DNA from: Sulfuricella sp. T08
GTDB taxonomy: Bacteria; Pseudomonadota; Gammaproteobacteria; Burkholderiales; Sulfuricellaceae
NCBI RefSeq assembly: GCF_000971475.1
Contig: NZ_DF967523.1
Location: 62,001-126,000, forward strand
Direction: 5' to 3'
Length of the DNA: 64,000 nt
Part shown: positions 1 to 64,000 of the stretch, one piece after another
Layout of the letters: the number at the start of each line of letters is the position of its first letter
Position numbering within the stretch: position 1 is the stretch's first letter
The notes under the pieces: model-generated
What the model saw: the letters and a program-made list of their open reading frames with translations, nothing else
What the model was told of the DNA's origin: nothing
The model's database searches: none
Made by a program: the position numbers and the translations under genes

Positions 1-1581
1 TCGATTGCGCCATGGGTCGTTTGTGGCGAGGGCGAACGGCAACTGCTGGAGGCGCGCGAGCGGCCCATTGTTTTGCTGCAAAAGCGGCCGGGATGCGACG
101 TTGCCCTGCCCGGCGTGGCGCCCGGCATGGCTGAGTTGGGCGTGTTGCTGCCCTATGCCCCGCTGCACTATTTGCTGTTTCACGAAGCGGTTGGCCGACC
201 GACCGGTACAACATGGCTGGCTGCACCGCATGATCTGGCGCTGGTCTGTACTTCGGCCAATCCCGGCGACGAGCCGCTGGTGACCGGCAACGATGAGGCG
301 CTGCGGCGGCTCTCCACCATTGCCGATGCATTCGTGATGCACGACCGCGATATTGTGGTGGGGTGCGATGACAGTGTAGTAAGGAATGAGGGGTTAGGAG
401 TGAGGAGTGAAAACCACTACCTCAGCGCCTTTGACCTTGCTCCTCACTCCTCGCTCTTCACGCCTCACTATCAATTCATCCGCCGTGCTCGCGGTTACAC
501 TCCACGCGCCATCAAATTGTCGAAGGCGGGGCGTTCGGTGCTGGCTTGCGGAGGTTGGTTCAAGAACACTGTCTGCCTGACTCGCGGTGACGAAGCTTTT
601 CTCTCGCAGCATATTGGTGATCTCGACAACGCCGCAACTTGCCGCTCGCTGGAGGACACGGTGCAGCACTTGATGGGCGTGCTGGAAATCGAGCCAGAGG
701 TTGTCGCCCACGATTTTCACCCAGATTTTTTCAGCACCTCCTTCGCGGCGGGTTTTGCGCGGCAGCGCGGACTCCCCGTGCTCGCCGTGCAGCACCATCA
801 CGCCCACATTGCTGCGGTGATGGCCGAGCATGGGTTGACCGAACCCGTGTTGGGGCTGGCGCTGGATGGGGTGGGTCTGGGAACGGATGGCGCTGCCTGG
901 GGTGGCGAGTTGCTGCGGGTGGATGGGGCGCATTTTGAACGCCTGGGTCATCTGAAAGAATTGGCGCTGCCCGGTGGTGACATCGCCGCACGCGAACCCT
1001 GGCGCATGGCGGCGAGTGTCTTGCATGCCCTGGGTCGCGGCGAGGAAATCGAACGCCGTTTTGCCGTGCCGGCTGCTGGCGCGGTGCGGCAGATGCTGGA
1101 ACAGAGTTTCAACAGCCCGCTCAGTTCGAGTTGCGGCCGCCTGTTTGACGCCGCCGCCGGATTGCTCGGCATACGCCAGGTTGCCGCCTTTGAAGGTCAG
1201 GCGGCGATGCTGCTGGAAGGCGTGGCCGAACGCCATGGCCCTGTTGCGCCAATGGAGCAGGGTTATACTGTGCAGGATGGTGAGCTGAATTTATTCCCGC
1301 TGCTTGCCGCGCTGGCTGAAATTGACGATGCCGGTTATGGCGCCGCGCTGTTTCACGCCACCCTGGCCGATGCGCTGGCGACATGGGTGGTGGATGGAAT
1401 CGAAAGAACCGGACTTGAGCGTGTGGTGTTTGGCGGGGGGTGTTTCCTCAACCGGCTGGTGAGCGCAGCACTTGCCGCTCACCTGGGGCAAGCGGGTGCG
1501 AAGGTGTGCCGTGCATGTCAGGCCCCGACCAACGATGGCGGGCTGGCGCTAGGGCAGGCCTATATTGCGATGATGGAGTGA
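1..1581 (+). CDS. hypF: Carbamoyltransferase HypF, C-terminal part (5' truncated by window edge)
   Basis: HypF makes the cyanide ligand precursor of [NiFe]-hydrogenases: carbamoyl phosphate is converted to a carbamoyl group that is passed to the C-terminal cysteine of HypE. The reading frame is open from base 1, so the N-terminal acylphosphatase and zinc-finger regions lie outside the window. What is visible is the rest of the YrdC-like domain (VALPGVAPGMAELGVLLPY, DLALVCTSANPGDEPL), then QFIRRARGYTPRAI and the Kae1-like carbamoyltransferase domain with HDFHPDFFSTSFA, the metal/ATP motif VQHHHAHIAAVMAEHG, LALDGVGLGTDGAAWGGE and FGGGCFLNRLV. About 25-30 extra residues separate DDSVVR from QFIRRARGY, where other HypF proteins have only a short linker; the DNA of this insert is an imperfect palindrome. 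The gene is followed after 3 nt by hypC. Confidence 0.95.
   Translation, partial: SIAPWVVCGEGERQLLEARERPIVLLQKRPGCDVALPGVAPGMAELGVLLPYAPLHYLLFHEAVGRPTGTTWLAAPHDLALVCTSANPGDEPLVTGNDEALRRLSTIADAFVMHDRDIVVGCDDSVVRNEGLGVRSENHYLSAFDLAPHSSLFTPHYQFIRRARGYTPRAIKLSKAGRSVLACGGWFKNTVCLTRGDEAFLSQHIGDLDNAATCRSLEDTVQHLMGVLEIEPEVVAHDFHPDFFSTSFAAGFARQRGLPVLAVQHHHAHIAAVMAEHGLTEPVLGLALDGVGLGTDGAAWGGELLRVDGAHFERLGHLKELALPGGDIAAREPWRMAASVLHALGRGEEIERRFAVPAAGAVRQMLEQSFNSPLSSSCGRLFDAAAGLLGIRQVAAFEGQAAMLLEGVAERHGPVAPMEQGYTVQDGELNLFPLLAALAEIDDAGYGAALFHATLADALATWVVDGIERTGLERVVFGGGCFLNRLVSAALAAHLGQAGAKVCRACQAPTNDGGLALGQAYIAMME
387..469. repeat. Imperfect palindromic insert inside hypF
   Basis: GAGTGAGGAGTGA-type bases at about 387-412 are mirrored by CTCCTCACTCCTCGCTC-type bases at about 437-469. 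The segment is in frame and adds residues between two conserved HypF motifs. It looks like a small repetitive palindromic element that has landed in the linker without breaking the gene. Only this copy is seen in the window, so its repeat nature is inferred from structure. Confidence 0.5.
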
Positions 1582-1584
1582 ATA

Positions 1585-1809
1585 ATGTGCTTGGCAATCC
1601 CGGCCCGCGTGGCCGAGCTACTCGATAACGATAGTGCCGTGGTGGAGCTGGGCGGCGTGCGCAAGGAAATTTCGCTGGCGCTGTTGGATGGCGTGGTGGT
1701 GGGCGATTACGTCATAGTACACGTCGGCTATGCGCTCAACCGGCTTGATCCGGAAGAAGCGGCCAAGACCCTGCAACTGTTCGCCGAAATCGGGTTGCAG
1801 ACAGAATGA
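1585..1809 (+). CDS. hypC: Hydrogenase maturation factor HypC
   Basis: Small 74-residue chaperone that binds HypD and carries the Fe(CN)2CO unit to the hydrogenase large subunit. It begins with the diagnostic MCLAIPARV, whose Cys2 (after Met removal the N-terminal Cys) is the iron ligand and contact point. The length is normal for the HypC/HupF family. It starts 3 nt after the hypF stop with a GATGGAG ribosome site in the hypF tail. Its TGA overlaps the hypD ATG (ATGA), so translation is probably coupled. Confidence 0.96.
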
Positions 1810-2915
1810 AATACATCGACGAATTTCGCGACGGCGCGCTGGCGCGCAAACTGGCCGCCGATATCCGGCGCGAGGCACATCCGGATAGAAACTACGGCCT
1901 GATGGAATTTTGCGGCGGCCACACCCACGCCATTTTCCGTTACGGTGTCCAGGGCCTGCTGCCCGACAATATCAACATGATCCACGGCCCCGGCTGCCCG
2001 GTGTGCGTGCTGCCGATCGGCCGGGTGGATAGCGCCATCGAACTGGCGCATAGCCCCAACGTTATTCTGTGCACTTACGGCGACATGTTGCGCGTGCCCG
2101 GTTCGAACCGGGTAAGCCTGCTCAAGGCCAAGGCAGGCGGGGCGGATGTGCGCATGATCTACTCCAGCGCCGATGCGCTGAAAATTGCACAGGAAAATCC
2201 GGACCAACAGGTGGTGTTCTTCGCCATCGGTTTCGAAACCACTACCCCCCCTACGGCGGTGGCGATCCTGCAGGCGGCGACAATGGGCCTCGCCAATTTC
2301 TCGGTATTTTCCAACCACGTGCTTACCCCCGCTGCAATCTCCGCCATCATGGGGAGCGGAGAGGCCAGGGTGGATGGCGTGGTCGGCCCGGCCCACGTTT
2401 CCACCGTGATCGGCAGCCGGCCCTACGAGCTGTTTGCAGAGCAGTACCACATGCCGGTGGTGATCGCCGGCTTCGAGCCGCTCGACGTGATGCAGGCGAT
2501 CCTGATGCTGGTGCGGCAGCTCAACGAAGGCCGCGCCGAGGTGGAAAATGAATTCACTCGCGCCGTCACCCGTGATGGCAACCTCAAGGCGCAGAGCCTG
2601 GTGGCGGAGGTGTTCGAGTTGCGCAAGACCTTTGAATGGCGCGGCCTCGGCTGGGTGCCCGACAGTGGCCTGCAAATCCGGGAAAAATATGCGGTTTACG
2701 ATGCGGAAAAACGTTTCGAATTGCCTTATCAGTCGGTAGCCGATCACCCGGCCTGCGAATGCAGCGCCATCATCCGCGGAGTGAAGAAACCACTCGACTG
2801 CAAGGTATTCGGCACGGTATGCACGCCGGACAATCCGATAGGCTCGTGCATGGTGTCGTCGGAAGGGGCGTGTGCGGCTTATTACACTTACGGACGGTAC
2901 AAGGCACATGAGTAA
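1806..2915 (+). CDS. hypD: Hydrogenase Fe-CN/CO maturation protein HypD
   Basis: A 369-residue iron-sulfur protein, the scaffold on which the Fe(CN)2CO cofactor of [NiFe]-hydrogenase is assembled together with HypC and HypE. Family motifs are all present: [39 protein letters not shown] and the C-terminal [4Fe-4S] cysteine region ([33 protein letters not shown]). Length is typical. It overlaps hypC by 4 nt and hypE by 8 nt, showing one tightly packed hypFCDE transcript. The structural hydrogenase genes are not in the window. Confidence 0.96.
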
Positions 2916-3957
2916 TGTGAAACGTGGCTATATCCGACCACTCGACCTGAAAAACGGCCAGGTCGACATGACCCACGGCAGCGGCGGTCGTGCCATGGCG
3001 CAGTTGATCGAGGAGCTGTTTCTGGCTGCTTTTGACAACGAATTCCTGCGCCAGATGAATGACCAGGCGAGTTTCCATATTCCGGCGGGGCGCATGGTGA
3101 TGGCCACCGACAGCCATGTGGTCTCACCGCTGTTTTTCCCCGGCGGCGACATCGGCTGCCTGTCGGTGCACGGCACCATCAATGACGTGGCCATGGCAGG
3201 CGCCGTGCCGCTGTATCTTTCCGCCAGCTTCATCCTGGAGGAAGGTTTTCCGCTCGCCGATCTGGCGCGTATCGTCGAGTCCATGGCAGCTGCATCCAGG
3301 ATAGCCGGCGTGCCTATCGTTACCGGCGATACCAAAGTGGTAGAGCGCAATAAAGGCGATGGCGTATTTATTACCACCACTGGCATAGGCGTGGTGCCAC
3401 ATGGCGTAAATATTTCCGGCGACCGTGCCCGTCCGGGGGATGCGATTATCGTCAGCGGTACGGTCGGTGACCACGGCGTGGCGATTCTTTCCGTGCGGGA
3501 GAATTTGAGCTTCGGTACTTCAATCCAGTCGGACACCGCAGCCCTGCATGGACTGGTGGCAGCCATGATCGCGGCGGTACCCGGCATTCACGTGCTACGT
3601 GACCCTACTCGCGGAGGGCTTGCCACTACCCTCAACGAAATCGCCCGCCAGTCGGGGGTTGGCATGACGCTGCGCGAAATCGACTTGCCGATCCGCACTG
3701 AGGTCAGGGCAGCCTGTGAGTTTCTGGGCCTCGACCCGCTTTACTCTGCCAACGAAGGCAAGCTGGTCGCTTTTTGCCGGCAAGAGGATGCGGATGTGCT
3801 GCTGGCAGCGATGCACGGCCACCCTCTGGGGCAGGATGCGGCGGTGATTGGTGAGGTGGTTGAGGACGATCATCACTTCGTGCAGATGGATACCGCCTTC
3901 GGTGGACGGCGCATCGTGGATTGGTTGACTGGGGAACAACTTCCCCGCATTTGTTGA
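2908..3957 (+). CDS. hypE: Carbamoyl-dehydratase HypE
   Basis: HypE receives the carbamoyl group from HypF on its C-terminal cysteine and dehydrates it with ATP to a thiocyanate, the source of the hydrogenase cyanide ligands. The 349-residue product has the PurM-like fold signature (DMTHGSGGRAMAQLI, MATDSHVVSPLFFPGGDIG, DPTRGGLATTLNEIA) and ends in PRIC, the required terminal Cys. I chose the ATG at 2908 (MSNVKRGY), which has AAGG 4 nt upstream, over an in-frame alternative at 2872 that would lie deep inside hypD. It is the last hyp gene; 200 nt without a recognisable gene follow. Confidence 0.95.
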   Translation: MSNVKRGYIRPLDLKNGQVDMTHGSGGRAMAQLIEELFLAAFDNEFLRQMNDQASFHIPAGRMVMATDSHVVSPLFFPGGDIGCLSVHGTINDVAMAGAVPLYLSASFILEEGFPLADLARIVESMAAASRIAGVPIVTGDTKVVERNKGDGVFITTTGIGVVPHGVNISGDRARPGDAIIVSGTVGDHGVAILSVRENLSFGTSIQSDTAALHGLVAAMIAAVPGIHVLRDPTRGGLATTLNEIARQSGVGMTLREIDLPIRTEVRAACEFLGLDPLYSANEGKLVAFCRQEDADVLLAAMHGHPLGQDAAVIGEVVEDDHHFVQMDTAFGGRRIVDWLTGEQLPRIC

Positions 3958-4157
3958 ACCAAGCTTGCATGGGTTGCATCAATCAATAGCCGGATTCTGT
4001 ACCGGGTTTCTGGAATAAAATGACTAGTTTGCGTGTTAGCATGATATATGTGGACGTTGATGATTTTGGATGAGGCGGCCCGCGATAAACACGATTGCTT
4101 TTCTGGCCGGAGAAAGCGCTGATTGATTGGTTTTCCGGCGAACCCATGGAGAATGCC

Positions 4158-4595
4158 ATGCACCGTTTTTTGATTGGAGTTTTTGTCTTGCTGTCAGCTG
4201 TTATGCAGTCTGCCATTGCGGGCCCACTGGATGAGGCTAAGGCCAAAGCACACCTCAATGCAGTAGCGGCTGGTGATTTGGAAGCATTGATGCGCGATTA
4301 CGCGGAGGATGCCTACATGGATTGGGTCGGCGGCCCTCTCGATGGCCGTTATCGTGGCAAGGAGGCCATCAGTGCGGTTTGGCAGAAGTTCATCGCCGCT
4401 AATGCCGGGAAGCCACGGCCGGCAAAGTTCGGCAAGCTTGGGGCTTACGCTAACCCGAAAGGAGCTTCCATAGAAGCCACGGCAGAATACGGAGGCACCC
4501 CTCCGGTCAAGGTCTGGCATGCGCTGACTTATCGCGATGGCAGTCTGTCCACCGAAATCTGGCAGGTTGCACCTGCCATCATGGTCTTGCCGTGA
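4158..4595 (+). CDS. Secreted NTF2-like (SnoaL-type) protein
   Basis: A 145-residue protein with a clear signal peptide (MHRFLIGVFVLLSAVMQSAIA, cleavage before GPLD) and a single cone-shaped alpha+beta domain of the NTF2/SnoaL type: AHLNAVAAGDLEALMRDYAEDAYMDW..., then GRYRGKEAISAVWQKF and WHALTYRDGSLSTEIWQV. Such domains bind small ligands or act as simple hydrolases/isomerases; no specific substrate can be read here. The start at 4158 is preferred because GGAGA lies 5 nt before it; an in-frame ATG at 4146 would add MENA before the signal peptide. The stop overlaps the next gene's GTG start, so it belongs to a three-gene set with the cupredoxin-like protein and the GGDEF/EAL sensor. Confidence 0.75.
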   Translation: MHRFLIGVFVLLSAVMQSAIAGPLDEAKAKAHLNAVAAGDLEALMRDYAEDAYMDWVGGPLDGRYRGKEAISAVWQKFIAANAGKPRPAKFGKLGAYANPKGASIEATAEYGGTPPVKVWHALTYRDGSLSTEIWQVAPAIMVLP

Positions 4596-5227
4596 TCCGT
4601 TCACAGGCCGTTTCCCTGGCAGCATTACTGCTTCTAGGTGGGCCGGTATACGCCGGGAGCTTCGAGGCATATGTTGCAACAACGGCTGGCAAGCCTGTGG
4701 AAGATTCCGTAGTAGTCGTCGAACCTGTCGTCAAAGCCGTTGCCAGGCATCATTCAACCGCGACTATTGAGCAGAGGGATCGCGAGCTGGTCCCGTATGT
4801 TACGATCGTGCAGACGGGCGCCGCGATTGATTTTCCCAATCGTGACCCGTTCAAGCACCATCTCTACTCGTTTTCCCCGGCCAAGCGCTTCGAGATCAAG
4901 CTTTACGCCGGAAAGCCGGCGCAGCCCGTGGTTTTCGACAAGCCTGGTGAAGTGGCCCTGGGCTGCAATATCCACGACTGGATGGAAGCCTATGTCCTGG
5001 TCGTTGACTCCCCTTATTTCGCCAAAACCGACGGCAATGGACGAGCCTTCATCACGAATATTCCGCCCGGGCATTATCGGCTGAGACTATGGCACCCGCG
5101 TCAAAACAGCGAGCCTCCCCTACGTGAAATTGAAATCGGTGCCGCGCCGACCCAACTCAACTTGGCGATGGACATTGCACCGCGCATCGCCAAACAAAAA
5201 CCGCCGGTCGAGGCCGATCATTATTAG
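4592..5227 (+). CDS. Exported cupredoxin-like (methylamine-utilisation/plastocyanin type) protein
   Basis: A 211-residue exported protein starting at a GTG that overlaps the previous stop (GTGA). After a signal peptide (AALLLLGGPVYA) come a carboxypeptidase-regulatory-like beta segment (GSFEAYVATTAGKPVEDSVV) and a cupredoxin-like region: IVQTGAAIDFPNRDPFKHHLYSFSP, then LGCNIHDWMEAYVLVVDSPYF. The His-His, Cys and His positions are those used by plastocyanin-like copper sites, so copper binding is possible but unproven. A final beta module (NIPPGHYRLRLWHPR) resembles carboxypeptidase regulatory domains. Family members are often annotated as methylamine utilisation proteins although no methylamine genes are present here. 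Its fixed place before a membrane c-di-GMP protein suggests a periplasmic signalling or redox input. Confidence 0.75.
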   Translation: MIRSQAVSLAALLLLGGPVYAGSFEAYVATTAGKPVEDSVVVVEPVVKAVARHHSTATIEQRDRELVPYVTIVQTGAAIDFPNRDPFKHHLYSFSPAKRFEIKLYAGKPAQPVVFDKPGEVALGCNIHDWMEAYVLVVDSPYFAKTDGNGRAFITNIPPGHYRLRLWHPRQNSEPPLREIEIGAAPTQLNLAMDIAPRIAKQKPPVEADHY

Positions 5228-5242
5228 AGGCGCCCTTAAGCG

Positions 5243-7567
5243 ATGATCGTCCGGTCTCTCCAGTACCGCATTGTTATCGTGTTCGTCGGTCTATTGCTAT
5301 TGGTGATGGCGATAGTGCTTGCGCTGGTTACCCGTACCAATGGCCGCATCGTTTTTGCCGAGATGGAACGTGAGCTTTCAGCCGGCACTCAGGTGTTTAC
5401 ACGGCTGATTGAGCAGAATCAGCGTCAGTTGGAAACGGCGGCTACCGTATTGTCGGCGGACTTTGCCTTCCGTGAAGCCATCGCCACGCAGGACCGACCG
5501 ACGATGCGTTCCGTTATCCGCAATCACGGCTTGCGCATTGGCGCCCAGGCGATGATGGTGATCAGTCCGGACGGGCAATTGATTGCCGACACCCAAAGCA
5601 ACTCCGCTGAACTTCGCCTGTTCCCTTTTCCAGACCTGCTGTTGGTTGCGGAGTCGGCCGGCAAGAGCACTGGCTTCAGACAAATGAAGGATGGCCGGCT
5701 GTACCAAATTGTCCTGGTTCCTATTCTTGCGCCCAAGCGTATCGCCTGGGTGGCCATGGGTTTCCTGGTGGATGATCGATGGGCGCAGGAATTGTCCGGA
5801 ATGAACGGTCTGGCGATCAGCGTGATACGGCGCAGCGGAACCAGCGTGGCTGTCTTGGCTTCTTCTCTCGACGGACCGAAACGGAGCGCGCTGCCCGGTG
5901 CTTTGACGCGGTTGTCGAATGATCTTTCCCAGGCCGTACCTATCGGTGATGAGCATTACCAGACCGTCCAGCTACCGTTGGGAAAGGAGCTGTCGGTAGT
6001 GCTCCAACGTTCAATCGAGCAGGCGGAGGCCCCTTTCCGATCCTTGCAAATGGCCTTGTGGACCATCGTGCTGGCTGGCGTTGTGATTTTTTCCATCGGC
6101 AGCGTCATGCTGGCACGGCGCATAGTCAGTCCGGTAAACGAGTTGGCTGCGGCAGCACGCCGCATCGAAGCGGGGAATTATATCGAGCCTGTTCCAAGTC
6201 TGCCCCCTGATGAGATTGGCCAGTTGGCAATGAGCTTCGACCGAATGCGGGAACAGGTTGCAAGCCGCGAGCAAAAAATCCTCAAGCTCGCCTATGAAGA
6301 CACCCTGACGGGGTTGCCCAATCGGACTCGTTTTCTTGAGGCTTTCAATCAGTTGCCTGCGGATTGTCCATGCGCCATTGCCGTGCTGAATCTTGATCGC
6401 TTCGCGATGATCAACAATGCGCTCGGACACCCGATCGGCGACCGGCTGTTGCGGGAGGTCGGCTTGCGTTTGGGTCTCGTTATGCCAGGCTCCGTCATCG
6501 TCGCCCGACTTTGGGCTGACGAATTCGCCTTCCTGCTGGAAGGGGCTGATCAGGCCTCTGCGATGAGCATCGCGGAATCGGTGCTTGTGAAATTACGGGA
6601 TCCAATCACATTGGATGGCCAACGGCTCGACGTCGGTGGCAGCATCGGCATCGCCCTCTACCCGGGGGACGGGCAGGATGCCCCCACCCTTATTCGCCGC
6701 GCAGAATTTGCGATGAACGCCGCAAAGCGGCGCCATGTTGGCGTTGCTTTCGCGAGCGGGATCGGTGAAGAGACGCAACATGAACACTTGTCCCTGATCG
6801 GGGAAATGCGCGAAGCTCTGGCTCGACAGGAGTTCCTGGTTTATTACCAACCCAAACTGGATCTGGCCAGCAGGAAAATTACGGGTGCCGAAGCGCTAAT
6901 TCGATGGCAACACCCGGAGCAGGGTTTGGTTCCCCCGATAGGCTTTATCCCATTTGCGGAACAGACGGGATTCATCCGGGAGATCACGCCCTGGCTTCTG
7001 GAAACGGTTGCCGCACAGACTGCGCAATGGAGCGAAGAGGGACTTTCCATCGTGCCGTCGATCAACCTTTCGACACTTGATCTCCTCAACACCGGCCTGG
7101 TTGACCAAATGCGCGGGCTGATCGAATTGCACAGTCTCCCAGCCAATGGGCTGTGTCTTGAGATTACCGAAAGCGCGCTAATGGAAGATCCGGCGCTCGC
7201 ACTGGCGCACCTGGGTGAACTGGCTGCGTTAGGCTTTAAGCTTTCGATTGACGATTACGGCACCGGCCAGGCATCGCTGGCCTACTTGAAAACATTGCCT
7301 GTACACGAGCTAAAAATCGACCAAACCTTCATCCTTTCAGTTGCCGACTCACCCAAAAATGCCGCCATTGTCCGCTCCACGATTGCGCTGTGTCACGCAT
7401 TGGGCCTTACGGTGGTGGCAGAAGGCGTTGAGACCTCCGCTGATCTCGCCTGGCTAGCTGACAATGAATGTGACATTGCCCAGGGCTATGGCATTGCCCG
7501 CCCCATGCCGGCTGATGACTTGCCAGACTGGATAGCCGCTTACAGCGTGCCCGCATTTGCAACGTAG
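5243..7567 (+). CDS. Membrane sensor with cache-like, HAMP, degenerate GGDEF and EAL domains
   Basis: A 774-residue inner-membrane signalling protein. It has an N-terminal membrane helix (IVIVFVGLLLLVMAIVLALV), a periplasmic sensory domain of about 240 residues resembling a double cache, a second helix (WTIVLAGVVIFSIGSVMLA), HAMP (RRIVSPVNELAAAARRIEAG), GGDEF and EAL domains. The cyclase signature reads LWADEF (residues 423-428) in place of GGDEF, so cyclase activity is not expected. The EAL site looks intact (EALIRW from residue 550, ITESALM, DDYGTG, KIDQTF, EGVET), which fits a c-di-GMP phosphodiesterase. It is transcribed after the cupredoxin-like gene with a 15-nt gap and probably senses something handled by those exported proteins. 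Confidence 0.88.
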   Translation: MIVRSLQYRIVIVFVGLLLLVMAIVLALVTRTNGRIVFAEMERELSAGTQVFTRLIEQNQRQLETAATVLSADFAFREAIATQDRPTMRSVIRNHGLRIGAQAMMVISPDGQLIADTQSNSAELRLFPFPDLLLVAESAGKSTGFRQMKDGRLYQIVLVPILAPKRIAWVAMGFLVDDRWAQELSGMNGLAISVIRRSGTSVAVLASSLDGPKRSALPGALTRLSNDLSQAVPIGDEHYQTVQLPLGKELSVVLQRSIEQAEAPFRSLQMALWTIVLAGVVIFSIGSVMLARRIVSPVNELAAAARRIEAGNYIEPVPSLPPDEIGQLAMSFDRMREQVASREQKILKLAYEDTLTGLPNRTRFLEAFNQLPADCPCAIAVLNLDRFAMINNALGHPIGDRLLREVGLRLGLVMPGSVIVARLWADEFAFLLEGADQASAMSIAESVLVKLRDPITLDGQRLDVGGSIGIALYPGDGQDAPTLIRRAEFAMNAAKRRHVGVAFASGIGEETQHEHLSLIGEMREALARQEFLVYYQPKLDLASRKITGAEALIRWQHPEQGLVPPIGFIPFAEQTGFIREITPWLLETVAAQTAQWSEEGLSIVPSINLSTLDLLNTGLVDQMRGLIELHSLPANGLCLEITESALMEDPALALAHLGELAALGFKLSIDDYGTGQASLAYLKTLPVHELKIDQTFILSVADSPKNAAIVRSTIALCHALGLTVVAEGVETSADLAWLADNECDIAQGYGIARPMPADDLPDWIAAYSVPAFAT

Positions 7568-7601
7568 GAGGTGTTCGATCCGCTACGCAACGCCCAACCC
7601 A

Positions 7602-8708
7602 TCAGCCTTCGATCAGCCGCCGGACCACGGCATTGAAGGGGGTTATCCACTCCACCGCGAACTGCTTGTCGCAGGCATTCACTTCCGCAATGGCGCGCAG
7701 CATCGAACGTCCATGGCCGCGATGAGTATGCTTCAGCATCACGGCTTCAAAAGCGTCGACGATCGCCAGGATTTTTGCTCCCGGGCAGATGGCATCTGAT
7801 TTCAAGCCTTCCGGGTAACCCGCGCCGTCAGGCATTTCATGGTGCTGTGCCACCATCTCTGCAGCGAGTTCCCAGCCTTCCATCCGTTCCAGCAGGCCGG
7901 CTCCGTAACCAGGGTGCGCACGCAGAGCTTTCTTGTCATCCTCATTCAGTCGTCCCAGTTTGTTCAGCCACATCCCTTCGGGCAGGAACATCATTCCAAC
8001 GTCGTGCATGTAGGCCGCGGCTTCCAGTTGTACCGGATCGACCGGTTTGCCTGCTGCCTTGTTGGTGTCCAGGGCAAGGCGAAGAATCCGGGTGCTGCGC
8101 CCCTGAAAGTGGGTTGAGCGGCTTTCGAATTGCTGCGCAAGCGAACGGAAGAAGCGCAGATCCGAGGCGATGCTTTCCTGGCTGCGCGAGATCGCCGACT
8201 TTTGTGGTGTGCTGCGCAGCGTCGCCATGGTGGGACGAAACCCGGTGACTGATTCGATGACGCCGCTGATGGCGATGTCGAGCTGGTTTTGCGGGGTCTG
8301 GCTTAATTTTTCCAGTCCTTGTACCAGTTTGACGAGTTCCAACTGGGTGACGGGTTTTCCCGCTGCCAAGGCTTCCACAGCCAATTCCAGGCGATCTATC
8401 GTCAGCAGGATGATTTCGCCGAGCAACCCGGTGAAGCGCAGTTTGCCTGTACGCAGGTGCCCCATCAGGGTTTCGAGTGGATGGCTGATGATGACGCCCA
8501 TGTCTACCTTGCACAAGGCAGCGTCGCCCTTGATGTTGTGCAGAATGCGGAACAGGTTGTCGACGATTTGCTTGTCGTCAGGCGATTGTTTGAGCCGGGC
8601 TACATCCTGCTCGATCTTGGGGGCGAGGTCGGCCAGGTCTTCCAGATAGTCATTCAGCGCCTGGCGGTCGAAGATTTTTGGCTGGGTAAGGGCTTGAAGA
8701 TTTGCCAT
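7602..8708 (-). CDS. Hpt domain plus HD-GYP phosphohydrolase
   Basis: A 368-residue cytoplasmic protein. The N-terminal half is a histidine phosphotransfer domain with the phospho-acceptor His57 in RILHNIKGDAAL, so it can receive phosphate from a hybrid kinase or response regulator. The C-terminal half is an HD-GYP domain with HD at 235-236 (AAYMHDVGM), QHHEMPDGAGYPEGL (GYP motif near 297-299) and conserved downstream Asp residues (AIVDAFEAV), expected to hydrolyse c-di-GMP. Hpt fused to HD-GYP is a less common arrangement. The start has GAGAG about 6 nt upstream. The gene stands convergent to the preceding GGDEF/EAL gene and divergent from the HDOD kinase, with 226 nt between the latter two starts. 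Confidence 0.88.
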   Translation of the reverse strand: MANLQALTQPKIFDRQALNDYLEDLADLAPKIEQDVARLKQSPDDKQIVDNLFRILHNIKGDAALCKVDMGVIISHPLETLMGHLRTGKLRFTGLLGEIILLTIDRLELAVEALAAGKPVTQLELVKLVQGLEKLSQTPQNQLDIAISGVIESVTGFRPTMATLRSTPQKSAISRSQESIASDLRFFRSLAQQFESRSTHFQGRSTRILRLALDTNKAAGKPVDPVQLEAAAYMHDVGMMFLPEGMWLNKLGRLNEDDKKALRAHPGYGAGLLERMEGWELAAEMVAQHHEMPDGAGYPEGLKSDAICPGAKILAIVDAFEAVMLKHTHRGHGRSMLRAIAEVNACDKQFAVEWITPFNAVVRRLIEG

Positions 8709-8934
8709 TCGGGCTCTCTTTTTAGTATTTAATACGGACGACGGAGTAAGATATGAAGTCGCACCGCTTCTCCTGACTACAAGTTATACTTTAAATATTC
8801 TGCGCATAACTGTTGCTTTTTTGGAACACTTGCATCTATTTTATAAAAAATACAACAAAGTTATGGTGCTAGGTTAAAGACATGTAGTATAAGCTTAGAT
8901 AAAATTCTTAGTGTCTTGTTTATAAATAATACGT
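8709..8934. promoter_or_regulatory. AT-rich divergent intergenic region
   Basis: These 226 nt separate the divergent Hpt/HD-GYP and HDOD-kinase genes and must hold both promoters. The stretch around 8780-8930 is clearly AT-richer than its surroundings. I do not see a convincing pair of -35/-10 hexamers that I could place on one strand with certainty, nor a repeat. Confidence 0.4.
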
Positions 8935-11100
8935 ATGGCACCTGTCGCCTCACCATTGATCCAGAGTCTGGAGACTTCAAGTCTCCCCTCCTTGCCGCAT
9001 GTGTTATTGCGGGTGCTGGACGCGTGCAATAGCAACGAGACATCGTTTAGCGCAATTGCGGAAATCATTAGCAAAGATGCCGCGCTCAGTTCCAAGGTCA
9101 TTGGCGCGAGCAGTTCCGCCCTGTATGGCAAGCCAAACAAAATAACGGCATTCGAACAAAAGCTGGTCATGCTTGGCCTTGATATGGTCAGGACCATTGC
9201 CATCAGTTCTTCGGTTTATCAGGTCTTCAGCAATATCAGCAGCAGCAGTCCGGAATTTGACATGAAGTCCTTTTGGGGTCGGTCGCTGACCTCTGCCACC
9301 CTGGCCAAACTTATCGCCCAGGAAACCGCATATCCCCATCCGGAGGAGGCGTATCTCACCGGACTTCTGCTCGACGTCGGTCAGTTGGTGTTGTGGAGCA
9401 ACTTTCCCAAACAGTATGCCACGCTCTCTGCCAATGTCGATGATGATCTCCAGCTCATGCAGCGGGAAACGGAAGAAATCGGAAGCAATCATTGCGAAGT
9501 TGGGGCATGGCTGGTAGGCAGCTGGCACCTGAATTCATTCATGGCGGACGCAGTGCTCTATCATCATGTGCTTGCGTCAAGGGTCACCGATGCACACCCG
9601 TTGATCAGGATTGCACATGTGGCCAACAGCATGAGCCTGGCCAACCCCGGTAACGAGGAGAGGCTGGCGGACGGGGCTGCGTTGTTGGGAATCACCCTGG
9701 CAGACTCCCGGCGGATGATAACCAAGGCCAGGGAACTGGTCACCAAGATTGCACAGACTCTTGAGATTGAGATCGACACGGGTACAACAGGCGCTGCGGA
9801 AGCTGGCGCCGCGCCCGAAAAGCCGGATCAGGACAAGTTCCACCAGAAAAAGATGCAGCTTGCTTTGGAGGTGCGGGACATTGCCCTGGTTGACGGTATT
9901 GCGCTGGGCGTTACCTCCGCTCCGCCCTCACTGGATGGCATCCTGTTGGCCATTCAGCGCTCGCTGCATATCCTGTTCGGCTTTCAAAATATCATTTTTT
10001 TCCTTCGCGACCAGGAGTCGGGCACTCTTCATGGGAAGAGTCTGGCCTCGCAGCATGAACTGGTTAATGAAATGGCTATCCCCCCGAAGAGGGGAAACAG
10101 CATCGTCACCGACGTCCTACTCGTCCGGTCAGCCTACAGTTCATTCGTTTCCGGGGAAAATGGGACCTTGACTGTGTTGGACGACCAGATTGCCCGGTTG
10201 ATGCAGGCAGAAGGGTTTTACTGTCAGCCCATGATTGCACAGGATACTATCGTTGGTTCCATGTTGTTCGGGCTTGCCAAGGTTCAGTTGCCGCAGGTCG
10301 AAAAGCAGCGCAAGCTGATTTCGATGTTCGCACAGCAGGCCTCTCAGACCTTGGCTGCATGGCATGTGGATAATGAGCAGGCGCGGCGTACCGAGTTCGA
10401 GGTGATGTCCGCATCGCGGGCCAAGGCCAGGCAGGTTGTGCACGAAGCCAACAATCCGCTCAGCATCATAAAAAATTACATCAAGCTGTTGAGCGTGAAG
10501 CTGCCACAGGAAGACACGGTTCAAGGAGACTTGGCGATCATCAGGGAAGAAATAGATCGCGTCACCAAGATCATCAGGCAGGTAACCGAGGCGACCGAAG
10601 CTTATGCTAACCCGCTGGAGGAATTGAACGTCAACGGTGTGATTCAGGATCTGTACAAAATCTTTTTTGAATCCCTGTTTGCGCAACATCAAATAACCGT
10701 GCAAACCCAGCTTGCCCCGTCGCTGCCGAATATCGTGGCCGACAAGGACAAGCTGAAGCAGGTGCTGATTAACCTGATGAAGAACGCGGCGGAGGCCATG
10801 CAGGAAGGGGGGTTGCTGCTCATTTCCACGCGTGGGGAAATCATCCGCGACGGCAACGAATATATCGAGATTTCACTCGTGGACAACGGCCCCGGAATCC
10901 CCAAGCACATCATGGCGGATCTGTTCAAGCCGGTCTCCAGTACCAAGGGGAAAGGACACGCAGGCCTGGGTCTATTGATTGTGAAAAACCTGGTCGATGA
11001 ATTGAAAGGCAGGATTTTCTGCCAGAGCAATGAAATATCGGGTACCGCTTTTCAGATACTTTTACCCGTAACGGCAAAGGTGGTGTTGATGGATCGGTGA
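8935..11100 (+). CDS. HDOD-GAF sensor histidine kinase
   Basis: A 721-residue cytoplasmic kinase without obvious membrane helices. Residues about 10-210 form an HDOD domain (LPSLPHVLLRVLDAC, ISKDAALSSKVIGASSSALYG, LTGLLLDVGQLVLW). A GAF-like segment follows (FGFQNIIFFLRDQESGTL ... GSMLFGLAKVQL), then HisKA with His503 in VVHEANNPLSIIKNYIKLLS and an HATPase domain (INLMKNAAEAMQEGGLL, SLVDNGPGIPKHI, GLGLLIVKNLVDEL). The N box and G boxes are intact, so it should be active. It is followed by a REC-PAS-GGDEF-EAL protein that is the likely phosphate acceptor. The ATG at 8935 has no strong ribosome site, which leaves the exact start uncertain. Confidence 0.88.
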   Translation: MAPVASPLIQSLETSSLPSLPHVLLRVLDACNSNETSFSAIAEIISKDAALSSKVIGASSSALYGKPNKITAFEQKLVMLGLDMVRTIAISSSVYQVFSNISSSSPEFDMKSFWGRSLTSATLAKLIAQETAYPHPEEAYLTGLLLDVGQLVLWSNFPKQYATLSANVDDDLQLMQRETEEIGSNHCEVGAWLVGSWHLNSFMADAVLYHHVLASRVTDAHPLIRIAHVANSMSLANPGNEERLADGAALLGITLADSRRMITKARELVTKIAQTLEIEIDTGTTGAAEAGAAPEKPDQDKFHQKKMQLALEVRDIALVDGIALGVTSAPPSLDGILLAIQRSLHILFGFQNIIFFLRDQESGTLHGKSLASQHELVNEMAIPPKRGNSIVTDVLLVRSAYSSFVSGENGTLTVLDDQIARLMQAEGFYCQPMIAQDTIVGSMLFGLAKVQLPQVEKQRKLISMFAQQASQTLAAWHVDNEQARRTEFEVMSASRAKARQVVHEANNPLSIIKNYIKLLSVKLPQEDTVQGDLAIIREEIDRVTKIIRQVTEATEAYANPLEELNVNGVIQDLYKIFFESLFAQHQITVQTQLAPSLPNIVADKDKLKQVLINLMKNAAEAMQEGGLLLISTRGEIIRDGNEYIEISLVDNGPGIPKHIMADLFKPVSSTKGKGHAGLGLLIVKNLVDELKGRIFCQSNEISGTAFQILLPVTAKVVLMDR

Positions 11101-11183
11101 TCCGTCGCTTTTCGGCTCGCGCCGTATTTCGGTAGATCAGGGGTCTGGCGCTGGGGAGGATGCAAAATGATGGAGCTTCAACT

Positions 11184-13361
11184 ATGAGTGTCGTTTTGGT
11201 CGAACAACCATTGATATTGGTTGTAGATGATGAGTTGCACCTGCGCAACAGTCTGAGCGCTCTGCTTGGTCTTCATGGTTTTGCAACTGTAACCGCGGAT
11301 GGAGGGCGCGCTGCTATCGAGCTTCTCCAGAACCAGCAATTCGATCTCGTCCTGCTGGACCTTTTCATGGCGGATGTGGACGGACTTCAGGTCATGGATT
11401 CCATTATCGAGCAGCGGATCGATACTTGCGTCATTGTCGTCAGTGGTGACGTTTCCATAGACTCCGCAATTAGCGCCCTGCGCCATGGGGCCTACGACTT
11501 CCTGAGAAAACCCTATGAGCCGGATGAGCTGCTTCTGAAGATCGAGAATGCCCTCATCAAGCGTCGTCTGGAAAAAGAAAACAGAGCCATGAATCTCCAG
11601 TTGGGGGAGTCGGAGCGCTGGTACCGTTACATGGTGAACAGCTCACCGGACATCATTTATACGCTGGATGGCAATGGCCGCTTCACATTTCTCAATGACC
11701 GTGTGGAACCGTTGCTAGGCTATCGCAAGGAAAGTCTGATCGGTCAGCATTATTCAGCTCTCATCTATCTCGAAGATCTGGAGTCTGCCCGTTATATCCT
11801 GAACGAAAAGAGGGTTGGTGATCGTGCGTCCCGCAATATGGAACTCCGGGTCCGCCACAATATCGAGTCGAAACTGCTTACCCTGGAATTCAGCTCTTTC
11901 GGAATGTACGAGGAAGGCATGACAGATCAGCCCGCAAGGCATGTGGGTACCTATGGTGTGGCGAAGGATGTCACCGAAAGAAAGAAGGCAGAGCAGATAA
12001 TCAGCTACCAGGCCTATCATGATCAGCTCACCGGGCTTGCCAACCGGATATTGTTCAAGGACCACCTCGATCTGGCGATTGCCCAGGCTAAACGCAACCA
12101 GAAAATGCTGGCTGTGATGTTTCTGGATCTGGACCGCTTCAAGGTTGTCAACGACACGCTGGGCCATGTAATCGGCGACAGTCTGCTAAAAAAAGTGGCA
12201 TCGCGGCTCAAGGGTTGTTTACGTGAGGGAGATACGCTGGCTCGTCAGGGTGGAGACGAATTTACTCTGCTTCTTCCCCAGATCGAAGATCGGGAAGATG
12301 CCATTCGAACGGCGGAGAAAATGATCAAGTCGTTTGACGTTCCATTCCAGATCGATGGGCACGAACTCTACGTAACCATCAGCATGGGGGTCGCGCTTTA
12401 CCCTGTAGACGGGGAATCCATAGACAACCTCATCAAGAACGCTGACATTGCCATGTATGACAGCAAGGCGAAAGGCAGGAACCGTTACCAGTTCTACTCC
12501 GGTCGCATGAATGTGTCGTTTGCCGAGAAGCTCTCGATTGAAATGCAGATGCGGAAAGCGATCGACAGGCAGGAGTTTCAGGTTTTTTACCAGCCCCAGA
12601 TCAGGGTTGGTACGGGCAGGATTTCCGGTATGGAGGCCTTGGTGAGATGGTCATCGCCTCTCCATGGCAGCCTGTCGCCGCTGGAATTCATTCCACTGGC
12701 AGAAGAAACTGGCCTGATTCTTTCCATCGGGGAGTTTGTGCTGAAGTCCGCATGCGAACAGGCCATGCTGTGGAAAAATGCCGGTCTGCCGCCGCTACGA
12801 ATGGCAGTGAATATCTCCTCTCAACAGATTGAACAGGACGGATTCTGCGATTGCATCTCGCGGTTATTGCAGGAATACCATATGGACGGTTCGATGCTTG
12901 AACTGGAGGTCACTGAAGGCGCGTTGCTGAACGATGGCGAGCATATGATTGCAAAACTTAAAATGCTGGCGAGCATGGGAATAAAGATCGCGCTGGATGA
13001 CTTCGGTACCGGTTATTCGTCCTTGAGCTACTTGCAGAAATTCCCAATCAACACCATCAAGATCGACCAGTCTTTTGTGCGTGGACTCCCCAGCGACCCG
13101 AATAATGTTTCGATCGTGACGGCGATTTGCGCAATGGCGCAAGGGCTCAAGATGAATCTGATCGCGGAAGGTGTGGAGAAATCCGAGCAGCTCAGATTTT
13201 TGTACTCTCTCAATTGCAACGAAGCGCAGGGATTCCTGTTTAGCAAGCCACTGCCCGGCAATGAAATTACCGGGCTGTTGATGAGAAATGGTCCGTTGGC
13301 GCCACCCGCATTTTATTTGGGTCAAGCGGAATCAAATTTTCAGACTCATAAAGTCGGTTAA
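11184..13361 (+). CDS. Response regulator with PAS, GGDEF and EAL domains
   Basis: A 725-residue response regulator for c-di-GMP turnover. It has an N-terminal receiver (LILVVDDELHLRNSL, phospho-Asp59 in LVLLDLFM, VVSGD, FLRKPYEPDELL), a PAS domain (YRYMVNSSPDIIYTLDGNG), an intact GGDEF site (residues 356-360 in RQGGDEFTLLLPQ) and an intact EAL domain (EALVRW from residue 484, LEVTEGALL, DDFGTGYSSLSYL, KIDQSFVRG). Both synthesis and breakdown are therefore possible. It lies 83 nt after the HDOD kinase on the same strand and is its obvious partner. I prefer the ATG at 11184 with TGGAG 9 nt upstream. An in-frame ATG at 11160 directly abuts GGGGAGG, which is too close. Confidence 0.88.
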   Translation: MSVVLVEQPLILVVDDELHLRNSLSALLGLHGFATVTADGGRAAIELLQNQQFDLVLLDLFMADVDGLQVMDSIIEQRIDTCVIVVSGDVSIDSAISALRHGAYDFLRKPYEPDELLLKIENALIKRRLEKENRAMNLQLGESERWYRYMVNSSPDIIYTLDGNGRFTFLNDRVEPLLGYRKESLIGQHYSALIYLEDLESARYILNEKRVGDRASRNMELRVRHNIESKLLTLEFSSFGMYEEGMTDQPARHVGTYGVAKDVTERKKAEQIISYQAYHDQLTGLANRILFKDHLDLAIAQAKRNQKMLAVMFLDLDRFKVVNDTLGHVIGDSLLKKVASRLKGCLREGDTLARQGGDEFTLLLPQIEDREDAIRTAEKMIKSFDVPFQIDGHELYVTISMGVALYPVDGESIDNLIKNADIAMYDSKAKGRNRYQFYSGRMNVSFAEKLSIEMQMRKAIDRQEFQVFYQPQIRVGTGRISGMEALVRWSSPLHGSLSPLEFIPLAEETGLILSIGEFVLKSACEQAMLWKNAGLPPLRMAVNISSQQIEQDGFCDCISRLLQEYHMDGSMLELEVTEGALLNDGEHMIAKLKMLASMGIKIALDDFGTGYSSLSYLQKFPINTIKIDQSFVRGLPSDPNNVSIVTAICAMAQGLKMNLIAEGVEKSEQLRFLYSLNCNEAQGFLFSKPLPGNEITGLLMRNGPLAPPAFYLGQAESNFQTHKVG

Positions 13362-13368
13362 CAGATTC

Positions 13369-13755
13369 CTAGGCAAAGCGCTCATGCAGATATTGGATGA
13401 TATCGGCGGACTCGTACATCCACTGGCTATTGCCCTGTTCATCCGTGATTTTCAGGCAGGGCACCTTGATCTGGCCGCCGCCCTGCAATAACGCTTCGCG
13501 ATTCTGCTGATCTGTTTGTGCATCACGTAGTTCGATATTTAGCGACAGGCGGCTGATCTCTCTCCGGACCTTGATGCAAAAGGGGCAGGTCCTGAATTGA
13601 TAGAGGATCAGCCCCCGGCATTGCAGGTCGATCTGGCGTTGTTCAACGGGCTGGCGCGCAACGCCCTTCGGTGTAGTCACGATCTCCCAAAGCAGAATGA
13701 AAGGACCGATAACGACTCTCAGGCTGCGGAAGAAAATTTTGAAGACCCATTTCAT
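13369..13755 (-). CDS. Membrane-associated glutaredoxin/GST N-domain protein
   Basis: A 128-residue protein with an N-terminal hydrophobic, basic stretch (MKWVFKIFFRSLRVVIGPFILLWEIV) that may anchor it to the membrane. A thioredoxin-fold domain of glutaredoxin type follows, with active site FRTCPFCIKVRREI, the cis-Pro segment GQIKVPCLKI and YESADIIQYLHERF at the end. The CPFC pair suggests a dithiol glutaredoxin for protein or glutathione disulfides. It is convergent with the preceding response regulator (7-nt gap) and is followed on its upstream side by tRNA-Lys. Confidence 0.8.
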   Translation of the reverse strand: MKWVFKIFFRSLRVVIGPFILLWEIVTTPKGVARQPVEQRQIDLQCRGLILYQFRTCPFCIKVRREISRLSLNIELRDAQTDQQNREALLQGGGQIKVPCLKITDEQGNSQWMYESADIIQYLHERFA

Positions 13756-13805
13756 GGCGAGTTACCTAGTGTTAGAGAGAAGATGAAAGCATAGGCGGCC
13801 TCAAA

Positions 13806-13838
13806 TGAAAAGGGCTAGTCATTGCTGACTAACCCTTT
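13806..13838 (-). terminator. Terminator of tRNA-Lys
   Basis: On the minus strand a 13-bp stem (AAAGGGTTAGTCA paired across a 4-nt loop, with one G-U) directly follows the tRNA 3' end and runs into a T-rich tract (CCCTTTTCATTT). It fits a Rho-independent terminator for the tRNA transcript. Confidence 0.7.
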
Positions 13839-13846
13839 GGATTTCT

Positions 13847-13922
13847 TGGTAGGCCGTGCCAGATTCGAACTGGCGACCAACGGATTAAAAGTCCGCTGCT
13901 CTACCGGCTGAGCTAACGACCC
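13847..13922 (-). tRNA. tRNA-Lys (anticodon UUU)
   Basis: On the minus strand the sequence begins GGGTCGTTAGCTCAG, has a D-arm GCTCAGCCGGTAGAGC, an anticodon arm GCGGACTTTTAATCCGT with loop CTTTTAA (anticodon TTT), a T-arm with GTTCGAATC, and a 3' acceptor ACGGCCT pairing with GGGTCGT (two G-U pairs). The terminal A and CCA are encoded. The length is 76 nt with CCA. Confidence 0.96.
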
Positions 13923-13967
13923 CCGAAAAACAGCGATTATGCCGTGGCATGCGTTTGCTGTCAAGAG

Positions 13968-13992
13968 CGAGGCCCCGTCCAGCGGGGCCTCG
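13968..13992 (-). terminator. Hairpin downstream of the YeeE/YedE transporter gene
   Basis: A 10-bp GC-rich perfect stem CGAGGCCCCG / CGGGGCCTCG with a 5-nt loop lies 23 nt beyond the stop at 14015 on the minus strand. The following T content is weak (CTCTTGAC), so it may be a terminator or an mRNA-end stabiliser. It also sits just upstream of tRNA-Lys. Confidence 0.5.
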
Positions 13993-14014
13993 TGATGTTA
14001 ATGTCTTGATTAAA

Positions 14015-15199
14015 TCAGCCTTCTTGCATCATTCTCCAGTACTGATATTTCATTGTGGAGGCGCAGCCTGCAATGATGGCCAGCAGGGTGATGATGGAGC
14101 CGACCGCTAGAGTGGATACCCCGGTCACCCCCTGGCCGATGGTGCAACCCATTGCCAGAACGCCGCCGAAACCCATCAGGATGGCGCCTACGAAGTGATT
14201 GAAGAAATCTTTCACCGAGACAAACCATTCGATACGGAAGTTCCTGCTAATCAGGGACCATAGCAAGGACCCGAGGATCACGCCGGCAACCGACATAACG
14301 CCGAAAGTTAGCGCGGTGAGCTTGAAGCCGGCCATAGCGTAGCCGAGGGTCTGGCCCATGGGGTTGATGAAGGTAAAGGATTGGGTCGAGAGAGGCCGGC
14401 TGTCAGCGGGTTTCAGCTCTTCCGGTTTGGCGTACATATCCCATTGCTCGGCGACGAAATTTTGCAGGGAGAAGGATTGTCCGTCGGCGCTCACCATCAC
14501 GTTGCTGGTGATGTACCAGGCGGCCAGCACGGCCAGACCCACCGCCAAGCCGCCCAGGATATTATCGAAGTTGCTGCGGAAATCGGCGGACATGAATGCA
14601 AAGCCGATCAGCACCAGCGCAAGTAAGCTGCCGATCGCCAGCCGCGGTGTGGCGGCGCTGCCGCTGCCGGCGACGATTGCGCCCAGATCCTGGTTGGTTT
14701 GCAGAGTGACAGCGAGCGGACGTATCCAGTCGTAGAACAGCATGGTAAACAGCGTCTTGTCCGAGCCTGGGAATGGATTGACCATGTAGTAGGCGATGAC
14801 CGCGATGATGGCCAGGACCATGATGGACTTGAGGTTGCCACCACCGATGCGGATCAGAGTTTTGTTGCCGCAACCGGAGGCGAGGGTCATGCCGACGCCG
14901 AACATCAGTCCGCCCAGCAGGTTTTCGGCCCAGACCAGTTGATTTGCACGGTAGGGCGGGAAGGTGGAGGCCAGTTTGACGAGGCCGCTGGCTTCGAGGA
15001 CCGCCACGCCCAGCATCGCTACCGCAATTGCAAATAGCCAGGCACGCAGACGGCCTGTGTCGCCCATGTTAACCCAGTCGGAAACCGCGCCCATGGTGCA
15101 GAAATTGGTTTTGTTTACGAGCGCCCCCATGATCAGGGCGATGCCAAAGGTGGCCCAAAGAAAAAACGATTGGGCTTGCGCAAAGTTCTCAAAAACCAT
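14015..15199 (-). CDS. YeeE/YedE family transporter (thiosulfate/sulfur compound uptake)
   Basis: A 394-residue polytopic inner-membrane protein of the YeeE/YedE (TsuA-like) family, which takes up thiosulfate or related sulfur species. About ten hydrophobic helices are visible. The conserved cysteine motifs of the family are present: NKTNFCTMGAVSDW, LASGCGNKTLIRIGGGNLKS and LAMGCTIGQGVTGVSTL. It is a full-length, fused two-half form. The large loop between the halves (around PLSTQSFTFINPMGQTLG) is typical of the longer members. It stands alone between queC and tRNA-Lys with its own hairpin. In this sulfur-oxidiser context, feeding thiosulfate or sulfane sulfur to the cytoplasm is a reasonable inference. 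Confidence 0.85.
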   Translation of the reverse strand: MVFENFAQAQSFFLWATFGIALIMGALVNKTNFCTMGAVSDWVNMGDTGRLRAWLFAIAVAMLGVAVLEASGLVKLASTFPPYRANQLVWAENLLGGLMFGVGMTLASGCGNKTLIRIGGGNLKSIMVLAIIAVIAYYMVNPFPGSDKTLFTMLFYDWIRPLAVTLQTNQDLGAIVAGSGSAATPRLAIGSLLALVLIGFAFMSADFRSNFDNILGGLAVGLAVLAAWYITSNVMVSADGQSFSLQNFVAEQWDMYAKPEELKPADSRPLSTQSFTFINPMGQTLGYAMAGFKLTALTFGVMSVAGVILGSLLWSLISRNFRIEWFVSVKDFFNHFVGAILMGFGGVLAMGCTIGQGVTGVSTLAVGSIITLLAIIAGCASTMKYQYWRMMQEG

Positions 15200-15287
15200 C
15201 TGTTTATCCCTCTATCAAGTTATTTATCGTACTTGTTTGATTTTAGAGTTAAATGCAAAATTTATACATAGTCTGTTCGTACTAAAT

Positions 15288-15971
15288 TCAGCTATTCGTT
15301 TCAGGCTGGTAGCGGGTGGGATCAGCAATTTCCGCGCTGACGAATCCCTGTCGGCGCAAACGGCAGGAATCGCAGGTTCCGCAGGCTGATCCGTCCTCTC
15401 CGGCCTGGTAGCAGGAAACGGTGAGGCGGTAATCCACGCCCAGTTCTATGCCGCGGCGGATGATTTCTGCTTTCGAGAGTGAGCCCAGCGGTGCGCGAAT
15501 GTGCATGGTATTGCCTTCGACTGCGGATTTCGTGGCAAGGTTGGCCATTTTCTCGAAGGCCTCGAGATATTCAGGGCGGCAGTCAGGGTAACCCGAGTAG
15601 TCCACCGCATTGGCACCGATGAAGATGTCGCGGCTGCCGAGTACCTCCGCCCACGCCAGCGCGAGCGACAGCATGATGGTGTTGCGTGCCGGTACGTAGG
15701 TAACGGGGATGCCGGCCGATGGTGCATTTGGCACGGCAATTTTTTCGTCGGTCAGGGCTGAGCCGCCGAATGCCGCCAAATCGAGTTTAATCGTGCGCTG
15801 CTCGCTGGCACCCAGCGCGGCGGCAACACGCTGTGCAGCTTCCAGTTCCGAGCCGTGGCGCTGACCATAATCCAGGCTCAGGCAATAGCAGGCAAATCCC
15901 TCGCTACGTGCGATGGCAAGAGTGGTGGCGGAATCCAGTCCGCCCGACAGTAGCACAACTGCTTTGTTCAA
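15288..15971 (-). CDS. queC: 7-cyano-7-deazaguanine synthase QueC
   Basis: QueC converts 7-carboxy-7-deazaguanine with ammonia and ATP to preQ0 on the path to queuosine. The 227-residue product has the ATP pyrophosphatase loop [67 protein letters not shown] and the zinc-binding cysteines near the end ([18 protein letters not shown]). The start codon is TTG with a good GAGGGG ribosome site 9 nt upstream; the nearby ATG is out of frame. It is divergent from nudJ. Confidence 0.95.
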
Positions 15972-16074
15972 GATGGCATTCCCCTCAAATGGCTTTCAAT
16001 TCTACACTTAGCCCTTCCGGTTTTGAATCAAACTCGAAAAGCGATAAAATCGACTTTTTTTGCAGGAAAATCCC

Positions 16075-16521
16075 ATGATCTGGAAGCCCAATGTCACCGT
16101 GGCGGCGGTGATTGAGCAAGATGGAAAGTTCCTCATGGTAGAGGAAGAAACCGGTGAGGGCATTCGTTTCAATCAGCCTGCCGGCCATTGGGAAGCTGAT
16201 GAGACGCTGGCGCAGGGCGCAGTTCGCGAAGCTCTGGAAGAAACCGCTTATCATTTCACTCCGGAGTGGTTGCTGGGCATTTATCGCTGGCGTCACCCCC
16301 GTAAGGATATCACTTACCTGCGCTTTGCCTTTGTCGGGAGCGTGCATGGACACGAGCTGCAGCGACAGTTGGATAGCGGTATCCTGCGCGCCGTATGGTT
16401 GAGTCAGGAAGAAATTCGAGCCACGGCTGAGCGTCACCGCAGTCCACTAGTGCTTCAGTGCATTGAGGATTATCTGGCCGGCACACGTTATCCTCTGGAA
16501 CTGGTTACCCACCTTTCCTGA
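16075..16521 (+). CDS. nudJ: NUDIX phosphatase NudJ
   Basis: A 148-residue NUDIX hydrolase of the NudJ type, which acts on nucleoside and thiamine (hydroxymethylpyrimidine) pyrophosphates. The Nudix box is complete: GHWEADETLAQGAVREALEE ends in REALEETAY. An MIWKPNVTVAAVIEQDGKFL start and WRHPRKDITYLRFAFVG match the family. The ATG at 16075 has AGGAAAA about 8 nt upstream. It overlaps the next gene by 3 nt (TGATG). The order nudJ - small secreted gene - mnmA echoes the nudJ/mnmA link known in many Proteobacteria. Confidence 0.9.
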   Translation: MIWKPNVTVAAVIEQDGKFLMVEEETGEGIRFNQPAGHWEADETLAQGAVREALEETAYHFTPEWLLGIYRWRHPRKDITYLRFAFVGSVHGHELQRQLDSGILRAVWLSQEEIRATAERHRSPLVLQCIEDYLAGTRYPLELVTHLS

Positions 16522-17066
16522 TGAGGGCGTGGATAATCCTGGTGATGTTGTGTTTCGGCCTGGCCGCGCAGGCCGATGAAGTCAGTATTTGTTACAACTA
16601 TGACTGCGCCGCAACCGCCAGGGTTAATCTTAGAGCGTACCAACTGCTCGCAGCCAGAAGGTTGTTGCTGCGTGCAACGGATGCAGTCGAGGAAAGAAAG
16701 GCAATTTCCCTGGTGATCGGACTGTTCGAGGTTGCCGCTGGACGGCAGACTCCGACCTGGGCCGATAAAGGCCGCAATGTGAATGATGATGGCGTGGATG
16801 GACGGATGGATTGCATCGATGAAGCTGCCAATGCCAATAGTTATCTTCGCCTGCTTGAAAGTAAGGACTGGCTTAAATACCACCGTGTGCTGGAGCCGGT
16901 GAAGAGAGCTCCGCTTTTGGTGAATGACCATTGGGCGGCGCGCATCGTGGAACAAATGACTGGCCAGGAGTTTGCGGTGGATTCCTGGTTTTTCGACAAT
17001 GGACAACCGGCATTCGTAGTGCCACTGGATGAATGGCTAGCTGGAGCGGAACCCAATGAGGAATAA
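16521..17066 (+). CDS. Exported protein of unknown function between nudJ and mnmA
   Basis: A 181-residue protein with an N-terminal signal peptide ([17 protein letters not shown] before DEVSICYN). I do not recognise an enzymatic family. The mature part has a Cys pair ([11 protein letters not shown]), an acidic segment [20 protein letters not shown] that looks like a calcium-binding or metal-binding loop, and a conserved-looking [18 protein letters not shown] near the end. It overlaps nudJ by 3 nt and mnmA by 11 nt, so it is translated in the same operon. A periplasmic role unrelated to tRNA thiolation is likely, but none can be assigned. Confidence 0.75.
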
Positions 17067-18123
17067 GCGTGTGGTGGTGGGTATGTCGGGCGGGGTGGAT
17101 TCCGCTGTCGCGGCGTTGCTGCTGAAGCGACAGGGCTATGATGTGGTTGGCCTGTTCATGAAGAACTGGGAGGATGACGATACCGAAGACGGCTATTGCC
17201 CGGCCAAGCAGGATTTCATGGACGTACTGGCGGTGGCCGACAAGATCGGCATCAAGGTCGAGGCGGTGAATTTCGCCAAGGAATACCGTGAGAAGGTATT
17301 CGCACTTTTCCTGCGCGAATATCAGGCTGGTCGCACCCCCAACCCGGATGTGCTGTGCAATTCAGAAATCAAGTTCAAGGCCTTTCTCGATCATGCCATC
17401 GCTCTTGGCGCCGACAAGATTGCCACCGGTCATTATGCCCAAGTGCGGGAGCGGGCAGGGCTGTTCGAGCTGCTCAAGGCGGAAGACGGCAGCAAGGACC
17501 AGAGCTATTTTCTGCATCGCCTCAATCAGGCGCAACTTTCCAGGGCCATTTTTCCTTTGGGCGAAATATATAAGCGCGAGGTGCGAGACATTGCCAGGGA
17601 GGCTGGTTTGCCGGTCCACGCAAAGAAGGATAGCACCGGCATCTGTTTCATTGGCGAGCGGCCGTTTCGCGAATTCCTTTCTCGCTACCTGCCGAAGCAG
17701 CCGGGCGACATGGAAACGCCGGAAGGTAAAGTGGTGGGGCGGCACGAGGGGCTGGCCTATCACACCATCGGACAGAGACAGGGGCTGGGTATCGGCGGGC
17801 AGGGTGAGCCGTGGTTCGTCGCCGGCAAGGATATGGCGCGCAACGTGCTGATCGTCGTTCAGGGCCATGACCATCCCGCTTTGTTCAGGGAAGCTCTGGT
17901 TGCCGCTGACTTGTCCTGGGTGTCAGGCCATGCGCCCCACACGGATTGGGTCTATGGCGCCAAGATTCGCTACCGCCAGGCGGATGCGCCGTGCTGCATC
18001 CATCGCGTGGATAGGGAAAACTGCGAGATCGATTTCGCCCAGCCGCAGTGGGCGGTGACGCCGGGACAGTCGGTGGTGGTGTATGAAAGCGAAGTGTGCC
18101 TGGGGGGAGGTGTGATTCAGTAA
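17056..18123 (+). CDS. mnmA: tRNA-specific 2-thiouridylase MnmA
   Basis: MnmA uses ATP and a sulfur relay (Tus proteins, with TusA at 43154 in this window) to thiolate U34 of tRNA-Lys, -Glu and -Gln. The 355-residue product has the PP-loop [15 protein letters not shown], the FMKNWEDDD segment, catalytic Cys101 ([12 protein letters not shown]) and Cys197 ([17 protein letters not shown]), and [10 protein letters not shown]. Length is normal. It is the last gene of the nudJ operon and overlaps the stop of the convergent gene at 18117 by 7 nt. Confidence 0.96.
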
Positions 18124-18500
18124 CGGCGGAACAGGGCTGAAGCCCGCCACATATAGAAGCTGACTGGCTCTGATAAAATCAAAACTTCCCCCGATTGCCC
18201 CTCCACCGCGGCTTGCAGAGTGTGGGCGCCGCGATCGATTTCCGTAAGCGTCAGACTTGTCGTTCCCGTGACGGGCATGGCTGTGCCGTCCAGCAGCAGC
18301 TTGATCCGGTGCCCTTGCTCGATTTGCAGTGCAGGGGATAGCGTTAGTTCCACGACCAAGGTGCCGGTATTGCCGTGGATGGTTTCTTCCGCAGCGGGTT
18401 GGGTGATGGCCAGCGAGGTATAAGCCACAGCTTCGCCCGCCGCCCACGAGGTGAGAGGCAGAGCAAGGCAGAGCAGGATGAGGCTGAGCGTGCGGATCAT
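18117..18500 (-). CDS. Small exported protein, probable Ig-like fold
   Basis: A 127-residue protein with a signal peptide ([16 protein letters not shown] before AGEAVAYTS). The mature part is a run of predicted beta strands ([59 protein letters not shown]) like the single Ig-like domain often found at the end of DUF4124-type or penicillin-binding protein C-type proteins. No catalytic motif is seen. It is convergent with mnmA and stands upstream of the glutathione S-transferase gene on the other strand's map order. Function unknown. Confidence 0.65.
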
Positions 18501-18546
18501 CCTTGAAATATAGCAGCTAACCCGGAGTTCATCCGGGCGTCACACT

Positions 18547-19158
18547 TCAAGCTGCTGGCGGCAGGGTTTCCTTGAAAGAAGGTCGCTGCGACAGCTTGTC
18601 GGCGAGACGGGCCAGCACAGGGTGAGACTTGCGCCATTCAATCTCGGGAAAGCGCAGGTCGAGGTACCCCATGGCGCAACCGGCAGCGATGTCGGACAGG
18701 TTGAAAAACTCGCCGGTGCACCAGTTCTTTTCGCCCAGTTCTTCCGCCATTGCTTCGAGGCCGCGGAACACCTTCTGTTCCTGGCGCACGATCCACTCTG
18801 GACTTTGCTGCGATTCCGGACGTTTCTTCTCGATATAGATCGCGGCAGCGGCGTCGGATACGCCGTCGGCCAGTGCTTCCCAGCGGCGCACTGCCAGACG
18901 CTGGCGGCTGTCCTTGGGAATCAGCTGGGACACCGGGCTGACAGTGTCGAGATATTCAACGATCACGCGCGAATCAAACAGGGTGTGGTTGTCGTCCAGC
19001 ACCAGCACCGGCACCATGCCGAGCGGGTTGTAGTCGGGTACGTGAGAGCCAGCTTCCCATGGGCTGTCGATCACCTGTTCGTATTCGATGCGTTTTTCCG
19101 CCAGGACAATACGCACTTTGCGCGCGAACGGGCTGGTAGGGGTCATGATCAGTTTCAT
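18547..19158 (-). CDS. Glutathione S-transferase family protein
   Basis: A 203-residue two-domain GST. The thioredoxin-like N domain starts MKLIMTPTSPFARKVRIVLAEK, with a Ser near the position used to activate glutathione in bacterial GSTs, and carries the cis-Pro motif NPLGMVPVLVLDD and the glutathione-binding FDSRVIVEYLD. The all-helical C domain follows (FFNLSDIAAGCAMGYLDLRFPEIEW). It resembles YibF-type GSTs. It lies 6 nt before the aconitase stop on the same strand, so acnB and this gene are probably co-transcribed. Confidence 0.88.
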   Translation of the reverse strand: MKLIMTPTSPFARKVRIVLAEKRIEYEQVIDSPWEAGSHVPDYNPLGMVPVLVLDDNHTLFDSRVIVEYLDTVSPVSQLIPKDSRQRLAVRRWEALADGVSDAAAAIYIEKKRPESQQSPEWIVRQEQKVFRGLEAMAEELGEKNWCTGEFFNLSDIAAGCAMGYLDLRFPEIEWRKSHPVLARLADKLSQRPSFKETLPPAA

Positions 19159-19164
19159 TTCTTG

Positions 19165-21720
19165 CTACACCTGCGACAGTTTAATGATCTTGTGCGGACG
19201 GTATTCCTCCATCCGGTCGAAGTTGAGATAACGGTAAATATTCTCGGCCTCGGGAGCGATCTTGCTGTTCACCAGATCAAGATACTCCTGCACCGTCGGG
19301 ATGCGTCCCAGACGCGCGCAAGCTCCCGCCAGCTCGGCAGAACCGAGGTAGACGCGGGCGCCCTTGCCCATCCGGTTGTCGAAGTTGCGCGTGCTGGTGG
19401 AGAATACCGTGGCATTGTCGGCAACCCGCGCCTGGTTGCCCATGCACAGGGAGCAACCGGGCATTTCGGTGCGCGCCCCGGCGCGGCCAAATATACCGTA
19501 GGCGCCTTCTTCGCGTAGCTCTGATTCATCCATCCGGGTAGGCGGTACCACCCACAGGCGCGGCGTCACCATTCCGGCATCCTCGATCATTTTCGAAGCG
19601 GCGCGGTAATGCCCGATATTGGTCATGCAACTGCCGATGAATACTTCGTCGATCTTGTCGCCAGCGACGGCGGACAGCGGCTTGATGTCGTCAGGGTCAT
19701 TGGGGCAAGCCACCAGCGGTTCCTTGATAGTAGCGAGGTCGATCTCGATGATGTGTGCGTATTCGGCATCTGCATCCGGCGCAAGCAATTCGGGCTTGGC
19801 CAGCCAGGCTTTCATGGCGTCGATGCGGCGCTGCAGGGTGCGAGCATCCTGGTAGCCATTCTCGATCATATTGCCAAGCAGGGCGATGTTGGAGTTGAGA
19901 TACTCGATCACCGGTTCCTTGTTGAGATGCACCGTGCAGGCAGCAGCGGATCTTTCAGCCGAAGCATCGGAAAGCTCGAACGCCTGCTCTACTTTCAGGT
20001 CAGGCAGACCCTCAATTTCGAGAATACGGCCAGAGAACACATTTTTCTTGCCCTGTTTGGCGACTGTCATGGAGCCTTCCAGAATCGCTGCGTAGGGGAT
20101 GGCATTGACCAGATCGCGCAGGGTAATGCCCGGTTGCATCTTGCCCTTGAAGCGCACCAGCACCGATTCCGGCATGTCCAGCGGCATGATGCCCATGGCC
20201 GCGCCAAAGGCTACCAGGCCGGAGCCGGCGGGGAAGGATATCCCGATCGGGAAGCGGGTATGAGAGTCACCCCCGGTGCCGACAGTATCAGGCAACAGCA
20301 TGCGATTCAGCCAGGAGTGGATGATCCCGTCGCCTGCTTTGAGGCTCACGCCGCTTCGGCTGGTCATGAAATCCGGCAGGGCATGTTGTAGCTTGATGTC
20401 TATTGGCTTGGGGTAGGCGGCAGTGTGGCAAAAGCTTTGCATTACCAGGTCAGCAGAGAAGCCGAGGCAGGCGATTTCTTTCAACTCGTCGCGGGTCATG
20501 CCGCCGGTGGTGTCCTGCGAGCCAACGGTAGTCATTCTGGGTTCGCAATAAGTACCAGGGCGTACGCCAACCACGCCGCAGGCACGGCCAACCATTTTTT
20601 GCGCCAGGGTGTAGCCCTTGCCGGAATCATTTACCGGGGTGGGCAGGGCAAACAGCGTCGAGTGTGGAAGGCCAAGCGTGGTGCGTGCCAGGGTAGTGAG
20701 TCCGCGTCCTATGATCAGCGGGATGCGTCCGCCCGCACGCACTTCGTCCGCCAAGGTGACCGGTGCCAGGGTAAAACTGGCGATGAGCTTGCCTGCTTCG
20801 TCGGTGACCTGGCCCTTGTAGGGATGGATGACGATCACGTCGCCGGTATTCAGGGTGGAAACGTCAAACTCAATCGGCAGTGCGCCGGAATCCTCTGCGG
20901 TATTGAAGAAAATCGGCGCGATCTTGCTGCCCAGTACGATACCGCCAGTGCGTTTGTTGGGGATGTGGGGGATATCTGTACCCATATGCCACTGCACCGA
21001 ATTGATGGCGGATTTGCGTGAAGAGCCAGTACCCACTACGTCGCCGACGTAGGCGATAGGAAGATTTTTTTCCTTGAGCTTGGCGATGGTGGCAAGACCG
21101 TCAGGCATTTTGGCGACCAGCATTTCTGTGGCGTGGAGCGGGATGTCGGGGCGCGACCAGGCTGCCTGGGCTGGTGACAGGTCGTCGGTGTTGGTTTCTC
21201 CCGGCACTTTGAACACCACGGTTTTGATCGCTTCTGCCAGCGCAGGCTTGGCGGTAAACCATTCCCCGTCAGCCCAGGACTGAATCAAGGCTTTGGCATG
21301 GGCGTTGCCCGCCTTCATCCGGTCGGCGACTTGATGGAAAGCGTCGAAAATCAGGGTGGTGCGTTTCAGCGCTTCGGCAGCATCGGCGGCAAGAGCGGTA
21401 TCCAGCAACGCGATCAAGGCGGTGACGTTATATCCGCCCAGCATGGTGCCAAGCAGCCTGACTGCATGTTGTGGACTCACCAGCGGCGAGCTTGCTCTAT
21501 TGTTGGCGATATCGGCGAGGAAAGCTGCCTTGATTTTGGCTGCATCGTCCACGCCGGCAGGAGTGCGGTTTTCCAGAAGATTGACGAGGAAAGTTTCTTC
21601 ACCCGCAGGAGGATTCATCAGCAGTTCGACTAGTGCCGTAGTTTGCCCTGTGTCAAGAGGTAGCGGCGGCAGACCAAGCGCGGTGCGCTCGGCAGCATGG
21701 TCACGATAGGCTTTCAGCAT
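19165..21720 (-). CDS. acnB: Bifunctional aconitate hydratase 2 / 2-methylisocitrate dehydratase AcnB
   Basis: AcnB isomerises citrate and isocitrate in the TCA cycle using a [4Fe-4S] cluster. The 851-residue product starts [16 protein letters not shown], has the N-terminal HEAT-like domain and swivel domain ([20 protein letters not shown]), then the catalytic region with [29 protein letters not shown] and the cluster cysteines [16 protein letters not shown], and ends in [12 protein letters not shown] moved the start to the ATG at 21720, because the upstream extension to 21849 has no aconitase similarity. The full order of domains fits AcnB, not AcnA. Confidence 0.96.
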
Positions 21721-21820
21721 GGTATGCGCTCGATAAAGAAAGTGTTTTGACAATATTCTATTATATCCGTTATTGACAGGTCGCTTAACCCTTCTTGAAA
21801 TGCCGGTTGCTCGTAATGTC

Positions 21821-21847
21821 AAAAAAAGGGGCGGCCGAAGCCGCCCC
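21821..21847 (-). terminator. Terminator of SQR copy 2
   Basis: On the minus strand an 8-bp stem GGGGCGGC / GCCGCCCC around a TTCG loop is followed by seven T residues (the A-run at 21821-21827). It lies 36 nt beyond the SQR stop and is nearly identical to the hairpin at 23425-23451 behind the other SQR copy, including the flanking AACGGAG-ACACAACA tract. The terminator was therefore duplicated with the gene. Confidence 0.9.
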
Positions 21848-21882
21848 AAAACGGAGACACAACAGAAAAACTTCAGAGGTCG

Positions 21883-23151
21883 CTATTTAAGCTTTTTGAT
21901 ACCCAGTACATTGAGGACGTACTTTTCATAAATCGGCTCGGTAGTGCCTTTTTTCATTTTCCGCAAAAAGTACTTCTCGAAGGCGATCTTGGCCAAGTGC
22001 ACCCATTTTCCTTCCTTGAACCAGTTGACGTTGCGCGGTGGGATTTGCGGCAACGCCACGAAGGCTGCACCGGTGTCGCCGAAATCTGCCAGGCAGATGG
22101 CGTTCCAGGTGGCTTTATGATCGGGAACATTGCCGTCAAGAGTAGCGCATATGTTGTGAACTGTGGCACTGACCATGCTCTCAAGCATGTAGCCGGTCTT
22201 GGGTGCGCCGGTTGGCACCGGGGTGGATTCCACCGGAGGAATGTCGACGCATACGCCCACTGCGTAGATATTGTCGTACTCGGGATTGCGCTGGTAGGGA
22301 TCGATCAGGATAAAACCGCTCTGATTGGTCAGGCCATCAATGCCGAATACCGCGTCTACGCCCTTGAAAGCCGGCAGTATCATCGAATGTTTAAAGGGTA
22401 GTTCGTGCTCCTTTTTGACGTTTCCCATGTCGTCCAGTTCGGTGACGAACATCTTGCCCGGCGCGACCCGGGTGATTATGGCGTTGCATATCCACTTGAT
22501 GTGGCGCTCGCGCATGATTGATTCCATCATCCCCCTGGAGTCGCCCACTCCGCCCAAGCCGATATGGCCGACGTAGGGTTCGGGGGTGACGAAGGTCATC
22601 GGCACCTTGTCGCGGATCTTGCGTCTGCGCAGGTCGGTTTCCATGATCATGGCGAATTCGTAGGCCGGTCCGAAGCAGGAAGCGCCCTGCGCTGCGCCAA
22701 CGACAATCGGCCCGGGATCCCTGATGAACTGGTTCCATGCCTTGCCGGCTTCGACTGCGTGATCGACGTGACAGATGGAATGTGTATTCTTGCCCGGACC
22801 GATGCCTTCTACTTCGTCGAAGGCGAGTTTCGGCCCGGTAGCGATGACCAGAAAGTCGTAATCGACGATTTGGCCGTTCGTGAGTTCGATCTGGTCTTTT
22901 TTTGGATGCACCCGTTTTGCTGGCGTGGCGATCAGGTCGATGCCATTGCGCTTGAAATAGGGGGCGATCGGAATTTCGATGTCTTCGCGGGTGCGCCAGT
23001 TGACAGCGACCCAGGGGTTGGATGGGACGAAGTGGAAATTGGGTGAATCCGAGATTACGGTGACTTTGTCCCAAGGCCTGACCTTCTCCCGCATTTCATA
23101 CGCACACGTCATGCCACCGGTGCCTGCGCCGAGAATTACGATATGTGCCAT
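21883..23151 (-). CDS. sqr: Sulfide:quinone oxidoreductase, copy 2 (distal)
   Basis: A 422-residue FAD flavoprotein that oxidises sulfide to polysulfide and reduces quinone at the membrane face. The N-terminal dinucleotide fold is MAHIVILGAGTGGMTCAYEM. The three redox cysteines known from the Acidithiobacillus ferrooxidans enzyme (128, 160, 356) are matched by Cys127 (HSICHVDHA), Cys159 (GASCFGPAYEF) and Cys353 (WNAICLADFGDTGAAF). TPVPTGAPKTGYM and an amphipathic basic C-terminus (FEKYFLRKMKK) for membrane attachment are also present. The ATG at 23151 follows AAGGAA. It forms a unit with the 65-residue gene just upstream and is a close paralogue of the protein at 23482-24750. A FccB-type flavocytochrome subunit is less likely because no signal peptide exists. 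Confidence 0.9.
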   Translation of the reverse strand: MAHIVILGAGTGGMTCAYEMREKVRPWDKVTVISDSPNFHFVPSNPWVAVNWRTREDIEIPIAPYFKRNGIDLIATPAKRVHPKKDQIELTNGQIVDYDFLVIATGPKLAFDEVEGIGPGKNTHSICHVDHAVEAGKAWNQFIRDPGPIVVGAAQGASCFGPAYEFAMIMETDLRRRKIRDKVPMTFVTPEPYVGHIGLGGVGDSRGMMESIMRERHIKWICNAIITRVAPGKMFVTELDDMGNVKKEHELPFKHSMILPAFKGVDAVFGIDGLTNQSGFILIDPYQRNPEYDNIYAVGVCVDIPPVESTPVPTGAPKTGYMLESMVSATVHNICATLDGNVPDHKATWNAICLADFGDTGAAFVALPQIPPRNVNWFKEGKWVHLAKIAFEKYFLRKMKKGTTEPIYEKYVLNVLGIKKLK

Positions 23152-23215
23152 ATGCACGGGTTCCTTGGGGTTAATGCCGTTGTTTTCAGGGTGATCAGTT
23201 TCGTACGATAAGGGA

Positions 23216-23413
23216 TTACCAGACGAAGACTCGGGCCATCGCTTCCAGTCCCTCGTCTACGATGGTCTGCAGGTCTTCAGGCGCGTCCTCGCTTTCCATC
23301 GCCAGGCGGGTATAAATTGACAGGGACTTCAGCGCACAGGCGATCTTGGAGACATTGCAGGCGGTCGCATCATCCAGGTTTACCCCTTCCCGCAGTTTCC
23401 ATTGGACGGACAC
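23216..23413 (-). CDS. 65-residue protein paired with SQR, copy 2
   Basis: A small acidic, helical protein of 65 residues starting at a GTG (MSVQWKLREGVNLDDATA) with AAGG 8 nt upstream. It is an unmistakable paralogue of the protein at 24814-25011: both share KIACALKSLS, MESEDAPEDLQ and IVDEGLEAMAR, and both end in FVW. No signal peptide or membrane helix is present. A cysteine at the same place (KIACALKS) is kept in both. It precedes an SQR gene by 64 nt, as does its twin. It starts right behind the terminator of the upstream SQR copy. The family is not one I recognise; a partner or regulator of SQR is inferred only from the repeated linkage. Confidence 0.8.
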   Translation of the reverse strand: MSVQWKLREGVNLDDATACNVSKIACALKSLSIYTRLAMESEDAPEDLQTIVDEGLEAMARVFVW

Positions 23414-23424
23414 TCTGTTCACCT

Positions 23425-23451
23425 TAAAAAAGAGGGCGGCCGAAGCCGCCC
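23425..23451 (-). terminator. Terminator of SQR copy 1
   Basis: On the minus strand GGGCGGC / GCCGCCC pair around TTCG and run into TCTTTTTT. It sits 31 nt beyond the SQR copy 1 stop and only 11 nt before the GTG of the second small protein, so the second unit must depend on read-through or a promoter hidden in the SQR copy 1 gene. Confidence 0.85.
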
Positions 23452-23481
23452 AAAACGGAGGCACAACAATAAAATAATGCT

Positions 23482-24750
23482 TTATTTTTTCTTCTTGATG
23501 CCGAGCACGCCGAGTACGTATTTCTCGTAAATCGGTTCGGTGGTGCCTTTTTTCATTTTCCGCAAAAAGTATTTCTCGAAGGCGATCTTGGCCAGATGCA
23601 CCCACTTGCCTTCCTTGAACCAGTTGACGTTGCGCGGCGGAATCTGCGGCAATGCCACGAAGGCGGCGCCGGTGTCGCCGAAATCGGCCAGGCAGATGGC
23701 GTTCCAGGTGGCCTTGAAATCCGGCTCCTTGCCGTCGAGTACTGCGCGGATATTGTGTACCGTGGCGGTGACCATAGTTTCGATCATGTAGCCGGTCTTG
23801 GGCGCGCCGGTTGGCACTGGAGTGGCTTCCACCGGCGGAATGGCGACACACACGCCGATTGCGTAAATATTATTGTATTTCGGGTTGCGCTGGAACGGAT
23901 CGATCAGGATGAACCCGCGCGGGTTGGCCAAGCCCTCGATCCCGAATACGGCATCCACGCCCTTGAAGGCCGGCAGCATCATCGAGTGCTTGAACGGCAG
24001 TTCGTGCTCCTTCTTGACGTTGCCCATGTCGTCCAGTTCGGTGACGAACATCTTGCCCGGCTCGACCTTGGTGACCTTGGCATTGCAAATCCACTTGATG
24101 TGGCGGTCGCGCATGGCGGACTCCATCAGTCCCTTGGAATCTCCCACGCCGCCTAGTCCGAGATGGCCGATATAGGGTTCAGCGGTGACAAAGGTCATCG
24201 GTACCTTGTCGCGGATCTTGCGTCTGCGCAGGTCGGTGTCCATGATCATGGCAAATTCATAGGCAGGCCCATAGCAGGAAGCCATCTGCGCGGCACCCAC
24301 TACGACTGGGCCCGGATCCCGTATGAACTGCTCCCATGCCTTGCCGGCTTCGACTGCGTGATCGACGTGGCAGATGGAATAAGTGTTTTTGCCCGGGCCC
24401 ATGCCCTCTACTTCGTCGAAGGCGAGTTTCGGGCCGGTGGCGATGACCAGGAAGTCATAGTCGATAATCTGGTCGTCGGTCAGTTCGATCTGGTTTTTTT
24501 CTGGGTGAACGCGCTTCGCCGGTGTCGCGATCAGGTTGATGCCCTTGCGCGCAAAATAGGGCGCGATGGGAATGGTGATGTCTTCCTTGGTGCGCCAGTT
24601 GACGGCGACCCAGGGGTTGGAAGGGGTGAATTGGAATAATGGTGAGTCTGAAATGACGGTAACCTTGTCTTCGGGGCGAACTTGCTCCCGCATTTCGTAT
24701 GCGCATGCCATGCCGCCGATGCCTGCTCCGAGAATTACGATATGTGCCAT
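23482..24750 (-). CDS. sqr: Sulfide:quinone oxidoreductase, copy 1 (promoter-proximal)
   Basis: A 422-residue SQR, same length as the distal copy and differing by scattered substitutions only, with no insertion or deletion seen. The FAD motif (MAHIVILGAGIGGMACAYEM), the three catalytic cysteines (YSICHVDHA, MASCYGPAYEF, WNAICLADFGD), the quinone-site region and the basic C-terminus (VLGVLGIKKKK) are intact, so both copies should be active. It is preceded by a 65-residue gene and by a sigma-54 type promoter at 25051-25066, which makes it the directly controlled copy. It transfers electrons from sulfide to the quinone pool. Confidence 0.9.
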   Translation of the reverse strand: MAHIVILGAGIGGMACAYEMREQVRPEDKVTVISDSPLFQFTPSNPWVAVNWRTKEDITIPIAPYFARKGINLIATPAKRVHPEKNQIELTDDQIIDYDFLVIATGPKLAFDEVEGMGPGKNTYSICHVDHAVEAGKAWEQFIRDPGPVVVGAAQMASCYGPAYEFAMIMDTDLRRRKIRDKVPMTFVTAEPYIGHLGLGGVGDSKGLMESAMRDRHIKWICNAKVTKVEPGKMFVTELDDMGNVKKEHELPFKHSMMLPAFKGVDAVFGIEGLANPRGFILIDPFQRNPKYNNIYAIGVCVAIPPVEATPVPTGAPKTGYMIETMVTATVHNIRAVLDGKEPDFKATWNAICLADFGDTGAAFVALPQIPPRNVNWFKEGKWVHLAKIAFEKYFLRKMKKGTTEPIYEKYVLGVLGIKKKK

Positions 24751-24813
24751 GTTTATAGTTCCTTTGGGTTAAGCGTTTTTCTGAGGTACCGTTTTTTTGG
24801 GAGTAATCCCGAG

Positions 24814-25011
24814 TTACCAGACGAAAATTCGGGCCATCGCCTCAAGTCCTTCGTCTACGATGGCTTGCAGGTCTTCCGGTGCGTCTTCGCTCTCCATCGC
24901 CATGCTTGTATAGGCTGACAGGGATTTCAGCGCGCAGGCGATCTTGGCGACTTCGCTGGCAGTCGCGTCGTCCATTTTTACACCTTCTTGCAGGATCCAA
25001 TTTGCGGCCAT
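24814..25011 (-). CDS. 65-residue protein paired with SQR, copy 1
   Basis: First gene behind the sigma-54 promoter. The 65 residues begin MAANWILQEGVKMDDATA and end GLEAMARIFVW; they appear helical, acidic and soluble. GGAG lies 8 nt before the ATG at 25011; an in-frame ATG at 25023 would add MEKK. Its twin at 23216-23413 has the same length and the same linkage to SQR. Residues kept in both copies include Trp5, Gly10, Cys27, the EDAPEDLQ segment and the terminal FVW. I cannot name the family; an SQR accessory or sulfur-binding role through the single shared Cys is speculative. Confidence 0.82.
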   Translation of the reverse strand: MAANWILQEGVKMDDATASEVAKIACALKSLSAYTSMAMESEDAPEDLQAIVDEGLEAMARIFVW

Positions 25012-25050
25012 TTTTTTCTCCATATTTAACGAGGTTGTAGTATGTCCATA

Positions 25051-25066
25051 AGCAATCAACGTGCCA
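25051..25066 (-). promoter_or_regulatory. Sigma-54 (-24/-12) promoter of the SQR locus
   Basis: The minus strand reads TGGCACGTTGATTGCT, which matches the sigma-54 consensus TGGCACG-N4-TTGCW at every defined position and with the exact GG-GC spacing. It lies 40 nt upstream of the first 65-residue gene. The divergent neighbour encodes a sigma-54 activator with an intact GAFTGC motif. Confidence 0.88.
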
Positions 25067-25117
25067 TAACTTTACCTATTGATTATTAATGATATTTAAT
25101 CGGTATTATTTTTGTGA

Positions 25118-25130
25118 TGACAGACTGTCA
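25118..25130. promoter_or_regulatory. Palindromic activator site 1 (TGACA-N3-TGTCA)
   Basis: TGACAGACTGTCA is a perfect 5-bp inverted repeat with a 3-nt centre, located about 52 nt upstream of the -24 element, where an enhancer-type site is expected. A second copy with the same arms lies at 25235-25247. Confidence 0.7.
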
Positions 25131-25141
25131 TGCCAATGTGT

Positions 25142-25229
25142 CAGTATAGTCATTCATGGGGAATGTTTTTTCGGCTTGCTGAGGCGATAACTTTTTGATT
25201 TGCATGGCGGCTTAGGCATGACTATACTG
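25142..25229. repeat. 12-bp inverted repeat framing the divergent regulatory region
   Basis: CAGTATAGTCAT at 25142-25153 is exactly inverted as ATGACTATACTG at 25218-25229. Each arm lies inside the corresponding TGACA-N3-TGTCA site, so the two operator blocks form one large mirror-symmetric control region of about 130 bp between the divergent genes. Confidence 0.7.
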
Positions 25230-25234
25230 TGTCA

Positions 25235-25247
25235 TGACAATTTGTCA
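25235..25247. promoter_or_regulatory. Palindromic activator site 2 (TGACA-N3-TGTCA)
   Basis: TGACAATTTGTCA repeats the arms of site 1 with another 3-nt centre. It ends 15 nt before the ATG of the sigma-54 activator, so occupancy could also repress the activator's own gene. Confidence 0.7.
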
Positions 25248-25262
25248 TGGAGCGGCGCCAAA

Positions 25263-26633
25263 ATGAACGATCTTTCTCTCGATTTGCAATCCCTGATCAA
25301 TATCCAGGAAAATCCATTCGTCTTGATCGATAAGGATTACCGTGTGGTTTCTGCAAATCATGCTTATTGTCAGGTATATGGCATGAGTCCGGATGAGATT
25401 GTGGGTCGCTTGTGTCACGAAATTTCTCATCATTCCTCCGTGCCCTGCCACGAGAACGGCGAGGTCTGCCCACACCAGAAGGTATTTGCAACCGGTGAGG
25501 CTTGCCAGGTACTGCATATTCATTACGACAATGATAATCGTGCCGAGCGGGTGCGCCTCAAGGGGTATCCGATTCACGGGCGGGACGGTTGCCTTTACTT
25601 GGGCGAGGCCATCGTGCCGTTGGGGTCTTCGGAAGAGCTGGATTGCGACGAAATGCGCATGATCGGTCATTCGCCCGCCTTTCTGGAGTGTGCGGACAAG
25701 CTGGGTCGTGTGGCCGAGTCGGATGCACCGATACTGCTGTATGGGGAAAGTGGCGTCGGCAAGGAACTGGCGGCGGAATTCGTACACAAGCGTTCGACCC
25801 GGGTGGGGCGTCCATATGTCTCAGTCAATTGCGCTGCTATCGCCGAATCGGTGTTCGAGAGCGAATTCTTCGGCCACGAGCGCGGAGCTTTCACGGGCTG
25901 CATCGGCCGCAAGCAAGGTTTGTTCGAGCTGGCGGATGGCGGCACGCTGTTTCTCGATGAAATCGGGGAAATTCCTCTTTCCATGCAACCCAAACTACTC
26001 CGCGTGCTGGAAACAGGTGAATACCGTCGGGTGGGGGGTACGGTAAACCTGACGGCGGATGTGCGGGTCATTTCCGCCACAAACCGAAATTTGCTGGAGC
26101 GGGTGGATCAGGGCTTGTTCCGCGAGGATCTGTACTACCGGATAGCGGGTATTGATGTCATGCTTCCATCGCTGCGCGAGCGCCGTCTAGATATTCCTGC
26201 GCTGGCTGATGCATTGCTTGCCCGCATCAGCGGGGTAGGGAAGAATGTGCCAAGATTTGCTGCAGACGCTATTTCACGCTTGATGAGCTATGATTATCCC
26301 GGCAATGTGCGCGAGCTGCGCAATGTTTTGCAGAAGGCGATTGCTTTGTCCGGCAAGGGGATGATTCATGCTAGGCATATTCAATTTGACAGCCTGAACG
26401 GGGACAAAGCACAGCCGGTAGCGCGGGAGAGGCTGTCTGAGGGTAATCCGGTGCTCCTCACCGTAGCGGTTACTCCCTCTTCCCTCTCTATTGAGGAAAT
26501 GGAAATCCGCCATATTTGCGAGCTGCTGAAACATCACGGCGGCCATCGCCGCACAGTGGCGGATATACTTGGCATCAGCGAGCGTACGTTGTATCGTAAA
26601 CTGAACCGCTACGGGCTGCATTCGGAGAAGTGA
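25263..26633 (+). CDS. Sigma-54-dependent Fis-family activator with Cys-rich PAS domain
   Basis: A 456-residue enhancer-binding protein. Residues about 1-120 form a PAS domain (ENPFVLIDKDYRVVSANHAYCQVYG) with an unusual cluster of Cys and His (RLCHEISHHSSVPCHENGEVCPHQK, TGEACQVLHIHY) suited to bind a metal or sense redox/sulfur. The AAA+ domain has Walker A LYGESGVGKELAA, the sigma-54 contact GAFTGC at residues 208-213, Walker B LFLDEIGEI and the arginine-finger region. The C-terminal Fis-type helix-turn-helix is GGHRRTVADILGISERTLYRKL. The ATG at 25263 has GGAG about 11 nt upstream. It is divergent from the SQR units and is followed directly by a Crp/Fnr regulator. Confidence 0.92.
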   Translation: MNDLSLDLQSLINIQENPFVLIDKDYRVVSANHAYCQVYGMSPDEIVGRLCHEISHHSSVPCHENGEVCPHQKVFATGEACQVLHIHYDNDNRAERVRLKGYPIHGRDGCLYLGEAIVPLGSSEELDCDEMRMIGHSPAFLECADKLGRVAESDAPILLYGESGVGKELAAEFVHKRSTRVGRPYVSVNCAAIAESVFESEFFGHERGAFTGCIGRKQGLFELADGGTLFLDEIGEIPLSMQPKLLRVLETGEYRRVGGTVNLTADVRVISATNRNLLERVDQGLFREDLYYRIAGIDVMLPSLRERRLDIPALADALLARISGVGKNVPRFAADAISRLMSYDYPGNVRELRNVLQKAIALSGKGMIHARHIQFDSLNGDKAQPVARERLSEGNPVLLTVAVTPSSLSIEEMEIRHICELLKHHGGHRRTVADILGISERTLYRKLNRYGLHSEK

Positions 26634-26634
26634 G

Positions 26635-27303
26635 ATGGACGATATCATCAAGGATCGGCTTCTCACCCTGTTTCCTGCGCTACGGGATACGCCCGCCGAC
26701 CTGCGGCTGCGGCTCGACCAGGAGGCCGCCTATATCGAAGCACCGGCGGGGGCAGTGTTGTTCGAATCACGCGGTCCGTGCCAGGCTTTCCCCATGCTTC
26801 TGTCGGGCTCGGTGCGCGTGGCCAAGGCTGGGGCGAATGGGCGCGAACTCCAGCTCTACCGTGTTCTGCCCGGTGAAAGCTGCATCATTACCAGCAGCTG
26901 TTTGTTGGGCAACGTCGCCTATCCGGCGCGCGGCGTGGCGGAGCATGACTTGACGGCGGTAGTGGTGCCGAGGGCGTTGTTTACCCAGTTGATCGAGCAG
27001 CATCCGCCTTTTCGCGCGTATATTTTCAACCTGTTCGGCGAACGCCTCGCCGACCTGATGCAACTGGTGGAAGAAGTTGCCTTTCACAAGCTCGATCAGC
27101 GTTTGGCGGCGCTGCTGCTGGCGAAGGGAGAAGTCGTCAATGCCACCCATCAGGGTCTGGCTGATGAACTCGGCAGCGTACGCGAGATGATCAGCCGGCT
27201 GTTAAAAAATTTTCAGGATCAGGGCCTAGTCGCTCTGGGCCGGGAACAGATCAGAATTCTCGATGCGGTCGTGCTGCGCAACATTGCGCAAGCTTCGCCG
27301 TGA
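26635..27303 (+). CDS. Crp/Fnr family transcriptional regulator
   Basis: A 222-residue regulator with a cyclic-nucleotide-binding-like beta barrel (IEAPAGAVLFESRGPCQAFPMLLSGSV) and a C-terminal winged helix (THQGLADELGSVREMISRLLKNFQDQGLV). Cysteines occur at GPCQAF and ESCIITSSCLLGN. The latter pattern is seen in Fnr-like regulators of sulfur-related genes but does not match the classical FNR cluster, so a thiol-based sensor is possible. It starts 1 nt after the sigma-54 activator stop and is clearly co-transcribed with it. Confidence 0.9.
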   Translation: MDDIIKDRLLTLFPALRDTPADLRLRLDQEAAYIEAPAGAVLFESRGPCQAFPMLLSGSVRVAKAGANGRELQLYRVLPGESCIITSSCLLGNVAYPARGVAEHDLTAVVVPRALFTQLIEQHPPFRAYIFNLFGERLADLMQLVEEVAFHKLDQRLAALLLAKGEVVNATHQGLADELGSVREMISRLLKNFQDQGLVALGREQIRILDAVVLRNIAQASP

Positions 27304-27386
27304 GTGTAACCAAAGTCACAGACATCCGGCGCCGTCGCGCTTAAGATTTGCATACCGTAAATATTTTTTGAATGGAGGATGTGAAA

Positions 27387-27599
27387 ATGAAAGCAAACGT
27401 GGGTGGAATTGACAGGGTACTTCGCATCGTGGCCGGGATAGTATTGCTGGCTTTGGTGTTCGTTCTCAAGAGCGAAGACGGCCTGTGGCTGTGGGGTCTG
27501 ATCGGCGTCGTGCCACTGGCCACCGGGCTGATGAACTGGTGCCCGGCCTATAGTCTGTTCGGCATGAGCACTTGCCAGGTGGAAGAAAAAAAGAAGTAA
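27387..27599 (+). CDS. DUF2892 inner-membrane protein
   Basis: A 70-residue protein with two hydrophobic segments (IDRVLRIVAGIVLLALVFVL and WLWGLIGVVPLATGLMNWCPAYSLFG), matching the DUF2892 family, which is also fused to rhodanese in YgaP. Two Cys residues (NWCPAYSLFG, STCQVEEK) follow the pattern of the family. The ATG at 27387 has GGAGG 8 nt upstream; the ATG at 27372 overlaps the ribosome site. In sulfur oxidisers it often accompanies sulfide or rhodanese genes, so a role with sulfide or sulfane sulfur at the membrane is possible. Confidence 0.85.
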   Translation: MKANVGGIDRVLRIVAGIVLLALVFVLKSEDGLWLWGLIGVVPLATGLMNWCPAYSLFGMSTCQVEEKKK

Positions 27600-27622
27600 A
27601 TCAGCCGGCCAGGTTTTAAACG

Positions 27623-27658
27623 AAAAGCGCAGGATTCTAGAGATCCTGCGCTTTTTTT
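27623..27658 (+). terminator. Terminator after the DUF2892 gene
   Basis: AGCGCAGGAT pairs with ATCCTGCGCT around a short loop and is followed by seven T residues; on the minus strand the opposite flank is also T-rich, so it can act both ways. Stem and flanks resemble the clpA terminator at 37827-37864. Confidence 0.9.
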
Positions 27659-27666
27659 CGGTCAGG

Positions 27667-27729
27667 CTAAACGCTGACGGCCTTTTCAATGCCGCCCTTC
27701 GGGCCACCTTGCTGGCGGCAAGATTTCAT
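27667..27729 (-). other. 20-codon ORF ending like ClpA, beside a shared terminator
   Basis: On the minus strand ATG at 27729 opens a 20-codon frame MKSCRQQGGPKGGIEKAVSV with TAG at 27667-27669, followed within 9 nt by the hairpin at 27623-27658. The tail GIEKAVSV-stop and the next 30 nt closely resemble the end of clpA (SEKAVSV-stop) and its terminator. No strong ribosome site is seen. It may be a small conserved peptide gene, or a short duplicated clpA tail. The rest of the 270 nt between the DUF2892 gene and ttrB shows nothing else I recognise beyond the ttrB ribosome site. Confidence 0.4.
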
Positions 27730-27869
27730 CGGGTGCCATAAAATCCGATTCATGTATATAGGTTATTTTGTGTAGTCGACCGCAACAAACATCCAATATC
27801 TTCAAGGCGCCTGCTCTCCTATCATGCACATAAGCCAATAAGGCTCGCTTACAGCAAAAGGAGGGTCAA

Positions 27870-28586
27870 ATGATTCAATCCCGACGCAATTTCTTGCGCG
27901 CCTTGCCGGCCATCACCGTCGGAGCGGCGTTGGCTCCGGCTCCGGCAATCGCTTCGGCGGCAGGGGAAGAGGAGGGCAAGCATCGCTGGGCGATGGTGGT
28001 CGATGTGCAAAAATGCATCGGCTGCCAAGCCTGTACGGTGTCCTGCATCATGGAAAATGCCGTGCCGGAGAACAGTTTCCGCACCATCGTTTCCACTTAC
28101 GAGGTGCACGAAGGTAAGCATACCGGCACCTACATGTTGCCGCGCTTGTGCAACCATTGCGCTAATCCGCCCTGTATTCCGGTGTGCCCTGTGGGTGCAA
28201 CCTTTCAGCGCAAGGACGGCGTGGTGGTAGTCGATGGCGACCGGTGCGTCGGCTGCGCCTACTGCGTGCAGGCTTGCCCTTACGACGCGCGCTTCATCAA
28301 CCACGAAACCGGCAAAGCGGATAAATGCACTTTCTGCGCACATCGGGTTGATGCCGGGCTGTTGCCGGCCTGTGTCGAAACCTGCGTGGGCGGAGCGCGC
28401 ATCTTTGGTGACCTCAACAATCCGAACAGCAAAGTCCGCCACCTGGTCGATCAGAACAAGATGAAAGTGCTGAAACCGGAAATGGGCACACAACCCCATG
28501 TATTTTATCTTGGCCTGGACGAGCGCTTCCAGGGGCGCGTCGAGGGCGAAGGTACTTTATGGCAACCAAGCGGACACGGAGCTTAA
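27870..28586 (+). CDS. ttrB: Tetrathionate reductase iron-sulfur subunit TtrB
   Basis: A 238-residue electron-transfer subunit with a Tat signal (SRRNFLRALPAITVGAAL) and four [4Fe-4S] cysteine groups: CIGCQACTVSC, CNHCANPPCIPVC, CVGCAYCVQAC and CTFCAHRVDAGLLPACVETC. It carries electrons from the quinol-oxidising TtrC to the molybdenum subunit TtrA on the periplasmic side. A strong AAAAGGAGG precedes the ATG. The gene order ttrB-ttrC-ttrA and the adjacent ttrS/ttrR genes are those of the Salmonella ttr locus, which decides for tetrathionate over the related polysulfide/thiosulfate reductases. Confidence 0.9.
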   Translation: MIQSRRNFLRALPAITVGAALAPAPAIASAAGEEEGKHRWAMVVDVQKCIGCQACTVSCIMENAVPENSFRTIVSTYEVHEGKHTGTYMLPRLCNHCANPPCIPVCPVGATFQRKDGVVVVDGDRCVGCAYCVQACPYDARFINHETGKADKCTFCAHRVDAGLLPACVETCVGGARIFGDLNNPNSKVRHLVDQNKMKVLKPEMGTQPHVFYLGLDERFQGRVEGEGTLWQPSGHGA

Positions 28587-28589
28587 ATC

Positions 28590-29729
28590 ATGGACAGCCA
28601 AATCATCGAAGTACTCAACGTTACGCGCGAAACCGCCTGGCTGCCGTGGGCAGTGCAGTATTTTTTCCTGATCGGGCTCAGTTACGGCAGCTTTATGCTG
28701 ACACTGCCGTATTTTGTCTTCGGTCGCGCACAGTACGAAAAGCTTGGCCGTTTGGCCCTGCTCGGTGCGCTGGCCTGCGGACTGACGGCGCCCGTCGCCC
28801 TGCTGGCCGACCTGCACGGTCCGGGGCGTTTCTTGAATTTTTACCTGCATTTCCAGCCTCAATCCTGGATGTCGTGGGGTTCATTCTTTATCCCGGTTTA
28901 CCTTGTCGGCTTGCTGCTCTATGCATGGTTGGCGTTGCGCGGAGATTTTGCCGTGCAGGGCCAAGGCGGCGACTCATTACTGACCCGCCTCTATCGCCTT
29001 GCCGGGCGTGGCGGCGTAGCGCCGCGAATGGCCATTTCCGCCGCAGCCTTGCTGACTCTGGTGGGCGCCGTGCTGGTGGCACTATATACCGGCATGGAGG
29101 TGATGGTTGTTCACGCCCGCCCGCTGTGGAATACGGCTTTCCTGCCACTGCAGTTCGCGGCAACCGCCTTCGCCGGTGCAATCGGTTTGGCCCTGTTGTT
29201 CAACCGGTTTGTCGGTGACCATGATACCCAGCTGGAAATTGGCCTCAACCGCCTTCTTGTGCTCGCTCTAGCGGTAGTACTGACGCTGGGCGGGGGATGG
29301 CTTTTCGTCAGCCTGTCCGGGGTGAGTCCCTCGCACAGCGCCGCCTTCAGCCAGGTGGCAGGCATGCCGCAATGGCAGCTGACCGCAGTGTGGGCGGTGC
29401 TGGCAACGATCCTGCCGATGGCGCTGGCCATCTGGCGTCCGGCCTCAAGCGGCCTGATTACCGGGCTGATTGCCGTGCACAGCGCATGGATGATGCGCTG
29501 GACCATCTTCATCGGCGGCCAGTCTATCCCTAAAACCGGCGCCGGTCTTTATGATTACCATCTGCCACTCGGCGGTGACGGCCTGCTCGGCATAGTCGGC
29601 ACGCTGGGTTTGTGGATCGCGCTGCTGGTATTGATGGTGGATTATTTGCCATGGGCCGGACAGGCGTTTGCCAGCCGCAACAAAAAAGAAACCAACGCAC
29701 TCGCCACCAGCGCGATTGCTCAGCACTAA
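28590..29729 (+). CDS. ttrC: Tetrathionate reductase membrane subunit TtrC (NrfD family)
   Basis: A 379-residue polytopic membrane protein of the NrfD/PsrC family with about nine helices (YFFLIGLSYGSFMLTLPYFVF; LACGLTAPVALLADL; AAALLTLVGAVLVALYTGMEV; LAVVLTLGGGWLFVSL; GIVGTLGLWIALLVLMVDY). It oxidises quinol and passes electrons to TtrB. The start lies 3 nt after the ttrB stop with GGAG in the ttrB tail. LADLHGPGRFLNFYLHFQPQSWMSWGSF is the family's signature loop. Confidence 0.88.
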   Translation: MDSQIIEVLNVTRETAWLPWAVQYFFLIGLSYGSFMLTLPYFVFGRAQYEKLGRLALLGALACGLTAPVALLADLHGPGRFLNFYLHFQPQSWMSWGSFFIPVYLVGLLLYAWLALRGDFAVQGQGGDSLLTRLYRLAGRGGVAPRMAISAAALLTLVGAVLVALYTGMEVMVVHARPLWNTAFLPLQFAATAFAGAIGLALLFNRFVGDHDTQLEIGLNRLLVLALAVVLTLGGGWLFVSLSGVSPSHSAAFSQVAGMPQWQLTAVWAVLATILPMALAIWRPASSGLITGLIAVHSAWMMRWTIFIGGQSIPKTGAGLYDYHLPLGGDGLLGIVGTLGLWIALLVLMVDYLPWAGQAFASRNKKETNALATSAIAQH

Positions 29730-29739
29730 GGAGATTAGC

Positions 29740-32700
29740 ATGGAAGACAAACGTCGTTCGTTTCTGCGCAAGGCCGCGATAGGCGGCGGTCTCACCGCTT
29801 TTGCCGCGGGCTTCTCGACCACGGCCGGAAGAATGCTCGACCACGTGCTTGGCAAGGACCAGCCGAAGCAGCGGTTGAATGGTAATTCGCTGGCACCCGA
29901 GTTCAGCGTAAATCCCGCCACCGGTGCGCTGAGCATCAACCCGGAACAGCAGGTCAGCTACACCATGTGCACGGGCTGCACCACCTTCTGCGGCGTGCGG
30001 GTGCGCATCGACAAAAAAACCGGCAAGGTGTTGCGCGTGGCAGGAAATCCGTACAGCCCGATGTCGGCCGATCCGCCGCTGCCATTCCAGACGCCGATCC
30101 GCGAAAGCTTCGTGTCGCTCACGCGCTATGAGGAAAAAGGCCTGGCGGGGCGATCCACCGCCTGCGGGCGCGGTAATGCCGTGCTCGAGCAAATGGATTC
30201 GCCGTTTCGCGTGCTGGCCCCGATGAAGCGCGTCGGCCCGCGCGGCAGCAGCCAGTGGCAGCCGATCGAGTTCGACCAGTTGATCAAGGAGATCGTCGAA
30301 GGCGGCAACCTGTTCGGCGAGGGCGAGGTGCAGGGATTACGCGCCTTGCGCGACCTGGAGACGCCGATCGACGCGCAGCAGCCCGAACTCGGCGCCAGGG
30401 TCAATCAGGTCGGCCTGATGGCCAGCACCAACGAGGGCCGCCTTGCCTTTGTCGACCGTTTTATCAAGCAATCCTACGGCAGCCTCAACATGGTGGGACA
30501 CGGCTCCTACTGCGGCGGTGCTTATCGCAGCGGCTCGGGGGCGATGTTCGGCGACATGAAGAAAATGCCGCACGCCAAGCCGGACCTGGAAAACGTCGAG
30601 TTCTGCATCTTCATCGGGACTGCGCCCGGCAATGCTGGCAACCCATTCAAGCGACAGGGCACGCTGATTGCCAAGGCGCGCTCGGGCAATAAGCAGTTCA
30701 GCTACGTGGTGGTCGATCCGGTGCTGACCAATGCCGACAGCTTGGCCGCCGGCGACCGCAGCCGCTGGGTGCCAATCAAGCCCGGCACCGACGGCGCCTT
30801 GGCGATGGCGATGATACGCTGGATTATCGAGCAGGAACGCTACGACCGGCATTACCTCGTCCAGCCCAACCTCAAAGTGGCCGAGGCGTCCGGCGAAGCG
30901 AGCTGGAGCAATGCCACGCACTTGGTGATCGTCCAGCCGGGCCATGCGCGTGACGGCCGCTATTTGCGCGGTTCCGACTTGGGCATGGTCTTCCCCGAAG
31001 AAGAACGCTACAAGGACAAGGACCCCTTCGTCGTGTTCGATCAGGTGGCGAAGAAGCTCGTCGTTCACACTGAAGCCAGGGGTGTGGCAGAGCTGTTCTT
31101 TGACGGCGAGGCACAGGTCGGTGCGGATACGCTCAAGCTCAAAAGCGCGATGAGCCTGCTGCGTGAAGAAGCGTTGAAGCACAGCCTGGCCGACTATTCC
31201 GCCGCCTGCGGTGTGCCGCTGGAGATCATCGAGGGACTGGCGCGCGAATTCACCAGCCATGGCAAACGTGCCGCTGTCAACGCGCATGGCGGCATGATGT
31301 CCGGCAGCGGATTTTACAACGCCTATGCGGTGGTGATGCTGAATACTCTGATCGGCAATCTCAACCGCCAGGGGGGTACCCTGGTCAGTGGAGGCAGTTT
31401 CAAGGATGTCGGTGAAGGGCCGCGCTACAATCTGGAAAATTTTGCCGGCGAGGTCAAGCCGAGCGGCATCCCGATCGGACGCAACGTGCCCTACGAAAAG
31501 ACTTCCGAGTTCAAGCGCAAAAAGGAAGGCGGCAAGGCCTACCCGGCGCAGGCACCGTGGTATCCGAATGCCCCCGGCCTGGCGTCCGAATGGCTGACCA
31601 GCGCGATCAACGGCTATCCCTATCCGCTCAAGGCCTTGATCCTGTGGAGCTGCAATCCGCTTTACGGCGTGCCGGGACTGCGCGCGCAAATCGAAAAAGA
31701 TCTGGTCGACCCGAAGAAGCTGCCGCTGATCGTGGCAGTCGACCCATTTATCAATGAAACCTCGGCCTTTGCCGACTATATCGTGCCGGATTCGCTGCTC
31801 TATGAAAGCTGGGGCTGGGCTGGCGCCTGGGGTGGGGTGGCGGTCAAGATGAGCACGGCGCGCTGGCCGGTGGTCGAACCCAAGGCCCAGAAGCTGCCGG
31901 ATGGCCAGGCGATCGGCATGGAAACCTTCTTCATCGCGCTGGCCAAGGCCATGCAATTGCCCGGCTTCGGCCCGACCGGCCTCGCCGACAACGAAGGCCA
32001 GCCCTGCTCGCTGGAGCGCCCCGAGGACTGGTATCTGCGCGGGGGTGCGAATATCGCGTGGCAGGGCAAGACGCCGGTGCCGGAAGCGAGCGACGAGGAT
32101 ATCGAACTGTCCGGCGTGGCCCGTATCCGTCCCCTGTTGGAAAAAACACTCAAGCCCGAAGAGTGGCGCAAGGTGGCTTTCATGCTGGCGCGGGGCGGAC
32201 GGTATCAGAACTACAAGGAAATGTTCGGCCTGCGCTTACCACCTCCGGCCGATCCCAAAGCGCATGCCGCGCCAGCAGGGGCCGTCTTGGCCAAAACCTC
32301 CACATCTGCCGGCATCAAGTCGCTGGCAGCGGCGACGGTGGCAGGCGCTGCCGTCCACGCGGTGAAGGAGGAAGCGCCTTACCCATCTGACTGGGCCACG
32401 CATCGCTACACCAAGCCCATGATGCTCTATAACGAAAACGTTGGCACCACCAAAAATAGTTTCACCGGCAAGCGTTTTTCCGGCACTCCATCGTGGCACG
32501 AACCAGCTTTCGCCGACGGCACGCCGGTACGCAAGAAGTACCCCGAGGCGGAATGGCCGCTGCAATTGATCAGCTACAAATCGCCGCTGCAAAACTCTTA
32601 CAGCATCGGTGCACGGCGCTTGCGTGGCATTCACCCCGACAACCCGGTGGCGCTGCATCCGGACGATGCGGCTCGACTGGGCTTGCACAGCGGCGACCAG

Positions 32701-32991
32701 GTCTATCTCGAAACCCCGGGAGGGCGCGCCAAGGCGACGGTGATTCTGCGCCACGGCGTGCAGCGCGGAGTAGTTGCGGTTGAGCACGGTTTTGGCCATC
32801 GCGAGCTCGGTGCACGGGCGCATCGCATCGGTGACAAAGTGCAGCCGCACGAGCCGGCGATTGCTGCCGGCATCAATCTCAATGATATGGGATTGAGCGA
32901 CCCGACCCGCAACGGACGCAACGTGTTCGTCGACCCAGTGGCGGGAACCACTGTGCGGCAGGGTTTGCCGGCGCGTCTGGTGCGGGCGTGA
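29740..32991 (+). CDS. ttrA: Tetrathionate reductase molybdopterin subunit TtrA
   Basis: The catalytic subunit, 1083 residues, exported by a Tat signal (MEDKRRSFLRKAAIGGG). The FS0 cluster ligands are Cys77, Cys80, Cys84 (MCTGCTTFCGVRV) and Cys142 (TACGRGN). The molybdenum ligand is probably Cys258 in GHGSYCGGAYRSGSGAMFG, a motif typical of TtrA. IGTAPGNAGNPFKRQG, NAHGGMMSGSGFYNAY, LWSCNPLYGVPG and a C-terminal molybdopterin-dinucleotide domain (NPVALHPDDAARLGLHSGD) complete it. It reduces tetrathionate to two thiosulfates. The ATG at 29740 has AAGGAG 6 nt upstream. At about 800-860 there is an Ala-rich insert (PKAHAAPAGAVLAKTSTSAG) before the last domain. Confidence 0.9.
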   Translation: MEDKRRSFLRKAAIGGGLTAFAAGFSTTAGRMLDHVLGKDQPKQRLNGNSLAPEFSVNPATGALSINPEQQVSYTMCTGCTTFCGVRVRIDKKTGKVLRVAGNPYSPMSADPPLPFQTPIRESFVSLTRYEEKGLAGRSTACGRGNAVLEQMDSPFRVLAPMKRVGPRGSSQWQPIEFDQLIKEIVEGGNLFGEGEVQGLRALRDLETPIDAQQPELGARVNQVGLMASTNEGRLAFVDRFIKQSYGSLNMVGHGSYCGGAYRSGSGAMFGDMKKMPHAKPDLENVEFCIFIGTAPGNAGNPFKRQGTLIAKARSGNKQFSYVVVDPVLTNADSLAAGDRSRWVPIKPGTDGALAMAMIRWIIEQERYDRHYLVQPNLKVAEASGEASWSNATHLVIVQPGHARDGRYLRGSDLGMVFPEEERYKDKDPFVVFDQVAKKLVVHTEARGVAELFFDGEAQVGADTLKLKSAMSLLREEALKHSLADYSAACGVPLEIIEGLAREFTSHGKRAAVNAHGGMMSGSGFYNAYAVVMLNTLIGNLNRQGGTLVSGGSFKDVGEGPRYNLENFAGEVKPSGIPIGRNVPYEKTSEFKRKKEGGKAYPAQAPWYPNAPGLASEWLTSAINGYPYPLKALILWSCNPLYGVPGLRAQIEKDLVDPKKLPLIVAVDPFINETSAFADYIVPDSLLYESWGWAGAWGGVAVKMSTARWPVVEPKAQKLPDGQAIGMETFFIALAKAMQLPGFGPTGLADNEGQPCSLERPEDWYLRGGANIAWQGKTPVPEASDEDIELSGVARIRPLLEKTLKPEEWRKVAFMLARGGRYQNYKEMFGLRLPPPADPKAHAAPAGAVLAKTSTSAGIKSLAAATVAGAAVHAVKEEAPYPSDWATHRYTKPMMLYNENVGTTKNSFTGKRFSGTPSWHEPAFADGTPVRKKYPEAEWPLQLISYKSPLQNSYSIGARRLRGIHPDNPVALHPDDAARLGLHSGDQVYLETPGGRAKATVILRHGVQRGVVAVEHGFGHRELGARAHRIGDKVQPHEPAIAAGINLNDMGLSDPTRNGRNVFVDPVAGTTVRQGLPARLVRA

Positions 32992-33189
32992 CGGGAGGGC
33001 CGGGCTTGCCCGACAGCAGGTGGGGGTGCTCTTGCGCGGCTTATCCGGTCCTCATAAAGAAATATGCCGAGCATCGCCTAATCGAGGGCTAATCAAAATC
33101 TTCCGGAATGCCGCGTCAAATATGACTTTTGGCGCGGTCGATAGTGTTTTCTCGCGTATCCAATTTTCAACGTCAACCAAGGAATTAAA

Positions 33190-33711
33190 ATGAAACCAAT
33201 GTCGCACTTTGCACGAAAACTTTTCCTTTCCACTCTCATGGCTTCCGCCATTAGCATGCCTGCCATTGCCGAACAGCCGGCGCCTGCACCCCAGATCCGG
33301 ATCGACGTCCCGGTCGCACTAAAACAGGCGAAGGTCGTTTTCAACCTGGACCATGCCGCATTTAGCGGCGATACCCCTGTTGGTCTCAAGCACATGAACC
33401 TGATGCTGGAACGGTTCAAACAGGCCGGTACCGAGTCGAGCCTGGTTGCTGTTTTCCATGGGGATGCCGGATACATGCTGCTTAACGACGAAGCTTACAA
33501 TGCGGCGCGCAAGACCAGCACCGGCAACCCCTACAAGGGCATGGTCGAAGACCTGATCAAGCAGGGTGCCCAGATCGAGGAATGCGTTGTCACCATGAAA
33601 GCCAATAAGTGGGGCAATGAGAACCTGTTGCCCGGGGTGAAGGTGAATTCCGGTGCACTCGGACGGATCGTGCAATTGGTGCAGGAAGGCTACGTGATGA
33701 TCCAGCCATAG
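33190..33711 (+). CDS. Periplasmic DsrE/DsrF-like protein of the ttr locus
   Basis: A 173-residue protein with a signal peptide (FARKLFLSTLMASAISMPAIA) and a DsrE/F-like domain: KQAKVVFNLDHAAFSGDTPVGLKHMNLMLERFKQAG, LVAVFHGDAGYMLLNDEAYN, and the cysteine region KQGAQIEECVVTMKANKWGNENLLPGVKVNSGALGRIVQLVQEG. Only one Cys (EECVVTM) remains in the mature part, placed as in DsrE-type sulfur carriers. AAGGAATTAAA precedes the ATG. It follows ttrA by 198 nt and precedes two thioredoxin-fold genes, so it may handle sulfane sulfur in the periplasm near tetrathionate reductase. Confidence 0.82.
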   Translation: MKPMSHFARKLFLSTLMASAISMPAIAEQPAPAPQIRIDVPVALKQAKVVFNLDHAAFSGDTPVGLKHMNLMLERFKQAGTESSLVAVFHGDAGYMLLNDEAYNAARKTSTGNPYKGMVEDLIKQGAQIEECVVTMKANKWGNENLLPGVKVNSGALGRIVQLVQEGYVMIQP

Positions 33712-33722
33712 GGAGGCTGGGC

Positions 33723-34550
33723 ATGCTGACAGTGAATCTGGGCCCCCTCCCCGTGCCGATCACCCTGTTGCTGATGATGGTGGCTCTGCTAGTTGCGGCT
33801 GGGGTTGGCCGCCTAGTCGGGCGTGGTCAGCAAACGGGCATAGGCAACATCTTGACCGACATGCTGATCGCAGCTGTGCTGGTGGCACGCATCGCCTTCG
33901 TTGCCATCTGGTTCGACACTTACCGCGGCACGCCCTGGTCCATGCTCGATATCCGCGACGGCGGCTTCACTCCGTGGGCCGGGGTGGCGGCGGCGTTGCT
34001 GGTGGCGATCTGGCGGGGCTGGCGCCGTGCGGCACTACGCAAACCGCTGACACTGGGGCTGGCGGCAGGGGCGATTGCCTGGGGAGCGATGTTCGGGGCG
34101 ATACTCATGATGGACAATACGGCTCTGCCCAAGGTGGCGTTGACGACGCTTGCGGGCGAGCCGGCAGACCTCGCTGCGCTGGCTGCCGGCAAGCCCATGG
34201 TCGTCAACTTGTGGGCCAGCTGGTGCCCTCCATGCCGGCGCGAAATGCCGGTGCTCGCCGCCGCGCAAAAACAGGAAACGGAAGTGCGCTTTGTCTTTGC
34301 CAACCAGGGCGAAGATGGGACGACAGCCCAGCATTATCTCACCGCCGCTCGACTCGATCTCGCCAACGTTCTGCTCGACCACGGCGCCGGAGTCGGCCGG
34401 GAGGTTGGCTCCATGGCGTTGCCAACCACACTTTTCTACGACGCCAACGGACGGCTGATCGATACCCACCTGGGCGAGCTATCGGCCGCCTCGCTGGCGA
34501 GTAAATTAAACCAGCTGCGCTCGCGTAAAAACCTCTCAAATAAGGAGTGA
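33723..34550 (+). CDS. Membrane-bound TlpA-like thioredoxin with polytopic N-terminus
   Basis: A 275-residue protein with four hydrophobic N-terminal helices (ITLLLMMVALLVAAGVG, NILTDMLIAAVLVARIAFVAIW, WAGVAAALLVAIW, LGLAAGAIAWGAMFGAILMM) followed by a periplasmic TlpA/ResA domain with active site VVNLWASWCPPCRREMPVLAA and the cis-Pro motif MALPTTLFYDANG. The membrane part resembles the prolipoprotein-transferase-like anchor found in some TlpA proteins. It lies 11 nt after the DsrE-like gene and 7 nt before the DsbG-like gene, so the three form an operon for periplasmic thiol/disulfide or sulfane chemistry. A CPPC pair favours reducing activity. Confidence 0.85.
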   Translation: MLTVNLGPLPVPITLLLMMVALLVAAGVGRLVGRGQQTGIGNILTDMLIAAVLVARIAFVAIWFDTYRGTPWSMLDIRDGGFTPWAGVAAALLVAIWRGWRRAALRKPLTLGLAAGAIAWGAMFGAILMMDNTALPKVALTTLAGEPADLAALAAGKPMVVNLWASWCPPCRREMPVLAAAQKQETEVRFVFANQGEDGTTAQHYLTAARLDLANVLLDHGAGVGREVGSMALPTTLFYDANGRLIDTHLGELSAASLASKLNQLRSRKNLSNKE

Positions 34551-34557
34551 ATCACCC

Positions 34558-35325
34558 ATGATTAAAAACCCATACGTTCTGTTTGCCGCTTTGTTGGCCT
34601 TGCTCGGCATGACCCTGGGTGCACATGCGAAAGACTGGCCGGCTCCGATCAAGGCGCTCGAAGCCCGGGGTGTTGAGGTGATAGGCACCTTTGCTGCGCC
34701 AGGCGGGCTGACCGGCTATGCCGGCATGATCGAGCAACAGCCGCTGGCCATCTACCTGACCGCCGACGGCAAACAGGCGATCATCGGCTCCATGACCGAC
34801 GCAAAAGGGGCCAACCTGAGCCAGGAACCGTTGGACAGGCTAGTCAGCAAACCCATGACCGGGAAAATCTGGAAGCAGCTTGAGAAGAGCGCCTGGATTG
34901 CCGATGGCGGTAAGAATGCCCCGCGTGTCATCTACACGTTTACCGACCCTAACTGCCCCTACTGCAATAAGTTCTGGAATGATGCCCGACCCTGGGTCAC
35001 TGCCGGCAAGGTGCAGTTGCGTCACGTCATCGTCGCCATCCTGACAGATACCAGCGCGGGCAAGGCGGCGGCACTGCTCTCTGCCAAGGATCCGCAAGTC
35101 GCCCTGACCCAACACGAACAACAGCATGCCAGTGGTGGCGTCAAGCCCTTGGGCCAGATATCGGCAACAGTTCGCGCGCAGCTCGACGCCAACCAGAGAT
35201 TGATGCAGCAACTCGGGGCCTCTGCCACTCCGACCATCTTCTACAAGGATGCCAGCGGCAATCTGCAAAAGATACAAGGAGCGCCATCGGCAGAGGCGCT
35301 GACCCAGATTCTTGGCCCGCGTTGA
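34558..35325 (+). CDS. Thiol:disulfide interchange protein DsbG-like
   Basis: A 255-residue periplasmic protein with a signal peptide (VLFAALLALLGMTLGAHA) and the DsbC/DsbG layout: an N-terminal dimerisation segment (LEARGVEVIGTFAAPGGLTGYAGM) and a thioredoxin domain with active site FTDPNCPYCNKFWNDARPW and cis-Pro ATPTIFYKDASGN. DsbG-type proteins reduce sulfenylated or misbridged cysteines and need reducing power from a membrane partner; the TlpA-like gene 7 nt upstream could supply it or use it. It is the last gene before the convergent ttrR. Confidence 0.88.
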   Translation: MIKNPYVLFAALLALLGMTLGAHAKDWPAPIKALEARGVEVIGTFAAPGGLTGYAGMIEQQPLAIYLTADGKQAIIGSMTDAKGANLSQEPLDRLVSKPMTGKIWKQLEKSAWIADGGKNAPRVIYTFTDPNCPYCNKFWNDARPWVTAGKVQLRHVIVAILTDTSAGKAAALLSAKDPQVALTQHEQQHASGGVKPLGQISATVRAQLDANQRLMQQLGASATPTIFYKDASGNLQKIQGAPSAEALTQILGPR

Positions 35326-35363
35326 GCCTGGGCGGTTCATGAAAAAGCTCGATCAGGCCTTCC

Positions 35364-35993
35364 TTAATGCGAGCCAGGATGGCCCGCTTTGGCCTCCATC
35401 AACAGATGGGCGATTTCCGCCGCCGAATGCACACCCAGCTTTTCCATCGTGTTATGGCGGTGCACCTGGACGGTCTTGTCACTGATGGCCATCTCGCGGG
35501 CGATGATTTTGTTGGGCTTGCCGGCGGCCATCAACTCCGCCACCTCGCGTTCGCGCGCGGTCAAAGTCGCCAGAGCGGTTTGTGCTGTGCGGGTTTGTGT
35601 ACTGATCCGGCCCTCCTCAATGCTGCGCTGCACCGCGCGCGTAACCGCATCGAGCAATACCTGATCCTTGCATGGCTTTTCGATAAAATCGCAGGCACCG
35701 GTTTTCATCGCCTGTACTGCCATGGCTAAATCACCATGGCCGGTCAGAAAGATGATGGGTAGATGTACGCCATGATCTTTGAGCGTTTGTTGCAGCTCCA
35801 ATCCGCTCATCAGGGGCATGCGCACGTCGAGCACCAGGCAGCCGGGCACATGTCCGTCGTAACGGTCGAGAAAATCATGCGCCGACTCGAAAGACGCTAC
35901 ATGCCATCCCGCCGAATCGAGCAGATAAACCAGCGAGCGGCGCATCGCCGCATCATCGTCGACCACAAATAGCACCGCATCGCGTTCGTTCAT
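35364..35993 (-). CDS. ttrR: Response regulator TtrR (FixJ/NarL type)
   Basis: A 209-residue response regulator with receiver (LFVVDDDAAMRRSL, phospho-Asp56 in CLVLDVRMPLMSG, FLTGHGD, FIEKPC) and a C-terminal LuxR-type helix-turn-helix (LTAREREVAELMAAGKPNKI, AISDKTVQVHRHNTMEKLG). It overlaps ttrS by 4 nt (ATGA). The pair, with TtrS having a periplasmic binding domain, matches the tetrathionate-sensing system that activates ttrBCA. The start at 35993 is chosen over an upstream extension inside ttrS because MNERDAVLFVVDDD is the usual beginning. Confidence 0.88.
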   Translation of the reverse strand: MNERDAVLFVVDDDAAMRRSLVYLLDSAGWHVASFESAHDFLDRYDGHVPGCLVLDVRMPLMSGLELQQTLKDHGVHLPIIFLTGHGDLAMAVQAMKTGACDFIEKPCKDQVLLDAVTRAVQRSIEEGRISTQTRTAQTALATLTAREREVAELMAAGKPNKIIAREMAISDKTVQVHRHNTMEKLGVHSAAEIAHLLMEAKAGHPGSH

Positions 35994-37792
35994 ATACCTT
36001 CCTGTAATTCTTCTCTCGGCAGGCTGAACCACACCGTCAGCCCTGCATTGTTATCGTTGGCCACAGCCGACAGCGTTCCTCCAAGCGATTCGATAATGCT
36101 TTTGCTGAGCGATAAACCCAAGCCGAGGCCCTCGGGTTTGGTGGTGAAGAACGGTTCGAACAGGTGCGCGAATTGTTCGGGCTTAAGCCCGCAACCGGAA
36201 TCGCGTACGGTGACGAGATAGGTGCTGGCTTCCACCCGGAACCGCGCCTCGATCGGTTCCTGTGCATGGCCGGCGGTCTGCTGCGCATCCAGCGCGTTTT
36301 TCAGCAGATTGAGCATGACCTGCTGGATCTTCACGGGGTCGGCCAACACCTTGGCGCGTTGTGTCGCGTCGGGTTGCCAAATAACGCGCGCTTGCGGATG
36401 GGTGCCGGTGAAAAGGGCGATGGCTTCACCCAGGACGGCTATCAGATCGACCGACTTCTGTTCGGATGCTCTTTTTTGGGCGAAAGCGCGGATGTTCCGA
36501 ATGATGCTTGCCGCCCGCTCGCTTTGCGTGACGATTTCGCCGGTTCCGTCCAGCAAGGGCGCAGGCTCCAATCGACCTGCTGTAATGCGCCGCGCCATGC
36601 CGCGGGCGAAGTTGCGGATCGCCGCCAGCGGCTGGTTCAACTCGTGCGCGATCGCGCTTGCCATTTCACCGAGAATGGCCAGTCGCGCGGTATGGTCGAG
36701 CGTGGTTTGACGCAAGAGCGCCTCTTCTGCCATGCGGCGCTGTTCCTCCTGCGCGGCGCGCAGCGCGCGGGTGCGCTGACTCACCAGGTGTTCAACGCGC
36801 ACGGTATGCACTGCCCAAACGACCAACAAAGTCAGAATCAGCAGCAGCCAGCCCCAGTAGCGCCGCAGCAAGCCCTCGAAGGTCCATAGACGCAAATAGG
36901 CATAGGGGCCGATTTTCAGTTCGCGGAACAGTTCGTCGACAACCTGATAATCGGCGGGTACGGCCCAACTATAGCCATCCGCGGTACGCGGCATACGCAA
37001 CAAGGCGATGGCCACTTGCTTGGACAGTTCCGCCGGGGTATGACGCAAGGCGGCGAACGGCCAGTCGGGGTATAAGCGTGACGATGTTTGGCACTGGAAG
37101 CCCTTGGCGGCGATCGGCGCCAGCACACGCAACTCCCCGGCGCCGATCTCGCCGCTGCGGATCATCTGCTCAAGCAGGCAGGTGCGAATGATGCCGGCGT
37201 CAGCTCGGCCGGCACGAACTGCATGCACGATTTTTTGAATCGGGAAACCCGTAAACTGCAGATTGGCGAGATCATGCTCAGGATCGACACCGGCTTCCAG
37301 CAATTCGCGTGCAGCGATCTGGTAACCCCCGAACGCATCCGGGTCAACCGCCAGCACATGCTTGCCGGCCAAATCCGCCAATGTGTGCAAGCGCGCATCG
37401 TCGCGCACCACGATTGCCGATCCGATCGATTGCCTTGGTGACAGGGCCCAAGGCGACTCGATGGTCGCGATGCGACTGGCACCATCGCTATGTTCGAGGG
37501 CGACGTAGTGGCCGCTGCTGGTGATGACGAAATCAACGGCCCGTTCATGCACCGCACCCGTCAGCCCGGCTTGGTCGAAATCAAGCAGAATGAAACGATG
37601 GCCCGGAATGCTGTCCACAAGCCAATTCCTGACATATGACCAATCCGCCTGTACCGCCTCGGCACCTTTATAGGCCAGCACACCGATCCGTACCGTAGTC
37701 GCATTGCTTGCGTCCGCGTGGGATGTCTGGAGCAGCAGGGTCACGCCCATCAAGAAAAAGCCAAGCCGGTAGAGTGGTCGCAGAAAGAGCAT
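35990..37792 (-). CDS. ttrS: Tetrathionate sensor histidine kinase TtrS
   Basis: A 600-residue membrane sensor. After an N-terminal signal/anchor (LGFFLMGVTLLLQTSHA), residues about 32-295 form a PhnD-like periplasmic binding domain (VRIGVLAYKGAEAVQADWSY, LADLAGKHVLAVDPDAFGGYQ), the tetrathionate-binding part in known TtrS. A transmembrane helix lies at about 313-330, then a coiled coil, HisKA with His383 (SAIAHELNQPLAAIRNFA) and HATPase (LNLLKNALDAQQ, DSGCGLKP, GLGLGLSLSKSIIES). It is convergent with the ttrBCA-dsrE-tlpA-dsbG genes and presumably controls them. Confidence 0.88.
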   Translation of the reverse strand: MLFLRPLYRLGFFLMGVTLLLQTSHADASNATTVRIGVLAYKGAEAVQADWSYVRNWLVDSIPGHRFILLDFDQAGLTGAVHERAVDFVITSSGHYVALEHSDGASRIATIESPWALSPRQSIGSAIVVRDDARLHTLADLAGKHVLAVDPDAFGGYQIAARELLEAGVDPEHDLANLQFTGFPIQKIVHAVRAGRADAGIIRTCLLEQMIRSGEIGAGELRVLAPIAAKGFQCQTSSRLYPDWPFAALRHTPAELSKQVAIALLRMPRTADGYSWAVPADYQVVDELFRELKIGPYAYLRLWTFEGLLRRYWGWLLLILTLLVVWAVHTVRVEHLVSQRTRALRAAQEEQRRMAEEALLRQTTLDHTARLAILGEMASAIAHELNQPLAAIRNFARGMARRITAGRLEPAPLLDGTGEIVTQSERAASIIRNIRAFAQKRASEQKSVDLIAVLGEAIALFTGTHPQARVIWQPDATQRAKVLADPVKIQQVMLNLLKNALDAQQTAGHAQEPIEARFRVEASTYLVTVRDSGCGLKPEQFAHLFEPFFTTKPEGLGLGLSLSKSIIESLGGTLSAVANDNNAGLTVWFSLPREELQEGI

Positions 37793-37826
37793 GTCTATTT
37801 ATTATCGTCTTATCAAACTTGGCTGT

Positions 37827-37864
37827 AAAAAAGGCGCAGGATTATTCAACCCTGCGCCTTTTTG
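37827..37864 (-). terminator. Terminator of clpA
   Basis: GGCGCAGG pairs with CCTGCGCC around an 11-nt AT-rich loop, with an A-run on one side and a T-run on the other, so on the minus strand the stem ends in six T residues. It lies about 20 nt beyond the clpA stop. The stem and the region up to the stop codon resemble 27623-27690. Confidence 0.88.
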
Positions 37865-37880
37865 TTTTCTTGCGGCCAAG

Positions 37881-40145
<2,265 letters not shown>

Positions 40146-40146
40146 T

Positions 40147-40455
40147 TCACTTTTCCTCCATCACGCATTGCAGCGGATGTTGATGCTGCCGGGCGAATGC
40201 CACGACCTGTTCCACCTTGGTTGCGGCGATGTCCTTGGGGTACACCCCACATAGGCCAACGCCTTCAGTATGTACTTTGAGCATAATTTCCGTCGCTTGT
40301 TCGTAGGTCTTGGAAAAATATTGCTGCAGTACCTCGACGACAAACTCCATCGGAGTGAAGTCATCGTTCAGCAATACCACATTGAACAGTGGCGGGGTCT
40401 TCAGCCTGCTTTTTACTGTTTCCAGTACCGGAGTTTCTTGACGCTTGCTACCCAT
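40147..40455 (-). CDS. clpS: ClpA adaptor protein ClpS
   Basis: A 102-residue adaptor that delivers N-end-rule substrates to ClpA. The typical core is present: [23 protein letters not shown], the pocket residues of that segment, and [24 protein letters not shown]. The N-terminal extension is the flexible tail that enters ClpA. It is translated just before clpA. Confidence 0.95.
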
Positions 40456-40553
40456 TCGATTCCCTTAAGCATACTAAAGTTATTTTGACGCTGCCTGTGG
40501 ATTTTTCAAGTACCCCCAGGGGGGAATGAGGAAAAATAACACCCCTCTGAATG

Positions 40554-41984
40554 CTAGGGTTTCTTGGTGAGCTCGGCATGTTCGGCGCGCAATGCCTTGA
40601 GCCGCGCCTCTGCAATGGAAAGTTGGTAGAAATCGCTGTCGCCCGCCTTCAGGCCGAGCTGTAGCTGCTCGATGGCAGCGACCAGATTGCCCTGGTGGGC
40701 GTAAGCTTCGGCCTGCGCCTGGTGAGAGAGCAGCATCTTGCCCTGCATGGCGTAGCCTTGCGCCTGCAATTCGTAGAGCCGGCCATCGTTGGGGAAGCGG
40801 CGCAACCGGTCACCGACCAGCTTCAGTGCATCGCTGCTGTTGCGGTTCTGTAGCAGGGCTTCGGCATAGCCGTAAACCAGCGCCCGGTGATTGGGAAAGC
40901 TTTTCAGTGCAGTCTGGTATTGGGTGAGGGCGGCACTTGGCGGGCCGGAGGCAGTCTTGATCAGTGCGTCCAGGTTTTCGATAATTGCGTTAGGCGCAGT
41001 GATTTTGCGTAATTGTGCCAACTCCTGCTCGGCGCGTGCGGTCTCCTTGGCGCGTAGCAGGGCGGCCGCCAAGCCGTATCGGCTGGCGGCTTCGCTGCTG
41101 TATTTCTTTTCGCGCAGCGCTTCTTCGAAGTGCGCGATTGCCTGCTGCGGCGTTCCTTCCTCGGCGCGCAGTTTGGCGCGCACTAGCTGGAATTCCAGGC
41201 TGTCAGGAACTTGGCGATAGGGTTTGTCTTCCAGGCGGTTCTGCAGGTCGGCAATGCGATCGCTGGTGATCGGGTGAGTGCGCAGGTATTCCGGCGCGTT
41301 GTTTTCGTACAGACGGCTGGATTTTTGCAGTCGTTCGAAGAAAGAAACCGCGGCACGCGGGTCGAACCCGGCTTGGGTCAGTGTCTGGATGCCAATACGG
41401 TCGGCCTCGCGCTCGTGTTCGCGGGTGAAGTCGAGCTGAGTCTGGATGGAAGTCGCTTGGGCCGTCGCCATGGCGGCATTGGCAACCTGCGGATTGGAGC
41501 GCGCAGCCAGGATCGCCACCGCCAGCGCGGCAAGCGAGGTAATCGTGCTTTGCTCCTGCTTGGCGATGATGCGCGCCAAGTGGTGCTGCGTGACGTGGGC
41601 GATCTCGTGGCCGAGCACGGCGGCGAGCTCGGATTCGCTCTGTGCCGCGAGTATCAGTCCGGTATGCACACCGATAAACCCGCCTGGCAGGGCAAAGGCA
41701 TTCAAAGTGTTGTCGCGCAGTACGAAAAACTCGAAATCCTGGCGATTTTCCGTACTGGAGGCCACCAGTCGGTAGCCCAGGTTGTTGAGATAGTCGGTCA
41801 GTTCGGTGTCATCCACCAGGCTGCGGTCATGACGGACGTCAACCATGATGGCCTCGCCGATGCGGCGCTCGGTTTGCGGGGAGAAACCGCTTTGCGATGC
41901 CTCCCCCAAGTCGGGCAGGCCATCGGCCAACACGCCCGGCATGGTCAGCAGCGGGATGAGTAGGGCTAGGAGGCGTAAATTCAT
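40554..41984 (-). CDS. M48 family zinc metalloprotease with TPR region (BepA-like)
   Basis: A 476-residue periplasmic protease/chaperone of the BepA type, which helps assemble or degrade outer-membrane proteins such as LptD. A signal peptide ([18 protein letters not shown]) is followed by the M48 domain with zinc motif [15 protein letters not shown] and downstream glutamate ([13 protein letters not shown]). A helical TPR-like C-terminal half ([42 protein letters not shown]) completes it. It is divergent from moaC; the two starts are 51 nt apart. Confidence 0.9.
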
Positions 41985-42035
41985 GGTGCTATGATAATCG
42001 CTTTAAAATATAAGTTCATTATTCAGGTGCCAAAA

Positions 42036-42515
42036 ATGAGCGGATTCACCCATTTTGACGAGGCTGGACAGGCGCATATGGTGGGCGTGACGGAAAAGTC
42101 GGAAACTCGCCGCATCGCCCGCGCTGCCGGCAAAATTACCATGCAGTCCGCCACTCTGAAGCTGATTCTGGAGGGCGGGGCCAAAAAGGGCGACGTTCTT
42201 GGTGTTGCCCGCATTGCTGCGATCCAGGCTTCGAAACGCACATCTGAATTAATTCCCTTATGCCACCCGCTCGCGCTCACCAAGGTCAGCGTGGAGTTTA
42301 ATGTGGACGAGCACAACGCGGCGATCGAGTGCATCGTCACGGCGGAAACCCTGGGGCGCACCGGCGTCGAGATGGAAGCGTTGACTGCTGCGAGCGTCGG
42401 TTTGCTGACGATTTACGATATGTGCAAGGCGGTGGATCGTGGCATGCATATGGATGGCATCCGCCTGCTGGAGAAACAGGGCGGCAAGTCGGGCCGCTGG
42501 ATGGCGGCAGAATAG
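42036..42515 (+). CDS. moaC: Cyclic pyranopterin monophosphate synthase MoaC
   Basis: MoaC closes the pyranopterin ring in molybdenum cofactor synthesis, needed here for TtrA. The 159-residue product has [58 protein letters not shown] and the catalytic [24 protein letters not shown]. Length and motifs are complete. The ATG at 42036 is chosen over an earlier in-frame codon because [15 protein letters not shown] is the normal beginning. Confidence 0.95.
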
Positions 42516-42645
42516 TGGGTATGGGGAGGATGTATGGCAGGGATTCGCGTTCCGGAACTTGTGGGGCGGTTGCGTGGTCTTTAATATAAAATAGGAGTAG
42601 CGGGAGTTGAGCAAAATAAAATTCAGTGTGCATAAATAAAAGTAA

Positions 42646-42673
42646 TTGTAGATTTTCTGCTTTTTGGTATATT
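42646..42673 (+). promoter_or_regulatory. Probable sigma-70 promoter for the rhodanese gene
   Basis: TTGTAG (42646-42651) and TATATT (42668-42673) are separated by 16 nt and lie about 40 nt upstream of the rhodanese ATG in an AT-rich stretch following moaC. It is a plausible sigma-70 pair but not proven. Confidence 0.45.
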
Positions 42674-42711
42674 AGCGAACTCTGATTTTGTTGATGAAGG
42701 AAAATATCGCC

Positions 42712-43053
42712 ATGTTTGGATCCAATATGTTCGGCATCAAGGAAATTGATGTTGCTGGGCTGCACTCCCTGTTGAGCGAGAAAAAGAATCTCGCCCTGGT
42801 GGATGTGCGCAGTGATAACGAAGTTGCTTATGGTGTGATCGAAGGTGCGCTACATCTGCCCTTGCACCTGTTGCCGATCAAAGCTGACGAGCTCGACAAG
42901 GATGTCCATACCGTCTTCTATTGCCGTTCAGGCGCGCGTTCGGCGCAGGCCTGTGCCTTCATGGCTGCCAAGGGACACGACAACGTGTATAACCTGCAGG
43001 GCGGCATTATTGCCTGGGCGCAGTCCGGTCTGGCGATCGCCAAGGCGGCTTGA
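42712..43053 (+). CDS. Single-domain rhodanese-like sulfurtransferase
   Basis: A 113-residue cytoplasmic rhodanese. The active-site loop is FYCRSGARSAQA with Cys71; DVRSDNEVAYGVIEGALHLP is the other family landmark. It can pick up sulfane sulfur and hand it to TusA. The ATG at 42712 (MFGSNMFGIKEID) has AAGGA 10 nt upstream; earlier in-frame codons overlap that site. It opens the rhd-tusA-dsrE set that in sHdr-type sulfur oxidisers precedes the hdr-lbpA genes. Confidence 0.9.
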   Translation: MFGSNMFGIKEIDVAGLHSLLSEKKNLALVDVRSDNEVAYGVIEGALHLPLHLLPIKADELDKDVHTVFYCRSGARSAQACAFMAAKGHDNVYNLQGGIIAWAQSGLAIAKAA

Positions 43054-43079
43054 TTTTTGTCAGGGAATTGTCGCGGCTG

Positions 43080-43108
43080 TTGCAATTTGCTCTTATCTAT
43101 ATTATAAA
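43080..43108 (+). promoter_or_regulatory. Probable sigma-70 promoter for tusA
   Basis: TTGCAA (43080-43085) and TATAAA (43103-43108) are spaced by 17 nt, a near-consensus pair, 45 nt upstream of the tusA ATG. It would allow tusA and dsrE to be made strongly and independently of the rhodanese gene. Confidence 0.65.
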
Positions 43109-43153
43109 ATCCTTTTTTACATCTAAACCCACCACTTTAGGAGACTAAGAAAA

Positions 43154-43381
43154 ATGAATTTCGATAAAGAATTGGACGCCAGCGGCCTGAACTGCCCCCT
43201 GCCCATCCTGCGCACCAAGAAAGCTCTCGCCGAATTGACTGCCGGTCAGGTGCTGAAAGTGATTGCCACCGACCCGGGTTCCGTCAAGGATATGCAGGCC
43301 TTTGCCAAGCAGACCGGCAACGAGTTGCTGTCTTCTGCCGAAGCAGGCGGCAAGTACCAGTTCTTCATGAAGAAGAAATAA
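43154..43381 (+). CDS. tusA: Sulfur carrier protein TusA
   Basis: A 75-residue sulfur carrier. The persulfide-forming Cys14 is in the family motif LDASGLNCPLPILRTKKAL; VIATDPGSVKDMQAFAKQTGNEL and FFMKKK complete the fold. It has its own likely promoter and a GGAG ribosome site. In chemolithotrophs TusA moves sulfane sulfur between rhodanese, DsrE and the sulfur-oxidising enzyme. It could equally support MnmA-dependent tRNA thiolation. Confidence 0.95.
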   Translation: MNFDKELDASGLNCPLPILRTKKALAELTAGQVLKVIATDPGSVKDMQAFAKQTGNELLSSAEAGGKYQFFMKKK

Positions 43382-43439
43382 TAAAATAGTAGCTTGAACA
43401 AACAAATAATAACTATCTACAACCTGGAGGCAACAAAAC

Positions 43440-43946
43440 ATGTCGAAGAAACTCGCAATCATCGCGACCAAGGGCACGCTGGACTGGGCTTATCCGCCCT
43501 TCATTCTGGCTTCAACGGCCGCAGCCCTGGGTTATGATGTACAGGTCTTTTGTACTTTCTACGGATTGCAGCTTCTTCGCAAGGATACCAGCGGACTGAA
43601 AGTCAGCCCGCTGGGTAACCCTGGCATGCCGATGAAGATGCCATTCGGACCGAAGTGGTTCAAAGATATCAACTGGAATATTCCCAATATCGTTCAGGCG
43701 AGCATTCCCGGTTATGAATCACTGGCGACCACGTTGATGAAGATGACCATCAAAAACTGTGGGGTTGCCACAATCGACGAGTTGCGTGATCTTTGCGTTG
43801 AGGCTGAGGTGAAATTCCTCGCCTGCCAGATGACGGTGGAACTGTTTGGGTTCGATCATAACCAATTTATCGAAAATGTTGAGTTTGTCGGTGCAGCGTC
43901 ATTTTTCGAGTTCGCTGGAGAGTCCGATATTTGCCTGTACATCTGA
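43440..43946 (+). CDS. dsrE: DsrE3A-type sulfurtransferase
   Basis: A 168-residue DsrE/DsrF-like cytoplasmic protein of the DsrE3A type found with tusA in sulfur oxidisers. Landmarks are MSKKLAIIATKGTLDWAYPP, ASTAAALGYDVQVFCTFYGL, and the C-terminal cysteines Cys107 (IKNCGVATIDEL), Cys119 and Cys129 (KFLACQMTVELFGF), two of which fit the positions used for sulfur transfer in this group. GGAGG lies 9 nt before the ATG. A strong terminator follows, separating it from lbpA. Confidence 0.9.
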   Translation: MSKKLAIIATKGTLDWAYPPFILASTAAALGYDVQVFCTFYGLQLLRKDTSGLKVSPLGNPGMPMKMPFGPKWFKDINWNIPNIVQASIPGYESLATTLMKMTIKNCGVATIDELRDLCVEAEVKFLACQMTVELFGFDHNQFIENVEFVGAASFFEFAGESDICLYI

Positions 43947-43976
43947 TGTATGCCGGCAGGTTGAGCTGATACAGTC

Positions 43977-44010
43977 AAAAAAGGGCAGGCGATATCGCCT
44001 GCCCTTTTTT
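43977..44010 (+). terminator. Terminator between dsrE and lbpA
   Basis: GGGCAGGCGAT and ATCGCCTGCCC form a perfect palindrome flanked by an A-run and six T residues, so it can terminate in both directions. It splits the rhd-tusA-dsrE genes from the lipoate genes, which start only about 20 nt downstream. Confidence 0.92.
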
Positions 44011-44032
44011 GCTTTTGAAGGGTGAGATAAGA

Positions 44033-44473
44033 ATGGCTTTAGTACGCGGCTGCAATTTCCCCGATGATCTGTATTACAACGTGGACGATAACGTTTGGGC
44101 TCGGCGCGAGTCTGACGGCACCGTTATCGTCGGCATGACCACTTACGGCTGCGTACTGTCGGGTGAGATCGTGGCCTGGACGGCCAAAAAAGCGGGCCGG
44201 TCGGTTGACCAGAACAAGTCCACCGGCACCGTTGAGTCGGGCAAATGGGTCGGCCCGGTTAAGGCGCCCGTCAGTGGCGAAATTATTGCTGTCAACGAGG
44301 TGGCAGTCGCCGTGCCCAGCACGATCAACGCCGATCCTTACGGTGCTGGCTGGCTGGTCAGGATGAAACCTTGCGACTGGGCAGGGGAGTCGGGCACGTT
44401 GCTGAATGGGCAGGCTGCGGCTGAGGCATTCGAGGCCAAGATGCAGACGGAAGGTTTCCCGGGCTGCGCCTGA
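44033..44473 (+). CDS. lbpA: Lipoate-binding protein LbpA (GcvH-like) of the sHdr type
   Basis: A 146-residue GcvH-like protein that carries covalently bound lipoate; in sHdr sulfur oxidation it holds the sulfur substrate. The lipoyl site is Lys71 in STGTVESGKWVGPVKAPVSG. The beginning (LYYNVDDNVWARRESDGTVIVGMTTYG) differs from housekeeping GcvH and fits LbpA. The product ends GFPGCA with a Cys. Its stop overlaps nearly onto the next gene (1-nt gap). Dedicated lipoate-assembly genes follow directly, as in known sHdr loci. No glycine cleavage genes are near. Confidence 0.88.
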   Translation: MALVRGCNFPDDLYYNVDDNVWARRESDGTVIVGMTTYGCVLSGEIVAWTAKKAGRSVDQNKSTGTVESGKWVGPVKAPVSGEIIAVNEVAVAVPSTINADPYGAGWLVRMKPCDWAGESGTLLNGQAAAEAFEAKMQTEGFPGCA

Positions 44474-44474
44474 A

Positions 44475-45527
44475 ATGGATAGTCTGAAGCTTGTTGCCGG
44501 GATCGAGCCGCTACAGGGTATCGTGCTGGATGCCGCCCTGGTCGGGGAAATGCAGCGTGCCGCCGGCGCTACTGACGTTATCGACTTCTACAACCCAAGC
44601 TTCAAATCCTACGCCACGTCCGAAATCGTCTCCTGCGGCAAGAGCGCCTGGCCGGCGGTTTCCATTACCGGGCCGGACTGCAAGTTGCAGTGTGACCACT
44701 GCAAGGGCAAAATTCTCGCCAGCATGATTCCGGCTTGTACCCCGGAAGAATTGTGGCGCGTAGCCAATCAGCAGATCGAGCACGGCGCTCGTGGCATGCT
44801 GCTGACCGGGGGCTCCAATCACCGCAACGAAGTCGAGTACGATCCTTACTACGCGACTATCCGCCATATCAAAGATGCATTCCCGGAGTTCAGGATAGCA
44901 ATGCATACAGCTCTGGTGGACAGGGATATGGCGCAACGGATGGAAGACAGCGGCATCGATGCCGCCATGATGGATGTAATCGGCGCTCAGGAGACCATTA
45001 CCCAGGTCTACCATCTGAAGCGCAGCGTGGACGACTTCGAACGCACGCTGGAGAATCTGGTGGCGACGCGCCTCAAAGTGGTGCCGCACATCGTGTTGGG
45101 GCTGCATTACGGTCACTTTCTTGGCGAACGGGTCGCGCTGGAAATGCTGCGTCGCCACAAGCCGTCAGCCGTAGTGCTGGTGGTGGTGATGCCATTTTAC
45201 GCGCCTGCCCACCGGCCTTTCGGCGTGCCTGACAGCCTTGAAGTCGGCCGTTTTTTTCTCGACGCGCGGCAGGCCTTACCGGATATCCCGTTGCTGCTCG
45301 GCTGTGCACGCCCGGCAGGTCAGGCCAAGGCCGAGATCGATGCCTATGCGCTGATGGCCGGTTTGAATGGGATCGCGCATCCTGCCGACGGCATGGTCGA
45401 ACTGGCGGCCCGGCTCGGCCGGAAGGCGCGTATTGCCTCTACCTGCTGCTCGATGGCAATGGGTGGCGAGATGGTGGCGGAGAGCGGGCTATGGGCAAAA
45501 CCTGGCGTGTCATCGATACCGGTCTGA
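44475..45527 (+). CDS. Radical SAM lipoate (octanoyl) sulfur-insertion protein, LipS1 type
   Basis: A 350-residue radical SAM enzyme. The cluster motif is Cys69-x3-Cys73-x2-Cys76 in PDCKLQCDHCKGKI. Further signs are GARGMLLTGGSNHRNEVEYDP and DVIGAQETITQVYHL. The protein fits the LipS1 partner of the two-enzyme lipoyl synthase that inserts two sulfur atoms into octanoyl groups in sHdr loci. It starts 1 nt after the lbpA stop and overlaps the next gene by 37 nt. The assignment rests on motif plus context, since many radical SAM proteins share these features. Confidence 0.82.
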   Translation: MDSLKLVAGIEPLQGIVLDAALVGEMQRAAGATDVIDFYNPSFKSYATSEIVSCGKSAWPAVSITGPDCKLQCDHCKGKILASMIPACTPEELWRVANQQIEHGARGMLLTGGSNHRNEVEYDPYYATIRHIKDAFPEFRIAMHTALVDRDMAQRMEDSGIDAAMMDVIGAQETITQVYHLKRSVDDFERTLENLVATRLKVVPHIVLGLHYGHFLGERVALEMLRRHKPSAVVLVVVMPFYAPAHRPFGVPDSLEVGRFFLDARQALPDIPLLLGCARPAGQAKAEIDAYALMAGLNGIAHPADGMVELAARLGRKARIASTCCSMAMGGEMVAESGLWAKPGVSSIPV

Positions 45528-46543
45528 GGTCGGCGGCGGAGAATATCGCCCTCAACCGCGCCCTGCTTGAAGCGCGACAGGCCGGTGAAATCCCCGACAC
45601 CCTGCGTTTTTTGCGCTTCCGGCCAAGCGCTCTGCTCGGCTATCACCAGAGCGCGGAGCAGGAACTCGATCTCGATTACTGCCGTGCCAACAATATCACC
45701 GTACAGCGCCGCATAACCGGCGGCGGGGCGATCTACTTCGACGAATCCCAGATCGGCTGGGAACTCTACCTTACCAAAGACACTCTCGGCTGTGCCGACA
45801 TGGAGCAGATTGCTCGCCGTGTCTGCGAAGCGGCGGCACAGGGAATCTCTGCCCTGGGCGTCGAGGCGAGATACCGCCCGCGCAATGACATCGAGGTACA
45901 GGGAAAAAAGATTTCCGGAACCGGCGGCGCGTTCGAGGGCAATGCCCTGATGTACCAGGGCACGCTGCTGCTTCGGTTCGACGTGGAAAAAATGCTGCGC
46001 GTGCTGCGCATCCCGGCCGAAAAGTTTTCTGATAAGTCAATTTCTTCGGCGCGGGAGCGAGTGACGAATTTGGCCGATCTGCTTGATCAGGTGCCCGACC
46101 TTGAGGTGGTCAAGGCGGCACTGACCGGGGCATTCGCCAGGGAGTTCGGTGTTTCCTTCGTCCCGGGCAATCTGGCTGCGGCAGAGTTGGCGCGTTATCA
46201 AGATGCGCTGGCCGAGATCGGCCATCCGGACTGGGTCAATCTGATCGACCGTCCGGCGGCGGATATGCCGATCCTGCAGGCATCACGCAAATTTCCCGGT
46301 GGCTTGCTGCGGGTAAGCCTCGCGTTTGATGCGCGCGCCGGTCGCATCAAGCAAGTATGGTTCAGCGGCGATTTCTTCGTCAGCCCGAAGCGCGCGGTGG
46401 TTGATCTGGAGGCGGCATTACGCAATGTCCAGATGGATGGGGTCGAAGAAATAATCCGGTCGTTTTTCGCTCGGCAGCAGGCGGATTTGCTGATGCTTAC
46501 ACCGGATGACTTTGCAGCAGTGATCCGGCAAGCGGTCGGATGA
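45491..46543 (+). CDS. Lipoate-protein ligase, sLpl(AB) type
   Basis: A 350-residue biotin/lipoate ligase-fold protein with RRITGGGAIYFDESQIGWEL, the catalytic lysine region NDIEVQGKKISGTGGAFEG (Lys140) and a C-terminal accessory domain (RKFPGGLLRVSLAFDARAGRIKQV) like that of bacterial LplA. It attaches octanoate or lipoate to LbpA. It begins inside the radical SAM gene (37-nt overlap) and overlaps the next gene by 4 nt. The strict clustering suggests it serves LbpA and not the housekeeping dehydrogenases. Confidence 0.88.
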   Translation: MGKTWRVIDTGLRSAAENIALNRALLEARQAGEIPDTLRFLRFRPSALLGYHQSAEQELDLDYCRANNITVQRRITGGGAIYFDESQIGWELYLTKDTLGCADMEQIARRVCEAAAQGISALGVEARYRPRNDIEVQGKKISGTGGAFEGNALMYQGTLLLRFDVEKMLRVLRIPAEKFSDKSISSARERVTNLADLLDQVPDLEVVKAALTGAFAREFGVSFVPGNLAAAELARYQDALAEIGHPDWVNLIDRPAADMPILQASRKFPGGLLRVSLAFDARAGRIKQVWFSGDFFVSPKRAVVDLEAALRNVQMDGVEEIIRSFFARQQADLLMLTPDDFAAVIRQAVG

Positions 46544-47610
46544 GAGTGGAAGTGGACGTGCTCGTGGTCGGACTCGGGCCGGCTGGCGGCGCGGCGGCAT
46601 TAGCTGCAGCGCAAGCCGGGTTGCGCGTGGCCGCGGTGGAGTGTCGTAAGGAAATCGGCGTGCCGGTGCAGTGTGCCGAATTCATTCCCTTGCCGCTGGC
46701 TCGTTACGCTATGCACGAGGGGATGCTGCAGCAGCGCATTCAGGGCATGACCAGTCACCTGCCTTCGGGGGGGATGGAAAAAAGTGATTTTCCCGGCCTG
46801 ATGATAGATCGCGCCGCATTCGATCAGGCATTGGCGCAGCAGGCTGGACAAAACGGCGCCAGGCTGTACTTGAACAGCCGCCTGGCCGGTCTGGATGACG
46901 CGGGTTCGTCGGCTGTTGTGCTTACGCCACAGGGCGAGATACTTTTTGATTACCGGCTGCTGGTCGCAGCCGACGGGCCGCACTCCTTCGTGGCTCGGTC
47001 GCTCGGGCTACCCCGGCTGGAAACGGTGCACACCCGGCAATACTCAGTACCGCTGCCTGAGGTCGCAGAGAATACTGAAATCTGGCTGTCTCCAGACTAT
47101 CCTGGCGGCTACGCCTGGCTATTTCCCAAGGGCAGGGTAGCCAACCTCGGCCTCGGTGTGGACAAGCGCTTTGCGGCTGACCCCAAGGTAGCGCTGGATG
47201 CGCTTCACCGCAAGCTCGTTGTGGAGGGCAGGGCGGGAGAGGATATTCTGCATCGTACCGGCGGGGCGATACCGGTCGGTGGTCTGCGCCAAAATTTGGT
47301 GGAGGGTAACGTTCTGTTCGCTGGGGATGCGGCCGGGTTGACGCATCCCATTACCGGTGCAGGCATCGCTGCCGCCGTGGTGTCCGGTGAATTGGCAGGG
47401 CAGGCCGCAGTGGCCTGGTTGATGGGGCGCGAGGATAATGCGTTGATGAATTTTGAAAACATTATCCGCGACCAATTCAGTGCCAGTCTGGAGCGAGCTT
47501 TGGTGCGTCGAGCCGGGTTAGGGAAGTATTGGGGTACGCCAGCGGCGAGTGAGGACAGGGTGCAGAGGCGCGGATGGGTCGCCTTTCCGGAATATTACGA
47601 GGAGCCATAG
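46540..47610 (+). CDS. FAD-dependent oxidoreductase LipT (geranylgeranyl-reductase family)
   Basis: A 356-residue flavoprotein with the dinucleotide motif VDVLVVGLGPAGGAAALAAA, an ECRKEIGVPVQCAEF segment, DRAAFDQAL, ADGPHSFVARSLG and the FAD-binding NVLFAGDAAGLTHPITGAGI. Proteins of this family called LipT occur in sHdr-lbpA clusters and are thought to provide electrons for lipoate assembly. It overlaps the ligase gene by 4 nt and ends 1 nt before the next start. A reductase of isoprenoids is the alternative name by homology, but the context favours LipT. Confidence 0.83.
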   Translation: MRVEVDVLVVGLGPAGGAAALAAAQAGLRVAAVECRKEIGVPVQCAEFIPLPLARYAMHEGMLQQRIQGMTSHLPSGGMEKSDFPGLMIDRAAFDQALAQQAGQNGARLYLNSRLAGLDDAGSSAVVLTPQGEILFDYRLLVAADGPHSFVARSLGLPRLETVHTRQYSVPLPEVAENTEIWLSPDYPGGYAWLFPKGRVANLGLGVDKRFAADPKVALDALHRKLVVEGRAGEDILHRTGGAIPVGGLRQNLVEGNVLFAGDAAGLTHPITGAGIAAAVVSGELAGQAAVAWLMGREDNALMNFENIIRDQFSASLERALVRRAGLGKYWGTPAASEDRVQRRGWVAFPEYYEEP

Positions 47611-47611
47611 C

Positions 47612-48733
47612 ATGAGTGAGACGCCCCCTGATTTTTACCACCCCGATTGCCGCATCAAAACACCGGCGATGCGCTCGCCCGAATATGTTCAGATGAGCAT
47701 GGCAGCCGCCATCACGCTAGGCCTTATCCCGAGCCGCATGTACCGCACCGATTGCACGCATTGCCTCAATCTGCTGTTGACTTACCCTGAAGGCTGCCGC
47801 GCCAATTGCGCCTATTGTGGTCTGGCGCGGCATCGTCAAGAGACGCGCGATTATGCCGATCGCAACTTCATCCGCGTGGATTGGCCGGCACTGCGCTACC
47901 GGGAGGTGATAGCACGTGTTCGAGCTGGCAGGGATAAGGGACGGTTCCAGCGCATGTGCATTTCCATGATCAGCCATCCTGATTCGAACCGCGATACGCT
48001 GGGGTTGCTGACACAATGGGTCAGGGAGCTGCCGCATCTCCCGGTTTCCATCCTCTCCAATCCCACCACCATGGAACGCGACGACCTGGTGCGCCTCAAA
48101 CAGGCCGGTGCGGATATCTTCACCGTGGCGCTGGACGCCGTAACGCCGGAAATCTTCGAGCACACCCGGGGCAAGGCCGTGGATAGCCCGCATCGCTGGG
48201 AAAAATACTGGCAGGCGATAACCTGGGCGGCGGAAATTTTCGGGCCGGAAAAATTCGGGGCGCACCTGATTTGCGGCATGGGGGAAACGGAGCGTGAATT
48301 GCTCGAAGTGGTGCAACGCATCAAGGAGTTGGGTGGCCATAGCCATCTGTTTGCCTTCTTTCCCGAGAAAGGTTCCCTGATGGAGGACTGGCCGGCCTGC
48401 GGCAAAGCGCAATGGCGGCGGGTGCAACTCGCCCGCTACCTCATCGACTATGCCGGTGGTGATTTCTGCAGCATGGCGTTCGATGAGGCAGGGCAGGTGG
48501 TTGATTTTGGCGTGGCGGAAAGAGAATTGGCGAGGTTCATCAACGCCGGCAAGCCATTCCGAACTTCCGGCTGCCCGGGCAAGGATGATGCTGAAATATC
48601 GGCCTGCAACCGGCCCTATGGCGACAGCAATCCGGCCAACATATTGTCATACCCGTTTAAGTTGAATCCGGAAGATATTGAAATCGTTCAACTTCAGATG
48701 AAAGGCGAATTAGTAAAACCATTTCATGAATAA
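47612..48733 (+). CDS. Radical SAM lipoate sulfur-insertion protein, LipS2 type
   Basis: A 373-residue radical SAM enzyme with Cys62-x3-Cys66-x2-Cys69 in PEGCRANCAYCGLARH and an extra pair Cys48/Cys51 (RTDCTHC) just before it. MISHPDSNRDTLGLL and HLICGMGETERELLEVVQRIKELGGHSH are typical of the biotin/lipoate-synthase-like branch. With the LipS1-type protein it would insert the two sulfurs of lipoate. Its ATG at 47612 follows GAGGAGCC in the tail of the flavoprotein gene. It ends the lbpA operon. Confidence 0.83.
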   Translation: MSETPPDFYHPDCRIKTPAMRSPEYVQMSMAAAITLGLIPSRMYRTDCTHCLNLLLTYPEGCRANCAYCGLARHRQETRDYADRNFIRVDWPALRYREVIARVRAGRDKGRFQRMCISMISHPDSNRDTLGLLTQWVRELPHLPVSILSNPTTMERDDLVRLKQAGADIFTVALDAVTPEIFEHTRGKAVDSPHRWEKYWQAITWAAEIFGPEKFGAHLICGMGETERELLEVVQRIKELGGHSHLFAFFPEKGSLMEDWPACGKAQWRRVQLARYLIDYAGGDFCSMAFDEAGQVVDFGVAERELARFINAGKPFRTSGCPGKDDAEISACNRPYGDSNPANILSYPFKLNPEDIEIVQLQMKGELVKPFHE

Positions 48734-48974
48734 CCCAGGTTGTTGCAAAAAAGCAACAGAACAATATTTGTTAATTGATTGTTATTGTTGATTAAATGGT
48801 TAATCAGAAAGGGCTAATACACTGAAATCTCAAAAAGTATTTGAGACATGTAACGGTTTGTGACATATTCAGATCATGGCTAGCGAAAGGTCTGGGTTAG
48901 GTTAACAATCAGGAACGAATTCATTCCGGCCGGGCATAGAGAATTTACGAATTGATCAACGGAGGGCACACAAG
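48734..48974. promoter_or_regulatory. AT-rich intergenic region before the FadL-type porin gene
   Basis: The 241 nt contain a small hairpin GTTGC-A6-GCAAC at about 48752-48767 without a T-run, AT-rich tracts, and GGAGG 9 nt before the porin ATG. No certain promoter pair or terminator was found; the region probably holds the porin promoter. Confidence 0.4.
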
Positions 48975-50318
48975 ATGAAATTAAAAGCACTGGTAGGCGT
49001 TTTGGCTGTTGCGGGTCTGGCAATGCCAGGGATTGCTTCTGCAACCAACGGTTATTTTTCCCATGGCTACGGCATGACAGCCAAAGGTATGGGTGGCGCG
49101 GCAACTGCGATGGCCAAGGATTCATTCGGCGGCGCGAACAACCCGGCCAGCATGGTGTTTGTCGGCGATCGTCTGGATGTTGGCGTGGATTGGTTCAGGC
49201 CAATTCGTAGCGCGGAGCGTACGGGTACTAGCGGCCCTGCCACGGGTATGAATTTTTCTGCGGATAGCGGAAGCAACGACTTCGTGGTCCCGGAATTCGG
49301 CTTCAACATGATGATGGGCGACAAAATGTCGTTTGGCATCACTGTCTACGGCAATGGCGGTATGAATACTGATTATGAAGGTGGCCAGATTGCAAATGGA
49401 ACCGCATGCGGCGCATTTGCTAATGGTGATGCTGGCCCGTATAACGCGCTATGTGGTAATGGAAAGCTGGGTGTGGATCTGTTGCAATTGGTTATTGCGC
49501 CGACTTTTGCCTACAAGCTGACTGAACAACATTCTGTGGGTGTTTCGCCCCTGATTGGCTACGAGCGATTCAAGGCCGACGGTTTGCAGGGGTTTCGTAA
49601 CTACGCGCCAGGTGGTTCGACTGCTTACCTGACCAACGTGGGCTACGACAATGCGCTGGGATACGGTGTTCGTCTGGGCTATATGGGAAAGCTGAGCGAT
49701 ATGGTGTCAATCGGTGCGGCCTATTCAAGCAAAATCAAGATGAGCTCGTTTAGTAAATATAAGGATTTGTTTGCCGAGCAGGGCGATTTCGACATGCCGG
49801 AGAACTGGAACGTGGGTATCGCGTTCAAGCCTATCTCTTCAACCACGATCGCTCTTGACTACCAGCGCATTAACTACTCTGGTGTTAAGTCAATCGCCAA
49901 TTCGAGCAGAACTTCCGCCGATTCTCCGGTTGCATGGGGTGGTGTTGCAAATTCCTTGGGTGGAGATAATGGCCGTGGCTTTGGCTGGGGTGATGTTGAA
50001 GTGCTGAAGCTGGGTGTCGAGTACGCCTATAGCCCGAAACTGACCTTGCGTGCTGGCTACAGCCATAGCGACAACCCGATCAAGTCCACTGATGTGACTT
50101 TCAACATCATCGCGCCGGGCGTGGTGACGGATCACTACACGCTGGGCTTCACCTACGGTGTGGGCAAAGATGCCGAAGTCACTATGTCCTACATGCATGC
50201 TCAGGAAAACAGCGTTTCTGGACCCAGCTTGTTTAGTTCGTGGCTGGGAACTGCGGGCACCGAAAAAATCAAGATGCACCAGGATTCTCTGGGCATCGCT
50301 TATGGCATGAAGTTCTAA
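48975..50318 (+). CDS. OmpP1/FadL/TodX-family outer-membrane transporter
   Basis: A 447-residue outer-membrane beta barrel. A signal peptide (LVGVLAVAGLAMPGIASA) is followed by TNGYFSHGYGMTAKGMGGAATA, the hallmark N-terminal plug start of FadL/TodX proteins (containing the NPA-like ANNPASMVF). Repeating amphipathic strands follow and it ends in LGIAYGMKF, with the terminal aromatic expected for barrel assembly. The family moves hydrophobic compounds across the outer membrane. Lying directly behind the lipoate/sulfur genes, it could import sulfur compounds, but a hydrocarbon or fatty acid role is equally open. Confidence 0.87.
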   Translation: MKLKALVGVLAVAGLAMPGIASATNGYFSHGYGMTAKGMGGAATAMAKDSFGGANNPASMVFVGDRLDVGVDWFRPIRSAERTGTSGPATGMNFSADSGSNDFVVPEFGFNMMMGDKMSFGITVYGNGGMNTDYEGGQIANGTACGAFANGDAGPYNALCGNGKLGVDLLQLVIAPTFAYKLTEQHSVGVSPLIGYERFKADGLQGFRNYAPGGSTAYLTNVGYDNALGYGVRLGYMGKLSDMVSIGAAYSSKIKMSSFSKYKDLFAEQGDFDMPENWNVGIAFKPISSTTIALDYQRINYSGVKSIANSSRTSADSPVAWGGVANSLGGDNGRGFGWGDVEVLKLGVEYAYSPKLTLRAGYSHSDNPIKSTDVTFNIIAPGVVTDHYTLGFTYGVGKDAEVTMSYMHAQENSVSGPSLFSSWLGTAGTEKIKMHQDSLGIAYGMKF

Positions 50319-50357
50319 TCTGGCCATTAGCTAGCATCGTGAAGTAAGCAAAAAAAG

Positions 50358-50392
50358 GGGCTGGAGGTGAGAAATCACTTCCAGCTTTTTTA
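50358..50392 (+). terminator. Terminator after the FadL-type porin gene
   Basis: GCTGGAGGTGA pairs with TCACTTCCAGC (one G-U) over a 4-nt GAAA-type loop and is followed by a T-run; it lies about 40 nt beyond the stop. Confidence 0.9.
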
Positions 50393-50422
50393 TTTAAAAT
50401 AATAAAATGATATGGAGACAGC

Positions 50423-51322
50423 ATGAATCGCATCTTGAAAAATCTGTTGCTAACCGCTTTGACCCTGGGTCTGGGCATGGGGTCCGCCTTGGCGTCCGAC
50501 GTGCTCAAACCCTTCACGCTGGGATCCAAGGGGCCCGGCACCGTAACGGAAAAGGTGGCAGCGGCAAAAACTGCATTGCAGGCCAATGGTTTTACCATTG
50601 CCGGCAGTTATTCCCCCTATCCTGAAACCACGATCATCGTGGTGACTAATGATGAGATGAAGACTACGGCAGCTAAAACAGAGAATGGCGGTTTTGGTGC
50701 GGCTCAGCGGGTTTCAGTGACCAAGGTTGGAAATGACGTGCAGGTTTCCTACACTACTCCGGCTTACATGGCCAATGGCTATCGCATGGCGAATGACCTG
50801 CCGCAGACTACGGAAAAACTGAAGGCCGCACTGGGTAGCGTGGAAGAGTTCGGAGCCAAGGGCCTGACCGCCTCGAAGCTGCGCAAATTCCACTACATGT
50901 TCGGCATGGAGTATTTCGACGAGCCTGTTCCCCTGGCTGAATACGGTAGCTACGAGGAAGCCGTGAAGGCGGTCGAGGCCAATCTGGCGGCTGGGAAGGG
51001 TGGCTGTACCAAGGTCTACCGTGTAGACGTCACCGGTAAAAAGGAATCCGTGTTCGGCGTGGCCATGAAGGGTGGCGACAAGTTCATGGACGACAAGTAC
51101 ATCATGGGCGTGATCGATTTCAATGATCTCAAGGGCTCTGCGCATCTGCCCCATGAAATGCTGGTTACCGGCAACAAGGTGATCGCGCTGTATGCGCGCT
51201 TTCGTATCGCCCTCGACTATCCTGACCTGAAAATGTCGGGCTCGAACAGCTTCATGAAGATCATGGAGTCTCCGGAAGCGATCAAGAAGGCCATGGTGGC
51301 TGCGGCTGGCGGCAAGGAATAA
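50423..51322 (+). CDS. Exported DUF302-type protein
   Basis: A 299-residue protein with a signal peptide (LLLTALTLGLGMGSALA before SDVLKPFTLG). The mature part has a DUF302-like fold segment (TVTEKVAAAKTALQANGFTIAGSYSPY, VSYTTPAYMANGYRMANDL, and FGMEYFDEPVPLAEYGSYEEAVKAVEANLAAGKGG). One Cys (GGCTKVYRV) is seen. AGGAGAC-like bases precede the ATG. The gene has its own terminator and sits behind the porin. Function unknown; heme, metal or sulfur-compound binding has been proposed for no member that I can name with certainty. Confidence 0.7.
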   Translation: MNRILKNLLLTALTLGLGMGSALASDVLKPFTLGSKGPGTVTEKVAAAKTALQANGFTIAGSYSPYPETTIIVVTNDEMKTTAAKTENGGFGAAQRVSVTKVGNDVQVSYTTPAYMANGYRMANDLPQTTEKLKAALGSVEEFGAKGLTASKLRKFHYMFGMEYFDEPVPLAEYGSYEEAVKAVEANLAAGKGGCTKVYRVDVTGKKESVFGVAMKGGDKFMDDKYIMGVIDFNDLKGSAHLPHEMLVTGNKVIALYARFRIALDYPDLKMSGSNSFMKIMESPEAIKKAMVAAAGGKE

Positions 51323-51363
51323 AATCAACAATAAGCCGGAAACGGCTTAAAAATAAGAATTTG

Positions 51364-51387
51364 CCCCGCTTCGGTGGGGTTTTTTTG
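51364..51387 (+). terminator. Terminator after the DUF302 gene
   Basis: CCCCGC-TTCG-GTGGGG followed by eight T residues. A weaker stem AAGCCG-GAAA-CGGCTT lies just before it at 51333-51348. Confidence 0.93.
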
Positions 51388-51420
51388 TTTGGTGCGACTC
51401 GTGGGGGTAAAGGTAGATAG

Positions 51421-51545
51421 GCAATTTAACCTCAAAGGACGCGAATTAATTCAAGGGCTAGAACAACTTAAACTGCTTGCCCGATTGGTGGTGCGGAACG
51501 ACACGTTTTACCTTGCGAACTTTAGTGTCCTTTGCGGTGAAATGC
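51421..51545. repeat. Degenerate intergenic palindrome
   Basis: Left arm 51421-51456 (GCAATTTAACCTCAAAGGAC...) is an imperfect inverted copy of the right arm 51511-51545 (...GTCCTTTGCGGTGAAATGC), with about 55 nt between. The CAAAGGACGC-type core resembles dispersed intergenic palindromes common in Proteobacteria. No gene is seen between the DUF302 terminator and valS. Confidence 0.55.
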
Positions 51546-51560
51546 TTTTTTTATTTCACG

Positions 51561-54296
51561 TTAGTCGAGTTTGGCGAGTTGTGCCTTGAGCTTTTCCAGC
51601 GTGGCACCGAAGTTCTCCATCCGGTCTTTTTCCTGCGCAACAACGGCAGCCGGGGCTCGGGCGACGAAGCTTTCGTTGCCGAGCTTGGCCTGCGCCTTGG
51701 TGATTTCCCCTTCAAGCCGGGCGATTTCCTTGGCTAGCCGTGCCTGCTCGGCTTCCTTGTCCACTTCGATCTTGAGCATCAGGCGGATGTCACCGACTAC
51801 TGCCACAGGGGCATCCGCTGCCGGCAACTCACCCTGGACGATGGCGACATCGGAAATCCTTGCTAGTGCCTGGATGTAGGGTGCCAGGATGGAAATGTCG
51901 CCAAGTGCGATTAGCGGAACCTTGAGTGCCGGGGAGAGGTTCATCTCGCCGCGTAGCGTGCGACAGGCGTTGATGATTTCCTTGAGCAGTGCGACGCGCC
52001 CGACTGCAGTTTCATCGACCTGGCTCAGGTCAGCGTCAGGATAGGGCTGCAGCATGATGCTCTCGCCGCCCTTGCCCGCCAGCGGGGCGACTTTCTGCCA
52101 CAGTTCTTCGGTGATGAAGGGAATGATAGGGTGGGCGAGTCGCAGCGTGGTTTCAAGAACACGCACCAGGGTGCGGCGCGTGGCGCGCTGCTGGGCATCG
52201 CTGCCGCAGGCGATCTGAACCTTGGCCAGCTCAACGTACCAGTCGCAGTATTCGTCCCAGACGAATTCGTAGATGGCCCGCGAGGCCATATCGAAGCGAT
52301 AGGTGTCGAAAGCCTCGGCGACTTCCTTTTCGGCCTGTTGCAGGCGGCTGATGATCCATTTGTCCACGTCCGAGAATTCCAGCGGCAGGGTTTCATCCTG
52401 GCCGCAGTCCTTGCCTTCGGTGTTCATCAGCACAAAACGGGTGGCGTTCCAAAGTTTGTTACAGAAATTACGGTAGCCGTCGCAGCGCTGCAGGTCGAAC
52501 TTGATGTCGCGGCCATGGCTGGCGAGGCTGGCGAAGGTGAAGCGGATCGCATCGGTGCCGAAGGCGGGGAAGCCGTCCGGGTAGTCCTTGCGCGTCTGCT
52601 TGGCGATGGATTCAGCCTGCTTCGGGTTCATCAGGCCGGTTTGACGTTTTGCGACCAGCGCTTCCAGGGTGATGCCATCGATCAGGTCAATCGGGTCGAT
52701 TACGTTGCCCTTGGACTTGCTCATCTTGTTGCCGTGGATGTCGCGCACCAGTCCATGCACGTAGACTTCCCTGAACGGGACCTTGCCGGTGAAGTGTTCC
52801 GACATCATGACCATCCGGGCGACCCAGAAGAAGATGATGTCGAAGCCGGTTACCAATACGCTGGTGGGCAGGAAGGTAGCAAGCTCCGGGGTTTTGTCCG
52901 GCCAGCCCAGGGTCGAGAACGGCCACAGTGCGGAGGAGAACCAGGTGTCGAGCACATCTTCGTCCTGGCGGAGTTGTTTGTCCGGGCCGGCCTGTTTCTG
53001 GGCCTCTTCCAGATTGCGCGCGACATGGATATTGCCATCCTCGTCGTACCATGCCGGGATGCGGTGGCCCCACCACAGTTGGCGGGAGATGCACCAGTCC
53101 TGGATGTTTTCCAGCCACTGGTTGTAGGTGTGAGCCCAGTTGTCCGGCACGAATTTCACGTCGCCCTTGGCGACCACTTCCAGGCCATGCTTGGCGAGGC
53201 CTTCCATCGCCACATACCACTGATCGGTGAGCATGGGTTCGATGACGCTGTGGGTACGGTCGCCGCGCGGCACCATCAGCTTGTGCGGTTTGGTTTCAAC
53301 CAGCAGTCCCTGGGCTTCGAGGTCAGCGATTATCTTTTTGCGCGCTTCGTAGCGATCCATGCCCTGGTATTCGGACGGTGCCAGATCGTTGATCTTGGCG
53401 TCGAGGGTGAGAATGCTAAGCGGCTCCAGATGGTGGCGCAGGCCCACCTGGTAGTCGTTGAAATCGTGGGCCGGGGTGATCTTGACACATCCGGTACCGA
53501 AGGCCGGGTCGACATAGTCGTCGGCAATGATAGCTATGGTTCTTTCGCACAGCGGCAGACGCACATGCTTGCCGATCAGGTGCTGGTAGCGTTCGTCGTC
53601 GGGGTGAACTGCCACGGCCATGTCGCCTAACATGGTTTCGGGGCGGGTGGTGGCGACGACCAGCGCTTCGCTGCTGCCCTCGACCGGGTAGCGGATATGC
53701 CACATGAAGCCGTCTTCTTCTTCAGCAACCACTTCCAGGTCGGACACTGCGGTCAGTAGCACCGGATCCCAGTTGACCAGGCGTTTGCCACGGTAGATCA
53801 GGCCTTGGCTATGGAGGGTGACGAAGACCTCGGTCACCGCCTTCGACAGCCCTTCGTCCATGGTGAAGCGCTCGCGCGACCAGTCGCAGGAGGCGCCGAG
53901 ACGGCGCATCTGGCGGGTGATGGTGGAGCCGGATTCTTCTTTCCAGGCCCACACCCGCTTAAGGAATTCCTCGCGGCCGAGATCGTGGCGCGACACGCCC
54001 TTTGCATCCAGTTGGCGTTCCACCACGATCTGGGTGGCGATGCCGGCGTGATCTGTGCCAGGTTGCCATAGGGTGTTCTCGCCCTTCATCCGATGGTAGC
54101 GTACCAAGGTGTCCATCAGGGTGTCCTGGAAGGCGTGGCCCATGTGCAGCGTGCCGGTGACGTTGGGCGGCGGCAGCATGATGCAGTAGGCGGGCCTGCC
54201 GGCCTCGGTGGCGGCCTTGAAATAGCCGCGGGATTCCCACAGCGGGTACCAGTGCGCCTCGATGGCTGCGGGCTCAAAACTTTTGGCGAGTTCCAT
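51561..54296 (-). CDS. valS: Valyl-tRNA synthetase ValS
   Basis: Charges tRNA-Val with valine. The 911-residue class I enzyme begins [21 protein letters not shown]. It has the HIGH-type motif [15 protein letters not shown], the editing domain, the KMSKS motif [14 protein letters not shown], and the C-terminal coiled coil ([29 protein letters not shown]). The ATG at 54296 is chosen because an upstream in-frame extension to 54332 has no ValS similarity. Its upstream side is occupied by a 267-bp MITE-like element. Confidence 0.96.
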
Positions 54297-54383
54297 GGTT
54301 TGGAATTTCTTGGAGTAACGGGAAGGCGGCAATTATACCTGTTTTCCCAGTCCAAGCGGACCGACGGTCAGGGCTGATCTTTA

Positions 54384-54650
54384 GAAGCTGTCTTAACCCA
54401 TATCATGGGTGCGACTAAGGCATTTGGCCCTCCGGCGCGAAGCGGCGAAGCGCCGTTTGGTCATTCCAAACCAGAGAGCCGCGACAAAGCCGGAGGGCCA
54501 AATGCCGACGTCCCGAAGGGTTGCAGCCAGAAAGCCCGGCAGCGTCGTTCCGCTCCTTGGCATCGTAGGCCAGCTACGACCTGCGTCGCGCGCCTAGCTG
54601 CCGGGATTTCTGGCTGCAACGCATCCCATGATATGGGTTAAGACAGCTTC
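54384..54650. mobile_element. MITE-like element with inverted ends and two internal stems
   Basis: The ends at 54383-54409 and 54625-54651 are perfect 27-bp inverted repeats starting GAAGCTGTCTTAACCC. They are flanked by TTA on both sides (54381-54383, 54651-54653), a possible 3-bp target duplication. Inside are two more stems: 54419-54436 pairs perfectly (18 bp) with 54489-54506, and 54520-54542 pairs with 54598-54620 (22 of 23). No transposase is encoded. Short TNA duplications with GA-x-x-CTGTC ends suggest mobilisation by an IS1031-like (IS5 family) transposase, which is inference. The right end supplies the stop codon of the gene at 54638. Confidence 0.82.
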
Positions 54651-55147
54651 TTATCGTGGGGTGGGGTGCCGAGCCGTTGCTTGAGTGCTTCGCGTACGGC
54701 ATGCCGGATATGTTCGCGTGAATGGTCGAGCAACTCGTTCAGGGCGCGATCCAGGGTGGCAGTGAATTCCAGCGCAATGCGATTTTCCAGTTCCTGCACC
54801 ATGAATTCCTCTATCTGGTGCAGGGCTGCCTCGTCATGAGAGATGTTCGCGACCTGTTCCTGTTCGTCTATGCAGGCTGGCTCGTTTGCAACGATCTCGA
54901 TATGGAGTGGAGGCTTCCCCTTGCCGGTTATAGTGGCTTCGCTTACCACTGAAGTGGGTACGGCTTCAGTTAGAACCGGGATGGTGATGTCATCAGTGAA
55001 GATTTCTGTCAGAACGGGAATCGTCGCCCGGGCAGCTTGTGCCTCGGCCGATGCAAGATCTTGCTGCGTGGGTGCCCCAGTGCGATGCCGGGTGAGCAGG
55101 GCATCTATTTTTCCGAGTACGTCGGTCTCGCTGTTTGCAGGATCCAT
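54638..55147 (-). CDS. Hypothetical acidic protein upstream-linked to holC
   Basis: A 169-residue soluble, acidic protein starting MDPANSETDVLGKIDALLTRH. Middle repeats of TIPVLTE (residues about 43-58: IPVLTEIFTDDITIPVLTEA) are notable, followed by an acidic helical region (HDEAALHQIEEFMVQELENRIALEFTATLDRALNELLDHS). I do not recognise the family. It is translated 1 nt after... the holC stop lies at its 5' side on the minus strand, so holC and this gene are one transcript. Its last residues (KKLS) and stop codon come from the inverted end of the MITE-like element, so the original C-terminus was probably different. Confidence 0.7.
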   Translation of the reverse strand: MDPANSETDVLGKIDALLTRHRTGAPTQQDLASAEAQAARATIPVLTEIFTDDITIPVLTEAVPTSVVSEATITGKGKPPLHIEIVANEPACIDEQEQVANISHDEAALHQIEEFMVQELENRIALEFTATLDRALNELLDHSREHIRHAVREALKQRLGTPPHDKKLS

Positions 55148-55576
55148 TTATCTGGCCTTGCTTCCAATATCATGCGAATGAATTTCGTAGCCGCGGTCTC
55201 GATAGAAGCGGAAGCGCTCGCGCGCTGCGCTGCGGTCGTTTTCGTCTGTGCTGACGATCTCGATCAGCCGGTGGAAGCGGCTGAAGAACAGGGGTTGCTC
55301 AGTGTGAAGATTGAGCAGGATGTCGTCGTGTGCCAGCGTGTCGGTATTATGGTCAATGATCACCGGGGTGACCGGTGCAAGACTATCCGAGGCGCGGCAA
55401 TGGGGGATGAAACCGACAGCGGGCGTGCTCCACAGCAGCTTGTCCATTGTTTCCGTGGTTGCGGCATCGGGAGTATAGACCATGACCCGTAGCCCGCGCT
55501 CAACGGCCTTGGCGCAGAGCACGCAAGCGGTGTGGTATTTGTCGGCGGCGTGAGTGTAGAAATCGATTTGGGTCAT
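55148..55576 (-). CDS. holC: DNA polymerase III subunit chi
   Basis: HolC links the clamp loader to single-strand-binding protein. The 142-residue product starts MTQIDFYTHAADKYHTACVLCAKAV and has VMVYTPDAATTETMDKLLWS, TPVIIDHNTDTLAHDDILLNL and FYRDRGYEIHSHDI, all typical. Its order pepA - holC - (hypothetical) - valS is the standard proteobacterial arrangement, interrupted here only by the extra acidic gene and the MITE. Confidence 0.93.
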   Translation of the reverse strand: MTQIDFYTHAADKYHTACVLCAKAVERGLRVMVYTPDAATTETMDKLLWSTPAVGFIPHCRASDSLAPVTPVIIDHNTDTLAHDDILLNLHTEQPLFFSRFHRLIEIVSTDENDRSAARERFRFYRDRGYEIHSHDIGSKAR

Positions 55577-55602
55577 ATCAAAACAAGCGCCTTTTACGTT
55601 TG

Positions 55603-55727
55603 CCCCTTCTCCCCTCTGGGGAGAAGGTTGGGATGAGGGGTTCAGATGCTGATTCTCACGCGAAACTTCCCACCCCCACCCTAGCCCTCCCCCTAAAAGA
55701 GGGAGGGAATATACGATGAGGGGTGGT
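55603..55727. repeat. Two short palindromic repeats between pepA and holC
   Basis: CCTTCTCCCC-TCT-GGGGAGAAGG (55605-55627) is a perfect 10-bp stem followed by GTTGGGATGAGGGG. A second related unit has CCCTCCC (55685-55691) paired with GGGAGGG (55701-55707) and again GATGAGGGG. The two units face each other. This CCCTCTCCCC/GATGAGGGG style is that of dispersed intergenic repeats. No gene is seen in these 154 nt. Confidence 0.65.
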
Positions 55728-55730
55728 CGA

Positions 55731-57221
55731 TTAACCCACCCTACATTTATTGATCAGGAAATGCACCAGCAGCGCCACTGGCCGCCCGGTTGAGCCTTTG
55801 TCCTTACCTGATTTCCAGGCAGTCCCGGCAATGTCCAGGTGCGCCCAGTCGTATTTTTTGGCGAAGCGCGACAAAAAGCAGGCGGCAGTGATAGCACCAC
55901 CGGCACGGCCGCCGATGTTGGCCATGTCGGCGAAGTTGCTCTTCAGCTGTTCCTGGTAATCGTCCCACAACGGCATGTGCCAGGCGCGGTCAACTGCATA
56001 TTCGCCGGCATGGAGCAGTTCGCGGGCAAGGGCGTCGTGGCTGCTGAACAGCCCGGAGGCATGGTTGCCCAGGGCGATGAGGCAGGCGCCAGTGAGGGTG
56101 GCGATATCCACTACCGCGTCCGGTTCGAAGCGTTCGGCGTAGGTAAGGGCATCGCACAGGATCAAACGGCCTTCTGCATCGGTATTGAGTACTTCGATGG
56201 TCTGTCCTGACATGCTGGTGACGACGTCGCCGGGCTTGTTGGCATCGCCGTCGGGCAGGTTCTCCGTGGCCGGGATGATGCCCACCAGATTGATCGGCAG
56301 CTTGAGCTGGGCTACCGCCTTGAACGCGCCGAGCACGCTGGCCGCTCCGCTCATGTCGTACTTCATTTCGTCCATTTCGGCGGCGGGTTTGAGGGAAATG
56401 CCGCCGGCGTCGAAAGTGACGCCCTTGCCGACCAGGACCACCGGCTTTTGTTTTTTATTGCCCTGGTACTGCAAAACGATCAGTTTGGGCGGCTGGCGGC
56501 TACCGCGTGCCACGGAAAGCAGTGAACCCATTTTCAGGGCTTCCATGTCTTTCTGTTCCAGCACTTCAATCTTGAGCTTGTAGGTTTTTGCCAACTCCTG
56601 CGCCTGCTGGGCCAGGTAGGCGGGGGTACAGATGTTGCCCGGCAGGTTGCCGAGATCCTTGGCCATGCTCATGCCTTCGGCGATCGCCTGGCCTTGTTTG
56701 GCGGCTTCTTCGCCGATGCTCAGTTCGGTGCGGCGCGACACGTTCAGGACGATACGGCGCAACGGGCGGCGCATCTCTTCCTGCTTGCTTTTCAGACGGT
56801 CAAAGCGGTAAACCCCTTCCATTGCCATCAATACGGCCTGCTCGACTTTCCATGCGGTGTCGCGGCGCTTGACCGGGAGTTCGGTGAGGAAAACCGAGGC
56901 TTCAAGTGACCCGGATTCATTCAGGGTTTTGATGGCAGCGCGGACCGCATCGCGATATTCCTTGTCTTTGAATTCACGTTCCTTGCCCAGTCCGACCAGT
57001 AGCACCCGGTCGCACAGCGTGTTGGGGACGTTGTGCAGCATGAGTGTGGTGCCGGACTTCCCTTCCATGTCGCCGCGGCGGATAATATCGCTCAGGTAAT
57101 GGTTGGAAATCTGGTCGATTATCTCGCCGGCCAGCGCAAGCTTGCGTGGCTCGAACACGCCGACGACGACGCAGGCGGTGCGCTGTTTTTCCGGGCTGCC
57201 ACTTTTTATGCTAAATTCCAC
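55731..57221 (-). CDS. pepA: Leucyl aminopeptidase (cytosol aminopeptidase PepA)
   Basis: A 496-residue M17 aminopeptidase. The catalytic two-metal region is intact: [52 protein letters not shown] and [14 protein letters not shown]. The N-terminal domain is complete. The start is GTG at 57221 with AAGGAG upstream. Homologues also bind DNA and aid plasmid-dimer resolution; whether this one does cannot be read here. It is divergent from lptF. Confidence 0.96.
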
Positions 57222-57357
57222 CTTTTGCTCCTTACTTGATGCCTGCCCGTGTGTGTACGTGTGTATCAGGTGTATCAGGCAGGCTTTAATTCATGATATT
57301 CAGTAATCGGCAATTATCCGCAGACTGTAGTCTAAAAGTCAAAGAAAACCTCGAACG

Positions 57358-58473
57358 ATGATTTTCCGCCGCGCCCTGCTGCGCGAGATGGCCGGCAATG
57401 CATTGCTGGTTTTTTCGGTGCTGCTGATGATTACCCTCACCACGATGCTGATCCGTTATCTCGGGCAGGCGGCGGGCGGTGCTGTGGCTAACGAGGCGGT
57501 GGCGGCTTTTCTCGGCTTCAGTATTATTAATTATTTGCCGGTTTTGCTGTCCTTGACGGTGTTTATCGCAGTTTTGATGACGTTGACCCGCTGCTATCGC
57601 GATAGCGAAATGGTGGTCTGGTTCACCGCCGGTTTGAGCGTCATGGCATGGGTGCGTCCGGTGGTGACTTTTGCCGCTCCGGCGGTATTCGCGATCGCGT
57701 TTTTAAGCTTGGTGGTTTCCCCTTGGGCATTAAGAAAAAGCGATGAGTTCCGGCAGCAAATGGACAGCCGCGACGACGTGTCCTCGGTGGCGCCGGGCGT
57801 GTTCAAGGAGTCCAAGTTCGCCGAGCGGGTGTATTTCGTGGAAAGCTTCGCTGGTGAAAAGAACACGGTAAGCAATATTTTCATGCGCTCTGTCCAACAT
57901 CAGAAACTGGGCATTCTGGTGGCTCAGCATGGCTACCAGACGGTATCTGAAAATGGCGACCGATTCCTGGTGCTGCTCAACGGCAGACGCTACGAGGGAG
58001 TGGGCGGCTCGCCGGATTACAAGATCATGGCCTTCGAACGCTATTCCATCCGGATCCATGCCTATGAGGCGAGCCTGATCCCCCCGACACAGAAATCCCT
58101 GTCCACCTTGATGCTGCTGAGCGATCGCTCGCCGGCCAATATGGGGGAACTGCTGTGGCGGCTGGGCTTGCCAGCCAGCGCTTTCATTCTGGCTTTGCTG
58201 GCGATCCCGCTGAGTTTCGTCAATCCGCGTGCAGGACGCTCGCTTAATTTGATCCTGGCGTTGCTGCTCTACATGATATACAGCAATTTCCTGAGTATCA
58301 CCCAGGCCTGGGTGGCGCAAAGCAAATTGTCTCCATATATCGGGCTATGGCTGGTACATGGCTTGATGCTGCTAGTGCTGTTATTGCTGTTTTACCGCAG
58401 GCTTGTACTTGCGCCGTTCTGGATAATCTGGCTGAAGAGATTGATTCCTCGGCTCGGTGGCGAGCGCACATGA
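57358..58473 (+). CDS. lptF: LPS export permease LptF
   Basis: A 371-residue inner-membrane subunit of the LptB2FG ABC transporter that extracts lipopolysaccharide for transport to the outer membrane. It has an N-terminal helix pair (MIFRRALLREMAGNALLVFSVLLMITL), a periplasmic jellyroll domain and C-terminal helices (LLWRLGLPASAFILALLAIPLSFVNPRAG). Gene order lptF-lptG with 4-nt overlap, beside pepA, is conserved in Proteobacteria. Confidence 0.94.
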   Translation: MIFRRALLREMAGNALLVFSVLLMITLTTMLIRYLGQAAGGAVANEAVAAFLGFSIINYLPVLLSLTVFIAVLMTLTRCYRDSEMVVWFTAGLSVMAWVRPVVTFAAPAVFAIAFLSLVVSPWALRKSDEFRQQMDSRDDVSSVAPGVFKESKFAERVYFVESFAGEKNTVSNIFMRSVQHQKLGILVAQHGYQTVSENGDRFLVLLNGRRYEGVGGSPDYKIMAFERYSIRIHAYEASLIPPTQKSLSTLMLLSDRSPANMGELLWRLGLPASAFILALLAIPLSFVNPRAGRSLNLILALLLYMIYSNFLSITQAWVAQSKLSPYIGLWLVHGLMLLVLLLLFYRRLVLAPFWIIWLKRLIPRLGGERT

Positions 58474-59543
58474 GAATCATCAGCCGCTATTTGGCACGTG
58501 AAATTTATTCGGCCACGTTGCTGGTGTTCGCAGCCCTGCTCATGCTGTTCGCTTTTTTCGACCTGATTCACGAGTTGGGCGACCTGGGCAAGGGTGATTA
58601 CCGGCTGGCCAAAATCTTTGGCTATGTCCTGCTTTCCCTGCCCGGCCATGTTTACGAACTATTCCCGATTGCAACCTTGATCGGCTCCCTGTTCGCTCTT
58701 TCGCAACTGACTGCTCATTCCGAGCTTGCCGTGATGCGCGTGTCGGGGCTGTCTGCGCAGCGCATCGCCTTGTCGCTGGCGAAAGCCGGATTGCTGTTCG
58801 TGGTTCTGACCTTTGTTTTTGGTGAGTTTATCGCGCCACTTAGTGGGCGAGCAGCCCAAGAGTTACGTTTAAAGGCCACCAGTTCGGTAGTGGCGCAGGA
58901 ATTTCGTTCCGGCCTGTGGGTGAAGGATGCGGGGAGTTTCGTCAATGTCGAGGAGGTGCTACCGGATACCTCTATGAAGGGGGTGAAAATCTATGAGTTC
59001 GACCCGGATTTTAGTTTGCGCGCCATTAGTTACGCAAAGCGCGGCGAGCACGTGGCCGAGAACCGATGGCGCCTGACGGATGTGGCGCAGACCCGGTTTG
59101 AGTCGGGCCGGACGGTAGTCAGTAGGCTTCCTGAGGCTTACTGGCATTCAGTGCTGACTCCTGACATTCTTAATGTGCTGCTGGTGGTGCCGGAGCAGAT
59201 GTCGGCCTGGAACCTGTATTTTTATGTACAGCATCTGAGTGAAAACAAGCAGAAAACCACGCGCTACGAAATTGCACTGTGGTCGAAGCTGGTCTACCCT
59301 TTTGCGGCTTTGGTGATGATTATGCTGGCATTGCCGTTTGCTTATTACCAGGGACGTTCAGGCGGAGTGAGCGCGAAAATATTTGCCGGCATCATGCTGG
59401 GATTGGGTTTTCATTTGCTGAACCGGCTATTTGCCCATCTCGGGCTATTGAATGACTGGCCGCCTATGTTCAGTGCCATTTTTCCGACGTTGGTGTTCTT
59501 TTGTGCGGCGATGGCGATGATGTGGTGGGTTGAAAGACGGTGA
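58470..59543 (+). CDS. lptG: LPS export permease LptG
   Basis: A 357-residue partner of LptF. It starts MRIISRYLAREIYSATLLVFAALL, with LPGHVYELFPIATLIGSLFALSQLTAHSELAVMRVSGLS as the family landmark and four C-terminal helices (ALVMIMLALPFAYYQGRSGG). The ATG overlaps the lptF stop (ATGA); a longer upstream reading lies within lptF and is rejected. Its stop lies inside a 20-bp palindrome shared with the convergent gene. Confidence 0.94.
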   Translation: MRIISRYLAREIYSATLLVFAALLMLFAFFDLIHELGDLGKGDYRLAKIFGYVLLSLPGHVYELFPIATLIGSLFALSQLTAHSELAVMRVSGLSAQRIALSLAKAGLLFVVLTFVFGEFIAPLSGRAAQELRLKATSSVVAQEFRSGLWVKDAGSFVNVEEVLPDTSMKGVKIYEFDPDFSLRAISYAKRGEHVAENRWRLTDVAQTRFESGRTVVSRLPEAYWHSVLTPDILNVLLVVPEQMSAWNLYFYVQHLSENKQKTTRYEIALWSKLVYPFAALVMIMLALPFAYYQGRSGGVSAKIFAGIMLGLGFHLLNRLFAHLGLLNDWPPMFSAIFPTLVFFCAAMAMMWWVERR

Positions 59544-59599
59544 TGATTAATGGGTGATAGTAGAGGCAATCTATTGCCCATCACCCATTAATCATCACC
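59539..59599. repeat. Palindrome spanning the 3' ends of lptG and the RDD gene
   Basis: 59539-59558 is a perfect 20-bp inverted copy of 59580-59599 (GGTGATGATTAATGGGTGAT arms, 21-nt centre). The left arm contains the lptG stop codon, and the right arm encodes the last residues (VVMING) and stop of the convergent RDD gene. The hairpin could stop transcription from both sides. Confidence 0.75.
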
Positions 59600-60000
59600 A
59601 CTTTGGTTCCCGCCATGCGATCGTGCCAGAACAGGCGCTCGCGGTCGAACAGCGCCCACAGGATGCCGAAGCCCAGCCCTACGCCAATCGCGGCGAGAAG
59701 AAAACGCAGGCATGCCTGTTTCAGGCTAAGGGGTTGGTCATCCGTGCGCACTATCCGCAGGTGCCAGGTTTTCATCGGCAGGGTCTGTCCGCCATGCAGC
59801 CAGTACCAGATGAAATAGAATGCCATTACCAGCAGCAGGTAAAGCTGAAAAACGAAGCGGAGAATGGGCGGCAGCGGCGAATGGAATATCGCGGTGAAAA
59901 TAAAGCCGGCAATGAATAGCACCGCAGTCAGCAGCAGTGTTTCGTAGAGCATGCTGGCCAAACGGCGGGGAAGTCCCGGCATTTTTGCGGGTGGCATCAT
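59581..60000 (-). CDS. RDD family membrane protein
   Basis: A 139-residue inner-membrane protein of the RDD family. It has the Arg-containing first helix (PGLPRRLASMLYETLLLTAVLFIAGFIF), a second hydrophobic segment (RFVFQLYLLLVMAFYFIWYWLHGGQTLPMKTWHLRIV) and a last helix ending FDRERLFWHDRMAGTKVV, where the second Asp of the RDD motif is seen. The starts at 60000 or 59997 are equivalent; an upstream TTG at 60024 is less likely. Function is unknown, possibly transport. It is convergent with lptG and follows the DUF3106 gene. Confidence 0.85.
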   Translation of the reverse strand: MMPPAKMPGLPRRLASMLYETLLLTAVLFIAGFIFTAIFHSPLPPILRFVFQLYLLLVMAFYFIWYWLHGGQTLPMKTWHLRIVRTDDQPLSLKQACLRFLLAAIGVGLGFGILWALFDRERLFWHDRMAGTKVVMING

Positions 60001-60013
60001 GGAACTGAGGGAG

Positions 60014-60565
60014 TTAGTTTGCAACGGGTCTGGTCGTGTCCGCTGCCGGGTTTTGGGTAACCGGTGCGGAGGTTTCGCCCGTGACGGGCTCCAGGGTGGC
60101 CTTGGTGGGTTGGGGGGTGAGTGGCACAGACACTGGGGCAGGGGCTTTTTTTCCGTGCCTCAACTGGGCTTTCTTTTCTTCGGGAAGCTGCTGATACTCC
60201 TGCCATTTCTTCTGTATTTCCAGGCGCTTCTCAGGGGGGAGCTGCTTCAGTTTTTCATATTTCTTGCGTGCTTGGGCGCGTTCGTCCGGGGTGAGTGAGG
60301 TCCAGGTTTTAAGACGCTTCTGGACACGCTGCTGCTCATCAGGCTTCATTTTTGGGTAACTCTTGGCCACACCCAGCAAACGCTTGCGCTGGATTGCGGG
60401 CATGCTGTCCCATTGATCTCCTACTGGAGACAGAATCTGTTTCTGTTCAAGCGAAAGTTCGGCCCAGTTGGGTTGCCGAGGTTCTGGGGGTTGAGCCGCA
60501 AGTGCGATCCCTTGTGCCAGCAGGCAAAAAGTGAGGATTATTCCTGCGAGGAGCCTTCTAGCCAT
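60014..60565 (-). CDS. Exported DUF3106 protein
   Basis: A 183-residue protein with a signal peptide (LLAGIILTFCLLAQGIALA) and a DUF3106 domain: PNWAELSLEQKQILSPVGDQWDSMPAIQRKRLLGVAKSYPKM and LTPDERAQARKKYEKLKQLPPEKRLEIQKKWQEYQQLPEEKK, a helical, basic, heptad-rich segment. A Pro/Thr-rich tail follows. DUF3106 proteins typically sit beside an ECF sigma factor and DUF3619 in Betaproteobacteria, as here. It overlaps the DUF3619 gene by 28 nt. A periplasmic partner in the sigma-factor circuit is possible. Confidence 0.88.
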   Translation of the reverse strand: MARRLLAGIILTFCLLAQGIALAAQPPEPRQPNWAELSLEQKQILSPVGDQWDSMPAIQRKRLLGVAKSYPKMKPDEQQRVQKRLKTWTSLTPDERAQARKKYEKLKQLPPEKRLEIQKKWQEYQQLPEEKKAQLRHGKKAPAPVSVPLTPQPTKATLEPVTGETSAPVTQNPAADTTRPVAN

Positions 60566-60921
60566 GTGTCGAATCCGTTATCAATGAAGGCGTGGAGCGG
60601 CAAATCTCCAGCCAGCAGATGCGCGTCGATTTCCGCAATGTCGCTCGGCTGTTGAGTGGTTTGCCAGTAGGTGAAGAACATCAGGCCCAGTAGCAGGGCT
60701 ACCAGTGGCAGCCAGGTACGGAAAGGCGAGTGGATGCCGTGATGGTGGCCGCCATTTCCGCTATGGCCCCATGCCAGGCTAAAGCTATGCTGGGGTTTTG
60801 CATAGGCTTCCAGGGCGTGCTGGCGCGCCGCCTGAAGGCGATAATGTATGCGGCTATCCAAATTGGCTGTGCCGTAATCGAGATGTTGCGTAATTTTTTT
60901 TGCCAGATCATGTTCGTTCAT
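60538..60921 (-). CDS. DUF3619 membrane protein, putative anti-sigma factor
   Basis: A 127-residue protein with a helical cytoplasmic N-terminus (MNEHDLAKKITQHLDYGTANLD, RIHYRLQAARQHALEAY), a single membrane helix (WLPLVALLLGLMFFTYW) and a short periplasmic tail. The topology is that of a single-pass anti-sigma factor, and the gene overlaps the ECF sigma gene by 4 nt (ATGA). The start at 60921 (MNEHDLA) is chosen because the longer frame reads into sigma-gene sequence. Confidence 0.85.
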   Translation of the reverse strand: MNEHDLAKKITQHLDYGTANLDSRIHYRLQAARQHALEAYAKPQHSFSLAWGHSGNGGHHHGIHSPFRTWLPLVALLLGLMFFTYWQTTQQPSDIAEIDAHLLAGDLPLHAFIDNGFDTWLEGSSQE

Positions 60922-61481
60922 GGCTCTATCCCCTTCGATTTCAAGAAGGCCGCCACTGCGTGGGTGGCCCGGGAACAATGCGTCTTGACACTGCCTTCGG
61001 AACAACCCATCGCGGCAGCGGTTTCAGAAACATCCAGTTCCTCCCAATAACGCAGCAGGAAGGCTTCCCGTTGACGTGCCGGCAAACTTTCTAATGCTTG
61101 TTCAATCAATTTAACGACTTGCGAGCGCGCCAGGGTTTCTTCCGGCCGATGGATTTTATTTGAGTCATCCTCAACCTCTAAAGTTTCCAGAGGATCGTAT
61201 TCTTCTTCCTGGTGCGGAGAGAAAGACGACAGCAGGGTGGTCCATAACGAGCGTACTTTCTGGCGTCGGTAATAGTCGCGGATGGTATTTTGCAAAATGC
61301 GCTGGAATAGCATTGGGAATTCCTCGGCGGGCTTCCCAGAGTATTTTTCCGTCAGTTTCATCATGGAGTCCTGCACGATGTCCAGAGCGCCATGTTCGTC
61401 GCGAACGGCAAATAGCGCCTGTTTGTAGGCGCGTCGTTCGACTTCGGCAAGAAACTTGGATAGTTCCTGAAAGGTGGCCAG
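60918..61481 (-). CDS. ECF-type RNA polymerase sigma factor
   Basis: A 187-residue sigma-70-like factor of the ECF group: region 2 (KQALFAVRDEHGALDIVQDSMMKLTEKY, ILQNTIRDYYRRQKVRS) and region 4 (LESLPARQREAFLLRYWEELDVSETAAAMGCSEGSVKTH). The coding signal and homology extend upstream past the first conventional start codon (GTG at 61376) by 35 codons, up to CTG-GCC-ACC-TTT at 61481, where other members start MATFQELSKFLAEVERR. A stop codon lies six codons upstream of that. A CTG start is therefore likely. It heads the sigma - DUF3619 - DUF3106 operon. Confidence 0.85.
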   Translation of the reverse strand: MATFQELSKFLAEVERRAYKQALFAVRDEHGALDIVQDSMMKLTEKYSGKPAEEFPMLFQRILQNTIRDYYRRQKVRSLWTTLLSSFSPHQEEEYDPLETLEVEDDSNKIHRPEETLARSQVVKLIEQALESLPARQREAFLLRYWEELDVSETAAAMGCSEGSVKTHCSRATHAVAAFLKSKGIEP

Positions 61482-61810
61482 TTGTAGGTTCCCGAGTAAG
61501 GTACATTAACGTAGTATCTTATCAAATAAAGAAAAATAAAGCAGAGTCTTCTTTATGCCCAGATGTTTCATAGTGACGCACTCTCTCGCTAGTCTTTAAA
61601 AAATGTTTGATATGAAAATGTTGTTCAGTCAGGTGTATGAATAACTGCACCACTTCTTTGAAAAACCTCCATATCAAACAATATCCTGCGCGATCATCAT
61701 GCGAATTTATGAAACATCCGGGCAAGTTTGGTAAAATGCCGCACTTGACCAAGTTGGCGGCAACCATTAGTGTTTCACGTTTCCCCGGAATGATTATTTA
61801 AGGCTGTTAT
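61482..61810. promoter_or_regulatory. Leader region of ilvB and divergent sigma-gene promoter
   Basis: This is 329 nt without a gene. TGTTTGATATG (61604-61614) is mirrored by CATATCAAACA (61670-61680), an 11-bp inverted repeat 55 nt apart, possibly a regulator binding pair. I did not find a leader peptide rich in Val/Leu/Ile codons or an attenuator stem before the ilvB ATG, so classic attenuation is not supported. The region is AT-rich and must also contain the sigma-gene promoter. Confidence 0.5.
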
Positions 61811-63508
61811 ATGGAATTGACGGGCGCAGAGATCGTTGTGCGCTGTCTGGCGGAAGAAGGGACCGAATTTGTTTTCGGTTACCCCGGCGGTGCAGTGCTG
61901 AACATTTACGACGAGGTTTTCAAGCAGAACAAGTTCAAGCATGTGCTGGTCAGGCACGAGCAGGCCGCGGTGCATGCCGCCGACGGCTATGCGCGCGCCA
62001 CCGGTCGGACCGGGGTTGCACTGGTGACTTCCGGGCCGGGTGCGACCAATGCCGTTACTGGTATCGCTACCGCCTACATGGATTCGATTCCGCTGGTAGT
62101 GATTTCCGGCCAGGTTCCAACCGCCGCGATCGGCATGGATGCCTTCCAGGAAGTGGATATGGTGGGCATCACTCGCCCCTGCGTGAAACACAATTTCCTG
62201 GTGAAGGATGTCAGGGATCTTGCCGAGACCATCAAGAAGGCGTTTTATCTTGCTTCAACTGGCCGACCCGGACCGGTGGTAGTGGACATTCCCAAGGATG
62301 TGACCCAGCACAAGACTGAATTCACCTATCCAAAAAAGGTGACGATGCGCTCCTACAACCCTGTAATCAAGGGGCATCCGGGGCAGATCAAGCGCGCGGT
62401 GCAGATGATCCTCGATGCAAAGCGGCCGATGCTCTATACCGGCGGCGGCGTGGTGCTGAGCAACGCGGCGGAGGAACTGACCCAGCTTACGCGCCAGCTC
62501 GGTTTCCCGATTACCAGTACATTGATGGGGCTGGGCGGCTACCCCGCCTCAGATCCACTGTTTACCGGCATGCTCGGCATGCATGGCACCTACGAAGCCA
62601 ATATGGCGATGCAGCATTGCGATGTGCTGATCGCCATCGGCGCCCGTTTCGATGATCGTGTCATCGGCAATCCGGAGCATTTTTTTCAGGATGGCCGCCG
62701 CATCATCCACATCGACATCGATCCCACGTCCATCGCGAAGCGGGTCAAGGTAGACGTGCCCATAGTCGGTAACGTCAAGGACGTGCTGGCGGAGATGAAT
62801 AAACTGATTCAGGTCAGCAAGGAGAAGCCCGATCAGGCTGCGCTCAAGACCTGGTGGACGCAGATCGAACTGTGGCGCTCTCAAGACTGCATGAAATATG
62901 ACCGCGACAGCAGCCTGATCAAGCCCCAGTACGTGATCGAAAAGCTGCACCAGGTTACCCGGGGTGACGCCTATGTGACCTCCGACGTCGGACAGCACCA
63001 GATGTGGGCTGCGCAGTATTACAAGTTCGACCAGCCGCGTCGCTGGATCAACTCCGGTGGCTTGGGCACCATGGGCTTCGGTTTGCCGGCAGCGATGGGC
63101 GTGCAGTTTGCCCATCCCGAGGCGATGGTGGCCTGCGTGACTGGTGAGGGCAGCATCCAGATGAATATTCAGGAGCTGTCTACCTGCAAGCAGTTCAATC
63201 TGCCGCTCAAGATCATACTGCTCAACAATCGCTACCTCGGTATGGTGAGGCAGTGGCAGGAGTTCTTTTACGGCAACCGTTATGCTGAATCCTATATGGA
63301 TGCGCTACCGGATTTTGCCAAGCTGGCTGAAAGTTACGGCCATGTCGGTATGAAGATAGAGAAGCCGGAAGATGTCGAGGGCGCGCTGAAAGAAGCGTTC
63401 GACATGAAGGATCGGCTGGTGTTCATGAACTTCATTACCGACCAGAAGGAAAATGTATTCCCGATGATTCCCGCCGGCAAGGGCTTGAGTGAAATGATTC
63501 TGGTATAA
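61811..63508 (+). CDS. ilvB: Acetolactate synthase large subunit
   Basis: The catalytic thiamin-diphosphate subunit that makes acetolactate/acetohydroxybutyrate for branched-chain amino acids. The 565-residue product has EEGTEFVFGYPGGAVLNIYDE with the catalytic glutamate in RHEQAAVHAADGYARATG, the FAD/central domain (PMLYTGGGVVLSNA) and the ThDP motif VTGEGSIQMNIQELSTCKQFNLPLKIILLNN. Full length. ilvH follows after 4 nt. Confidence 0.96.
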   Translation: MELTGAEIVVRCLAEEGTEFVFGYPGGAVLNIYDEVFKQNKFKHVLVRHEQAAVHAADGYARATGRTGVALVTSGPGATNAVTGIATAYMDSIPLVVISGQVPTAAIGMDAFQEVDMVGITRPCVKHNFLVKDVRDLAETIKKAFYLASTGRPGPVVVDIPKDVTQHKTEFTYPKKVTMRSYNPVIKGHPGQIKRAVQMILDAKRPMLYTGGGVVLSNAAEELTQLTRQLGFPITSTLMGLGGYPASDPLFTGMLGMHGTYEANMAMQHCDVLIAIGARFDDRVIGNPEHFFQDGRRIIHIDIDPTSIAKRVKVDVPIVGNVKDVLAEMNKLIQVSKEKPDQAALKTWWTQIELWRSQDCMKYDRDSSLIKPQYVIEKLHQVTRGDAYVTSDVGQHQMWAAQYYKFDQPRRWINSGGLGTMGFGLPAAMGVQFAHPEAMVACVTGEGSIQMNIQELSTCKQFNLPLKIILLNNRYLGMVRQWQEFFYGNRYAESYMDALPDFAKLAESYGHVGMKIEKPEDVEGALKEAFDMKDRLVFMNFITDQKENVFPMIPAGKGLSEMILV

Positions 63509-63512
63509 AACT

Positions 63513-64000
63513 ATGCGGCACATAATTTCATTGTTGATGGAAAACGAAGCGGGCGCTCTGTCCCGTGTTGCCGGACTGTTTTCGGCGCGCGGCTACAACA
63601 TCGAGTCGCTGACGGTGGCTCCGACCGAGGATGCCACCCTGTCGCGCATGACTATCGTCACTCGTGGTTCCGATGACGTGATCGAGCAGATCACCAAGCA
63701 GCTAAACAAGCTGATCGACGTGGTCAAGGTGGTGGATTTGTCCGAAGCCGGTCACATCGAGCGCGAGTTGATGCTGGTGAAAGTGCGCGCCGAGGGTGAG
63801 TTGCGCGAGGAAATGAAACGCATGTCGGATATCTTCCGCGGTCGCATTGTGGATGTCACCGACAAGACCTACACCATCGAGCTGACCGGCGCAGGCTACA
63901 AGCTGGATGCCTTTCTCGAAGCGCTGGACAAGGATGCGATTCTGGAAACGGTGCGCTCCGGTGCGTCCGGCATCGGCAGGGGTGATAGAATGCTGAAAGT
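63513..64000 (+). CDS. ilvH: Acetolactate synthase small subunit (3' end at window edge)
   Basis: The regulatory subunit of acetolactate synthase with an N-terminal ACT domain (MRHIISLLMENEAGALSRVAGLFSARGYNIESLTVAPTED, valine-binding region) and a second ACT-like domain (RELMLVKVRAEGELREEMKRMSDIFRGRIVDVTDKTYTIELTG). The frame reaches the end of the window at SGIGRGDRMLK, which is where homologues end, so only the last codon or two are missing. It starts 4 nt after the ilvB stop. Confidence 0.95.
   Translation, partial: MRHIISLLMENEAGALSRVAGLFSARGYNIESLTVAPTEDATLSRMTIVTRGSDDVIEQITKQLNKLIDVVKVVDLSEAGHIERELMLVKVRAEGELREEMKRMSDIFRGRIVDVTDKTYTIELTGAGYKLDAFLEALDKDAILETVRSGASGIGRGDRMLK

Follow-up and report, generated by a model that had tools for sequence, protein, structure and literature searches.

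A predicted FisR-type sigma-54 switch at a duplicated sulfide:quinone oxidoreductase locus of Sulfuricella sp. T08

What switches on the sulfide:quinone oxidoreductase (SQR) genes in a lithotroph that lives on sulfide? In Sulfuricella sp. T08, sqr lies divergent from a gene for a sigma-54 activator, and no pdo gene is found beside that activator. We examined a 64,000-nt stretch of DNA that contains the locus (the window; all coordinates are positions in it) together with the 3.42-Mb genome. A sequence-only reading of this DNA had proposed sulfide- or redox-triggered sigma-54 activation of SQR. As a prediction, this proposal is strongly supported by conservation and by homology to the regulator FisR. 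The same reading took such a control mode to be undescribed for SQR. This is wrong, as publications from 2017 (Cupriavidus) and 2020 (Acinetobacter) describe activation of sqr by FisR and sigma-54.

Two studies set the background. FisR of Cupriavidus pinatubonensis JMP134 reportedly activates sulfide-oxidising genes including sqr with sigma-54. Three cysteines are reported to sense sulfane sulfur, C53 and C64 to form a tetrasulfide, and both ATPase activity and sigma-54 transcription to be raised (Li et al. 2017, doi 10.1111/mmi.13725). For Acinetobacter baumannii, work from 2020 found that deletion of fisR abolishes sulfide induction of the pdo-sqr operon (PMC7315123).

The sqr units and the elements that face them

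The sqr side of the locus reads as follows, starting from the activator:

24814-25011, minus strand: small conserved protein, first gene of the sqr operon (65 aa, one Cys)
23482-24750, minus strand: SQR copy 1 (422 aa), Acidithiobacillus ferrooxidans type
23434-23451, minus strand: intrinsic-terminator-like hairpin between the two small-protein/sqr units, GGGCGGC-TTCG-GCCGCCC with a T run
23216-23413, minus strand: second copy of the small protein, with a GTG start
21883-23151, minus strand: SQR copy 2, identical to copy 1 at 366 of 422 residues (87%)

The first small protein is placed at these coordinates because a GGAG Shine-Dalgarno sequence precedes the ATG at 25011. No Pfam family scores above its cut-off for this protein. 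A 65-aa protein also adjoins sqr in several Sulfuricella, Thiobacillus and Gallionellaceae relatives. The SQR type is assigned with E = 1e-162 to 3sz0, and C127, C159 and C353 of copy 1 align with the catalytic residues C128, C160 and C356 of the A. ferrooxidans-type enzyme (PMC6335251); all three are present in copy 2. Two close relatives share the tandem duplication. Because the hairpin between the units is strong and terminator-like, the second sqr copy may depend on read-through.

Beyond the activator, on its 3' side (26635-32991), lie a Crp/Fnr-type regulator (26635-27303), a YgaP-like membrane protein and the cluster for a TtrB/TtrC/TtrA-like molybdoenzyme of three subunits, which scores below the tetrathionate reductase cut-offs.

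The gap between the first small protein and the activator holds these elements:

25051-25066, minus strand: sigma-54 -24/-12 promoter TGGCACGTTGATTGCT, matching 12/12 consensus positions and facing the small protein and SQR
25072-25084, minus strand: IHF-like site AATCAATAGGTAA with one mismatch, between the promoter and site 1
25118-25130: site 1a TGACAGACTGTCA, likely FisR upstream activating site
25131-25143: site 1b TGCCAATGTGTCA, second unit of the putative activating site, in tandem with site 1a (13-bp period)
25142-25153 and 25218-25229: left arm CAGTATAGTCAT and right arm ATGACTATACTG of an inverted 12-mer
25188-25200, minus strand: exact IHF consensus AATCAAAAAGTTA
25199-25228, plus strand: predicted sigma-70 promoter of the activator, TTTGCA (25199-25204), 18 nt, TATACT (25223-25228)
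25230-25248 (core 25235-25247): site 2 TGTCATGACAATTTGTCAT, predicted to be a FisR operator that covers the predicted start of the activator's transcript
25263-26633, plus strand: FisR-type sigma-54 activator (456 aa; PAS, AAA+ and Fis HTH; C51/C62/C69)

The full-consensus promoter that had been read on the minus strand is borne out. A pattern search for exact TGGCACG-N4-TTGCT returns this site as the single match in the window and eight matches in the 3.42-Mb genome, while sigma-54-like strings with two mismatches occur in the window at chance frequency. The genome has a single sigma-54 gene (rpoN). From the -12 C at 25052, the SQR operon is predicted to start at ~25040.

Both TGACA-N3-TGTCA palindromes of the sequence-only reading are exact (25118-25130 and 25235-25247); next to the first, without a gap, lies a copy with one mismatch. 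Two tandem copies thus make up site 1. Their centres, ~84 bp (site 1a) and ~97 bp (site 1b) upstream of the point where SQR transcription is predicted to begin, are at an ordinary place for an enhancer. In a pattern search, ATGACA-N3-TGTCAT has no exact copy elsewhere in the genome. The two IHF-like matches in the gap, against ~0.1 expected, are suggestive only.

Two extensions of the putative regulon were considered. Control of the neighbouring Ttr-like cluster by FisR through the same palindrome is unsupported, as the window holds no further copy at up to one mismatch. A wider FisR regulon in the T08 genome is likewise unsupported; there are three other one-mismatch palindromes, and the two that were checked lack a strong sigma-54 site nearby.

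Conservation of promoter and sites

We compared 18 loci from two genera of the family, the T08 locus included, all oriented alike (the family set). SQR is divergent from the activator in 18/18, and each locus carries a -24/-12 site facing SQR with 10-12 of the 12 consensus bases. A palindrome with at most one mismatch lies 23-30 bp before the activator ATG in all 18. For site 1, the gap between the promoter site and the left edge of a palindrome of this quality is 67-70 bp in 12 of the 18 loci and one 13-bp unit more (80-82 bp) in three; the other three (L015, L018 and L019) have only degenerate or differently spaced half sites. When the loci are anchored on the promoter, half-site columns recur at 68/69, 76, 81/82 and 89. 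Promoter and activator start stand at distances that differ by ~65 bp from one genus to the other; site 1 thus keeps its place relative to the promoter, and site 2 relative to the activator.

A wider set holds 41 loci with the divergent arrangement, taken from publicly available genomes and MAGs of beta- and gammaproteobacteria; three of these loci are also among the 18. A -24/-12 site of at least 10/12 faces SQR in 39 of these 41 FisR-SQR loci. The background is 37 of 3186 windows of 200 nt (~1%), taken from the same contigs and mostly coding. Where activator and SQR are not divergent, a 10/12 site precedes SQR in 2 of 7 loci only, and the promoter rule therefore holds for the divergent arrangement only. 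The palindrome is confined to Sulfuricella relatives and some neighbours. Of the elements that the sequence-only reading wanted looked for in related genomes, the promoter recurs in 18/18 and 39/41 loci, site 2 in 18/18 and site 1 in 15/18, but most Thiobacillus loci have the promoter without a recognisable palindrome.

Conservation also clarifies the activator's own side of the gap. The palindromes had been described as embedded in mirror-image 12-bp repeats. The repeats are real, with arms that are 100% complementary, but they lie beside the palindromes, not around them. The right arm holds TATACT, the -10 region of the activator, and the left arm, at site 1, is kept in the nearest relatives only and not in the related genus, which explains the mirror 12-mer. 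We rejected it as a separate binding element, since conservation is confined to the arm at site 2 and is that of a -10 box. The sigma-70 promoter scores 9/12, and the scan taken alone is not above chance; NATACT stands directly before site 2 in 18/18 family loci. As the predicted start of the activator mRNA falls within site 2, negative autoregulation is the simple prediction, and autorepression through this site is likely. The earlier suggestion that site 2 overlaps the activator leader and serves autoregulation gains support from the conserved -10 box.

The activator and its likely signal

By Pfam, the activator combines PAS_4/PAS_9, Sigma54_activat and HTH_8 domains, which is the FisR architecture. 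Its AAA+ motifs are GESGVGKE, GGTLFLDE and the contact loop GAFTGC, in which residue 213 is Cys. The GAFTGC motif noted as intact is present, but it is a variant of the canonical GAFTGA. Close relatives share GAFTGC, Thiobacillus-type relatives have GAFTGS or GAFSGS (the Thiobacillus branch mostly GAFSGS), and the C. metallidurans CH34 homologue has GAFTGA. Across the SQR-linked FisR proteins, the final Ala of the loop is replaced by Cys or Ser.

The PAS domain, which had been called crowded with Cys and His, carries C51, C62 and C69 in CHEISHHSSVPCHENGEVCPH, and it is also rich in His (CHEISHH). Every orthologue of the family has three cysteines at FisR spacing, as does the Cupriavidus homologue; as the triad was part of the search pattern for some loci, the independent count is that of the remaining loci only. 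The CH34 homologue, numbered from its MDRPTT start, is divergent from a persulfide-dioxygenase-like gene and SQR (pdo-sqr) and has its cysteines at 53, 64 and 71. C51, C62 and C69 align with these, at spacings of 11 and 7. The third regulatory cysteine of C. pinatubonensis FisR is reportedly C71.

The window activator and the C. metallidurans homologue are 40% identical. In a tree whose Cupriavidus reference is this CH34 homologue, not JMP134 FisR, the clade of the window protein and its SQR-linked relatives is sister to that of the CH34 protein, apart from seven other EBPs of the T08 genome. Because of this identity and the separate clade, the activator is, by sequence comparison, a FisR homologue and not a strict orthologue. 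For the same reason, we infer the signal from the FisR relationship.

The FisR-like proteins also appear beside other genes. In a Tibeticola genome (L128:3033-4604) and a Nitrospirae MAG (L132:3194-4852), a Cys-triad activator and the gene for cytochrome bd subunit I (Pfam Cyt_bd_oxida_I) form a divergent pair, and strong sigma-54 sites point towards cyd. On a Pseudoalteromonas plasmid (L052), a homologue adjoins cydB/cydX. This suggests a FisR branch that may control a sulfide-tolerant oxidase.

The reading we favour, with a probability of about 0.8, is a FisR-type switch in which sulfane sulfur triggers sigma-54-dependent activation of sqr and FisR limits activator synthesis. Sulfide oxidation would raise cellular sulfane sulfur in the form of per- and polysulfides. 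These would modify the PAS-domain cysteines C51, C62 and C69, in the way described for Cupriavidus FisR, and release the AAA+ ATPase. Activator bound at tandem site 1 would then contact sigma-54 RNA polymerase at 25051-25066 via DNA looping, possibly aided by IHF. This would open the promoter of the first small protein and sqr1, and the second small protein and sqr2 would be reached by read-through of the terminator. The activator itself would be made from the sigma-70 promoter with its predicted start in site 2, where bound FisR would limit its own synthesis. Counting against this reading are the sister-clade position at 40% identity, the non-canonical GAFTGC loop, the Thiobacillus loci that mostly show the promoter but no recognisable palindrome, and the sulfide response of A. 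baumannii FisR, which lacks these cysteines. A bolder version, which we regard as a long shot, adds a separate lithotrophic FisR subfamily that goes with A. ferrooxidans-type SQR and lacks the persulfide dioxygenase. Sulfane sulfur would here be an energy-substrate signal instead of a stress signal, and the GAFTGC Cys of the Sulfuricella branch would be a second thiol gate at the sigma-54 contact.

Sigma-54 control of SQR could be real while the PAS domain senses another cue, such as redox state, oxygen, a metal, or thiosulfate or tetrathionate handled by the adjacent reductase-like cluster. PAS domains bind many ligands, this one has many His residues besides its Cys, and the TtrB/TtrC/TtrA-like cluster adjoins the activator locus. 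In addition, A. baumannii FisR responds to sulfide without the regulatory cysteines, so cysteine is not the sole possible sensor (PMC7315123). We nevertheless consider such a cue unlikely, if not negligibly so, given that the FisR cysteine spacing is kept in all family orthologues and the Cupriavidus homologue and that such cysteines reportedly form a tetrasulfide in C. pinatubonensis.

Doubt could also fall on the DNA sites. It is quite improbable that sites 1 and 2 serve as operators for a different regulator, such as the Crp/Fnr-type protein, with FisR binding elsewhere: the palindrome has no other exact genome copy, as expected of a local regulator, it keeps fixed distances from the sigma-54 promoter and from the activator start, and one locus (L054) keeps the sites with no Crp match within its examined stretch. 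What speaks for another regulator is that the TGTCA/TGACA palindrome is not recognisable at some FisR-SQR loci, most of those in Thiobacillus among them. That the elements are merely consensus-like strings thrown up by an AT-rich spacer is scarcely credible. Two-mismatch sigma-54-like strings are indeed no rarer or commoner in the window than chance, but the site before SQR has zero mismatches, a fixed orientation, fixed spacing and the conservation described above in both sets of loci.

Relation to known systems

FisR with sigma-54 control is known from other bacteria; its form and the layout of its sites in sulfur lithotrophs have apparently gone undescribed. A description of such an arrangement in Sulfuricella or Thiobacillus was not found in the literature searched, which left most subscription journals outside. 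The FisR-type switch proposed here would extend FisR control from sulfide-detoxifying heterotrophs to sulfide-living lithotrophs (Sulfuricella, Thiobacillus, Gallionellaceae and Sulfuriferula relatives). With it comes a predicted operator map, in which a tandem activating site lies at a fixed promoter distance and a likely autorepression site lies over the activator start.

The closest comparison is with Cupriavidus. Like C. pinatubonensis FisR, the window activator has an N-terminal sensor, an AAA+ domain and a Fis HTH, and its cysteine spacing is the same (51/62/69 vs 53/64/71). Unlike Cupriavidus FisR, its partner is a tandem-duplicated A. ferrooxidans-type SQR with a small protein and no adjacent PDO. 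It differs from the C. metallidurans homologue in belonging to a sister clade and in having GAFTGC in place of GAFTGA. A. baumannii FisR shares the divergent activator and a predicted sigma-54 promoter before the sqr genes, but it lacks the regulatory cysteines and serves detoxification in a heterotroph (PMC7315123).

Other regulators reach a similar end by other means. SqrR of Rhodobacter, BigR of Xylella and Acinetobacter, and CstR of Staphylococcus likewise place sulfide oxidation genes under sulfane-sulfur-responsive control, but they are repressors from other protein families and act independently of sigma-54. TspS/TspR of Acidithiobacillus caldus resembles the T08 locus as a sigma-54-dependent control of sulfur oxidation genes in a lithotroph; it is, however, a two-component system beside sox genes, whereas the predicted T08 switch is a PAS-Cys sensor beside sqr (PMC6335251).

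Follow-up and report, generated by a model that had tools for sequence, protein, structure and literature searches.

A disulfide-reductase module remnant and a DsrE-family gene beside a tetrathionate reductase-family locus in Sulfuricella sp. T08

In a 64,000-nucleotide stretch of the Sulfuricella sp. T08 genome (contig NZ_DF967523.1; here "the window"), genes for DsrE-like, TlpA/DsbE-like and DsbG proteins lie between those of a TtrBCA-family reductase and a TtrSR-like pair. The tlpA-dsbG pair is a remnant, or partial derivative, of the module of DsbRS with dsbD-dsbE-dsbG, the dsrE gene is mobile within the ttr island, and the tie of thiol-handling genes to tetrathionate enzymes is more than chance. 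With slightly less than even confidence, we propose that the ttr island recruited part of the Dsb module together with a DsrE-family carrier for thiol repair or relay. The best reading of the locus would be periplasmic clearance of thiols attacked by tetrathionate.

Tetrathionate is a strong thiol oxidant. Protection of periplasmic thiols in organisms that make or respire it is nevertheless little discussed. The portions of the literature available on tetrathionate, Ttr or TsdA in connection with DsbG, DsbD, DsrE or TlpA contained one remark on a gene neighbourhood (PMC9237845) and no mechanism.

The locus, its reductase and its regulators

The genes run in the order ttrB-ttrC-ttrA, dsrE-tlpA-dsbG and then convergent ttrR/ttrS (Table 1). 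All eight reading frames are open where an earlier, sequence-only reading had put them, and its placement of three extra genes between reductase and sensor genes holds. A gap of 198 bp separates ttrA from dsrE, followed by 11 bp between dsrE and tlpA, 7 bp between tlpA and dsbG, and 38 bp between dsbG and the convergent ttrR. Scans for promoters and terminators gave nothing above chance, and in the 198-bp gap they returned neither a plus-strand terminator nor a promoter signal above chance. The likely start of ttrA, its position judged by eye, is the ATG of MEDKRRSFLRKAA, within the reading frame 29668-32991.

Table 1. Features of the ttr locus in the window
Feature	Position	Strand	Family evidence
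ttrB, Fe-S subunit, Tat-type start	27870..28586	+	NCBIfam TtrB; Pfam Fer4_11
ttrC, NrfD-type membrane anchor	28590..29729	+	NCBIfam TtrC; Pfam NrfD
ttrA, molybdopterin catalytic subunit, Tat-type N-terminus	29740..32991	+	NCBIfam TtrA; TtrA clade
dsrE-like, periplasmic, single cysteine C132	33190..33711	+	Pfam DsrE; DsrE fold; invariant C132
tlpA/dsbE-like, Lgt-like membrane N-terminus and CPPC thioredoxin-fold C-terminus	33723..34550	+	
dsbG, periplasmic disulfide isomerase/reductase, CPYC	34558..35325	+	NCBIfam DsbG; PDB DsbG
ttrR/fixJ-like response regulator	35364..36032	-	NCBIfam FixJ and TtrR scores, both under cut-off
ttrS-like sensor kinase, phosphonate-binding-type sensor domain	35990..37792	-	NCBIfam TtrS, under cut-off; PF12974, HisKA, HATPase

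In two trees, built without PhsA/PsrA and ArrA sequences, TtrA groups with enteric TtrA in a supported clade (split 100/100) that excludes a Citrobacter arsenic-island sequence and two Burkholderiales paralogue sequences; haloarchaeal sequences also fell outside the clade in the first tree, and the second omitted L159 (a cut contig) and L213 (a very long branch). The catalytic subunit thereby lies inside TtrA; a position outside it was one of two outcomes that the sequence-only reading had named as refuting its view. TtrA scores 1212.5 bits against the NCBIfam TtrA model (cut-off 1750) versus 157.7 against PhsA; TtrB scores 348.7 bits with NCBIfam TtrB, its top match among 47 families but under the cut-off of 416; and TtrC reaches 193.5 bits with NCBIfam TtrC (cut-off 314). 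Because all three cut-offs are missed, we describe the reductase as a member of the TtrBCA family rather than an enteric equivalog, with tetrathionate reduction as its putative activity. A PDB sequence search with TtrA returned distant relatives only.

The enteric ttrBCA-ttrSR locus and the window have five gene types in common, and enteric TtrA is 48% identical to the window protein over residues 56-846. However, ttrSR lies upstream and divergent in the enteric plasmid locus, whereas it is downstream and convergent in the window, and no dsrE, tlpA or dsbG adjoins the enteric ttr locus examined. The match to the enteric system claimed earlier is thus borne out by TtrA phylogeny and gene set; it fails in the arrangement of ttrSR and in the NCBIfam scores, which stay under cut-off for every Ttr protein and regulator. 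The TtrS-like kinase (359.1 bits with NCBIfam TtrS, cut-off 750) has the TtrS architecture of a PF12974 periplasmic-binding sensor with HisKA and HATPase domains. Its partner, a LuxR-type regulator with Response_reg and GerE domains, scores 165.9 bits with NCBIfam TtrR (cut-off 290) and 221.4 with FixJ (cut-off 255). The pair may be a thiosulfate-sensing relative.

Two genes from a disulfide-reductase module

DsbG scores 350.1 bits with NCBIfam DsbG (cut-off 124), aligns over its full length with E. coli DsbG (PDB) and has both the CPYC active site and the dimerisation domain of a DsbG equivalog. The C-terminus of the TlpA-like protein has the CPPC-containing TlpA/ResA/CcmG fold of a TlpA/CcmG-type thiol-disulfide reductase, and its N-terminal membrane domain is weakly Lgt-like, with PF01790 matched in 21 of 21 family members. 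In the window protein this match spans positions 5-126 of 240, short of a whole Lgt domain. Since the Lgt profile is matched in its first half only, we reject an active transferase and read the domain as a probable membrane anchor.

At the related loci L010 and L043, an RR/HK-dsbD-tlpA-dsbG set sits between ttrA and ttrRS, and at L009 it follows ttrA. The window locus lacks dsbRS and dsbD and hence the DsbRS-DsbDEG module as such, and no close dsbD occurs anywhere in the genome; the best DsbD, 44% identical, is on another contig. Close relatives keep the whole module at the same spot, and tlpA-dsbG is its remnant in the window. The likeness to the Pseudomonas module, drawn from literature descriptions and not from Pseudomonas sequences, consists in the common order tlpA(dsbE)-dsbG, to which relatives of the window add RR/HK-dsbD; the window differs in lacking dsbRS and an orthologous dsbD and in having the pair inside a ttr locus. 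The TlpA tree omitted L255, which was too short.

The DsrE-like protein passes the Pfam DsrE cut-off (34.9 bits against 22.7), has a Sec signal apparent by eye and belongs to the DsrE superfamily by its fold and conserved cysteine, C132, which every one of the 17 aligned relatives retains. Its gene changes place among the relatives: in L010 it lies past ttrS, apart from tlpA-dsbG, and in L011 dsrE-tlpA-dsbG as a whole lies past ttrS. In both L009 and L011, dsbG is followed by an incomplete dsrE of 252 bp with 89% identity. The arrangements of L010 and L011 rule out dsrE-tlpA-dsbG as a fixed operon unit, and dsrE is not a constant ttr neighbour, since it and ttrA are on different contigs in four genomes (G065, G140, G178 and G299). 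No common partner of dsrE elsewhere emerged among the readable neighbourhoods. With tlpA-dsbG coming from a separate module and dsrE placed differently in the nearest relatives, the trio does not go back to a single ancestral unit, and the idea of a fixed three-gene extension of the reductase locus has to be given up.

Linkage to tetrathionate enzymes

TsdA is a haem c enzyme and the best-known tetrathionate-forming enzyme, and its gene was followed alongside ttrA. Across a sample of 399 genomes from the order, members of the tlpA family are present in 10 of 15 genomes with ttrA versus 19 of 384 without it (Fisher 1.9e-9) and, by genus, in 8 of 12 with ttrA versus 12 of 146 (5.8e-6), a count that removes shared ancestry in part only. 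The association holds where tsdA is present (7/10 vs 7/69) and where it is missing (3/5 vs 12/315). For dsrE the figures are 7 of 15 ttrA genomes versus 6 of 384, the 13 genomes counted being those, among 42 with a match at E<=1e-5, that reach at least 48% identity, a cut set after viewing the match list, which has a gap from 48% to 35%. The co-occurrence check suggested by the sequence-only reading is thus positive for both genes. Of the 10 genomes having both, 4 have tlpA no more than 10 kb from ttrA (0.055 expected) and the other 6 do not, and tsdA-tlpA linkage is found in 3 of 14 (0.10 expected), both expectations assuming random positions in one contig-free genome. Most tlpA genes of the broader order sample lack dsbG, which stands beside tlpA in 6 of 27 stretches.

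Of 153 tlpA loci, the best 80, which come from named genomes, have among their neighbours dsbG (39 loci), dsbD (21), ttrA (13) and tsdA (10). Genes for ttr or tsd are in view at 22 of these 80 and out of view at 58, many of them on short contigs. They accompany 18 of the 39 loci with dsbG versus 4 of the 41 without, counts taken by reading the locus listing and then tested. Unsupervised clustering of neighbouring ORFs in the same 80 loci, with families of ORFs antisense to the same genes set aside, placed ttrA as the top family outside the Dsb proteins and regulators (12/80). A single lineage, Marinobacter, contributes 7 of 14 ttr-linked loci. The 80-locus and 399-genome samples are not independent because at least three loci are apparently common to both, with identical tlpA genes and what looks to be the same record (L023/L251, L044/L252 and L027/L246).

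At Halomonas tsdAB loci, DsbG and a QseB-like system are adjoining, according to the available part of PMC9237845, and at L043, L086 and L256 a tetrathionate/thiosulfate enzyme is likewise accompanied by Dsb genes together with an OmpR-type system. The enzyme is haem TsdA in Halomonas, whereas the window has molybdenum Ttr in a genome where no TsdA was found. We reject the idea that the Dsb genes assist cytochrome c maturation for TsdA: they also accompany Ttr, whose Pfam matches include no haem c domain, and this genome yielded no TsdA. The factor common to Ttr and Tsd is tetrathionate/thiosulfate, not cytochrome maturation. The recurrent adjacency suggests that a defence or relay may be dedicated to tetrathionate as a thiol-attacking compound.

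A possible thiol-repair route and its alternatives

In the route we favour, tetrathionate would enter the periplasm and attack free thiols to form protein-S-S-SO3(-) adducts, which DsbG (CPYC) would attack in turn, releasing thiosulfate. The membrane-anchored TlpA/DsbE-like protein (CPPC) would then re-reduce DsbG and itself be reduced by a DsbD encoded elsewhere in the genome. The single-cysteine DsrE-like protein might accept or pass on a thiosulfonate or sulfane group, and TtrBCA would respire, and so clear, bulk tetrathionate. For this route we infer the substrates, the direction of electron flow and induction by tetrathionate. Thiol repair was among the earlier suggestions, and we retain it as the best reading, stripped of its fixed set of three genes. 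A parallel comes from Metallosphaera, where DsrE3A and TusA react with tetrathionate to give Cys-S-thiosulfonates, according to the available part of PMC4175335. These carriers resemble the window protein in their DsrE superfamily fold and single key cysteine; the window protein differs in its periplasmic signal and subfamily, and thiosulfate transfer by it is putative. At L012, L016 and L054, a gene for a DsrE-family protein of another subtype adjoins tlpA or a dsbD-tlpA-dsbG set.

The Dsb genes could instead be a copper or oxidative disulfide-stress module (DsbRS-DsbDEG) that came to lie near ttr through metal- and sulfur-rich habitats and common islands, with no shared chemistry. P. aeruginosa DsbRS responds to copper and controls dsbDEG, as described in the available parts of PMC10141476, PMC9233671 and PMC13101516, and this reported response of the full module to copper rather than tetrathionate also speaks against the thiol-repair route; the regulators adjoining Dsb genes in relatives resemble QseB/PmrA and QseC/heavy-metal sensor types; and within the family one set of three genomes out of 22 holds ttrA, tlpA and dsrE alike, as if gained jointly (a fourth has ttrA alone, as a fragment). 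However, linkage to ttr recurs on several branches of the TtrA tree, with at least five changes between the linked and unlinked states, and extends to tsdA, and in the window tlpA-dsbG stay beside ttr even though dsbRS and dsbD are gone. We consider this explanation unlikely.

Comparably doubtful is a stronger form of the thiol-repair reading, in which DsbG and the Lgt-domain TlpA/DsbE protein of Burkholderiales and Marinobacter, with or without DsbD and DsrE, form a dedicated tetrathionate partner that discharges S-thiosulfonates to thiols and thiosulfate. If so, tetrathionate would be reduced partly via a thiol relay, and the DsbRS-type signal would be tetrathionate-type thiol stress, not copper alone. 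A recurrent Dsb-tetrathionate link would add a further signal for DsbRS-type sensors.

A sulfur relay, to which we assign a low probability, would have DsrE take thiosulfate or sulfane from Ttr products, with TlpA/DsbG as reductants, and feed Sox or an oxidation linked to DsrE2, TusA and lipoate, as in the carrier role suggested by the sequence-only reading. The invariant single cysteine of DsrE, the way dsrE tracks ttrA, the genes at 42.7-48.7 kb for TusA, DsrE2, a rhodanese and lipoate assembly and the presence of SoxB in the genome are consistent with it. Yet DsrE is periplasmic whereas TusA and DsrE2 show no signal by eye, dsrE is displaced from tlpA-dsbG in L010, and a search of the genome for TsdA gave no match better than E=2e-6. 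Where the sequence-only reading reported SQR and TusA/DsrE3A genes nearby, the window contains one TusA-like ORF, one gene of DsrE2 type and two SQR-like genes that match only the type III SQR model, and weakly (114 and 118 bits, cut-off 525). An internal tetrathionate/thiosulfate cycle, also proposed there, is unsupported despite the presence of SoxB, because TsdA was not found.

That the genes are passive neighbours, brought together by chance rearrangement and serving general periplasmic disulfide housekeeping, would suit the unstable gene order and partial dsrE copies of near relatives but is improbable, as co-occurrence and linkage far exceed expectation and housekeeping can be served by further TlpA-like and DsbD proteins encoded in this genome.

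A TtrBCA-type reductase followed by thiol-redox genes

The ttrB-ttrC-ttrA, dsrE, tlpA, dsbG and convergent ttrR and ttrS genes were all found where, and in the order in which, the sequence-only reading had placed them. Its comparison with the enteric respiratory system holds for the TtrA clade, but not at the level of equivalog cut-offs. The best NCBIfam matches are TtrB, TtrC and TtrA by wide margins (TtrA 1212 bits versus 158 for PhsA), yet none of the three reaches its equivalog cut-off; TtrS and TtrR also fall below theirs, and the FixJ model outscores the TtrR model for the regulator. TtrA is 48% identical to annotated enteric TtrA over residues 56-846, versus 34% to arsenic-island relatives. 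In trees the window and enteric proteins share one clade, split 100/100 from a Citrobacter arsenic-island protein and two Burkholderiales paralogues, and one of the two trees also placed a haloarchaeal protein outside it. Separation from PhsA, PsrA and ArrA is judged by HMM and PDB scores, not by the trees. A catalytic subunit outside TtrA, which would have counted against the earlier proposal, was therefore not what we found, and we call the enzyme a predicted TtrBCA-family reductase.

DsbG reaches its NCBIfam cut-off. The DsrE-like protein has a DsrE fold and a single cysteine, C132, invariant in 17/17 aligned relatives. The TlpA-like protein joins a TlpA/ResA/CcmG-type CPPC domain to a membrane N-terminal half with a weak Lgt match (21/21 members examined), which in the window's protein covers the first half of the profile. 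Spacing is 11 bp for dsrE-tlpA and 7 bp for tlpA-dsbG, and 198 bp separate ttrA from dsrE; a plus-strand scan of that gap found no terminator-like site, and a promoter-like site there scored no better than chance.

Coordinates of the locus, neighbouring genes and related loci (L-numbers denote loci of relatives)
Feature	Position	Strand	Remark
Eight-gene locus	27870-37792	+, then - (ttrR, ttrS)	
YgaP-like membrane protein (PF11127)	27387-27599	+	between Crp-type regulator and ttrB; hairpin and T-run 3' of gene (by eye)
Tandem SQR-like genes	21883-23157, 23482-24750		divergent to Sigma-54 activator
Sigma-54 activator	25200-26633	+	cysteines 72, 83, 90; spacing 11 and 7, as in sulfane-sulfur sensor FisR
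YeeE/TsuA-like transporter	14015-15199	-	under cut-off of thiosulfate transporter models
Rhodanese, TusA-like (43154-43381), DsrE2, GcvH-like (possible LbpA), LipS1, lipoate ligase, geranylgeranyl-reductase-like flavoprotein, LipS2	42688-48733	+	
Partial dsrE copies	L009:11603-11854, L011:7175-7426		252 bp at 89% identity to dsrE of the window; immediately 3' of dsbG
Rhodanese-type sulfurtransferase, Polaromonas	L020:8766-9743		between ttrA and tlpA, the place dsrE holds in the window
DsrE-like gene, Polaromonas	L054:1644-2255		preceded by tlpA and a Dsb-type isomerase gene (CPFC), immediately 5' of ttrSR; a further DsrE-TlpA-Dsb set, distinct from the window's, beside ttr genes
trxC, Azospirillum	L209:5389-5832		between regulator and ttrB; a further gene for thiol reduction next to ttr

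Co-occurrence and repeated linkage

Gene distribution ties tlpA and dsrE to ttrA, the co-occurrence that the sequence-only reading had put forward for checking. Among 22 Sulfuricellaceae genomes both are confined to the same three, with ttrA in those three and, as a fragment, in one more. Across 399 sampled Burkholderiales genomes, ttrA occurs in 15, tlpA in 29 and both in 10 (Fisher 1.9e-9); by genus, tlpA is present in 8/12 with ttrA versus 12/146 without (p 5.8e-6). Likewise dsrE (at least 48% identity) occurs in 13/399 genomes, seven of them with ttrA (p 3.3e-8), or 6/12 genera with ttrA versus 3/146 without, though the two lie on different contigs in 4/7 genomes having both. The gene tsdA, present in 79/399, accompanies tlpA (14/29 versus 65/370) and ttrA (10/15 versus 69/384); the ttrA-tlpA association persists in genomes with and without it.

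Physical linkage is partial. Within 10 kb, tlpA neighbours ttrA in 4/10 genomes with both (expected 0.055; apart in the other 6/10) and tsdA in 3/14 (expected 0.10). Among the best 80 of 153 tlpA loci, counted in named genomes, 14 have ttr genes, 10 tsdA and 22 either (18/39 with dsbG versus 4/41 without); 58 have neither, many on short contigs. One lineage, Marinobacter, supplies 7/14 ttr-linked loci. On the TtrA tree linkage must have changed state at least five times, and on a quick TlpA tree ttr proximity takes nine changes, so the link arose more than once. In two loci (L043, L256) tsdA and its cytochrome occur together with ttr, the regulator pair and Dsb genes. Solved structures of thiosulfate dehydrogenases match the TsdA-like protein of L043, and the remaining tsdA assignments rest on similarity to that protein. 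Since dsbG accompanies tlpA in just 6/27 stretches of the order sample, the tlpA family is wider than the Dsb module; this, the 58 loci with neither enzyme and the six genomes with ttrA and tlpA apart all weigh against the link. DsrE-family proteins of other subtypes adjoin tlpA or a dsbD-tlpA-dsbG set in three loci (L012, L016, L054).

Origin and possible role of the extra genes

The nearest relatives (L009, L010) and a Glaciimonas (L043) carry, after ttrA, an OmpR-type regulator and kinase, then dsbD (passing NCBIfam DsbD), tlpA and dsbG. This matches, by description rather than by Pseudomonas sequence, the arrangement given for Pseudomonas DsbRS-DsbDEG, reported as copper-responsive (PMC10141476, PMC9233671, PMC13101516). 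A copper module is a serious rival explanation for tlpA-dsbG. The window retains tlpA-dsbG without the regulator pair and dsbD; its genome's best DsbD is 44% identical and on another contig. The position of dsrE also varies, beyond ttrS in L010 but directly 5' of tlpA both in L011 and in the window, and the partial copies are traces of tandem rearrangement. We therefore rejected an old operon as the source of the window's order, which is a recent shuffle.

Every single part of the locus is already known. A tsdAB-DsbG-QseB neighbourhood is published for Halomonas, with no mechanism in the passages available (PMC9237845); in the accessible parts of the open-licence literature no publication came up that connects Ttr to Dsb or DsrE genes. 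What Ttr and Tsd have in common is their substrate pair, and both recurrently neighbour periplasmic disulfide reductases. The simplest reading of this gene content is that the extra genes would clear thiols modified by tetrathionate. DsbG protects single cysteines; here it may attack protein S-thiosulfonate, drawing electrons from TlpA/DsbE and DsbD, and the sulfur group might pass to DsrE.

Sulfur metabolism of the genome

With SoxB in the genome (892 bits; cut-off 550) and SQR-like genes (weak matches only), TusA and DsrE2 in the window, the genome looks like that of a sulfur oxidiser. TsdA was not found in it, and the suggested internal cycling of tetrathionate and thiosulfate is not supported. 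No hdr genes were noticed within the 64-kb window; the rhodanese-to-LipS2 cluster resembles the lipoate-assembly part of the sHdr sulfur-oxidation route.
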